Notes under the pieces: model-generated
The model's database searches: none
Told to the model about the DNA's origin: nothing
The model's input: only the letters and a program-made list of their open reading frames with translations
Assembly (NCBI GenBank): GCA_945827525.1
Contig: CALZPA010000010.1
Location: 1-34,067, forward strand
DNA length: 34,067 nucleotides
Source of the DNA: an uncultured Lentisphaeria bacterium
Lineage (GTDB): Bacteria; Verrucomicrobiota; Lentisphaeria; Oligosphaerales; Oligosphaeraceae
Reading direction: 5' to 3'
In this document: in pieces, positions 1 through 34,067 of the stretch
Layout of the letters: every line of letters begins with the position of its first letter
Numbering within the stretch: position 1 is the first letter of the stretch
Made by a program: the position numbers and the translations under genes

Positions 1-9
1 TGGTGTCCG

Positions 10-987
10 TCAGTCGCCGTTCAGGAGCGGCGCGAGGAATTCGCAGGCTCGTCGTGCGGGCCACCAGGTGTCGTGGAGGGTGATGAAGCCGCAGTGTCCG
101 CCCGAGCGTGGTGTCTCGAGGAAGAGGCATTGGGAGTCGCGGGCGTCCTGTGTGGGGTAGCAGAGTCCGTCGAGGAAGGGGTCGTTGAGTGGCTGGACGA
201 GGAGTGCGGGTCGGTTGAGCTGATGGATGTAGGCGGCGGAGGAGGCGGTCCGGTAGTAGTCGAGGGCGTTGCGGAAGCCGCAGGCGGGAGCGGTGATGGC
301 GTCGTCGAAGTCCTGGAAGGAGTGGATGTGGGAGGGGGCGGGGGCTGGGAGCTGTCCGGGGAACTGTCGGTGTCGTTCGGCGGCCATGCGGATGAGTCGG
401 CTGAGGAAATGGCGCTCGTAGATGCGGTTGGGGAAGCGGTGGATGGCGTGGCAGGAGGCGGTGAGGTCGATGGTGGCGCAGAAGAGCGCGGCGCCGGCGA
501 CGGGTTCGGGGAGCTGGTCGGCGTGGCGTCCGAGATAGAGGAGTCCGAGGTTTCCGCCCATGCTGAAGCCGGCGATGCCGACCTTGCGGTAGTGTCGAGA
601 GTCGATGGCGTGTCGGATGACGAGTGCGAGTTCGTCGGAGGAGTTGTTGGTGGTGTAGGCGGGCTGCTCGTGCGGCTCGGGGTCCTCGGAGGTTCCCCGG
701 TAGTTCCAGACGAGGCAGTCCCAGCCCTGTCGGTTGAAGGCGTCGGCGAGGTGGAGGGCGTAGTGTCGGCGGGAGTGTCCGCAGAGTCCGTGGTTGACGA
801 CGACGAGTCGGTCGGAGTTGACGGAGGCCCAGTCGAGTGCGAGGTGGTCTCCGTCGGGCGTGGGGAGTCGTTCGCGGGTGTAGGAGACGTTAGGGCCGTG
901 TGCGAGGTAATTGGGGAGGATGGTCTGGAGGTGTCCGCTGGCGAGGAGTGTGGGAGGCCGGTAGGACGAGTGGTTGAGGAGAGGCAT
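10..987 (-). CDS. YheT-family alpha/beta hydrolase
   Basis: This 325-residue protein is a probable cytoplasmic serine esterase or acyltransferase of the YheT/EMB8 family (COG0429); the substrate is unknown. The N-terminal stretch ASGHLQTILP (residues 16-25) is a family hallmark. An HGLCG oxyanion loop lies near residues 66-70, the nucleophile elbow GFSMGG places Ser142, an Asp follows in PLNDPF, and the catalytic His is in the late SGGHCGF. No signal peptide is seen, and the length is normal for the family. The ATG start lies 13 nt after the stop of the secreted transglutaminase-like gene, so the two are probably co-transcribed. The ribosome binding site is weak, which fits translational coupling. 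The fold and family are clear; the function is not. Confidence 0.9.
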   Translation of the reverse strand: MPLLNHSSYRPPTLLASGHLQTILPNYLAHGPNVSYTRERLPTPDGDHLALDWASVNSDRLVVVNHGLCGHSRRHYALHLADAFNRQGWDCLVWNYRGTSEDPEPHEQPAYTTNNSSDELALVIRHAIDSRHYRKVGIAGFSMGGNLGLLYLGRHADQLPEPVAGAALFCATIDLTASCHAIHRFPNRIYERHFLSRLIRMAAERHRQFPGQLPAPAPSHIHSFQDFDDAITAPACGFRNALDYYRTASSAAYIHQLNRPALLVQPLNDPFLDGLCYPTQDARDSQCLFLETPRSGGHCGFITLHDTWWPARRACEFLAPLLNGD

Positions 988-1000
988 GGGGTTGTCGGAG

Positions 1001-4000
1001 CTACTTCTTGAGGAGGAAGGTTCTGGAGTCGTTTCGGGTGAGGGTGTCGGCGAGCAGTCTGTACTTGTCGAGGTGTCCGGGGAAGGCGACGTCGGGTGCC
1101 TGGCTGGCGGTCATGGTGCAGACGAGGGTGTCAGGGGAGGGCTGAGTGGTGCGGATGGCGTAGCGAGACTTGCCGTCGGGGGAGAGCCAGTTCCAGTTTT
1201 GGGGGGCCATGGTGACGGTGCGCCGTGAGGGTGGGAGGGTGATGGTGAAGGTTGAGGTGAGTTCGGTGTGACGGGTGTGGGCGATGGGTGTGGAGCGCTG
1301 GTGGTCGAAGCGGAGCGGGAGTGAGCGGAAGGCGGCGTTGGGGATGGTGAAGTAGCAGAAGGGGCCGTCGATGACGGCGAATTTGGGGATGCGGCAGGAG
1401 AAGGAGAGTCTGGCGGGGTAGGAGGAGAAGTCGGTGACGAGTTCGGAGGAGGGGACGGCGCGTTTGGAGAACTGGCTGACGAGGGCGAGGAAGTGGCGTC
1501 GGCGGTATTCGGGGGTGAGTTCGGCGAAGCGTCGGTTTTCGGCGGCGAAGCGTGGGCCGTGGATGGTGTCGGTGAAGGTGAGGGTGGCGTCGCCGTGGTC
1601 GTCGATGGCGATGCTGAAGGTGGTGGAGCTCTGTTCGCGGAAGGGTGAGGGGGTGTCGATGGTGAAGAGTCTGGCGTCGGCGGTCATGGCGGGGCAGCGG
1701 TCACGGGAGCAGGTCTGGAGATTGGCGTACTGGCTCTGGTCGTTGAGCCAGTGGGTCTTGCTGTCGTGGACGACGCGGACGAGGAGCTTGGCGAAGAGAT
1801 AGGGTGAGGGGCAGGCGAGCTGCTGCTGGAGGAGGTCATGCTGGAGTGGGGCGTTGGCGGCGAAGACGAATTCGGGGTTGAAGTCGAGTTCGCGGAGGAG
1901 CGTGAAGGCGGCGATGGCCTGGTCGGCGTCGTGTCCGTAGCCGTCGGCGAGGGTGGTTTCGGGTTCGGAGAGTCTGTCGAGAGGGAGTTCGAGGAAGGAG
2001 GGGCCGGCGTTGGCGATGGCCTTGTCGAGGAAGGTGTTGACGGCGGCGAGTCGCTGGTTGAGTGGGAGTTTGCGGATGGCGGTGGCAGCTTCCCGGATGC
2101 GCGGTCCGGCGACGCAGCGCTGGGCGATGGCCTGAGAGAGTCGTGCGAGGTGCTGTTGCCAGGAGGTTGCGGAGATGAGGATGGCGGGTGCGAAGGCGAT
2201 GGTTGGGGGCTGATAGGGTTCGTCGGGGATGGCGGGCTGGCTGTCGGCGGTCCAGGTCCAGATGGTGCGTCCGTTTTCGGAGGCGAAGGTTTCGGCGATG
2301 TTGCTCTGGTGTGCGCCGGCGCTGCTGGCGAAGATGCCGTTCTGGTGTACGGCGGTGCTGAGCTTGAGCTGGGTTGGGGTGTTGACGGAGACGGCCATGT
2401 GGCGGACCGGTGCGCTGTGTCTGCGGAAGGCGTGCTGGAGGCTGAAGGCGGGGCCGTTCTTGCAGGTGGAGGTGACCTTCAGTTCGATGACGGAGCCGAT
2501 TTCGACGCCTGGGAGTGAGACGACGAGGCGTCTGGAGGCGGGGTAGCGTGGTGCTGCGGCGACCCATTCGGCGTCCATGAGGTTGATTTCCTGCGGGCTG
2601 ACGGTCTGGGTTCGTGTTCCGCCCTTGCCGTCGGGTGTGGAGACCTTGGCGAGGTCGACGTGGACGGTCTCCCAGGCGGGGTTGAAGTCGATGGAGACCT
2701 CGGCGTTCTCCTTTTTGCCCTTGTAGGTGAGGATGCGTGTTTTGGAGTAGTCGGTCTGGGTCCAGGAGTAGGCGTCCTGGAGATTGAAGGCGATGGTGTG
2801 CTCGAGTATTTCGGCGTCGGCGCCGGCGGTGGCGTCGGTGGTGGGCTGTGGGGTGTTGGCTCGGTCGAGGATGACCCTTTTTCTGGCGTTGTCCTCGAGC
2901 TGCCGGAGCTGTTCCTTGAGGGTGAGGTACTGCTGGGGTGAGAATTCGATGGCGTTGAGGTCGAAGCGTGTCAGGAAGTCGAGCGTCTGTCCGTCGGCCT
3001 TTGCGGTGCGCGACCAGTCGAGTCGTTCGTCGTGGACGGTCTGGTAGTCGGGGAGGGTGGCGGGCGTCTTCCAGGTGGGATGGAGGGTGAGTTTGAGTGC
3101 CTCTCGGATGGCGCAGGCGTACTTGCTGAGGAAGGGGTATTTGCGCTGGTCGAGCTGGGTGGAGCCGAGGATGAAGTTGTTCATGCCGAAGGTGCTGGAG
3201 AGGAAGGGAGGCGCGAGGAGGGCGTTGGTGGAGTTCTGGGTGAGGATGGCCTCGGCGGTGAAGGCGACGTCGAGTCGGAGCGGGGTGGCGGTGTCGAGGA
3301 GATTGGCGGGTGTGATGTCGAGTCGGGAGAGGACGGCGCCTGGGGCGACGTTGCGGATGACTCGCTCGACGAAGCTGCGGCGGTCCTCGGGGGCGGCGTT
3401 GGCGAAGAAGCCTCGGTAGGCGTTGTCATGGATGCCTGCGAAGGCGAGGGTGGCCTTGGCGTCGAGGTTTCCGCGTTCGTCGATGGTTGCGGTGGTGGTG
3501 ATGTCGAGGAGGTTGTCGCTGGCGGGGGAGAAGGGGGTGGTGCGGAGGGTGTCGCCCTGTTCGCGGGCGACGAGGAAGGACTTGTCGGCGAGGTAGGAGG
3601 GCAGGAGGTCTCGTGTGTTCTCGTCGGTGGGGTCCATGAGGATGTAGGAGCCGTCGGGTGCGAGTGCGGCGGTGATGGCGTGGTTGAAGTAGGGCTGGAT
3701 GACCTCCTGGTCCATCTTGTTGCCGGCGTGGATGAGGACAGGGAAGGCCTGCTGTCCGGCGAGGTTGAGCATGGCGACGAGGAGCGCGGCCTTGTCGCGG
3801 CAGACGCCGTGGCGCTTGGCGAAGGTGAGTGCGACGTCGTGTGGCTCGTAGCCGGGCGCGTCGTCCTCGATGGTGATGCCCATGTAGCGGATTTCCTGGG
3901 AGACGAAGGTGAAGATGGCGCGGATGATGTCGTGCTGGTCGGTGAGTCCGCGGGTGAGCTCGGCGACCTTGGCCTTCATTTCGGGCGAGGGCTTGAGGTG

Positions 4001-4849
4001 TGGCTGGCAGAGCCGCCAGTACCAGGCGGAGACGTCCTTCCAGGAGTCGATGGTTGAGAGCATGAGTCGCTGTGCGACGCGGGAGAGGGGCGGCATCTTG
4101 GGTTCGCGGTGGATGACCGGGACGTTGGCGATGGTCCAGCGGTGACGGATGCGTCCGGGGGCGCTGGGGGCGAGGGAGTGCCGGACGGTCTGGCCGACGG
4201 GGTCGCGGACGGCGATGTGGCGGAGGGGGAGTTCGGCGGGGCCGTCGACGACGATGGAGTAGCGGACGATGAGCTCGTCGGACTCGAGCAGATGGATGTC
4301 GCTGAAGGTGTTGGGGCAGCGTGGCTTGAAGGTTTCGCGGCGGACGCAGTAGCGGATGGTGTCACCGACGTCGAGGCCGGGGACGTTGGCGACGATGACC
4401 TTGTCGTTGGGGTTGTAGATGTTGCTCTGCATCTGGGACGGCTCGACCATTTCGCGGGTGAGCTTGTCGATGGGGAGCTCGACCCTGGAGCCGTCGGCCT
4501 TGTGGAGGGTGATGAAGCGGAACTGTGCCTTGCCGTAGGAGGCGCAGTAGTAGAGTGAGAGGGTCTGGAGGGATTTGCGGCCCTTCTCGGTGAGGACCTT
4601 GTAGGCCATGTCGTCCCAGGTGACGCTGGTGCCGTCCTGCTGGTAGATGGTGAGGACGTTGTCGTCGACGAGGGCGGTGTCCGCCTCGGGGAAGGCCTGG
4701 TGGGTGACGGTGGCGGCGGCCTTGAGCATGGCCTGCTCGTCGAGGGGCATGGGGGAGTCGAGCGGCTGCGCGACGGGTGCGGCGAGGCACAGCGAGGCGA
4801 GGAGCAGGCAGAGCAGGGCGGCGAGTCGGGCGCGCGTGGAGGTTGGCAT
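1001..4849 (-). CDS. Secreted protein with two DUF3857/transglutaminase-like modules
   Basis: This is a 1282-residue exported protein. The frame stays open far upstream, but the ATG at 4849 is chosen because it opens directly into a signal peptide: basic STRAR, then a Leu/Ala core ending near residue 23 at LCLAAP. The first half has a DUF3857 beta domain followed by a transglutaminase-like core with GVCRDK (Cys350), NHAIT (His390) and LMDPTDEN (Asp406), a plausible Cys-His-Asp triad. From about residue 640 a second DUF3857-like domain begins and the layout repeats. The position matching the catalytic Cys reads DGYGHD, with Gly972 where Cys is expected, so the second module is probably not catalytic. 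Family members usually carry one module and about 600-700 residues, which makes this an apparent internal duplication. Function is unknown; peptide or isopeptide chemistry in the periplasm is possible. Confidence 0.88.
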   Translation of the reverse strand: MPTSTRARLAALLCLLLASLCLAAPVAQPLDSPMPLDEQAMLKAAATVTHQAFPEADTALVDDNVLTIYQQDGTSVTWDDMAYKVLTEKGRKSLQTLSLYYCASYGKAQFRFITLHKADGSRVELPIDKLTREMVEPSQMQSNIYNPNDKVIVANVPGLDVGDTIRYCVRRETFKPRCPNTFSDIHLLESDELIVRYSIVVDGPAELPLRHIAVRDPVGQTVRHSLAPSAPGRIRHRWTIANVPVIHREPKMPPLSRVAQRLMLSTIDSWKDVSAWYWRLCQPHLKPSPEMKAKVAELTRGLTDQHDIIRAIFTFVSQEIRYMGITIEDDAPGYEPHDVALTFAKRHGVCRDKAALLVAMLNLAGQQAFPVLIHAGNKMDQEVIQPYFNHAITAALAPDGSYILMDPTDENTRDLLPSYLADKSFLVAREQGDTLRTTPFSPASDNLLDITTTATIDERGNLDAKATLAFAGIHDNAYRGFFANAAPEDRRSFVERVIRNVAPGAVLSRLDITPANLLDTATPLRLDVAFTAEAILTQNSTNALLAPPFLSSTFGMNNFILGSTQLDQRKYPFLSKYACAIREALKLTLHPTWKTPATLPDYQTVHDERLDWSRTAKADGQTLDFLTRFDLNAIEFSPQQYLTLKEQLRQLEDNARKRVILDRANTPQPTTDATAGADAEILEHTIAFNLQDAYSWTQTDYSKTRILTYKGKKENAEVSIDFNPAWETVHVDLAKVSTPDGKGGTRTQTVSPQEINLMDAEWVAAAPRYPASRRLVVSLPGVEIGSVIELKVTSTCKNGPAFSLQHAFRRHSAPVRHMAVSVNTPTQLKLSTAVHQNGIFASSAGAHQSNIAETFASENGRTIWTWTADSQPAIPDEPYQPPTIAFAPAILISATSWQQHLARLSQAIAQRCVAGPRIREAATAIRKLPLNQRLAAVNTFLDKAIANAGPSFLELPLDRLSEPETTLADGYGHDADQAIAAFTLLRELDFNPEFVFAANAPLQHDLLQQQLACPSPYLFAKLLVRVVHDSKTHWLNDQSQYANLQTCSRDRCPAMTADARLFTIDTPSPFREQSSTTFSIAIDDHGDATLTFTDTIHGPRFAAENRRFAELTPEYRRRHFLALVSQFSKRAVPSSELVTDFSSYPARLSFSCRIPKFAVIDGPFCYFTIPNAAFRSLPLRFDHQRSTPIAHTRHTELTSTFTITLPPSRRTVTMAPQNWNWLSPDGKSRYAIRTTQPSPDTLVCTMTASQAPDVAFPGHLDKYRLLADTLTRNDSRTFLLKK

Positions 4850-4891
4850 GGCGATTGGCGGGCGGGGGTGGGGTGGGGGTGTGGAACGAAA

Positions 4892-4922
4892 AGGCCGCGG
4901 GACGGCGAGCGTCAGGCGGCCT
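4892..4922 (-). terminator. Possible hairpin terminator or leader attenuator
   Basis: On the minus strand, arms AGGCCGC and GCGGCCT pair perfectly over 7 bp around a 17-nt loop and are followed by TTTTCGTT. The hairpin lies between the flotillin-like gene and the transglutaminase-like gene, about 45 nt before the latter's start. It could end flotillin transcription or attenuate readthrough. The large loop and short T run keep confidence low. No clear promoter was seen in the rest of this 218-nt gap. Confidence 0.35.
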
Positions 4923-5067
4923 GTGTGGGGGCGGGAAGGCTTGTCAGTCAGGTGTGTGAGACACGCGGAGCGGGCGATGGTGCCAGGGGGATGACGGAAG
5001 GGGGCGCGTTTTTTCGCTCTGCCCGGTGGTGTTCCGTCTGTCTCCTGGCGTCGCGCCGTGAAGGTCG

Positions 5068-6591
5068 TCAGGCCTGCGGTGTGGGTGTGTCGTCGTTGGG
5101 CTTGGCGTTCTCGTTGAGCTTGCCGAGATAGGCGGGGAGGTCGATGCCGGCCATTTTGGCGACGTCGTGGAGGGGTGGGAGGCTCTGTGCCATGCCGGCG
5201 AGGAAGCCGGCGGTGGCGGTCTTGCCGTCGGCGGCCTTGCCGCCGCCGTCCCAGACGGTGACCTTGTCGATGCGGATGTTGCGGATGGCCTCGACCTGGA
5301 GTGCGACGATGTCCTGGAGCTTTTCGATCATGAGCATCTTGCCGGCGTCGTCGGCGCTGCCGGCGCAGGACTCGATGAGCTTGCGGAAGCCCTCGCCCTT
5401 GGCCTGGAGGATTTCGAAGTTGCCCTTTGCCTCGGCCTGGAGCTTGGCGTAGATGGCGTCGGCCTCGCCCTGGGCCTCGAGGCGCTTGCGTTCGGCCTCG
5501 GCTGCGGCGGCGATTTCGACCTGTCGCTTCTGGATTTCGGCCTCGACGATGATGTCGGCGTTCTGGCGTTCGGTCTCCATGACGGCGCGTGCCTTCTGGG
5601 CCTCGGCCTCGGCGTCGAACTGCGCCTGCTTGATGCGGGCCTCGGCGATTTGCTTGGCGGCCTCGGCTCGGCGGTAGGCCTCGGCCTCGGCCTCGCAGCG
5701 TTCGGCGTTGGACTTGGCGATGTCGATGGAGGCGAGGTTCTCGCCCTTGGTTGCGGCGGCGTCGGCTTGCTTGACGGCGATGCGTCGGTTCTGGTCGGCC
5801 TCGGCCTCGCCGGCCGCGGCCTCGGCCTCGGCGCGTTTGACAGCGACTCGGCGGTTCTTGTCGGCTGCGGCCTCGCCGGCTGCGGCCTCGGCCTCGGCCT
5901 CGGAGACGGCGATGCGCTCGAGCTTCTGGGCCTCGGCGGCGCCGATGCTGCCCTTTCGGGTTTCCTCGGCGACGTCGATCTTGGCCTTGTTGATGGCTCC
6001 GGCGGCGGCGCGCTGTCCGATGGCCTTGATGTAGCCGGACTCGTCGGTGATGTCGGTGATGTTGACGTTGAGGAGGACGAGTCCGATCTTGCGGAGCTCC
6101 TCGGCGACGTTGGCCTCGACGGAGCGGAGGAAGGTCTCGCGGTCGGCGTTGATCTCCTCGATCATCATGGAGGCGATGACGAGTCGGAGCTGGCCGAAGA
6201 TGATGTCCTTGGCGAGTTCGGCGATGGCCTCGGGTGTCTGTCCGAAGAGTCGTTCGGCGGCGTTGCCCATGATTTCGGGCGCGGTGGAGACTCCGACGGT
6301 GAAGACGGAGGGGACGTTGATGCGGATGTTCTGCTTGCAGAGGGCGTTGTCGAGGTTGACGGTGATCTGGATGGGCTTGAGCGAGATGTAGCCGTAGTCC
6401 TGGAAGATGGGCCAGATGAACTTGGCGCCGCCGTGGATGCAGTTGGCGGCCTGGTGCCCGGCGGTCTTGCCGAAGATGACCATGATCTTGTCGGACGGGC
6501 ACTTGCGGTAGCACTTGACCAGGGAGAAGAAGGTGGCGAGGACGATGAAGATGGCGACGAGCAGGAGCAGGATGAAGATCGGATTGTCCAT
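5068..6591 (-). CDS. Flotillin-like SPFH-domain membrane protein
   Basis: This 507-residue protein is a probable membrane scaffold of the flotillin/FloT family, anchored in the inner membrane and forming large oligomers. One hydrophobic segment (about residues 5-25) is followed by an SPFH domain (about 30-210, with IMVIFGKTAG and the LKPIQITVNLDNAL region). A long Ala/Glu-rich coiled coil (about 205-400) and a tail containing DKVTVWDGGG complete it; that last motif is typical of flotillins. Residues 226-291 hold three consecutive 22-residue repeats. The ATG is preceded by AGAGGAGA at 9-nt spacing, and a promoter sits upstream at the end of the ATPase gene. The usual NfeD-like partner is not adjacent. 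Neighbours do not reveal a specific client process. Confidence 0.9.
   Translation of the reverse strand: MDNPIFILLLLVAIFIVLATFFSLVKCYRKCPSDKIMVIFGKTAGHQAANCIHGGAKFIWPIFQDYGYISLKPIQITVNLDNALCKQNIRINVPSVFTVGVSTAPEIMGNAAERLFGQTPEAIAELAKDIIFGQLRLVIASMMIEEINADRETFLRSVEANVAEELRKIGLVLLNVNITDITDESGYIKAIGQRAAAGAINKAKIDVAEETRKGSIGAAEAQKLERIAVSEAEAEAAAGEAAADKNRRVAVKRAEAEAAAGEAEADQNRRIAVKQADAAATKGENLASIDIAKSNAERCEAEAEAYRRAEAAKQIAEARIKQAQFDAEAEAQKARAVMETERQNADIIVEAEIQKRQVEIAAAAEAERKRLEAQGEADAIYAKLQAEAKGNFEILQAKGEGFRKLIESCAGSADDAGKMLMIEKLQDIVALQVEAIRNIRIDKVTVWDGGGKAADGKTATAGFLAGMAQSLPPLHDVAKMAGIDLPAYLGKLNENAKPNDDTPTPQA
5719..5916 (-). repeat. Three 22-residue tandem repeats in the flotillin coiled coil
   Basis: Residues 226-247, 248-269 and 270-291 repeat with a period of exactly 22 residues. 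The first two share the core AVxxAEAEAAAGEA followed by ADxNR; the third (RIAVKQADAAATKGE) has diverged. Residues 204-225 look like a weaker fourth unit. Twenty-two residues equals two 11-residue hendecads, fitting a continuous, slightly right-handed coiled coil. The repeat lies inside a gene and is not a CRISPR array. Confidence 0.85.
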
Positions 6592-6668
6592 GGACAGTTT
6601 TCTCCTCTAGTGCGTGTCTGGTCTGTGTGTGGGGGATGGGTGCCTTCGGGGGCAAGGCGCATGGGGGT

Positions 6669-6696
6669 AATGTAAGCGGGAAACGGGTGGTGTCAA
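6669..6696 (-). promoter_or_regulatory. Putative sigma70-type promoter for the flotillin-like gene
   Basis: Reading the minus strand, TTGACA (6696-6691) is followed by a 16-nt spacer and TACATT (6674-6669). The -35 box is a perfect consensus match. The element overlaps the last codons of the upstream ATPase gene and would give a leader of about 70 nt before the flotillin start, so flotillin can be expressed independently of the riboswitch-controlled operon. Confidence 0.6.
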
Positions 6697-7544
6697 CAGG
6701 TGGTGCCGCGGTTTTTCGGGTGGGGTGCGCGGGGGAGGGCCATGGGCTGTCCGGCGACGGGGTGGGGAGCGTAGTCGAAGGGGGTGCGGAAGAGGTCGTC
6801 GAGGAGTCCGTGGGGGCGGATGTCGCGGGGAGGGGCGACGAAGGCGAGGTGTCCGTCCTGGAGTGCGGCGAGGCGGTCGGCGTGGAGGAGTGCGGCGTTG
6901 AGGTCGTGGGAGACGCAGAGGATGGTGTGGGCGTCGTCCTGGTGGAGGTCGTCGAGGAGCGCGTGGATGTCCTCCTGTGCGCTGGGGTCGAGGAAGGCCT
7001 CGGGTTCGTCGAGGAGGAGGAGATGGGTTTCCTGGACGAGTCCGGCGGCGATGAAGGCGCGTCGGCACTCGCCGCCGCTGAGGGTTCGGAGGCTTCGGTG
7101 GGCGAGGGCGCTGGGGAGCCGGACCTGGGCGAGGGCGTCCCGGACGGCGCGGCTGGCCTGCGGGGAGCGGATGTCGCCGTGGGCGTAGCGGCTGAGGCGG
7201 AGGAATTCGTCGACGGAGTAGTCGGGGAGGTTTCCGTGGAGCTGCGGGACATAGGCGACGAGTCTGGCGAGGTCCCGTTGGCTGAGGGAGCGGATGTCGC
7301 GTCCGTGGATGGCGATGTGGCCGGTCCAGCTGTCGTCGAGGAGCCGTGCGAGGCAGCGGAGGAGGGTGGACTTGCCGGAGCCGTTGGGGCCGATGAGGCA
7401 GCAGAGCTCGCCGCGCCGGAGCGTGAGGGAGACGTCCTGGAGGATGGTGTGGCCGCCGATGGCGCAGGAGAGTCCGCCGATGGCGAGGGCGTCGCCGTTT
7501 CCGTTTCCGTTTCCGTTCTCTATTCCGCTGGTGTTCGCGTTCAT
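6693..7544 (-). CDS. btuD: ABC transporter ATP-binding protein, BtuD-like
   Basis: This 283-residue ATPase belongs to the FecE/BtuD family and would power cobalamin uptake through an inner-membrane permease. Visible motifs are Walker A GPNGSGKST (residues 52-60), Q-loop Gln101, signature LSGGE (155-159), Walker B LLLLDEPE (175-182) and the switch His in CVSHDLN. The frame extends much further upstream. The ATG at 7544 is chosen because it overlaps the stop of the binding-protein gene as ATGA (7541-7544), indicating translational coupling, and because the ABC domain begins soon after. The N-terminus carries an unusual (Asn-Gly) run encoded by a hexanucleotide repeat. B12 specificity is inferred from the cobalamin riboswitch heading the operon, since the ATPase sequence alone would also fit siderophore or heme transport. 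No permease gene lies nearby. Confidence 0.88.
   Translation of the reverse strand: MNANTSGIENGNGNGNGDALAIGGLSCAIGGHTILQDVSLTLRRGELCCLIGPNGSGKSTLLRCLARLLDDSWTGHIAIHGRDIRSLSQRDLARLVAYVPQLHGNLPDYSVDEFLRLSRYAHGDIRSPQASRAVRDALAQVRLPSALAHRSLRTLSGGECRRAFIAAGLVQETHLLLLDEPEAFLDPSAQEDIHALLDDLHQDDAHTILCVSHDLNAALLHADRLAALQDGHLAFVAPPRDIRPHGLLDDLFRTPFDYAPHPVAGQPMALPRAPHPKNRGTTC
7495..7518 (-). repeat. Hexanucleotide tandem repeat near the btuD start
   Basis: On the plus strand CCGTTT occurs three times in a row, followed by a fourth unit CCGTTC. On the coding strand this gives alternating Asn and Gly codons (residues about 10-17). The unit is six bases, so copy-number change would keep frame and only alter linker length. 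Confidence 0.85.
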
Positions 7545-8458
7545 GGCGCGGGAGTTCGGAGTGGCCGCAGTTGTTCGGCGAGTCGTTTGGCGAAGGCGAT
7601 GGTTCGCAGTCCGGGGACGGTGGCGTCGTTTTCGGTGAGGACGAGGAGCCGTCCTGGCTGTGTGGCCTTGAGGGTTGGGAGGGCCTGGCGCCATTCCTGG
7701 GCGAGCTGTTCGCGTCCTGGTTCGCCCTTGGGCTCCCATTCGGGTGCGATTTCGACGATGGCGTCGGGGGCGAGGGCGAGGATGCCCTCGGCGCTGACGG
7801 CGGGGTAGGCGGCTCCGGTGCCGGCGGGCACGAGGTCGCAGTGGAGGAGTTCGGCGAGTTCGCGGAAGTAGCCGTCGTCGCCGGCGACGATGAGGTCGCG
7901 GAGTCGTCCCTCGCCCCGGGTGCGCGAGATGACGACGAGGAGTCGGAGGCGTGGGAGTCCGTCCTGGCTCTGTCGGAGGGCCTGCTGGCTGGCGAGGAGG
8001 CTGGCGTGGAGGCGCTCGGCGTCGGCCTGCCGTCCGAAGGCCTGTCCGAGGGTGAGGACGGCGGCGAGCGCGTCGGAGAGAGTCTGGCCGCGGACGGGGA
8101 CGAGGGGGAGTCCGGCGGCGGCGAGGCGGTCGCGCTGTGGGTGGGTGTCGGCGAGGCAGACGGCGGTGGGTCTGAGGGCGAGGAGCTGTTCGGCGCTGAC
8201 GTCGTTCCAGGCTCCGACCTTGGGGAGGGCCTTGGCGGCCTCGGGGGTGACGCAGTACTGGGTGTCGGCGACGAGGTGGTCGCCGAGTCCGAGGGCGAAG
8301 AGGGTTTCGGTGAGGGAGGGCGCGAGGGAGATGATGCGCTCGGCTGTGGGCTGGGGGGGCTGCGCATGGGGTGCGCAGCCCCCGATGAGCGTGGCGGCCA
8401 GCAGGAGCAGCAGCCTGGCTGCCGTTGCCGGGGAGGGGTGGAGTCGGGTGCTGTTCAT
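7541..8458 (-). CDS. btuF: Periplasmic cobalamin-binding lipoprotein, BtuF-like
   Basis: This 305-residue protein is a class III periplasmic binding protein of the BtuF/FhuD/FepB type. Residues 11-28 form a lipoprotein signal with lipobox LIGGC, so Cys28 would be lipidated and the protein tethered to a membrane. The mature part opens with ERIISLAPSLTETLFALG, which is typical of BtuF-like proteins (PF01497), and later shows the family's two-lobe pattern with DAIVEIAPEWEPKG. It would take cobalamin from the BtuB-like receptor and hand it to an ABC permease. The gene lies 45 nt after btuB and overlaps btuD by four bases. The ligand is inferred from the riboswitch and the operon. Confidence 0.88.
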   Translation of the reverse strand: MNSTRLHPSPATAARLLLLLAATLIGGCAPHAQPPQPTAERIISLAPSLTETLFALGLGDHLVADTQYCVTPEAAKALPKVGAWNDVSAEQLLALRPTAVCLADTHPQRDRLAAAGLPLVPVRGQTLSDALAAVLTLGQAFGRQADAERLHASLLASQQALRQSQDGLPRLRLLVVISRTRGEGRLRDLIVAGDDGYFRELAELLHCDLVPAGTGAAYPAVSAEGILALAPDAIVEIAPEWEPKGEPGREQLAQEWRQALPTLKATQPGRLLVLTENDATVPGLRTIAFAKRLAEQLRPLRTPAP

Positions 8459-8503
8459 GCTGGCCGGTCGAGGGAGGGTGAGGGCGTCGTCCGTGTGTGA
8501 GGC

Positions 8504-10498
8504 TCAGAAGGAGTAGGCGATGCCGGCGTAGTAGGTGCGGCCGTAGGTGCCGTAGGTGGTTCCCCAGTTGCTCATGTCGGCGTAGCGGGTGTTGAGGAGG
8601 TTGTCGATGCGGAGGGTGAGCTCCAGCTGTTTGGTGAGCTTGTAGGCGGCAGCGGCGTGGAGGAGGATGTAGTCGTCGAGCTTCTCGCGGTCGGCCTTGC
8701 TGTCGGTGGTCCAGCGGGAGCCGACGAAGACGCCGCCGAGGTTGAGGGAGAGTGCGTTGTCGGCGAGGCAGCGGAAGGTGACGTCGGCGCCGAGCTTCTG
8801 CCTGGGGATGTAGGCGAGGAAGCGGTTGCCGTTCTCCTCGTTGCGAGTGCGCTGGTAGGTGTGGGTGAGGCGGACGGTGAGCTGGTCGCGGATGGGCTCC
8901 CAGGCGATGAAGCTCTCGAGGCCGCGGATGGTGACGCCGTTGATCTGCTCGTAGGTGGCGACGGTGGTCCAGGTGTCCGGGTCGTAGGAGGAGACGGAGG
9001 AGATGTAGTCGTCGATGCGGTTCTCGAAGTAGGCGATGCCTGCGCGGAGGGTCTTGCCGATGATGTCCTGCTCGATGCCGGCCTCCCAGGAGATGCTGGT
9101 TTCGGGGTCGAGGTCGGGGTTTCCTCGGACGAGGTATCCCATGGTGGTGTAGTTGTTGTAGAGCTCGTCGAGTGAGGGTGTGCGGTAGCCGCGTCCGGCG
9201 CTGGCGCGGAGGGTGGTGCCGGTCTTGGCGACGAGGTAGCGGACAGAGGCGTCGCCGACGAGTTCGGCGCCGAATTCGGAGTGGTCGACGAGTCGTCCGT
9301 TGAGGTTGAGGACGAGGTTCTCGACGGGTTCGGCCTGGAGTCCGAGGTAGTAGGAGGCGGTGCGGTGGGTTCGGTTCATGTCGCGGTGCTTGCCGGTGGC
9401 GCAGCGTCGCATCTGGTCTTCCTCGAACTGGGTACCGAGGGTGAGGTCGAGCCATTCGGTGAGGTGGAGGGTGCCCTTGAGCTCGGCCTCGCGGTGGTCG
9501 CCGGTGTAGCGCGAGGCCTGCCGTCCGGCGAGGGTGTGGTAGATGCGGTCGGCGCGGGTGGCGGCCGCCTGGAGGGAGAGGTCGAGGAGTCCGTCGAGGA
9601 GTCCGTCGCCCTTGAGGAGGGCGCCGCCCAAGGCGCGGCGGACGAGGACATCGTCCGTGTCGGGCGAGACGAAGTCGCCGTAGGCGTAGCCGTCGTCGTA
9701 TTCCTCGTCGATGTTCTGGAAGCGTCCGAAGAGTTCGGCGCGCCAGTGGTCGTCGAGCTGGAGTCCGATGCGTCCGTCGTAGACCATGGCTCGGTAGTGG
9801 TCGTCGTCGAGGTTGACTTTGCCGTAGGCGTCGCGGTAGATGGCGGAGATGCCGCGTTCGCGGGTTCTGCCGATGTCGAGTCGGTAGTCGACGGGGCCGT
9901 GCTTTCCGAGGAGCTGGAGTCCGGTGGTTGAGCGGCCGTGGCTGCCGAGTTCCTGTCGGACGGTGCCGTGGAGTCCGTCCTCGGTGGGGCGGCGGGTGAC
10001 GATGTTGATGACGCCGCCCATGGCGCTGGAGCCCTGGAGGCTGGAGGGACCCTTGACGACCTCGATGCGGTCGATGCCGTTGAGCGGGAGTCCTCCGAGG
10101 ACGGGGCCCATCTGGGTTGAGGACTGGTCATGGATGGGGACGCCGTCGATGAGGACTCGTGTGTGGTAGGGTCTCATGCCACGGATGCTGATGGCGGCGC
10201 TGCCGGTGTCTTTGGGGCCGTAGGAGCGGAAGTCGACGCCGGCGACGTCGCGGAGCGCGTCGGTGACGGTCTGGTACCCGGCGGCGTCGAGCTGCTCTCG
10301 GGTGACGATGTCGATGGTCTGTCCGAGGGAGGTCTGGAGTGCGCCGGTCTTGGCGGCGAGGACGACGATGGGCTGGAGTTCGGCGGTCTGTTCGTCGGAG
10401 TTGCTCTGAGGCGTCTGTGGAGGCTGGCTCTGTGCCCAGGCGAGGTGTGAGGCGAGAGCCGCGAGCCCGAGGGCCCGCAGGGTGTGCTGTCTGCTCAT
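8504..10498 (-). CDS. btuB: TonB-dependent outer-membrane receptor, BtuB-like
   Basis: This 664-residue protein is a 22-stranded-barrel receptor that imports a ligand across the outer membrane using TonB energy. The start at 10498 gives a signal peptide (MSRQHTLRALGLAALASHLAWA) and has AAGGA about 9 nt upstream; earlier in-frame starts lie inside the riboswitch leader. After the signal comes a TonB-box-like QPIVVLA, then the plug domain with DALRDVAGVDF, ISIRGMRPYHTRVLIDGVP, IEVVKGPSS and GGVINIVTR. The barrel ends in the aromatic YYAGIAYSF, as expected for BAM-inserted proteins. The cobalamin riboswitch directly upstream and the BtuF- and BtuD-like genes downstream make cobalamin the likely ligand. 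The length is close to that of known BtuB proteins. Confidence 0.93.
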   Translation of the reverse strand: MSRQHTLRALGLAALASHLAWAQSQPPQTPQSNSDEQTAELQPIVVLAAKTGALQTSLGQTIDIVTREQLDAAGYQTVTDALRDVAGVDFRSYGPKDTGSAAISIRGMRPYHTRVLIDGVPIHDQSSTQMGPVLGGLPLNGIDRIEVVKGPSSLQGSSAMGGVINIVTRRPTEDGLHGTVRQELGSHGRSTTGLQLLGKHGPVDYRLDIGRTRERGISAIYRDAYGKVNLDDDHYRAMVYDGRIGLQLDDHWRAELFGRFQNIDEEYDDGYAYGDFVSPDTDDVLVRRALGGALLKGDGLLDGLLDLSLQAAATRADRIYHTLAGRQASRYTGDHREAELKGTLHLTEWLDLTLGTQFEEDQMRRCATGKHRDMNRTHRTASYYLGLQAEPVENLVLNLNGRLVDHSEFGAELVGDASVRYLVAKTGTTLRASAGRGYRTPSLDELYNNYTTMGYLVRGNPDLDPETSISWEAGIEQDIIGKTLRAGIAYFENRIDDYISSVSSYDPDTWTTVATYEQINGVTIRGLESFIAWEPIRDQLTVRLTHTYQRTRNEENGNRFLAYIPRQKLGADVTFRCLADNALSLNLGGVFVGSRWTTDSKADREKLDDYILLHAAAAYKLTKQLELTLRIDNLLNTRYADMSNWGTTYGTYGRTYYAGIAYSF

Positions 10499-10544
10499 CT
10501 GCGTTGTTCCTTTTCTTTTGGGGTTTGGATTAGGCATCTGAGCC

Positions 10545-10564
10545 GCCGGCGCGTGGGCGCCGGC
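10545..10564 (-). promoter_or_regulatory. Hairpin in the riboswitch expression platform
   Basis: GCCGGCGC and GCGCCGGC form a perfect 8-bp stem with a 4-nt loop, about 46 nt before the btuB start and about 50 nt after the conserved B12 box. There is no T run behind it, so it is not an obvious intrinsic terminator. It may be one state of the riboswitch expression platform, or a fixed spacer hairpin between aptamer and ribosome binding site. Confidence 0.4.
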
Positions 10565-10599
10565 ATGGGGACAGTGCTGCCGTGTCCCTGACGCGGGGA

Positions 10600-10838
10600 G
10601 CGGCAACTCAGTACAAGATATCCTGACTACACGGGTTCAAGCCCGGAGCGCAGAGCCTTCCCGGAGCGGTCTGGGCGCGGCTGACGCTGCGTCCGGACGG
10701 CTCCAGTGACCCCTGTCGCCCCCTTTTGGGTGGCTAGCGTTCCAGTACCCGCTCACAGTAGCGCGACTGTTCCAGATTCTCACTGGATTCCCTTGTGCTT
10801 CACACAGGCGAAGCTCAGATAGGTCAATGTCCGTTGGC
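10600..10838 (-). ncRNA. Cobalamin (B12) riboswitch
   Basis: The minus strand carries the conserved cobalamin-aptamer landmarks in the right order: GGGAAT (10792-10787), CCAGTGAGAATCTGG (10786-10772), GCGCTACTGT (10764-10755) and, after a variable region, the B12-box-like AGTCAGGATATCTTG (10628-10614). In known cobalamin riboswitches, adenosylcobalamin or a related cobamide binds here and lowers expression of uptake genes. The RNA lies directly upstream of a TonB receptor gene, the classical btuB arrangement. Its 5' end is placed from the promoter and its 3' end is approximate. The region between the ACTGT element and the B12 box is long and GC-rich, with several possible stems. Confidence 0.93.
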
Positions 10839-10845
10839 GATAATA

Positions 10846-10874
10846 AATATAACACGGGGCTAGCTGAGTTGCAA
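10846..10874 (-). promoter_or_regulatory. Putative promoter for the riboswitch-btuB operon
   Basis: On the minus strand, TTGCAA (10874-10869) and TATATT (10851-10846) are separated by 17 nt. Transcription would begin near 10838, immediately before the cobalamin aptamer. The element lies back to back with the alkaline phosphatase promoter, leaving 21 bp between the two -35 boxes, so a regulator bound there could affect both. Confidence 0.65.
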
Positions 10875-10895
10875 CGAAATGTGGGTCGGCGTTTG

Positions 10896-10924
10896 TTGAC
10901 TGGAGGCGGGCATTCGGCTATATT
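10896..10924 (+). promoter_or_regulatory. Putative promoter for alkaline phosphatase
   Basis: TTGACT (10896-10901), a 17-nt spacer and TATATT (10919-10924) form a good sigma70-type promoter. The leader before the chosen ATG would be about 65 nt. I could not make out a clear Pho box, so phosphate control is not shown by the sequence. Confidence 0.65.
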
Positions 10925-10995
10925 GAGTGGCTGTGCGACGCGGCCTGCTGGCCGCCGGGTCACCGTGTGGTTCTGAGAAGGTCAAGGTGCCAATC

Positions 10996-12381
10996 ATGTC
11001 AAGCCGTCTGAGATTTCTGGCTGTGTGGTGTTTGCTGTGCGTGCTCGCGCTGGGCGCGGACAGCCCCAAGTATGTGTTTCTGTTCATTGGCGACGGGATG
11101 TCGCTGCCGCAGCGGACGCTGGCGGAGTCGTTTCTGAAGCGGACTGCGGGCGAGGGTCAGCAGTTGCTCATCAACCACCTGCCGGTCCGCGCGAGCACGC
11201 GCACGAGCTCGGCGAACGCGCTGATCACGGACTCGGCGGCGTCGGGCACGGCCATCGCCTGCGGCGAGAAGACGAACAACGGCATCATCGGGCTGGCTCC
11301 GGACGGCAAGCGTCGGCTGGAGTCCATGGCGTATGTGGCTCAGCGCGCGGGGCGCAAGGTCGGCATCGTGACGAGCGTGACGATTAACCACGCGACGCCG
11401 GCGTCGTTCTACGGCCATCGTCCGAACCGGTCGCAGTACTACGAGCTGGGGCTGGACCTCGTCGCCTCGAACTTCGACTACTTCGCGGGCGGCGGCTGCG
11501 CCAAGAACGACGACCGCAAGAACCCAGCCTACAAGGGCGACATCTACGAGCTGGCTCGGCAGGCGGGGTACACTGTGACCTCCACGCGCGAGGAGTTCGC
11601 GCGGCTGGCTCCGGGGGCGGGCAAGGTCTTCGCCCGCGGCGCGTCCGGCGCGCTGCCGCCCGCTATCGACCGCGACAGCCAGACCATCGAGCTCCACGAG
11701 TTCGTCGCCAAGGGCATCGAGCTGCTCGACAACCCCAAGGGGTTCTTCCTGATGTGCGAGGGCGGGGCCATCGACTGGCGCGGGCACGCCAACGACGCGG
11801 CCGGCTCCGTCCATGAGTCGCTGGCGCTGGACAAGGCCGTCAAGGTGGCCTACGAGTTCGCGCGGCGTCATCCGGACGAGACGCTCATCGTCGTCACCGG
11901 CGACCATGAGACGGGCGCGCTGACGCTGGGCTTCGCCAACACGGGCTACGAGGAGCGACTGGAGCTGCTGGCGCGTCAGACCTGCTCCGTCGACCGCTTC
12001 AACAGCGTGCTGCGTGAGCAGCTCCGGAACGCGGGCGACAAGGCGAGCTTCGAGACCTGCGGCATCCCGGCGCTGCGCCGTGTGTTCGGGCTGGATTTCG
12101 AGGGCCAGGGGCCGCTGGCCGTGAAGGAGGCCGAGATGAAGGCGCTGCGGAAGGCCTACGAGGACAGCGTGGCCGCATGGAAGGCCAAGAAGAGCATGGA
12201 CGCGCTCAAGCTGGCCGGACTGAAGCTGTTCAACGGCAAGTGCGGCGCGGTGTGGCACTCGGGCGGCCACAGCGCGTTGCCCGTCATCACCACCGCCTAT
12301 GGCGTCGGCTCCGAGCGCTTCGCCGGCGACTATGAGAACACGCACCTCGCGGTGACGTTCAAGCAGCTGCTGGCGCAATGA
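10996..12381 (+). CDS. phoA: Secreted alkaline phosphatase
   Basis: This 461-residue phosphomonoesterase of the alkaline phosphatase superfamily would release phosphate from organic esters in the periplasm. The ATG at 10996 opens into a signal peptide (MSSRLRFLAVWCLLCVLALG); an in-frame GTG at 10927 would overlap the region just behind the promoter and add a non-signal extension. Landmarks are metal ligand Asp33 in FIGDGMS, nucleophile Ser80 in ITDSAASGTA, NHATPASFYGH (His132), a metal-binding Glu254 in EGGAIDW, VTGDHETG (Asp303, His304) and the late GGHS His (about 425). AAGG lies about 11 nt upstream of the start. The stop overlaps the start of the next gene. All expected catalytic residues appear present. 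The gene symbol denotes the family, not proven orthology. Confidence 0.93.
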   Translation: MSSRLRFLAVWCLLCVLALGADSPKYVFLFIGDGMSLPQRTLAESFLKRTAGEGQQLLINHLPVRASTRTSSANALITDSAASGTAIACGEKTNNGIIGLAPDGKRRLESMAYVAQRAGRKVGIVTSVTINHATPASFYGHRPNRSQYYELGLDLVASNFDYFAGGGCAKNDDRKNPAYKGDIYELARQAGYTVTSTREEFARLAPGAGKVFARGASGALPPAIDRDSQTIELHEFVAKGIELLDNPKGFFLMCEGGAIDWRGHANDAAGSVHESLALDKAVKVAYEFARRHPDETLIVVTGDHETGALTLGFANTGYEERLELLARQTCSVDRFNSVLREQLRNAGDKASFETCGIPALRRVFGLDFEGQGPLAVKEAEMKALRKAYEDSVAAWKAKKSMDALKLAGLKLFNGKCGAVWHSGGHSALPVITTAYGVGSERFAGDYENTHLAVTFKQLLAQ

Positions 12382-13541
12382 GCCGTCTGACGGACGAGCG
12401 GGACGGCGGCTGGCGGCGTGTGCTGCTCGGCCGCCGTGGCGACTGGCTGGCCTGCGTGGTCTTCCTGCTGCTGTGCGCGCTGCTGTGGCGTCTGGAGCTG
12501 ATGCCGCCGCGCGACCCGGAGCCTGGCACGAAGGAGCGGGCCGTGGTGCTGTCGGTGGACGACAGCGGCGTGGAGCGCATGGGGCTGATGCTGATGGGCA
12601 CGCAGCGTCTCGAGGTCGAGGTGCGGACGGGGCGTCATGCCGGCCAGCGCTTTCCCGCCGCCAACGAGCTGCGCGCGCAGTTGGATCTGGACAAGATGTT
12701 CGTCCCCGGCGATGCGGTCTGGGTGGCGATGCTGCACGGCGCGGAGCCTGGCGTGACGGTGATACAGGCGCAGGACCATTACCGTCTGGGCTGGACGGCG
12801 CTGCTGTTCGGGCTGTTCTGCGTGCTGCTGCTGGCGTTCGCGGGGGTGACGGGGCTGAAGGCGCTGGTGTCGTTTGTGTTCAGTTGCGTGGCGGTGTGGC
12901 GTCTGGTGGTGCCGCTGTGTCTGCGTGGCCATTCGCCGCTGTCGGTGTCGGTGGTGTGCGTGTGTCTGCTGACGGCGGTCATCATCTTTCTGGTCGCGGG
13001 GCTGACGCGCAAGGGCGTGGTGGCGTTTCTGGGGTCGATGCTGGGGGTGCTGGCGGGCTGTGCGCTGGCGGAGGTGTTCACGGTGCTGTTCCATGTGAGC
13101 GCGGCGGGGATGCCGTATGCGCCGGCGCTGCTCTACTCGGGCTATGAGCGTCTTGATCTGCAGGCGCTGTTCGCGGGGGCCATCATTCTGGCCTCGTCGG
13201 GCGCGGTCATGGATTTGGGCATGGATGTGGCGGCGGGCATGGAGGAGGTGTCGCGGCATCGTCCGGGCATTTCCGGCCGTGAGCTGACGCTTTCCGGTCT
13301 TCGCATTGGGCAGAGTGTGGTGGGCACGATGACGACCACGCTGCTGCTGGCGTACTCGGGCGGCTATCTGACGCTGCTGATGGTCTTTGCGGCGCAGGGG
13401 ACGGGGCTGGGTGACATCATCAACAACCCGTATGTGGCGGCGGAGTGCGTCAAGACGCTGGTGGGCAGCTTCGGGCTGGTGCTGGTGGCGCCGTTCACGG
13501 CGCTGGTGGGCGGTGTGCTCCACGCCTGGCGGAGGGCATGA
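12378..13541 (+). CDS. YibE/F-like multi-pass membrane protein
   Basis: This 387-residue integral membrane protein resembles the YibE/F family (PF07907), whose molecular function is not established. An N-terminal transmembrane helix (about residues 21-41) precedes an extracytoplasmic domain (about 45-130), followed by about six or seven further helices. Recognisable family features are GRHAGQRFPAANEL in the soluble part and SSGAVMDLGMDVAAGMEE in the membrane part. The ATG overlaps the phosphatase stop as ATGA (12378-12381), so the two are translationally coupled. That coupling hints at a shared role, perhaps phosphate or ion handling, but this is a guess. A strong hairpin follows the gene. 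Confidence 0.85.
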   Translation: MSRLTDERDGGWRRVLLGRRGDWLACVVFLLLCALLWRLELMPPRDPEPGTKERAVVLSVDDSGVERMGLMLMGTQRLEVEVRTGRHAGQRFPAANELRAQLDLDKMFVPGDAVWVAMLHGAEPGVTVIQAQDHYRLGWTALLFGLFCVLLLAFAGVTGLKALVSFVFSCVAVWRLVVPLCLRGHSPLSVSVVCVCLLTAVIIFLVAGLTRKGVVAFLGSMLGVLAGCALAEVFTVLFHVSAAGMPYAPALLYSGYERLDLQALFAGAIILASSGAVMDLGMDVAAGMEEVSRHRPGISGRELTLSGLRIGQSVVGTMTTTLLLAYSGGYLTLLMVFAAQGTGLGDIINNPYVAAECVKTLVGSFGLVLVAPFTALVGGVLHAWRRA

Positions 13542-13612
13542 GCCGCGGGCGTCTGTCGTCCGCGAGGGCGATGGCTGTCCGTCCGTCCGCCCTCGTCTGG
13601 GATGGCGGCGGC

Positions 13613-13659
13613 AGACAGGGCGGCCCGCCTCCCGGAAGGGGGGGCGGGCCGCCCTGTCT
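13613..13659. terminator. Strong hairpin terminator between convergent genes
   Basis: AGACAGGGCGGCCCGCC and its exact reverse complement form a 17-bp perfect stem with a 13-nt loop. The sequence then reads CGTTTCCATTTTTG. The hairpin lies between the end of the YibE/F-like gene (plus) and the end of the glycyl radical enzyme gene (minus), where a shared terminator is expected. The T run is separated from the stem on the plus side, so termination efficiency is uncertain. Confidence 0.75.
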
Positions 13660-13681
13660 CGTTTCCATTTTTGGGGAAGGG

Positions 13682-15703
13682 TCAGAGCGCGTGTTCGGTG
13701 CGTTTGATGACCTCGAGCTGGACGGGTCTGGAGAGTCGGGTGAAGTACTCGCTGTAGCCGCCGATGCGGACCATGAGGTGGGGGTGTCGTTCGGGATGGT
13801 CGAGTGCGTCGCGCATGGCCTCGGCGTCGAGGACGGAGACCTGGACCTGGAGTCCGCCGCGCTTGAAGTAGGTCATGAGCATGGCCTTGGTGAGGGCGCG
13901 GGCCTGTGGGGTGGCGAGCATGTCGCGCTGGAGTCGGAGGTTGAGGACGGGTGTGCCGAGGGCGCGCTGCTGGTCGGGCTTGGTGACGGAGTTGAGGAGG
14001 GCGGTGGGGCCGTTGTGGTCGGTGCCCTGGACGGCGCCGAAGGAGTCGCCGACGGGTGAGCCTGCGAGTCGGCCGTCGGCGGTGGCGGGGATGTAGGAGC
14101 CGCGCTCGGCGTAGGTGGTGAAGAGGTTGATGAAGGGGATGTAGGTGCGGTCAGGCCGGGACTCGGCGCGGACGATGGCGAAGACGTCGTCGATGAAGCG
14201 GGTGGCGAGGGCGTCGATGTCGTCGTGGTCGTTGCCGAATTTGGGTGTGGCCTTGAGGAGTTCGAGGAGTTCGGGGTCGTTCTGGAAGTTGTCGTCGAGG
14301 GCGTTTGCGAGTCGGTGGATGGAGAACTGTCCGTCGTAGGCGAGTCGGATGTTGTAGATGGCGTTGACGGCGTTGGACAGTCCGGTGACGCCGATGAGTC
14401 CGAGGTTGTAGCGGGCGCCGCCGGCGTTGAATTCGGTGTGGGTGTCGAGGCAGTCCTCGGTGAAGAGGGTGCGGATGAGGTTGGGCTGGTACATGGCGGC
14501 GACCTGGTGTCCGAGCTGGCAGCGGTCGACCTCCTGGTGGGCCTTTTCGCGGAGGGCGTCGAGGTAGTGCCGGTAGAAGTCGTCGAAGGAGTTGTGGAGG
14601 AGCTGTGTGGAGGCGAGGACGTTGAGTGCGTGGAGGTCGCCGTCGGTGGAGCCGACGTTGGACTTGCCCATGATCATGAGTTCGGTGCAGCCGCCGTAGG
14701 AGAGTCCTGGGAAGTCCTCGGGTCGGACGTTCCACTGGGTGTCGAGTCCGCGGTAGTAGTTGGGTCGGAAGTAGAGTGCGGGGCTGGTGTTTCCGGAGAG
14801 CCAGGAGTCGAAGATGTCGTCCCAGGCCTGCTGTGGGGTGTCGTCGTCGATGAGGGCGGAGGCTCCGGGTCGTGAGAGGTTGCGCTGGGCGAGGAGGGCG
14901 TGGTGCATCCAGGGCAGATGGGTGTCGAAGGTGACGTTCCAGACGCCGAGGAGGTCGAAGGACTGCCAGAATTCGCGGAAATGCGCCTGGATGTCGTCGT
15001 CGGAGAGGTTGTGGTTGGGGTATTGCTGGAGGACGGCGTCCATTCGTCCGGCGGAGTCGGGGTCGTCGATGAACCAGAAGTAGTTGAAGTAGACGAAGGC
15101 CTGCCGGAGGTTCTGGGCGGGGTGGTGGGCCATGTGGGCGAAGATGTCGGCGAGGTCGTCGGCGCCGGCGTTGCGGAGGAGCGTCTCGCAGCGTCCGATG
15201 TGGGTCTGGATGGCGCGGACGACCTCGAGGAGCGGGGCGCAGAACCTGGGATGGGCGGGGAGGTCGCTCTGGAGTCGTTCGGCGTAGCGGTCGAGCCCGT
15301 CGTGGAGGATGCGCTCGTAGTTGAGGACGGAGTGGGTCCAGCCACGGAGGTTGTTGACGGTGAAGGCCTTTTCCTGCGTGGCCATGCGGAGCTGCTTGTC
15401 GAGGGTGGGGTCGAGGGCGATGTGGGCGGCGTCGGCCTTCTTGCGGCAGAGCTCGTAGGCGGGCTGGCTGAGGCGGGTGGAGTAGTAGTAGGAGAAGGTG
15501 AAGACGGCGTCGAAGCGCGGGTTCCAGATGGAGGCTCGTCCCTGTGGGTAGAGGCGTGTGCCGCGGTATTCGGGTAGGGGGGCCCGGGTGAGGATCTCCG
15601 AGAGGGCGTGCGCGTGGCGCGCCAGGTAGGTCTCGTTGGGGTGGCGGAAGAAGCCGGCGGCAAAGTGCTCGCCGATGGCGGTGAAGAGCTCGTGGAGGCG
15701 CAT
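13682..15703 (-). CDS. Glycyl radical enzyme, dehydratase/lyase type (PFL-like family)
   Basis: This 673-residue glycyl radical enzyme carries a C-terminal MVRIGGYSEYF, with Gly649 as the probable radical site. The thiyl Cys is Cys339 in YGGCTELM, and Glu341 follows two residues later. A single Cys with this Cys-x-Glu pattern is known from glycerol/diol dehydratase and choline TMA-lyase; pyruvate formate-lyase has two adjacent Cys. The chemistry is therefore probably elimination (C-O or C-N cleavage), but the substrate is unknown. Typical members have about 780-850 residues, so this one is short. The frame runs far upstream without stops; the ATG at 15703 is where family-like sequence starts (MRLHELFTAIG), and a -10 box lies about 58 nt before it. 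The ribosome binding site is poor. No radical-SAM activating enzyme gene, which such enzymes require, lies in the window. Confidence 0.88.
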   Translation of the reverse strand: MRLHELFTAIGEHFAAGFFRHPNETYLARHAHALSEILTRAPLPEYRGTRLYPQGRASIWNPRFDAVFTFSYYYSTRLSQPAYELCRKKADAAHIALDPTLDKQLRMATQEKAFTVNNLRGWTHSVLNYERILHDGLDRYAERLQSDLPAHPRFCAPLLEVVRAIQTHIGRCETLLRNAGADDLADIFAHMAHHPAQNLRQAFVYFNYFWFIDDPDSAGRMDAVLQQYPNHNLSDDDIQAHFREFWQSFDLLGVWNVTFDTHLPWMHHALLAQRNLSRPGASALIDDDTPQQAWDDIFDSWLSGNTSPALYFRPNYYRGLDTQWNVRPEDFPGLSYGGCTELMIMGKSNVGSTDGDLHALNVLASTQLLHNSFDDFYRHYLDALREKAHQEVDRCQLGHQVAAMYQPNLIRTLFTEDCLDTHTEFNAGGARYNLGLIGVTGLSNAVNAIYNIRLAYDGQFSIHRLANALDDNFQNDPELLELLKATPKFGNDHDDIDALATRFIDDVFAIVRAESRPDRTYIPFINLFTTYAERGSYIPATADGRLAGSPVGDSFGAVQGTDHNGPTALLNSVTKPDQQRALGTPVLNLRLQRDMLATPQARALTKAMLMTYFKRGGLQVQVSVLDAEAMRDALDHPERHPHLMVRIGGYSEYFTRLSRPVQLEVIKRTEHAL

Positions 15704-15760
15704 GGGGGATGGTTCTGCTTGCTGGGGTGTGGGGGGCAGGATGGAGGGCGTCAGGGGGCA

Positions 15761-15766
15761 AATATA
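15761..15766 (-). promoter_or_regulatory. Possible -10 box for the glycyl radical enzyme gene
   Basis: On the minus strand TATATT lies within the AT-rich GCATTATATTTG, in the 155-nt gap before the glycyl radical enzyme gene. It matches the -10 hexamer seen at three other promoters in this window. No good -35 box lies at 16-18 nt, so an extended or activator-dependent promoter would be needed. Confidence 0.4.
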
Positions 15767-15858
15767 ATGCGGCTGGCGTGTTTCACTATGGCAATCTGGC
15801 TGAAAAGCATCGGGTGGATGCGCTGATTTCGCCGCGGTTCGTCTGGAGTTGCGGCGTG

Positions 15859-18009
15859 TCAGGGGGTGTGGTTCTTCCGTTCGAGGGCGACGGTCTGGCC
15901 GCGTGTGAGGTTCAGGGTGACGGTGTGGTCGCTGGCGGCGACGGGGACGGGGGCGTCGGTGAAGGCGTCGTGCCAGGCGGAGGCGGCCTGTTCGGGGGTG
16001 AGGTGGAGGGTGAGGGGGCCGTCCCATTTGGCGTGGACGGCGAGCCAGTTTTGGGCGGCGCTGACGTGGTCTCCGCGTCGGGAGTAGAGGTGGACGCCGG
16101 CATCCTGGGCGAAATGCTGGAGGAGGGCGGCGGGGAGGGTGGGGGAGGCGGACCAGACGGAGGTCCAGGAGGGGAAGGTCTTGCGGAGGAGGGTGGCGCC
16201 GTCGGAGCCCTGCCGCAGGGGGACGGCGGTGGCGTCGACGCCGTAGCCGAGCGTCTCGGCGTCGGGGTCGGCGCCGTAGAGGCGCGGGCTGACGCTGCGG
16301 TGGGGGCCGTAGAGGAGCCGCTGTCCGGTGACGAGCGTCTCGGTGAGCATGGAGGAGGTGCAGGCGCAGGGGACGAGGCGTATGCCGGTCATGCGGCAGA
16401 CATGTTCGGTGGAGAGGCCGTCCTGGTGCCAGACGTCGGGGGCGTGGACCCAGACGAGGGTTCGTCCGTCGGCCTTTAGGTGGCGGTCGATGAGTTCGCG
16501 GAGGTCGTCCGCGATGAGGTGGGCGTTGGGGAGCAGGACGAGGCGGTACTGGCCGAGGCGTCCCTGGCTGACGAGCTGCGGGAGGTCCTCGAGGCGGAAG
16601 GCGTCGAAGGGGGCGCCGATGGCGGCGAGCTCCTGGAGCTGGAGTTCGAGCATGGAGCCGGAGAGGACGTCGAGGGTGCGCGAGACGGAGAGCGAGCGGT
16701 CGGAGATGAGGACGGCGACCTGGGCGATGGACTGGCGGTCGTCGAGGTGTCGCTGGGCGAAGCGGGTCAGTTGGCGGATGGTCTCCATGAGGTCGGGGGA
16801 GCGGAAGGAGCCTTCGCCGAAGAGGTCCATGAACCACTGGGTGCCTCCGGAGCGCCAGGCGTCGAGGAAATTCCGTCGGAGGAGGTTGTCGGTCTGCTCG
16901 AGGGAGGCGGGCATGACGTTGTGGCGGGTGGCGGAGAGGTGGGTGCCGGTGTCGTCCTCGGCGTAGTAGAGCTTGTGGTGGCAGAGGATGGAGCCGGGCA
17001 TGACCTGTCCGTGGCAGACGCCGCCGGGCTGGCGGGCCTGGTAGGCGATGGGTGCGGCGAGGTAGTCGAGGTCTGGGCAGTCGAGGACGGTCTGGTGTTC
17101 GTCGTGGGCGACGGCGAAGTGGGACTGGCTGTTGGCGGGGAGACTGACGTAGGCGTAGAAGGCGCCGAAGAGCTTCTGTCGTCCGAGTCGGCGGAGGGTG
17201 TCCTTGACGGCATGCGCCTGTTCGGTGACGAGGCTGGCCATGAGGTGGCACTGGCACTGGTAGAAGTCGATGACGGCGCGGTCGCGGAGGGGATGGAGGA
17301 GGGAGTCGGGGGAGAAGCCGACGAAGGCGTGTGGCGGCGGGGTGGTGGCGCGGTCAAGGGAGGCGTCGGGGTCGTTCCAGGCGTGTCGGAGCTCGTCGTC
17401 GGAGCGGTAGCGGGTGCGGAGGAAGTCGCGGAAGGCCAGCTGCATGGCGGGGGTGTAGTCGCCGGCGTAGTGGTTCCAGAACCAGACGTGCTCGGCGCAG
17501 TTGCCGAAGCCGGAGTGGTATCCGAGGATGTGGTCGGGCCAGGTGCGTTCGGCGTGCTCGACGAGGCTCTGGAGGCGTTCGAGCGCGGTCTGGGTCCAGA
17601 GTCGGGAGGCGGGGGTTGCGGTTGGGATGCGCGTGAGCTGTCCGGCGCGGATGCTGTGCATGACGAGGGTCTCGTCGGGGTGTGCGTCGAGCCAGAGGGT
17701 GGTGGGGATGAGTCGGAGGCGCGGGATGACGAGGGCGTTGGGGCAGGCGCTGACGATGGCCTCCATGCTGGCGTCGAGGAAGTCGGTGGTCATGGGCTGG
17801 AAGGCGTTTCCCTCGAAGGTGCGTCCACCGTCGCCGAGGTCGATGTTGCCGATGAAGGAGAAGCAGGTGACGCCTGCGTCGGCGAAGGCTCTGGCGTCGT
17901 CGCGGGTGAGGTGGCGGTTCCAGTGCATGACGCCGGTGATGGGGTGTCCGTCGACATGGATGGCGGTGGCGCCGCCATGGGGGGCGATGGTGATGCGTGG
18001 GGCGGTCAT
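15859..18009 (-). CDS. GH42-like (clan GH-A) glycoside hydrolase, larger paralog
   Basis: This 716-residue protein has a TIM-barrel-like N-terminal half followed by a probable Rossmann-like trimerisation domain (about residues 420-560, with YRLVLLPNAHLI) and a small C-terminal beta domain with AQDAGVHLYSR. This is the layout of GH42-type beta-galactosidases. Candidate catalytic residues are Glu173 in FGNCAEHVW (acid/base) and Glu351 in YYAEDDTG (nucleophile); both have counterparts in the smaller neighbour. No signal peptide is seen, so it acts in the cytoplasm on an imported saccharide. It starts 10 nt after the stop of the other hydrolase gene. It is too diverged for a substrate call, and beta-galactoside cleavage is only a guess. 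Confidence 0.7.
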   Translation of the reverse strand: MTAPRITIAPHGGATAIHVDGHPITGVMHWNRHLTRDDARAFADAGVTCFSFIGNIDLGDGGRTFEGNAFQPMTTDFLDASMEAIVSACPNALVIPRLRLIPTTLWLDAHPDETLVMHSIRAGQLTRIPTATPASRLWTQTALERLQSLVEHAERTWPDHILGYHSGFGNCAEHVWFWNHYAGDYTPAMQLAFRDFLRTRYRSDDELRHAWNDPDASLDRATTPPPHAFVGFSPDSLLHPLRDRAVIDFYQCQCHLMASLVTEQAHAVKDTLRRLGRQKLFGAFYAYVSLPANSQSHFAVAHDEHQTVLDCPDLDYLAAPIAYQARQPGGVCHGQVMPGSILCHHKLYYAEDDTGTHLSATRHNVMPASLEQTDNLLRRNFLDAWRSGGTQWFMDLFGEGSFRSPDLMETIRQLTRFAQRHLDDRQSIAQVAVLISDRSLSVSRTLDVLSGSMLELQLQELAAIGAPFDAFRLEDLPQLVSQGRLGQYRLVLLPNAHLIADDLRELIDRHLKADGRTLVWVHAPDVWHQDGLSTEHVCRMTGIRLVPCACTSSMLTETLVTGQRLLYGPHRSVSPRLYGADPDAETLGYGVDATAVPLRQGSDGATLLRKTFPSWTSVWSASPTLPAALLQHFAQDAGVHLYSRRGDHVSAAQNWLAVHAKWDGPLTLHLTPEQAASAWHDAFTDAPVPVAASDHTVTLNLTRGQTVALERKNHTP

Positions 18010-18019
18010 GGGGAGGCGG

Positions 18020-19864
18020 TCAGCGGAGGAGGTAGAGCTTGGTGTCGGGGCCGTCGAAGTGGTCGGTGAAGTGGTCGGTGTCGGTGGCGACGAGGGTGTC
18101 GGAGTAGAGTTCGCGGATGGTGTGGGCGGGTTTGGGCAGGCGGATGGTGACGTCGGCGGGTTCGGCGCGGTGTGCCATGAGGAGTTCGGGCGAGGCGCAG
18201 AAGACGGTCTGGTCGTCGTCGGCGTAGAGGTGGACGCCGGCGTCCTGCGCGAGCTGGCGGAAGCGCTGTTTGTTCAGGAGCGTGGGCTGGAAGCAGGCGG
18301 CGGCGAGGGTTCCGGAGGGGAGGGTGGCGCGATGGAATTCGGCGGTTTCGGGGGGGCAGCCGGCGAGTTCGGCGGCGAGTTCGGGGTCGAGCTTTCCGTC
18401 ATGGTCGAGGGCTGGTGGGAGCATCCAGAGGACGGCGTTTCCGGGCTTGAGGACATGGGTACGGAGCCACTGGAGTCGGGAGTCGTCGAGGCAGGAGGGG
18501 TTCTGGAAGATGAAGAGCCGGTACTGGTCGGCGCCGTCCTGGATGAGGTCGTCGAGGGTGGCGTTGTCGAAGGGGATGCCGTAGGTGTAAAGGGTCTGCC
18601 GGAAGGGCCAGGCGAGGTTGGCGATGCCTGGTGCGTGTCGGTTGAGGTGGTAGCTGGCGTCGGGGTCGAAGACGAAGACGGCCTGTGCGGCGGAGCCGGA
18701 GGAGGTGAGGCAGTGCTGGCTCCAGATTTCGCGGGAGCGCCGGAGGGCGCTGCGGATTTCGGGTGTCTTGTAGGACTGTCCCCAGATGTTGAACCACCAG
18801 GTGGAGAAATGGTGGACGAGGCAGAGTCCGGTCTCGCGTCGGACCATGGCGACGTCGGCGGCGGTGGCGTCGGGCTTGACCCAGATGCCGCCTTCGAGGG
18901 CGATGTCGGGTGAGACGTGTCGGTTGGAGGTGGTGGTGAGTCGGTCGTTCTCGTGGATGAAGCCGAAGCCGAAGCGTCTGTCGGTGCGGTAGACAGTGGT
19001 ATAGCCGCTGGCGGAGCCCATCTGTGGGGCGCAGTTGCAGGCGGCGCCGATGAGGAAGTCGGGCGGCTGGGTGCGGAAGAGTCGTTCGCAGTCCATCTGT
19101 CCGGTGGGGAGCATGGCGTGGACGTGTCCGAAGAACATGCCGAGTCGGACGTCGGGGCGGGTGTGCTGCCGGGCCTCGCGGACGAAGTGGATGGCGAGTT
19201 CGGTGGTCAGCTCGTTGACGTAGCGGAGCCACTGGATGAGGTGGCGGTCCTGGTCGGGATGGTAGAGCCAGGGGTAGGGCGAGGAGGAGGAGCGGAGCTC
19301 GTCGGCGCGGGGGATGGGGAGGAGGGGGAGCTGGCGCTGGCGGCACCAGTCGGGGTAGTGGGCGCTCTTGAGGGAGGAGGGCTTGGCGTTGTCGGCCTCG
19401 ATCCACTCCTGGGTGCGTCCGCAGGCGAGGACATAGGCGATGATGCGGTCGGGCCAGGTCGTCTCGCAGTGGTCGAGGAAGGCGTGGAGGTAGGCGGTGA
19501 CCTGTCGGCGCCATTCGGGATGGAGGGAGCAGGAGCTGACGTCGTAGAAGGAGTCGATGGAGAGTCGCCGGGCGAGCCAGAGCGGGGAGTTGAGGTCGAC
19601 GAGGACGATGAGCCTGGCGTTCGGGCAGTGGCGGAGGATGTCGCGGAACTGGCGGTCGACGAGGGCGAAGTCGTAGGTGTCGTCGTAGCGCCAGACGTTG
19701 GGGTAGTTGGTGTAGGGCTCGCCCAGGGAGTTGGTGGTGTTCATGGGCGAGACGCAGACGGCGTCGACGCCGATGTCGGACATGAAGTCGAGCGTCTCCC
19801 AGTCGGCGTTGAGATGGGGGCCGTAGGGAGGGCGGAACGCGAACAGGGGACGGTCAAAGTCCAT
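18020..19864 (-). CDS. GH42-like glycoside hydrolase, smaller paralog
   Basis: This 614-residue protein is a diverged relative of the 716-residue neighbour. It shares the barrel region with candidate acid/base Glu153 in GRTQEWIE and nucleophile Glu305 in FIHENDR. It also shares the late Rossmann-like part (YRLFIFQNPS) and the C-terminal AQDAGVHLY motif. It lacks a signal peptide. Tandem placement with a 10-nt gap to the larger paralog implies co-expression and perhaps successive cleavage of one glycan or joint oligomers. The gene follows the phosphodiesterase gene by 26 nt. The family assignment is by fold pattern and motif, and the substrate is unknown. Confidence 0.65.
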   Translation of the reverse strand: MDFDRPLFAFRPPYGPHLNADWETLDFMSDIGVDAVCVSPMNTTNSLGEPYTNYPNVWRYDDTYDFALVDRQFRDILRHCPNARLIVLVDLNSPLWLARRLSIDSFYDVSSCSLHPEWRRQVTAYLHAFLDHCETTWPDRIIAYVLACGRTQEWIEADNAKPSSLKSAHYPDWCRQRQLPLLPIPRADELRSSSSPYPWLYHPDQDRHLIQWLRYVNELTTELAIHFVREARQHTRPDVRLGMFFGHVHAMLPTGQMDCERLFRTQPPDFLIGAACNCAPQMGSASGYTTVYRTDRRFGFGFIHENDRLTTTSNRHVSPDIALEGGIWVKPDATAADVAMVRRETGLCLVHHFSTWWFNIWGQSYKTPEIRSALRRSREIWSQHCLTSSGSAAQAVFVFDPDASYHLNRHAPGIANLAWPFRQTLYTYGIPFDNATLDDLIQDGADQYRLFIFQNPSCLDDSRLQWLRTHVLKPGNAVLWMLPPALDHDGKLDPELAAELAGCPPETAEFHRATLPSGTLAAACFQPTLLNKQRFRQLAQDAGVHLYADDDQTVFCASPELLMAHRAEPADVTIRLPKPAHTIRELYSDTLVATDTDHFTDHFDGPDTKLYLLR

Positions 19865-19890
19865 GGTGCAGTCTTGGGATGGGAGTGGGT

Positions 19891-20640
19891 TCAGTGCCAG
19901 GGGACGTTTCGCTCGTCGAGGAGTGGGCAGATGACGTCGGGGCAGTTGGTGGTGATGGAGTCGCAGGTGGTGGCGAGGGCGCGTTCCAGCTCGTCCGGGG
20001 TGTCGACGGGATAGAGGTCGACGGCGAGTCCGCGCCGCTGGAGGTCAGCGACGGCCTCGGGGGTCGCGTCCCTGGTCCAGAGGCAGAGCTTGTTGACGAG
20101 CGTCTCGGGGGGCTGTCCGAGGGGGGCGGGGACGTAGCTGTCGGGGAAGCCCTGGAGGAGGAGCGTGGGTTTGAGCCGGCGCAGGAGCTGAAGCTGTCGG
20201 TAGTGGAAGGAGAGGATGAGGCAGCGGTCGAGGATGCCGTGGCGGCGGCAGGCGTCGAGGGTCAGGCGGGTGCAGCCGTCGTCGTCCTCCTTGAGCTCGA
20301 TGAGGGCGAAGGCGTCGTGGGGTCGGGCGCCGTAGATGACGTCGAGCGTCTCGTCGAGGGTGGGGATGGCGGTGTGGGCGAATTCGGGGGCCTTCCAGGC
20401 GCCGAAGTCGAGGGCGCGGAGCTCGTCGAGGGTGAGGTCGTGGACGGAGCCATGGCCGTTGGAGCAGCGGTCGAGGTCGTGGTCATGGGTGATGACGAGG
20501 TGTCTGTCCCGGGTGGGATGGACGTCGAATTCGAGGGTGGCCAGTCCGAATTCGAGTGCCTTCCGGAAGGAGACGAGGGTGTTCTCGGGATAGCGCGAGC
20601 GGAAGCCGCGGTGGCCGACGACGGTGAGGGGCTTGGTCAT
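19891..20640 (-). CDS. Cytoplasmic glycerophosphodiester phosphodiesterase
   Basis: This 249-residue protein is of the GDPD/UgpQ type. In this family glycerophosphodiesters are hydrolysed to sn-glycerol 3-phosphate and an alcohol. The catalytic pattern is complete: HRG (His10, Arg11), PENT (Glu19), LEFDV (metal ligands Glu37 and Asp39), THDHDLDR (His52) and IELKED further on. It has no signal peptide and is of UgpQ length, so it is intracellular. The frame is open well upstream; the ATG at 20640 is chosen because HRG must lie near the N-terminus. No strong ribosome binding site is seen. It sits between a sugar-acid dehydratase gene and two glycoside hydrolase genes, suggesting a glycerol-linked carbohydrate as substrate. 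Confidence 0.9.
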   Translation of the reverse strand: MTKPLTVVGHRGFRSRYPENTLVSFRKALEFGLATLEFDVHPTRDRHLVITHDHDLDRCSNGHGSVHDLTLDELRALDFGAWKAPEFAHTAIPTLDETLDVIYGARPHDAFALIELKEDDDGCTRLTLDACRRHGILDRCLILSFHYRQLQLLRRLKPTLLLQGFPDSYVPAPLGQPPETLVNKLCLWTRDATPEAVADLQRRGLAVDLYPVDTPDELERALATTCDSITTNCPDVICPLLDERNVPWH

Positions 20641-20657
20641 GGGGGAAGGGGAAATGG

Positions 20658-20691
20658 CGCCCCGGCGGCGCCTGGGGAGGCCACCGGGGCG
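20658..20691 (-). other. Intergenic hairpin between dehydratase and phosphodiesterase genes
   Basis: CGCCCCGG and CCGGGGCG form an 8-bp perfect stem with an 18-nt loop in the 59-nt gap. It is followed by TTTCCCCTTCCCCC rather than a clean T run. It could be a partial terminator or an RNA-stability element that sets relative expression of the two genes. Confidence 0.35.
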
Positions 20692-20699
20692 TTCGGGGG

Positions 20700-21875
20700 C
20701 TAGTCGTTGACGATGCGGTAGTAGAAGTCCGCGTCGGGGGGGCGGATGTTGGTGAGGTCTCCGCGGTAGTGGCGGAGGTAGGTGGGGCTGAACGGATGCT
20801 TGAGGATTTCGTCCTCGTTGAGCTCGATGCCGAGTCCGGGTCGGTCGGGGATGACCATTCTGCCGTTGTGGACGGTGAGGTCCTCGTCGCAGATGAGGCG
20901 TCGGTAGGGGACGTCGGTCATCATCATCTCGAGCATGACGAAGTTGGGGACGCAGGCGGCGAGCTGGAGGGTGGCGGCGTTGGCGACGGGGCCGGAGGGG
21001 TTGTGGGGGCAGAAGCCGATGTGGCGGGCCTCGGCCTCGGCTCCGAGGAGTCTCATCTCGAAGAGTCCGCCGGCGTGTGAGATGTCGGGCTGGATGTAGT
21101 CGGTGCAGTTGAGGTCGAAGAACTGGCGGTACTCGTAACGGTTGTAGAGGCGTTCGCCGGCGGCGAGGGGGACTCTGACGCGCTCCTTGACCTCGCGGAG
21201 TCCGTCCTTGTCGTCCGGGGGGATGGGCTCCTCGAACCAGAAGATGTCGAAGTCCTCGAGCCGCTGTCCGATGCGGACGGCGGTGGGGATGTCGAAGCGT
21301 CCGTGTCCCTCGATGAGGAGGTTGACGTCCTCGCCGACGGTCTCGGCGACCTTGGCGACGCACTCTATGGCCTGGTTGAGGTCATGCTTGGAGATCTGCT
21401 GCCAGGCCTTGCCGAAGGGGTCCCACTTGCAGCCGGGGAAGCGGCGGTCGCGGAGCTGCCGCGCCTTCTCGGCGAATTCGTCGGGCGTCTTGGCGGGGGA
21501 GAACCAGCCGTTGACGTAGATGGGGATCTCGTCTCGGACCTTGCCTCCGAGGAGCTGGTAGACGGGGACGCCGAGGGCCTTTCCCTTGATGTCCCAGAGG
21601 CACATCTCGACGCCGGCGAGGGCGCTCATGAGGACGGGGCCGCCGCGCCAGTAGGCGTCGCGGTAGCAGTCGTGGCGGAAGGCCTCGATGTTGTGCGGGT
21701 CCTTGCCGATGAGGTAGTGCTCGAGGTCGTGGATGGCGGCCTCGACCGTGTGCTCCTTGTATTCGAGCGTGGCCTCTCCCCAGCCGTGGATGCCGGCGTC
21801 CGTCTCGACCTTGACGAAGACGAAGTTGGTTCTGAAGGCGTGGCAGAGGAAGGTGCGGATGGCGGTGACTTTCAT
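20700..21875 (-). CDS. Enolase-superfamily sugar-acid dehydratase, galactonate dehydratase-like
   Basis: This 391-residue member of the mandelate racemase/enolase superfamily would dehydrate an acid sugar to a 2-keto-3-deoxy acid. Candidate metal ligands are Glu189 (LIEGHGRF), Glu215 (WFEEP) and Glu241 (AAGERLY); catalytic bases are His191 and His291 (CPHNPSGP), with IQPDISHAGG between. The spacing of these residues matches E. coli DgoD as I recall it (183, 185, 209, 235, 285), offset by six. GERLYNRYEYRQF also resembles DgoD, so D-galactonate or a close relative is the likely substrate. One oddity is Glu189, where DgoD has Asp. No sugar-acid kinase or aldolase gene is adjacent. The SDR gene lies 54 nt upstream in the same direction. 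Confidence 0.85.
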   Translation of the reverse strand: MKVTAIRTFLCHAFRTNFVFVKVETDAGIHGWGEATLEYKEHTVEAAIHDLEHYLIGKDPHNIEAFRHDCYRDAYWRGGPVLMSALAGVEMCLWDIKGKALGVPVYQLLGGKVRDEIPIYVNGWFSPAKTPDEFAEKARQLRDRRFPGCKWDPFGKAWQQISKHDLNQAIECVAKVAETVGEDVNLLIEGHGRFDIPTAVRIGQRLEDFDIFWFEEPIPPDDKDGLREVKERVRVPLAAGERLYNRYEYRQFFDLNCTDYIQPDISHAGGLFEMRLLGAEAEARHIGFCPHNPSGPVANAATLQLAACVPNFVMLEMMMTDVPYRRLICDEDLTVHNGRMVIPDRPGLGIELNEDEILKHPFSPTYLRHYRGDLTNIRPPDADFYYRIVND

Positions 21876-21929
21876 GGTGTGCCCTGTCGTGGTGTGGGGA
21901 ATGGGGGACGGGAGCGGTCCGGTGTGCGC

Positions 21930-22670
21930 TCAGGGCGCGAAGTAGACGCCGCCGTTGACGTTGATGGTCTCGCCGTTGACGAAGCCGTTGTTGCAGGCGA
22001 AGATGACGGCGTCGGCGATCTCCTCGCTGGTGGCGGCCCTGCGGACGGGGATTTCGGCGGTGGCCTGGTCAATCTGCTCCTGGGTGAGCCGTTTGCCGAT
22101 GTTCTCGGTGACGACCATTCCGGGGCAGATGGTGTTGGCGGTGATGCCGTAGGGTGCGCCGTTGTAGGCGAACGAGCGGGTGATGCCGTGCATGCCGAGC
22201 TTGGAGACGCCGTAGGCGACCATGTGGGGCTCGGCGGGGATGAAGGAGCGGACGGAGGCGATGTTGATGATGCGCCCGAAGCGGTTCTCCTTGGCCTGCT
22301 TGAAGAATTCGTAGGTGCAGAGGTAGGCGCCCTTGAGGTTGACGTCCATGACCATGGACCACCACTGGCCCTCCGTGTACTCCGGCTTGCGGAAGTAGGG
22401 GTCGATGCGGGCGTTGTTGACCAGGATGTGCAGCGGCGCCAGGCGGGCGATCAGGGCGGCGACGGCCTGCTCGTCCGTGACGTCGCAGATCTCGACGGAG
22501 GCCTTGCCTCCGTTGGCGACGATCTCGTCGGCGACGGCCTGTGCCTTGGCGGGGCTGTGGGCGCAGTTGACGATGACCTCGGCGCCCTCGCGGGCGAGCT
22601 CCAGGCAGATGACGCGGCCGATGCCCTGCGAGCCGCCGGTGACCAGTGCCTTCATTCCTGCGAATTTCAT
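21930..22670 (-). CDS. SDR-family oxidoreductase
   Basis: This 246-residue classical short-chain dehydrogenase/reductase has the Rossmann dinucleotide motif TGGSQGIG (about residues 10-17), an NNAR motif where NNAG is usual, an active-site region IASVRSF, and catalytic YGVSK. The end reads NVNGGVYFAP, close to the typical NVDGG ending. AAGGA lies about 8 nt before the ATG. Beside a galactonate-type dehydratase it may oxidise an aldose or reduce a keto-acid intermediate, for example as a galactose dehydrogenase. The substrate cannot be read from the sequence. It is also similar in layout to FabG, but location speaks against a fatty-acid role. Confidence 0.88.
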   Translation of the reverse strand: MKFAGMKALVTGGSQGIGRVICLELAREGAEVIVNCAHSPAKAQAVADEIVANGGKASVEICDVTDEQAVAALIARLAPLHILVNNARIDPYFRKPEYTEGQWWSMVMDVNLKGAYLCTYEFFKQAKENRFGRIINIASVRSFIPAEPHMVAYGVSKLGMHGITRSFAYNGAPYGITANTICPGMVVTENIGKRLTQEQIDQATAEIPVRRAATSEEIADAVIFACNNGFVNGETINVNGGVYFAP

Positions 22671-22724
22671 GATGCTGTTCCTTGTGTGCTTGTGCGGTTG
22701 CTATTCGGTGATGGTGTGGGGGAA

Positions 22725-24494
22725 TCAGCGCCGGGCGGCTCGGCCGCGCACCTTGGCCAGGGCCTTGCCGACGGTCCACTGGAGCATGAGGCGCGGCTCC
22801 TCGAGGCGCAGCAGCCAGGCGCCGATGGCGTAGGCGGCGACGCCCGCCAGGCCGGCGACGCCGATGTGGACGGCGAGACGGACGCGCGAGACGGCCTTCA
22901 GCGCGTCCGCGGCGCCGCCCTCGGCGACGGCGGCCAGCCCGCTGGGGAGGATGGCGTCGATGCCGCGCAGGGCGGCCCAGGCGGCACCGGCGACGAGGAC
23001 GGCGAGGAGGAGCGTCCGGGCGAGGAAGGCGAGCGTCTGGGCGCCCTCGAACATGGGCGTCGAGCGGCGCAGATGGAGGATGAGGAGCAGGCTCTTGATG
23101 AAGCGCGAGGCGACGAAGCCGAGGGAGACGGTCAGGAGCGCGCCGCGGGCGTCGACGCCGACCATGACGATGAGGACGTATGAGATGATGACGGAGAGGA
23201 GGCTGGAGCTGATGCCGATGACGGTGACGGCGACGGTCTTCTCGTCGGCGAAGGCGCCCTGCATGAGGACGCACTCGATGGCGGCGACGGGGAGGACGAG
23301 GCTGTAGCAGATGGTGGAGAGTCCGGCCATGGAGGCGACCTCGACGCCGGTCTTGCCGCCGGCGAAGATGAGGACGGTGAGGGGGCCTCCGACGACGAGG
23401 ATGGCGGCGGAGACGGGGATGAAGACGGCGAGCAGCAGGCGGCAGGAGTTGCCGATGACCTTGCCGAGCTCCTGGCGGTCGTTCTTGTTGACGAGTTCGC
23501 AGAGGAAGGGGAAGAGGGCGATCTGGAGGGCGTAGGGGACGAGCCACTGGATGGTGGTGAAGAGCTTGCGTCCGAGGTCGTTGGCCTTGACGACGGCCTC
23601 GTAGTTGGGGATGTTGTCCCCGGTGAGGATGTAGATGTTGTTGAAGACGTCGCGGAATTTGGCGAAGAGGATGCCGGCGAGGAGCGGGAGCATGAGCCAG
23701 AGCATCCTGCGGAACGCGGGGTTGCGCCAGTCGAGCGAGGGGCGGAGGAGGCGCAGCTTGCCGGCGAGGCCGCAGAGGTGCGTGAGGAGCTTGGCGACGC
23801 TGCCGGCCAGGATGCCGAGGCAGAGCGCGTTCAGGCCCATGTCCAGCCTCCAGCCGACCAGCAGGCCGATGACGATGCAGATTTTGGTGGAGGCGTCGCC
23901 GAACGCGGCGAGGAAGAATTTCTTGTAGCCGTTGAGGAGGACGTAGGTGGTGGAGCCGAGGGAGAGGAAGAGGAGTCCGGGGGCGATGATGCGCAGGCCG
24001 TTGCGGAGGGGGATGTAGACGCTGTTGAAGTCGGCGAGCTGTGCCTGGTGGAGGGCGAGGGTTGCGGCGTCGGCTCCCTCGGGCGGCGGGGCGGGGGCGC
24101 GGAGCTGGGTGACGAGGCCGATGTAGGCGTCGGGGAAGCAGACGATGGAGGCGCAGACAACCAGCAGCAGGAGCGACTGGAAGGAGAGCGTCACGTTGGT
24201 GAAGCGCCAGGCGGCCTCCTCCGACTGCGAGTCCTTCTCCTTCACGAACAGCGTCAGGAAGGTGGGGCCGATGACCTCCTCCCCGATGAGGAACAGCGAG
24301 TTCAGGATGGCGCCCATGGCGATGGCGATGATGGCGGTGTACTCGGCGTCGTCCAGGAACTGGGCGCAGCACTTGGCCTGTATCAGGCCCGCGAACTTCA
24401 GCAGGATGTGGGCGATGCCGACGACGAAGCTGGCCTTGATGATGCGGTCGGCCAGGGACTTGCTCTTGGTGCTGGGGGCGCTGGGCTGGGACAT
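22725..24494 (-). CDS. murJ: MurJ-like lipid II flippase (MOP superfamily)
   Basis: This 589-residue polytopic membrane protein has about 14 predicted helices. The N-terminal block (about residues 18-75) follows the MurJ pattern: a first helix with Gly-rich start, a region with a disordered-linked pore segment, and LFLIGEEVIGPTFLTLF in the place of the RLFAEGAFSQAFVPVF-like segment. MurJ moves lipid II across the inner membrane for peptidoglycan synthesis. A polysaccharide flippase of the Wzx type is the main alternative. It is longer than usual (about 510-530), mainly from a loop near residues 130-155 and an extended C-terminus. A promoter lies upstream. The symbol is tentative because the sequence is diverged. 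Confidence 0.72.
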   Translation of the reverse strand: MSQPSAPSTKSKSLADRIIKASFVVGIAHILLKFAGLIQAKCCAQFLDDAEYTAIIAIAMGAILNSLFLIGEEVIGPTFLTLFVKEKDSQSEEAAWRFTNVTLSFQSLLLLVVCASIVCFPDAYIGLVTQLRAPAPPPEGADAATLALHQAQLADFNSVYIPLRNGLRIIAPGLLFLSLGSTTYVLLNGYKKFFLAAFGDASTKICIVIGLLVGWRLDMGLNALCLGILAGSVAKLLTHLCGLAGKLRLLRPSLDWRNPAFRRMLWLMLPLLAGILFAKFRDVFNNIYILTGDNIPNYEAVVKANDLGRKLFTTIQWLVPYALQIALFPFLCELVNKNDRQELGKVIGNSCRLLLAVFIPVSAAILVVGGPLTVLIFAGGKTGVEVASMAGLSTICYSLVLPVAAIECVLMQGAFADEKTVAVTVIGISSSLLSVIISYVLIVMVGVDARGALLTVSLGFVASRFIKSLLLILHLRRSTPMFEGAQTLAFLARTLLLAVLVAGAAWAALRGIDAILPSGLAAVAEGGAADALKAVSRVRLAVHIGVAGLAGVAAYAIGAWLLRLEEPRLMLQWTVGKALAKVRGRAARR

Positions 24495-24567
24495 GGGGCG
24501 GGTGGGGAGGGAGGGGATGTTTCGGATGGGCGGGAGGCGCGGTCACGGGCGCCGTCGGCTAGGGGTT

Positions 24568-24595
24568 AGTGTATCGGTGAAACGGCGTTTTTCAA
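24568..24595 (-). promoter_or_regulatory. Putative promoter for the MurJ-like gene
   Basis: On the minus strand TTGAAA (24595-24590) is followed by 16 nt and TACACT (24573-24568). It lies in the 148-nt gap before the MurJ-like gene and would give a leader of about 70 nt. It could drive the run of catabolic genes downstream as well, since no clear terminator separates them from the MurJ-like gene. Confidence 0.5.
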
Positions 24596-24642
24596 GGCGC
24601 GGGGCGGGCAAAAGTCCGTGCGTGTGGGAGGGGGCGCGTGGG

Positions 24643-26004
24643 TCAGAGGTCGCGGGTGATGTTGCGGACCCACTGGTATCGGCGGTAGTGGAGGCAGACC
24701 CAGGGGATCTTGCCGACCTCGTCGAGGCAGGTGCAGGCGTAGCAGGCGAGGACGGGCCAGCCGAGGTGGAAGGCGCCGAGGAAGGCGCAGGGGAGGGCGA
24801 TGCCGTACATGGCGACCAGAAGGCTGTAGACGTCGAAGCGGGTGTCGCCGCCGGCGGTGAAGATGCCGTTGATGACCATGGTGCAGAAGCTGCGCCCGAT
24901 CATGTAGACGGAGAGGATGACGAACATGCCGACCATGTACTCGTGCGCCTGGGGCGTCAGCTTCATGGTGCGGGAGAGGATGGGGATGCAGGCGAGCGTG
25001 AGGAGCGTGCAGGCGAAGCCGACCACGAAGGCCAGGACGAAGACGCGGTCGCCGTAGCGGCGTCCCGTCTCCAGGCGTCCCGCGCCCAGCTCGTTGCCGA
25101 TGAGGATGGCCGAGGCTCCGCAGAAGCCGTTGCAGAGGCAGCAGAGCAGGTCGCGGACGACGGCGGCGATGGAGTTGCCGGCCGCCGCGTCCGGGCCCAG
25201 GTGCCCCATCACGGCGGTGTAGGAGGTGAAGCCGCCGCCCCACAGCAGGCTGGCGCCCAGGATGGGCAGCGTGTAGTGCCAGAAGTCGCGGGACAGGGCG
25301 CGGTCCAGGCGCAGCACCGCCCGGGCCGTCAGCGGGATGAAGTCGGGGCCGCGGCTGCCCAGGACGCACCAGGCCAGCTCCAGCACGCGGGCGCAGACCG
25401 TCGCCAGGGCCGCGCCGCGCACGCCCATCGCCGGCGCGCCCAGCAGCCCGAAGATGAACACCGCGTTCAGCGCGATGTTCACCACGACCGCCGCCGAGCT
25501 GATCCACGCCGAGCGGCTCGCGTGGCCCGTCACGCGCATCACCGACAGGTACGACTGCGAGATGCCCGTCAGCAGGTACGACCAGCTCACCATCTTCAGG
25601 TACTCGACGCCCAGGGACACCAGGGTCGGGTCATGCGCGAACAGCCGCATCAGCGCCTCGGGCGCCAGCAGGCAGCCCGCGAAGAACGCCACCGAGACGA
25701 TGGCGGACAGCCGGACGCTGATGCCGAAGATGCGCTCCAGCACCGCGCGGTCCCCCTTGCCCCAGTACTGGGCGCCCAGCACCCCGACGCCCCCCGCGAT
25801 GGCGAACAGCACCATGTTCTGGATGAACTGGACCTGCGTCGCCAGCGAGACGGCCGCCATCGAGTTCTGGTCCGAGGCGCCCAGCATGGCCGCGTCGGCG
25901 GCCGCCACCAGGGCCAGCATCAGGCTCTGCAGCGCCAGCGGCAGGCTCAGCTTCAGAAATTCGCGGTTGAAGGTGCGGTCGCAGAACAGGTCTCGGAATG
26001 TCAT
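24643..26004 (-). CDS. MATE-family multidrug/cation efflux transporter
   Basis: This 453-residue inner-membrane protein has about 12 transmembrane helices and fits the NorM/DinF-type MATE family, which exports organic cations or drugs using a sodium or proton gradient. The N-terminal helix pair LSLPLALQSLMLALVAAADAAMLG matches the usual MATE opening, and GVGVLGAQYWGKGD matches the conserved loop after helix 2. The second half repeats the pattern (ASAILIGNELGAGR). The frame is open upstream, and the ATG at 26004 gives the family's normal start. It lies 46 nt after the zeta-like toxin gene. Its codon usage changes along the gene, from mostly G-ending in the first two thirds to mostly C-ending near the C-terminus. 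Confidence 0.88.
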   Translation of the reverse strand: MTFRDLFCDRTFNREFLKLSLPLALQSLMLALVAAADAAMLGASDQNSMAAVSLATQVQFIQNMVLFAIAGGVGVLGAQYWGKGDRAVLERIFGISVRLSAIVSVAFFAGCLLAPEALMRLFAHDPTLVSLGVEYLKMVSWSYLLTGISQSYLSVMRVTGHASRSAWISSAAVVVNIALNAVFIFGLLGAPAMGVRGAALATVCARVLELAWCVLGSRGPDFIPLTARAVLRLDRALSRDFWHYTLPILGASLLWGGGFTSYTAVMGHLGPDAAAGNSIAAVVRDLLCCLCNGFCGASAILIGNELGAGRLETGRRYGDRVFVLAFVVGFACTLLTLACIPILSRTMKLTPQAHEYMVGMFVILSVYMIGRSFCTMVINGIFTAGGDTRFDVYSLLVAMYGIALPCAFLGAFHLGWPVLACYACTCLDEVGKIPWVCLHYRRYQWVRNITRDL

Positions 26005-26050
26005 GGCAAAAGGTTGGGGCACTGGTGGGACGGTCTCAGGTGGTGGGGAG

Positions 26051-26782
26051 TCAGATGTCTTTGTCCATCGGCTGGGCGATGGCGCCGAACCAGTGGGGAA
26101 GAGAGGCGGGGCCGAGTTGCCAGTGTCCATCTCCGAATTCCGCGACGAGCTGGAGTGCGTCGCCGGAGTTGTCGAAGAAGTAGGCGCGGCTGAGCCAGGG
26201 GAGCGCCTCGGCCGCGTTCCGGAGACAGCGCCCGAAGCGCTCGACGAGCTTGTCGGGCGGGACGTCATGGCCGCCCTGGCGGACGCGGGCGGCCACCCGG
26301 CAGAGGTTGATGTCTGGGGACTCGGTGGCGACGAAGTACAGGTAGGTGCGGTATCCGCTCTGGCGGGCCTCCCGGATGAGTGCGGTCTTGCCGGGATGCG
26401 ACAGGACCGTCTCGAAGGAGAAGCTGTCGCCCCGCGAGAGGTGGGCGTGACGGTGGAAGTCCGCCAGCAGGGCGACCGTGTAGGAGCTGATGGCGTCGCG
26501 CTCGAAGACGACGAATTCCCGCTCGACGCGGATGTGTCCGTCCCGGAAGGGGCGCTTGCAGGCGTCGGGATAGGTCGAGCGCAGGGCGAAGTCCCGGAGC
26601 GCGTCCGTGTCGGCCTCGAGGGGGCAGGCGGTCATCCGGTGGGCGTCGATTTCCGCGAACAGCGTGTCGGCGTTGATGTGGTGGTAGAGGTTCACGGCGT
26701 AGTCGCGGGCGAGCCATTGGGCCAGGGTGCTCTTGCCGGAGCCGTTGGGGCCGGCGAACACGCGGAGACGTGGCGTCGTCAT
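26051..26782 (-). CDS. Zeta-toxin-like P-loop kinase
   Basis: This 243-residue protein has Walker A GPNGSGKST at residues 11-19 right after a short strand, HHINADTLFAE (substrate-side Asp), FSFETVLSHPGK (about residues 120-131) and the late GHDVPPDKLVERFGR. These are the features of chromosomal zeta-toxin-type kinases, some of which phosphorylate UDP-N-acetylglucosamine and block cell-wall synthesis. The ATG overlaps the stop of the small upstream gene as ATGA (26779-26782), as in toxin-antitoxin pairs. Toxicity and substrate are inferred from family; a non-toxic nucleotide or sugar kinase is possible. The frame continues upstream, but the P-loop position fixes the start. Confidence 0.8.
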   Translation of the reverse strand: MTTPRLRVFAGPNGSGKSTLAQWLARDYAVNLYHHINADTLFAEIDAHRMTACPLEADTDALRDFALRSTYPDACKRPFRDGHIRVEREFVVFERDAISSYTVALLADFHRHAHLSRGDSFSFETVLSHPGKTALIREARQSGYRTYLYFVATESPDINLCRVAARVRQGGHDVPPDKLVERFGRCLRNAAEALPWLSRAYFFDNSGDALQLVAEFGDGHWQLGPASLPHWFGAIAQPMDKDI

Positions 26783-27027
26783 GGGATGAGGTTCCTCCGG
26801 ACGATCTCCTCGTGGCCGTCGGGGAAACGGCTGACGAGGTCCTTGCCTTTGAGGAAGGTGGCGGGGAGGCTCTGCTTGTGCAGCCGGCGGATGGCGTCCC
26901 GGGAGGCCTCGCGCGCGGACTGCGCCAGCCGCCGCGTCGGCTCGGGCCACTGCCCGTCCGTCACCTGGGTGACTGGCACGAGTGTGCCATCGGCCATTCT
27001 GAACTGGGTGCTGCTGTGTTCCGCCAT
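26779..27027 (-). CDS. Small partner of the zeta-like kinase, probable antitoxin
   Basis: This is an 82-residue protein with a strong ribosome binding site (AGGAGG, about 9 nt from the ATG). The N-terminal half is polar, and a helical Arg/Ala-rich stretch follows (RRLAQSAREASRDAIRRLHK, residues 32-51). It ends with a short beta-like unit containing FLKGKDLVSRFPDGHEE. Similar small proteins commonly precede zeta-like kinase genes. Overlap with the kinase gene, the shared promoter and an inverted repeat at the start site all favour an antitoxin that autoregulates. It does not look like the epsilon antitoxin of plasmid epsilon-zeta systems. Confidence 0.7.
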   Translation of the reverse strand: MAEHSSTQFRMADGTLVPVTQVTDGQWPEPTRRLAQSAREASRDAIRRLHKQSLPATFLKGKDLVSRFPDGHEEIVRRNLIP

Positions 27028-27061
27028 GTCTCGTCCCTCCTGTAGGGGTGCCCCGTGTTGC

Positions 27062-27081
27062 TGACTGGAAAATGTCAGTCA
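27062..27081 (-). promoter_or_regulatory. Inverted repeat, possible operator of the toxin-antitoxin pair
   Basis: TGACTG and CAGTCA form a perfect 6-bp inverted repeat around an 8-nt centre, immediately downstream of the -10 box and covering the expected start site. A protein bound here would block transcription of the kinase and its partner. It could alternatively form a small RNA hairpin at the transcript's 5' end. Confidence 0.5.
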
Positions 27082-27083
27082 TA

Positions 27084-27112
27084 AATTTATTGCCATGTCT
27101 GGGGTTTTGCAA
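27084..27112 (-). promoter_or_regulatory. Putative promoter of the toxin-antitoxin pair
   Basis: On the minus strand TTGCAA (27112-27107), a 17-nt spacer and TAAATT (27089-27084). The -35 hexamer and spacer length equal those of the riboswitch promoter. The leader before the small gene would be about 50 nt. Confidence 0.6.
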
Positions 27113-27180
27113 GTGTGCGGGGAGCGAAAAAATAGTTGTCGGTGCGGGGGAAAGCGGCTATCAAAACGGGAAGCGGGGGC

Positions 27181-27186
27181 TATATT
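27181..27186 (+). promoter_or_regulatory. Putative -10 box for the cysQ-cysD-cysNC run
   Basis: TATATT lies in GGCTATATTG, a 10-mer identical to the one at the alkaline phosphatase promoter. No good -35 box is present at 17 nt (CTATCA), so an activator may be needed. The leader would be about 95 nt and contains two TTGTCTG direct repeats at 27242-27248 and 27256-27262. Confidence 0.45.
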
Positions 27187-27287
27187 GATGGTCTTGTCCG
27201 TCCTGGGAGCTGGCGGGGAGCCGGGGAAGGAGGGCCGGTGTTTGTCTGCTTTACATTGTCTGTCTTTAGCCTTAAAGAGGAGTGAGG

Positions 27288-28139
27288 ATGCCGTTTGCGC
27301 AGTTGGAGCATTACTGTCCGCCCGTGATCATGGCGGTCCTGGACGCGGGAGAGGCGATACTGGGGATCTACGAGAGCGGCGAGGACGTCGAGGTGGAGTA
27401 CAAGGCGGACCAGTCGCCGCTGACGGCGGCTGACCGTGCCTCGCACGCGCTGCTGATGGAGCGTCTGCAGCAGCTGTGGGATCTGCCGGTGCTGTCGGAG
27501 GAGAGCCGCGAGGTCCCGTGGGAGCGGCGCGGCCAGTGGGAGTCGTACTGGCTGGTTGACCCGCTGGACGGCACGAAGGAGTTCATCCGGCGCAACGGCG
27601 AGTTCACGGTGAACGTGGCTCTGGTGAGCCGTGGCGTCCCCGTGTACGGCGTGGTGTACGCGCCTGTCCCGGGGCTGCTGTACTTCGGCGCGGCGGGCCA
27701 TGGGGCGCGCCGTGCGGTGCGCGGCGTGGACTACGCCGACCGCGACGGGCTGGCCGCTCGTCTGACGGACGCGGAGCGCGCGTTCCCGTCGCTGCCGCTG
27801 GCGCAGGAGGCGGGGCGTCCGTTCACGGTGGTCGCCTCGCGCTCGCACGGCAATGTGGAGACGACGGACTTCATCGAGCGTCTGGAGGCGGACCACGGGC
27901 CGGCGCGCCGCGTGTCGGTCGGCTCCTCGCTGAAGCTGTGCCTGTGCGCGGAGGGGACGGCGGACGTGTATCCGCGTCTGGCGCCGACGATGCACTGGGA
28001 CACGGCGGCGGCGCAGGCCATCGTGGCCGCGGCGGGCGGTCGGGTGACGCAGTACGGCACGGAGGACGAGCTGGCCTACGGCGGCCCGTCGCTGGTCAAC
28101 CCCTACTTCGTCGTCACGCGGCCGGGGTTTCGGATCTGA
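27288..28139 (+). CDS. cysQ: 3'(2'),5'-bisphosphate nucleotidase
   Basis: This 283-residue inositol-monophosphatase-fold enzyme would hydrolyse PAP (and PAPS) to AMP (or APS), removing the by-product of PAPS-using enzymes. Metal-binding motifs are complete: LSEES (Glu71-Glu72), WLVDPLDGTKEF (Asp91, Asp94, Gly95, Thr96) and the late HWDTAAAQAI Asp. The ATG at 27288 has AGAGGAG at proper spacing; the in-frame GTG at 27282 would lie too close to that site. Its place directly ahead of cysD and cysNC supports the PAP role over inositol phosphate. The gap to cysD is 33 nt, so they are likely one operon. Confidence 0.93.
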   Translation: MPFAQLEHYCPPVIMAVLDAGEAILGIYESGEDVEVEYKADQSPLTAADRASHALLMERLQQLWDLPVLSEESREVPWERRGQWESYWLVDPLDGTKEFIRRNGEFTVNVALVSRGVPVYGVVYAPVPGLLYFGAAGHGARRAVRGVDYADRDGLAARLTDAERAFPSLPLAQEAGRPFTVVASRSHGNVETTDFIERLEADHGPARRVSVGSSLKLCLCAEGTADVYPRLAPTMHWDTAAAQAIVAAAGGRVTQYGTEDELAYGGPSLVNPYFVVTRPGFRI

Positions 28140-28172
28140 GGCAACAGCAGGGCAGAGGACATTCATTCAGCC

Positions 28173-29081
28173 ATGGAGACCTATAGGCTCAACCATTTGC
28201 AGCAGCTGGAGGCGGAGAGCATCCACATCATCCGCGAGGTCGCGGCGGAGTTCCGCAATCCGGTCATGCTGTACTCGATCGGCAAGGACTCGTCGGTGAT
28301 GCTGCGTCTGGCGCAGAAGGCGTTCTATCCGGGCAGGCTGCCGTTTCCGCTGCTTCACGTCGACACGCGGTGGAAGTTCCGGGAGATGATCGCGTTCCGC
28401 GACCGGATGGCGCGCGAGCTGGGCTTCGAGCTGCTGGTGTGGACCAACCCGGACGGCATCGCCCAGGACATCTCGCCCATCACGCACGGCTCCGAGAAGC
28501 ACACCCAGATCATGAAGACCGACGCCCTCAAGCAGGCCCTCAACCACTACCAGTTCGACGCCGCGTTCGGCGGCGCCCGCCGGGATGAGGAGAAGTCGCG
28601 CGCCAAGGAGCGCATCTACTCGTTCCGCAACCGCTTCCACCAGTGGGACCCCAAGAACCAGCGCCCCGAGCTCTGGAACCTCTACAACGCCAAGGTCAGC
28701 CCCGGCGAGTCCATCCGCGTCTTCCCCCTCTCCAACTGGACCGAGCTCGACATCTGGCTCTACATCCGGCGCGAGAACATCCCCATCGTCCCCCTCTACT
28801 TCGCCGCCGAGCGGCCCGTCGTCGAGCGCTCCGGCAACCTCATCATGGTCGACGACGACCGCCTGCCGCTCCTCCCCGGCGAGCGGCCCCAGATGCGCCG
28901 TGTGCGCTTCCGCACCCTCGGCTGCTACCCGCTCACCGGAGCCGTCGAGTCCGACGCCGACACCCTCGAGAAGATCGTCCAGGAGATGCTCCTGGCGCGG
29001 ACCTCCGAACGGCAGGGGCGCGTCATCGACTACGACGGCGCCGCCTCCATGGAGGAGAAGAAGAAGGACGGCTACTTCTAG
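28173..29081 (+). CDS. cysD: Sulfate adenylyltransferase subunit 2
   Basis: This 302-residue small subunit of ATP sulfurylase makes APS from ATP and sulfate in the cytoplasm. It begins [23 protein letters not shown], the standard CysD opening. It then has the PP-loop-type motif [30 protein letters not shown], and the end [10 protein letters not shown] typical of CysD. Its length is normal. It is followed after 16 nt by the cysNC fusion, its obligatory GTPase partner. Codon choice switches inside the gene near 28450, from mostly GCG/CTG to mostly GCC/CTC, with no break in the protein. Confidence 0.97.
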
Positions 29082-29097
29082 CACGAGGAGACAGACC

Positions 29098-31056
29098 ATG
29101 GACATACCCGACAAGGAACTCATCGAGAGGGACGTCAACGCCTACCTGGAGCAGCACTGGCGCAAGGACCTGCTCCGCTTCCTGACCTGCGGCTCCGTCG
29201 ACGACGGCAAGTCCACCCTCATCGGGCGGCTCCTCTACGACTCCAAGCTCATCTACGAGGACCAGCTCGCCGCCGTCCGCCGCGACTCGCGCCTCCACGG
29301 CACCACCGGCACCGACTTCGACCCCGCCCTCCTCACCGACGGCCTCAAGGCCGAGCGCGAGCAGGGCATCACCATCGACGTCGCCTACCGCTACTTCTCC
29401 ACCTCCCGGCGCAAGTTCATCATCGCCGACACGCCCGGACACGAGCAGTACACGCGCAACATGGCGACCGGCGCCTCCAACTGCGACCTGGCCGTCATCC
29501 TCATCGACGCGCGCCATGGCGTCACCACCCAGACCCGCCGCCACTCCTTCATCGTCTCGCTGCTGGGCATCGCCCACATCGTGGTCGCCATCAACAAGAT
29601 GGATCTGGTCGGCTGGTCGCAGGACGTCTACGAGGCCATCCGCCGCGAGTACAACGAGATGTCGGCGCGGCTGGAGTCGTTCAAGGACGTGCACTTCATC
29701 CCGATGTCGGCCCTGCTCGGCGACAACGTGGTGGAGCGCTCGGCGCAGATGCCCTGGTACCAGGGGCCGCCGCTGCTGCGCCATCTGGAGCAGGTCAACA
29801 TCGCCTCCTCGCGCAACCTCATCGACATGCGCTTCCCCGTCCAGTACGTCCAGCGCCCGAACCTCGACTTCCGCGGCTTCGCGGGCACGGTCGCCTCCGG
29901 CGTCGTGCGCGTCGGCGACCGCGTCATGGTCCTGCCGTCCCGCCAGACCTCCCGCGTCAAGTCCATCGTCACCATGGACGGCGAGCTCGACTACGCCTTC
30001 GCGCCGCAGGCCGTCACGCTCACCCTCGAGGACGAGATCGACGCCTCGCGCGGCGACATGCTCGTCCCCGTCAACAACCTCCCCTTCATCAGCGCCGAAT
30101 TCGACGCCATGCTGGTCTGGATGAGCGAGGCGCCCGCTCGGGAGGGCGCCGACTACCTCGTCAAGCACACCACCAGCATGACCCCAGGCACGCTGGCGCG
30201 CATTCTCTACGAGGTCGACGTCAACACCATGCGCAAGCGCGAGGCGAACGGGCGCCTGGAGCTGAACGCCATCGCCCGAGTCCACCTCTCCATGCACCGC
30301 CCCCTCGCCTACGACGTCTATGTCCGCAACCACGCGACCGGCTCGTTCATCCTCGTCGACCGCCTCACCAACGCCACCGTCGCCTGCGGCATGATCATCG
30401 CCCGGCTCTCCGCCCCCGAGCAGGCCACGCCCGCCCTGCAGACAGACGCCGCCGCCGCCGCCCGGAACCTCACCCGCGAGGCCACGCTCGTCTTCCGGCG
30501 CGATCGCGAGGCCCTCCTCGGGCAGCGCGCCCGCACCGTCTGGCTCACCGGACTGTCCGGCTCCGGAAAGTCCACCCTCGCCAAGGGACTCGAGCTCCGC
30601 CTGACCCAGGCCGGACGGCTCTGCATCCTCCTCGACGGCGACAATGTCCGCCACGGACTCAACCGCGACCTCGGCTTCTCCGCCGACGACCGCAGGGAGA
30701 ACATCCGCCGCGTCGCCGAGGTCGCGCGGCTCCTGAACGACGCCGGCGTCATTGTCATCACCGCCTTCATCTCGCCCTATGCCGCCGACCGCGAGATGGC
30801 CCGGGGCATCATCGGCGACGAGGCGTTCCGCGAAGTCCATGTCGCCACGCCCCTCGCCGTCTGCGAGCGCCGCGACGTCAAGGGACTCTACGCCAAGGCG
30901 CGCGGCGGCGCCCTCACCGGCTTCACCGGCGTCGACGCCCCCTACGAGGAGCCCCAGAGCCCCTATCTGAGGCTGGACACCGACGGCCGCGAGGTCGACA
31001 CCTGCGTCAGCGAGCTCTACTCGCGCCTGCTTGACGACCTGGCACCTGAGCGCTGA
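29098..31056 (+). CDS. cysNC: Sulfate adenylyltransferase subunit 1 / adenylylsulfate kinase fusion
   Basis: This 652-residue bifunctional enzyme has a CysN GTPase (about residues 1-450) that drives APS formation with CysD. It carries G1 GSVDDGKST (32-40), [12 protein letters not shown] and NKMDLVGW. The CysC part (about 470-652) phosphorylates APS to PAPS, with P-loop GLSGSGKST (484-492), [10 protein letters not shown] and the phospho-Ser motif FISPYAADR (Ser about 557), then VKGLYAKAR. The start at 29098 has CGAGGAG upstream; the open frame before it overlaps cysD and is not coding. No PAPS reductase or sulfotransferase gene follows, so the use of PAPS is not shown here. Confidence 0.96.
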
Positions 31057-31068
31057 GGTGAGGACGCC

Positions 31069-32070
31069 ATGCGGCTCAGGGACAGGATACAGCTCTACGG
31101 GATGATGGAGAGCCTGCTGGGCGCCGGACTGCCGCAGTCCGCGCTCGCCAGGATGCCTCTGTCCGGGCCGCTGCGGCGCGTCATGGCGGGGATGGTGGAG
31201 GCGCTGCGCGACGGCGGGCTCGTGTCCGAGGCGATGGCGCGTCAGCGGCGCGTCTTCTCCCGCGTGGAGACGGCGCTCGTCGCGGTGGGCGAGCGGACCG
31301 GCAGCGTCGAGCGCTCGGCGCGGACGCTGCGCGAGATGTTCGAGCAGCGTCTGGCACTTCGGAATAGGCTGCTGACGGGCCTGCTGTATCCGGCGTTCAC
31401 CTACGCGGTGGCCGGCCCGCTGCTGAAGGTCATCGACCTGGCGCAGGCCTCCATCGCCGCCGGCAGTGGCCTCGACCTGAACGGCTGGGGCGCGGCCATC
31501 GCCCTGCGCTGCCTCCTCTGGTGGGGGACGCCCCTGCTGCTGTGGCTGCTGATGCGTCTCGGCGGCGGGATGCTGCTGGGCACCCGTCTGGTGGGCGCCG
31601 TCCTCGCGGCCATCCCGTTTCTCGGCGGACTGCTGGAGGAGATGAACGGCGCGTCGTTCTGGCGGACGCTGGGCGTCTGCCTCTCCGCCGGACTCGGGCC
31701 CATCCAGGGCATCCGGCTGGCCGCCGACAGCTGCGGCTCCGGCTGGCACCGGTCGCGGTTCGCCCGTATGGCGACGCTGATGGAACGGGAGGGCCTGACC
31801 GTCGCGCAGGCGTTCGCCATCGTCGCGACACGGCGCGAGACGGGCGTCGGGCTTGTCTCCCTCGTGGCGACCGCCGAACTGGCCGGCAGCCTCGACTGTC
31901 AGGCCACACGCCTCTCCGACATGCTCGCGCAGCGGGTCGAGGCCTCCCTCCACCGGCTGTCCGTCCTGCTGCCGCTGGCCGTCTTCCTCGTCCTGGCGCT
32001 GTATCTGGCCTTCCAGATCGTCGCCGCCTACGGCGCCATGCTCTCCGGAACCCTGGAGGCCATGCCATGA
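31069..32070 (+). CDS. GspF/PilC-like type II secretion F-domain protein, orphan
   Basis: This 333-residue inner-membrane protein has two GspF-type domains. The first (about residues 5-125) contains VAVGERTGSVERSARTLREMFEQ and LLTGLLYPAFTY, both characteristic of GspF/PilC. The second (about 195-325) contains ATAELAGSLD in the equivalent spot, and a hydrophobic C-terminal helix follows. Full-length family members have about 400 residues, so this one is short at the N-terminus. F proteins form the membrane platform of type II secretion and type IV pili, but no ATPase, pilin or secretin gene is nearby. GGTGAGG precedes the ATG, 12 nt after cysNC. Its stop overlaps the next start (ATGA, 32067-32070). 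Confidence 0.8.
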   Translation: MRLRDRIQLYGMMESLLGAGLPQSALARMPLSGPLRRVMAGMVEALRDGGLVSEAMARQRRVFSRVETALVAVGERTGSVERSARTLREMFEQRLALRNRLLTGLLYPAFTYAVAGPLLKVIDLAQASIAAGSGLDLNGWGAAIALRCLLWWGTPLLLWLLMRLGGGMLLGTRLVGAVLAAIPFLGGLLEEMNGASFWRTLGVCLSAGLGPIQGIRLAADSCGSGWHRSRFARMATLMEREGLTVAQAFAIVATRRETGVGLVSLVATAELAGSLDCQATRLSDMLAQRVEASLHRLSVLLPLAVFLVLALYLAFQIVAAYGAMLSGTLEAMP

Positions 32071-32942
32071 GCGCGGAATCCTGGCGACATCTCTTCCCCT
32101 TCGCCCCGCACTGGCACACGCTGCCGGACGGGCGACGGCTCCACTATGTCGACGAGGGCGCCGGACGCCCTGTCGTCCTCCTCCACGGCAACCCCACCTG
32201 GTCCTTCATGTATCGCGACGCCATCGCCGCGCTCGTCGCCAATGGCTTCCGCGCCATCGCCCCCGACCACCTCGGCTGCGGACTCTCCGACAAGCCCCAG
32301 GACGCCGACTACACCCTCGACGCCCATGTGGGCCGCCTGGAGAGTCTGCTGGACGCCCTGAACCTGGACGTGCCCCTCGCCCTGGTCGTCCACGACTGGG
32401 GCGGACCCATCGGACTGGCCTTCGCCGAACGCCATCCCGGGCGTGTCCGGCGCATCGTGCTGATGAACACCATCGCCTGGGCGACGCGGCAGTTCCCCAA
32501 GGCCATCTACCTGACCAAGTGCCCCTGGCTGGGCGCCCTGCTCGTCCGACGGCTGAATGTCCTGCTGAACGTGGCCCTGCGCCGCGTGCCGCTCACGCCG
32601 CTGCCGCCGGACGTCGAGGCCGGGTACCGCGCCCCCTACCGCTCCTACCGCGACCGCATCGCCATCCAGCGCTTCCCCCAGGACATCCCGCTCGGCCCCG
32701 GCCATCCCTCCCATGAGGCGTTCTGCCTGCTGGAGCGTGGACTGCCCGGGCTGCGCCGGCATCGCGTCCTGGCCCTCTGGGGAGAGCACGACTTCTGCTT
32801 CCCGCTCGCCTTCCTCGACCGCTGGCGAGACCTCCTGGGCGACGCCCTCGAGGTCCGCACCTTCCCCAACGCCTCCCATCTCCTCCTGGAGGATCAGCCG
32901 GAAGCCGTCCTGAAGGAGCTTCTCGCCTTCCTCCGCGAATGA
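32067..32942 (+). CDS. OleB-like / haloalkane-dehalogenase-family alpha/beta hydrolase
   Basis: This 291-residue hydrolase has Asp110 as nucleophile in VVHDWGG, the loop LHGNPTWSF (Asn42, Trp45), an acid Asp242 in WGEHDFCF and His271 in NASHLLLED. The Asp nucleophile places it with the haloalkane dehalogenases. APDHLGCGLSDKPQDADYTL and QDIPLGPGHPSH fit the HLD-III/OleB branch, whose members decarboxylate beta-lactones in long-chain olefin synthesis. OleA, OleC and OleD genes are not adjacent. The start overlaps the stop of the GspF-like gene. Substrate assignment is tentative, and dehalogenase activity is an alternative. Confidence 0.8.
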   Translation: MSAESWRHLFPFAPHWHTLPDGRRLHYVDEGAGRPVVLLHGNPTWSFMYRDAIAALVANGFRAIAPDHLGCGLSDKPQDADYTLDAHVGRLESLLDALNLDVPLALVVHDWGGPIGLAFAERHPGRVRRIVLMNTIAWATRQFPKAIYLTKCPWLGALLVRRLNVLLNVALRRVPLTPLPPDVEAGYRAPYRSYRDRIAIQRFPQDIPLGPGHPSHEAFCLLERGLPGLRRHRVLALWGEHDFCFPLAFLDRWRDLLGDALEVRTFPNASHLLLEDQPEAVLKELLAFLRE

Positions 32943-33019
32943 GGCCGTGGTCCTGTTTTCGTCCGATGCCATAAGAGAGCTCAGCTCCCTCACCCGTCAA
33001 GAGCAAAAAGGAGAACATC

Positions 33020-33877
33020 ATGTCAGAAGAACAGTGCACACACAACTGCGAGACCTGCCCGTCCAAGCAGAACGGCGCCTGCGGCGCCAGCAAGACCGAC
33101 AAGGCCGTCGCCGAGAACCTCGCCAGGATTGCCAACAAGATTGTCGTCCTCTCCGGCAAGGGCGGCGTCGGCAAGTCCACCGTCGCCGTCAACCTCGCCA
33201 TGTCCCTGGCCGCGCGCGGACGCCGCGTCGGACTCCTCGACGTCGACCTGCACGGCCCCTCCATCCCCACCATGCTCGGACTGACCGAGGTCGCGCCCTC
33301 CGCCGAGGACGACAAGATACTGCCCGTCGAGGCCTACGGCATGAAGGTGATTTCGGTGGCCTTCTTCCTGCCGGGCAACGACGATCCGGTCATCTGGCGT
33401 GGCCCGCTGAAGCAGGGCGCGATGCAGCAGTTCCTCGGCGACGTCCTCTGGGGCGAGCTCGACGACCTGGTCGTCGACTGTCCTCCGGGCACGGGTGACG
33501 AGCCGCTGGGCATCTGCCAGCTCATCCCCGACCGCAAGGCGGTCATTGTGACCACGCCGCAGGAGGTGGCCGCCGCCGATGTCCGCCGCTCGGTCAACTT
33601 CTGCCGCAAGCTGGACATGACGGTGCTGGGCGTCGTCGAGAACATGTCGGGCTTTGTCTGCCCGCACTGCCAGGAGATCACCTACATCTTCAAGCAGGGC
33701 GGCGGCGAGGCGCTGGCCAAGTCGATGGACATCCCGTTCCTGGGGCGCATTCCGCTGGAGCCCATCGTCGGCGAGGCCTCGGACGCCGGCCGCCCCTTCG
33801 TCGTCACCAACCCCGAGTCGGCCTCCGCCAAGGCCTTCGCCGCCATCGTCGACGCCATCGCCGCGCAGGACAAGTGA
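33020..33877 (+). CDS. Mrp/NBP35-type iron-sulfur carrier ATPase
   Basis: This 285-residue ParA/MinD-like ATPase probably carries and inserts Fe-S clusters in the cytoplasm. The deviant Walker A GKGGVGKST is at residues 46-54, followed by DVDLHGPSIPTMLG, VDCPPGTGDE and a CPHC motif (Cys214, Cys217) that binds the bridging cluster in the dimer. The N-terminus has four cysteines (6, 10, 13, 21) in CTHNCETCPSKQNGACG, recalling the extra N-terminal cluster of NBP35 proteins. There is no DUF59 domain as in E. coli Mrp. A strong AAAGGAG site precedes the ATG. It may have its own promoter in the 77-nt gap, though none is clear. Confidence 0.92.
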   Translation: MSEEQCTHNCETCPSKQNGACGASKTDKAVAENLARIANKIVVLSGKGGVGKSTVAVNLAMSLAARGRRVGLLDVDLHGPSIPTMLGLTEVAPSAEDDKILPVEAYGMKVISVAFFLPGNDDPVIWRGPLKQGAMQQFLGDVLWGELDDLVVDCPPGTGDEPLGICQLIPDRKAVIVTTPQEVAAADVRRSVNFCRKLDMTVLGVVENMSGFVCPHCQEITYIFKQGGGEALAKSMDIPFLGRIPLEPIVGEASDAGRPFVVTNPESASAKAFAAIVDAIAAQDK

Positions 33878-33908
33878 CGCCCTGACGTCGCCCGAGCGTC
33901 ATTTCTCT

Positions 33909-33958
33909 CCACAAAACACCCAAACGGCGCAAAAAAGGACGTTTGGGTGTTTTTGTGG
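33909..33958. terminator. Bidirectional intrinsic terminator
   Basis: The left arm (33909-33926) and right arm (33940-33958) pair over about 18 bp with one bulged base; the core is ACACCCAAACG with CGTTTGGGTGT. The outer arm carries A4 on the left and T5 on the right, so it can work on both strands. It closes the Mrp-like gene. The remaining 109 nt to the window end hold no open reading frame I can support. Confidence 0.85.
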
Positions 33959-34067
33959 GGGGATGGAAGGCGCGATGTCACCATAGTCGGCGATGTGCGC
34001 CTTTCGGGTTTTCTTAACATAACCTGGCAATTCTCCCTGTTATCATTTGAACTGCAAGGTGGACAAA

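Follow-up and report, generated by a model that had tools for sequence, protein, structure and literature searches.

The riboswitch-headed btuB-btuF-btuD operon described here is very probably part of a normal BtuBFCD importer of vitamin B12, with the permease gene relocated to another contig of the same genome; complex formation and transport are predicted from the genes. The arrangement is dispersed yet ordinary, only mildly unusual and common to relatives of the host. In such an importer BtuB would bring B12 across the outer membrane and BtuF would hand it to an inner-membrane BtuC dimer powered by two BtuD ATPases. BtuB, BtuF and BtuD would be expressed from the one operon, and BtuC would be supplied by the separate gene on contig C314.

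The btu operon and the distant permease gene

The window, i.e. the whole stretch of DNA that was analysed (34,067 nucleotides), is one complete contig (C10) of a 3.70-Mb draft genome in 355 contigs (G000). On its minus strand a promoter-like site is followed by a cobalamin riboswitch, btuB, btuF and btuD:

10846..10874, minus strand: promoter-like site TTGCAA-17-TATATT with a TG before the second hexamer (consensus scan), just upstream of the riboswitch
10598..10828, minus strand: cobalamin riboswitch aptamer (RF00174, model positions 1-189 of 189)
8504..10498, minus strand: btuB, TonB-dependent outer-membrane receptor, 664 aa (PF07715 plug and PF00593 barrel)
7541..8458, minus strand: btuF, periplasmic B12-binding protein, 305 aa, lipoprotein-like N-terminus (PF01497, E 1e-19)
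6693..7544, minus strand: btuD, ABC ATPase, 283 aa (PF00005, ABC_tran, E 9.8e-29)
6669..6696, minus strand: promoter-like site TTGACA-16-TACATT ahead of the flotillin-like gene (consensus scan)
6591-5068, minus strand: flotillin-like gene, the next gene after btuD

These profile matches bear out the sequence-only reading, which had placed a cobalamin riboswitch ahead of btuB, btuF and btuD-like genes. The riboswitch scores 47.8 bits over the full model (gathering score 31.5, E 3.9e-9), and the consensus scan found three promoter-like sites in the region where 0.1 would be expected. All genes in the window have open reading frames. The start of btuB is the ATG at 10498, which is preceded by an AAAGGAA ribosome site; the TTG at 10606 given in the ORF list falls within the riboswitch. 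About 100 bases lie between the btuD stop (6693) and the ATG (6591) of the following gene, presumably a flotillin-like one, and the promoter-like site in front of this gene suggests btuD as the last gene of the btu operon.

The local absence of btuC, also claimed before, could be confirmed: a PF01032 profile search of the whole genome finds no FecCD permease gene on the 34,067-nt contig and exactly one in the genome, at positions 863-1855 of C314 (E 8.6e-82). Whole-genome searches likewise give exactly one PF01497 gene, the btuF of the operon, and exactly one RF00174 match, the riboswitch at 10828-10598. Therefore the permease and the binding protein have only each other, although a second permease may sit in the missing 5% of the draft (95% complete, 2.9% contaminated, metagenome-like). 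Of the two explanations offered by the earlier reading, a permease encoded elsewhere is supported by this one FecCD gene, which groups with the BtuCs of the host family, and a shared or unusual permease finds no support in a genome with one gene of each kind.

C314 is a contig of 3.2 kb. It carries a short-chain dehydrogenase gene (138-857), btuC only 5 bases later, and an opposing gene (1873-3009) without a Pfam match. The contig opens (L001 1-52) with a short tandem repeat of CTATAAGAC units, which probably explains the assembly break there; this repeat is not present on C10, and no shared join between the two contigs was found. A riboswitch of its own, as had been expected for an isolated btuC, was found neither on C314, where no more than 137 bases precede the gene upstream of btuC, nor beside the lone btuC genes of relatives, and the lone btuD genes of relatives likewise have none beside them. 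B12 therefore probably represses the receptor, the binding protein and the ATPase and not the permease, so that only the riboswitch-headed operon appears to be B12-controlled.

The BtuC of C314 is 47-54% identical to the BtuCs of the host family and order and 38% identical to E. coli BtuC. In alignments R56, R59 and R295 of E. coli BtuC are conserved as R53, R56 and R300, and E90 and E224 of the host BtuF align with E72 and E202 of E. coli BtuF; we take these E. coli residues to be the ones docking the two proteins. The features of a BtuBFCD importer found in this genome are thus a TonB-dependent receptor under a cobalamin riboswitch, a PF01497 protein with both docking glutamates and a FecCD permease with the docking arginines. 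Linkage of the permease and ATPase genes, which is typical of such importers and not required for function, was not found.

The names given by NCBIfam point in the same direction for three of the proteins. The top model is TIGR01779 TonB-B12 for BtuB (205 bits), BtuF for the binding protein and BtuC for the C314 permease, each under its cut-off. For BtuD the model ranks behind heme and iron ATPases, and none of the four proteins reaches the respective NCBIfam cut-off; curated cut-offs as high as these may miss remote members. This BtuD is 47-48% identical to the BtuDs adjoining btuF in three relatives (G006, G016, G023). According to one study, BtuFCD are hard to distinguish from iron and heme systems, and about 10% of the B12-importing organisms are without BtuFCD homologues (PMC2667541).

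It could be argued that the C314 permease serves mainly another substrate, such as iron, heme or a corrinoid precursor, and is shared with BtuF and BtuD, since among solved structures FhuB and HmuU outscore BtuC, while BtuF itself matches a hemin-binding protein best. We consider this very unlikely, because the genome is without a second PF01497 binding protein, the top NCBIfam name of the permease is BtuC, and its homologues are found in riboswitch-headed operons.

A demand for B12 is indicated by the one B12-binding protein of the genome, a MetH-like methionine synthase. As a search of the draft genome also found no CobS, the host most likely needs B12, does not make it and depends on import.

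Separation of btuC in the host family and order

To follow the two proteins, 29 genomes of the host's family (its own included) were surveyed by profile searches. The scores show clear gaps: nine genomes reach at least 436 bits for BtuC, the next 247, and nine reach at least 348 bits for BtuF, the next 139. BtuC and BtuF of this type are thus each present in 9/29 genomes and both in eight (G000, G005, G006, G014, G015, G016, G022, G023), a co-occurrence with a Fisher p of 1.8e-5, not corrected for relatedness. G011, which is 75% complete, has BtuC without BtuF. Host-family genomes without this BtuC are also without this BtuF, with the exception of G004, which has BtuF plus a piece of BtuC where a contig ends.

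A permease gene in the operon of close relatives, which according to the sequence-only reading would point to a simple local deletion, was found in none of the eight genomes carrying both genes. The separation of btuC from the btuF locus is common to at least four genera. It is most evident in G006, a single contig of 5.73 Mb, where riboswitch-btuB-btuF-btuD end at 4,080,803 and btuC starts at 4,799,591, 719 kb away; in G005 the btuF locus and btuC share a contig with about 6 kb and three opposite-strand ORFs between them. The same permease-free operon as in the host, with an intact btuC elsewhere, is also found in G006, G016 and G023. In two genera of relatives btuD is outside the operon as well, and in G004, G005, G014 and G022 the best btuD match is located on yet another contig. 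The gene upstream of btuC varies by genus, being a short-chain dehydrogenase in the host, an LD-carboxypeptidase in G006, G016 and G023, and TsaD in G022.

This distribution bears on the question whether C314 belongs to the genome at all. With a length of 3.2 kb in a draft with 2.9% contamination the contig could be misbinned; the true genome would then be without a FecCD permease, and BtuF and BtuD would use some other one. B12 entry without FecCD may indeed exist nearby, as four genomes of one genus of the host family (G009, G019, G025, G027) have cobalamin riboswitches and MetH-like proteins and no FecCD or PF01497 gene. However, we regard a foreign origin of C314 as very improbable. Its BtuC groups with those of the host family, both genes occur in eight genomes of the family and always apart, and genomes lacking BtuC also lack BtuF apart from the one case with a fragment. 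In addition, the tetranucleotide composition of C314 falls inside the range of its own genome, where 31% of 70 chunks deviate more from the mean, and is closer to this genome (0.256) than to any of the 18 relatives compared (at least 0.327).

Outside the host family the gene order btuF-btuD-btuC is kept in three genomes of the order (G045, G039, G029) and in other phyla, and homologous btuF-btuD-btuC operons with a riboswitch are present at L114, L117, L118, L119 and L120. Since other families of the order, like other phyla, thus have permease-linked operons, the relocation appears to be old, and the permease probably left once, in an ancestor of the host family before its genera separated, and would have been kept apart since. 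The order of the linked relatives also shows which joint matters. The four-base overlap of btuF and btuD noted earlier is real (ATGA, with the btuF TGA at 7541 and the btuD ATG at 7544), but the joint relevant to a lost permease gene is the one downstream of btuD. A recent local deletion of btuC, leaving either no working B12 importer or a borrowed permease, would fit the linked order in those other families and phyla, but is hardly credible given that the genes of the window are all open, that G006, G016 and G023 share the permease-free operon and keep an intact btuC, and that the separation extends over at least four genera.

In the phylogenetic trees the BtuCs of the host family form one group (9 rows) with a moderate SH-aLRT of 88, and its BtuFs one group (9 rows) with 96. 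For BtuD the picture is less clear: the host protein and the other BtuDs of the family are not united in a single group, and the family's BtuDs require three changes on the tree. Linked binding-protein/permease/ATPase operons in the genera g4, g8 and g9 (G003, G007, G024 and G008 were read) were rejected as orthologues, because their permeases fall in a different FecCD clade; these operons may also encode B12 importers, and a weak riboswitch precedes the one of G008.

Within the order the btu operon has come apart at more than one joint: btuF and btuD are together and btuC apart in G034, and btuD and btuC are together and btuF apart in G044 and G037. Two genomes (G043, G033) were left out of the split counts because their btuD or btuC pieces end at contig edges, possibly assembly breaks, and two more (G036, G038) because their permeases fall beyond the BtuC clade or right on its border. 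The order of the host offers a natural series of the break-up of one ABC transporter: F-D-C, FD+C, F+DC and F+D+C. A gene gap in a B12 operon is not the same as an absent transporter, and pathway callers which require adjacent btuF, btuC and btuD would wrongly score these genera as non-importers of B12.

Comparison with known B12 transport systems

The BtuB/BtuF/BtuCD system of E. coli consists of the same four component types, and its docking residues are kept in the host proteins. Its genes are dispersed too (in MG1655 btuF at 177,662 and btuC-btuE-btuD at 1,792,809-1,795,152), so that the distant btuF is a precedent for dispersed btu genes. However, in E. coli the binding protein is separate and permease and ATPase are together, whereas in the host it is the permease that is separate, with receptor, binding protein and ATPase together. 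Riboswitch-headed btuF-btuD-btuC operons of Planctomycetes (L118, L120), Hydrogenedentota (L114) and the order relative G045 share homologous proteins and the riboswitch class with the host, but there btuC follows btuD, while in the host it is gone from the operon. Bacteroides B12 loci, as described in PMC6143338, resemble the host in riboswitch-regulated B12 transport with btuB and differ in having extra surface lipoproteins (BtuG), none of which was seen in the host operon. A literature search, with many journals outside its coverage, did not turn up a description of btuC split from btuFD in Lentisphaerota.

Cobalamin riboswitches and pseudopilin genes in the host family

Among 22 cobalamin riboswitches of the host family (21 from the survey of relatives and the one on C10) seven precede a pseudopilin gene, in seven genomes of four genera:

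L104 1733-2656: riboswitch-pseudopilin locus
L106 1127-2188: riboswitch-pseudopilin locus
L163 3700-4677: riboswitch-pseudopilin locus
L239 186-1155: riboswitch-pseudopilin locus
L240 3004-3974: riboswitch-pseudopilin locus
L246 1-964: riboswitch-pseudopilin locus
L247 2586-2902: riboswitch-pseudopilin locus

The N-terminal motif of the pseudopilin lies 40-74 bases downstream of the riboswitch on the same strand; in 254 kb of the host's own genome there is roughly one such motif per 36 kb. The riboswitches of G004 (AdoCbl-II) and G009 (RF00174) reach the gathering score and the other five are below theirs; in the alignments for G004, G014, G009, G025, G011 and G010 much of the conserved core is kept. 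The gene after the pseudopilin gene is btuF in G004 and G014. The literature search, again with many journals outside its coverage, found no report of such a link, and this lead is more novel than the btuC split.

One could go further and describe B12 import in the host family as a set of dispersed modules with riboswitch control only on capture. The permease would have escaped B12 control, as would the ATPase in two genera, and in four sister genera the riboswitch would be placed on a pseudopilin gene (in one directly before btuF) whose product may be a surface B12-capture protein replacing or joining BtuB. We offer this as a speculative and rather unlikely extension.

The genus without FecCD and PF01497 genes (4/4 genomes; loci L162, L163, L239 and L240 of G027, G009, G019 and G025), in which G027 also has btuB, may be the genuine example of B12 uptake that uses no known permease. 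Weak cobalamin riboswitch matches are located upstream of a BtuB-like receptor at L242-L245 (G003, G007, G017, G024), followed in G003, G007 and G024 by two coiled-coil-like genes. In G013 (L164 1291-3259) a lactate-racemase-like (Lar_N) gene is found within about 0.5 kb downstream of a cobalamin riboswitch. Finally, in the contigs read (C10 and L184-L191) most minus-strand genes show a strong C excess at third codon positions, and many plus-strand genes are near zero or have more G than C there.

Follow-up and report, generated by a model that had tools for sequence, protein, structure and literature searches.

The window analysed here is a stretch of 34,067 nucleotides on contig C10 of the genome of an uncultured Lentisphaeria bacterium (labelled G000), whose assembly of 3.70 Mb in 355 contigs is 95.3% complete and 2.9% contaminated. 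Six open reading frames (ORFs), all on the minus strand and in one direction, span positions 13682–22670 and encode, in this order, an SDR-family dehydrogenase (SDR), a sugar-acid dehydratase of the enolase superfamily (MLE), a GDPD-family phosphodiesterase (GDPD), two candidate glycosidases (GH_B and GH_A), and a glycyl radical enzyme (GRE), with spacings of 54, 59, 26, 10, and 155 bp, respectively. A Pfam scan of the six ORFs returned SDR, MR_MLE, GDPD, PFL-like, and Gly_radical domains. The ORFs, their common direction, and the span given in the original prediction were confirmed, no N-terminal signal peptide was seen by eye in the six translations, as had also been claimed, and the family assignments (SDR, galactonate-type dehydratase, GDPD, GH42-like pair, and Cys-x-Glu GRE) proved right on the basis of Pfam and NCBIfam searches, fold comparison, and motifs.

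Two features of the locus had been missed. The same-direction run extends upstream of the SDR into a gene for a MurJ-like transporter/flippase (22725–24494, minus strand; PF03023, E = 7.8e-28), located 54 bp upstream of the SDR gene, and then into a co-directional MATE-like gene (24643–26004); because the run also takes in MurJ and MATE, co-direction alone proves little. At the opposite end, a scan for terminator-like structures detected a GC-rich hairpin of 20 pairs (13613–13659, without strand assignment) between convergent genes. This is the longest terminator-like hairpin, lies immediately past the GRE gene, and is a possible transcript end. Elsewhere in the window, a plus-strand alkaline-phosphatase-like gene (10996–12381) overlaps a gene for a YibE/F-like membrane protein (12378–13541), the families of both being assigned by eye, and positions 8504–10498 encode a protein that resembles TonB-dependent receptors and whose start looks like a signal peptide, with no obvious partner near when inspected by eye.

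The locus was compared with 149 genomes, none of them from the genus of the window, including those of Oligosphaera ethanolica DSM 24202 (G006), which belongs to the same family, and Victivallis vadensis DSM 14823 (G056), which belongs to the same class. Genes in related loci were called with a simple script instead of a trained gene finder, and many of these loci end at contig boundaries.

The SDR-MLE pair and its counterparts in other genomes

The SDR (21930–22670, minus strand; 246 aa) matches Pfam adh_short (E = 6.6e-46) and is of a type referred to here as SDR-a. The adjacent MLE (20700–21875, minus strand; 391 aa) is a DgoD/GnaD-like enzyme that passes the cut-off of the NCBIfam D-galactonate dehydratase model NF010624 by a small margin (331.6 bits, cut-off 311). 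Residues E189, H191, E215, E241, and H291 are kept in 75 of 75 homologs and D264 in 74 of 75; by analogy with DgoD, we take E189, E215, and E241 to be metal ligands, and H191 and H291-D264 to act in acid-base catalysis. Both genes are of the types conserved in other loci. MLE homologs of 75–86% identity occur in dozens of Lentisphaeria genomes, usually with an SDR gene before or after them; SDR-a proteins that are 56–67% identical to the window SDR are present at 25 other MLE loci, and a distinct SDR-b type (22–33%) at most of the remaining ones.

A scan of the collection identified 75 loci with a called MLE, comprising 48 from Lentisphaeria (the window included) and 27 from Clostridia, Paenibacillaceae, and one Flavobacteriaceae. 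A co-directional SDR gene lies within 6 kb of the MLE gene at 42 of the 48 Lentisphaeria loci and 25 of the 27 others, tallies which, like those that follow, are counts instead of probabilities because the loci are not independent (some genomes appear twice, and related species have ancestry in common). A co-directional GH16, GH39, or GH42 gene accompanies the MLE at 15 of 48 and 14 of 27 loci, respectively, and a metallo-beta-lactamase-type (MBL) hydrolase, a putative lactonase, at 5 of 48 and 14 of 27. The regulators recorded are of the IclR type at 21 of the Lentisphaeria loci and of the AraC type at 19 of the others. At 36 control loci (563 kb) around the GRE, GH_A, and GH_B homologs of these genomes, no module GH16, GH39, GH42 (family 72), MBL, IclR, or AraC gene was found, and SDRs amounted to two distant ones. 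The module as it occurs in relatives is made up of an IclR or AraC regulator, a GH39, GH16, or GH42 hydrolase, an MBL-type hydrolase, an SDR, and an MLE. Individual loci carry further genes: the Flavobacteriaceae locus (L228) reads SusC, SusD, GH39, SDR, MLE, MFS; DHDPS-type and KDPG-type aldolase genes lie just upstream of the module in a Paenibacillaceae locus (L240); and aldose epimerase and MFS genes accompany it in a Lentisphaeria locus (L206).

None of the IclR, GH39, GH16, and MBL genes lies beside the SDR-MLE pair of the window, which appears to be a reduced version of the module with different, GH42-fold hydrolases. Outside the window, its genome encodes two close homologs of the module GH39, one adjoining an HpcH/HpaI aldolase, and two module-type GH16s. 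The original prediction had listed kinase and aldolase genes as missing, and indeed none is linked to the pair in the window, but both families are present elsewhere in the genome. On contig C75, unlinked to the window, a KDPGal-type aldolase scoring above the subfamily cut-off adjoins a KDG-kinase-like PfkB scoring below the KDG/KDGal kinase cut-offs, and a DGOK-family kinase was sought in the genome and found to be absent. Contig C28 carries the gene of another DgoD-like dehydratase (37% identity to the window MLE) directly beside that of a KDPGal-type aldolase (L283 3592–6729). Because of this second enzyme and its aldolase neighbour, the window MLE may act on another aldonate than D-galactonate, and D-galactose is no more than a plausible substrate of the window pair. 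The earlier proposal that the SDR and dehydratase serve galactose oxidation was upheld as regards an oxidative sugar core, given the NCBIfam cut-off, the conserved pair, and the GH linkage in several phyla, whereas galactose itself is only plausible.

On these data, SDR-MLE forms the centre of a genuine module for sugar oxidation that spans several phyla and is apparently undescribed, as no paper matching the SDR-MLE-GH39/GH16 gene combination was found in the open-access literature. It is quite possible, if a little short of probable, that this module, with an IclR or AraC regulator, GH39 and/or GH16, an MBL-type lactonase, an SDR, and a DgoD-like dehydratase, oxidatively degrades some glycan sugar in Lentisphaeria, Clostridia, Paenibacillaceae, and one Flavobacteriaceae, many of the carriers being gut anaerobes, and that the window holds its reduced form. 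In that case, anaerobes from gut and rumen that belong to several phyla would have in common a way of oxidising a glycan sugar via its aldonate, linked to GH39 and GH16 enzymes. The components of the module are single soluble enzymes, so that its substrate is directly testable, also in the culturable V. vadensis and O. ethanolica.

Hydrolases, phosphodiesterase, and glycyl radical enzyme

GH_A (15859–18009, minus strand; 716 aa) and GH_B (18020–19864, minus strand; 614 aa), both without a visible signal peptide, gave no Pfam match at E ≤ 0.01 and were placed on the GH42 fold by profile and fold comparison; phmmer with GH_A alone returned a chance match only, and a GH_B profile retrieved nothing meaningful among PDB sequences. 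The AlphaFold models (pLDDT 85.1 for GH_A and 83.6 for GH_B) found their best Foldseek matches among GH42 structures (3tts, E = 4.4e-26 for GH_A and E = 8.7e-20 for GH_B), the GH_B model also resembling GH164. Like GH42 beta-galactosidases, both proteins have a three-domain GH42 fold and a Glu pair that is invariant in homologs (E173/E351 in GH_A and E153/E305 in GH_B), the residues of which sit, in the models, after or in the strands holding the acid/base and nucleophile of the clan. Unlike these enzymes, they share about 10–16% identity with solved GH42 structures, and GH_B is assigned outside GH42 proper. Profile searches with the homologs of GH_A led to GH42 beta-galactosidases among PDB entries, and a PF02449 signal is present in 12 of 12 GH_A homologs, although the window protein, at 14.7 bits, stays below the gathering score of 21. 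In view of the fold and the Glu pairs, GH42-like was the right label for both, whereas they are no more than candidate members of GH42 in the strict sense.

Matches to GH_A and GH_B were found in 99 and 92 of the 149 genomes, respectively. The 16 homolog loci contain no MLE, GDPD, or GRE; additional matches there are GH_A-GH_B cross-matches and one distant SDR (L127), and the neighbour that they share, a family-1 regulator at 5 of the 16, is the only one. This is what would be expected if the GHs, GDPD, and GRE were unrelated to SDR-MLE and adjacent to it by chance in a GH-rich genome, an explanation that is nevertheless unlikely, as SDR-MLE recurs beside glycoside hydrolases of three other families. 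By virtue of that repeated linkage, GH_A and GH_B fit the pattern of hydrolases beside SDR-MLE, yet they are not conserved there. Distant GH_A-like (GH42-like) proteins of 22–27% identity are encoded on MLE-module contigs from Clostridia and Lentisphaeria (L243 15661–17916, L231, L186, and L235).

The GDPD (19891–20640, minus strand; 249 aa) matches PF03009 (E = 1.5e-34; 120.7 versus 23.6 bits). Its homologs of 52–57% identity are found elsewhere, none of them beside an SDR, MLE, or GRE, and the 11 nearest GDPD loci hold no other member of the set save a distant GH_A-like protein in L294. A tie to glycerol metabolism was dropped after these neighbourhoods had been read, and the GDPD is probably an incidental neighbour of SDR-MLE.

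The GRE (13682–15703, minus strand; 673 aa) contains PF02901 and PF01228, and its full start agrees with the alignment to relatives. Residues C339 and E341 of the Cys-x-Glu loop, and G648 and G649, are invariant across homologs, and the glycyl motif reads RIGGY. Pfam and NCBIfam scans took residues 60–673 (window 13682–15526), and with the first 59 residues so excluded the protein scored below the cut-offs of both the best curated equivalog (156.3 versus 1100 bits) and the PFL2-3 subfamily model (173.5 versus 678.2), the equivalogs compared including PFL, CutC, HypD, and sulfopropanediol dehydratase. It resembles glycyl radical diol/polyol dehydratases (PflD, glycerol dehydratase, and HypD) in its Cys-x-Glu loop and C-terminal glycyl motif, but is about 100 residues shorter, falls inside a separate Lentisphaeria GRE clade (support 100/100 in a tree of 20 rows), and has no linked activase in the window; four radical-SAM activases score above cut-off in the genome, none of them on contig C10. 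A scan of genome contigs with the GRE as query found no relative, and a literature search on Lentisphaeria GREs yielded nothing direct. Across 20 GRE homolog loci, none of the other five genes was present save one distant SDR. A role of the GRE as part of the sugar locus was dropped after inspection of the 20 neighbourhoods and the tree, and it is probably also an incidental neighbour of SDR-MLE. Both the short GRE and the hydrolases with the GH42 fold stand for further uncharacterised families that are common in Lentisphaeria.

The nearest GRE relatives (57% identity) occur in unrelated contexts in three genomes of one genus (L039–L041). There, a MoxR-type ATPase gene immediately precedes the GRE gene and, in L039, nusA/infB-like genes (assigned by eye) follow downstream, an odd setting for a GRE. 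In some other genomes, members of the window-GRE clade are accompanied by additional GREs, an activase, an Fe-alcohol dehydrogenase, and an IclR-like regulator. Lentisphaeria operons at L044, L045, and L054 (also L052, L055, and L058) combine an IclR-type regulator with up to three different consecutive GREs, an activase, and an Fe-alcohol dehydrogenase, the parts varying by locus.

The company of Fe-alcohol dehydrogenase and activase kept by clade GREs in some relatives would suit a lineage-specific single operon whose six genes jointly degrade some glycoside, with the GRE as the dehydratase of a polyol or keto-deoxy product, as would the common direction, the 10–59 bp gaps among the first five genes, and the hairpin 3' of the GRE. 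Such an operon is improbable, however, given the 155 bp between GH_A and GRE, the position of the nearest GREs beside MoxR, joined in one genome by translation genes, and the MurJ and MATE genes which share the direction upstream. The original prediction of a single locus for galactosyl-glycerol, floridoside, or a glycerophospho-galactoside, in which the hydrolases would free galactose, the GDPD glycerol phosphate, the GRE dehydrate glycerol, and SDR-MLE oxidise galactose, appears very improbable, since the co-directional genes with short gaps and a Cys-x-Glu motif common to diol and polyol dehydratases agree with it, but SDR-MLE is the only conserved pair, the GRE (scanned without its first 59 residues) is below all curated equivalog cut-offs, activase, kinase, and obvious importer genes are absent beside the GRE, specificity is not fixed by the GH42 fold alone, and nothing besides adjacency ties in glycerol, glycerophosphate, or floridoside. 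This prediction was to be refuted if the genes were not kept together in related genomes, which is largely what was found: SDR and MLE stay together, but the loci of GRE (20), GH_A/GH_B (16), and GDPD (11) homologs contain no other gene of the set save distant members of the same broad families.

Proposed pathway and known systems

The block is probably a composite, formed by an SDR-MLE core, which is a reduced copy of the cross-phylum catabolic module, and two candidate glycosidases, with the GDPD and GRE most likely incidental. Counting against this composite reading, the window has no IclR, GH39, GH16, or MBL gene next to SDR-MLE, the MLE may act on another aldonate than D-galactonate in view of the second DgoD-like enzyme, and GH_A and GH_B are not near SDR-MLE elsewhere, save for the distant GH_A-like proteins in a few loci. 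Judging by the enzyme families, the SDR of the window would oxidise an aldose, D-galactose or a close relative of it, at C1 to a lactone, which would open spontaneously or via a lactonase encoded elsewhere (MBL-type in relatives). Dehydration of the aldonate by the DgoD-like MLE would follow and yield a 2-keto-3-deoxyaldonate, from which a kinase and aldolases of the KDPGal or HpcH/HpaI type, whose genes lie elsewhere, would lead to pyruvate and a smaller aldehyde. GH_A and GH_B probably act in the cytoplasm, releasing a sugar with which SDR-MLE may be supplied.

Such a route is closest in outline to the De Ley-Doudoroff (oxidative D-galactose) pathway, which consists of galactose dehydrogenase, a lactonase, DgoD, KDGal kinase, and KDPGal aldolase. 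The likeness lies in the SDR and DgoD-like dehydratase of the window, the MBL-type putative lactonase and aldolases of relatives, and the KDG-kinase-like PfkB and KDPGal-type aldolase of the same genome, whereas the window is without a linked kinase or aldolase, the genome is without a DGOK-family kinase, and the relatives show a linkage to GH39 and GH16. The oxidative L-fucose and L-rhamnose pathways, with an SDR, a lactonase, and an MR_MLE dehydratase, follow the same order of enzyme kinds as proposed here. Unlike in the L-rhamnose pathway, the dehydratase of the window falls well short of the cut-off for L-rhamnonate dehydratases (145.8 versus 393), and unlike in the L-fucose pathway, it has K150-x-D152 in place of K-x-K, the motif of fuconate-type enzymes. 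At L283 3592–6729, a further MR_MLE_C-containing protein is encoded beside the second DgoD-like dehydratase and the KDPGal-type aldolase.
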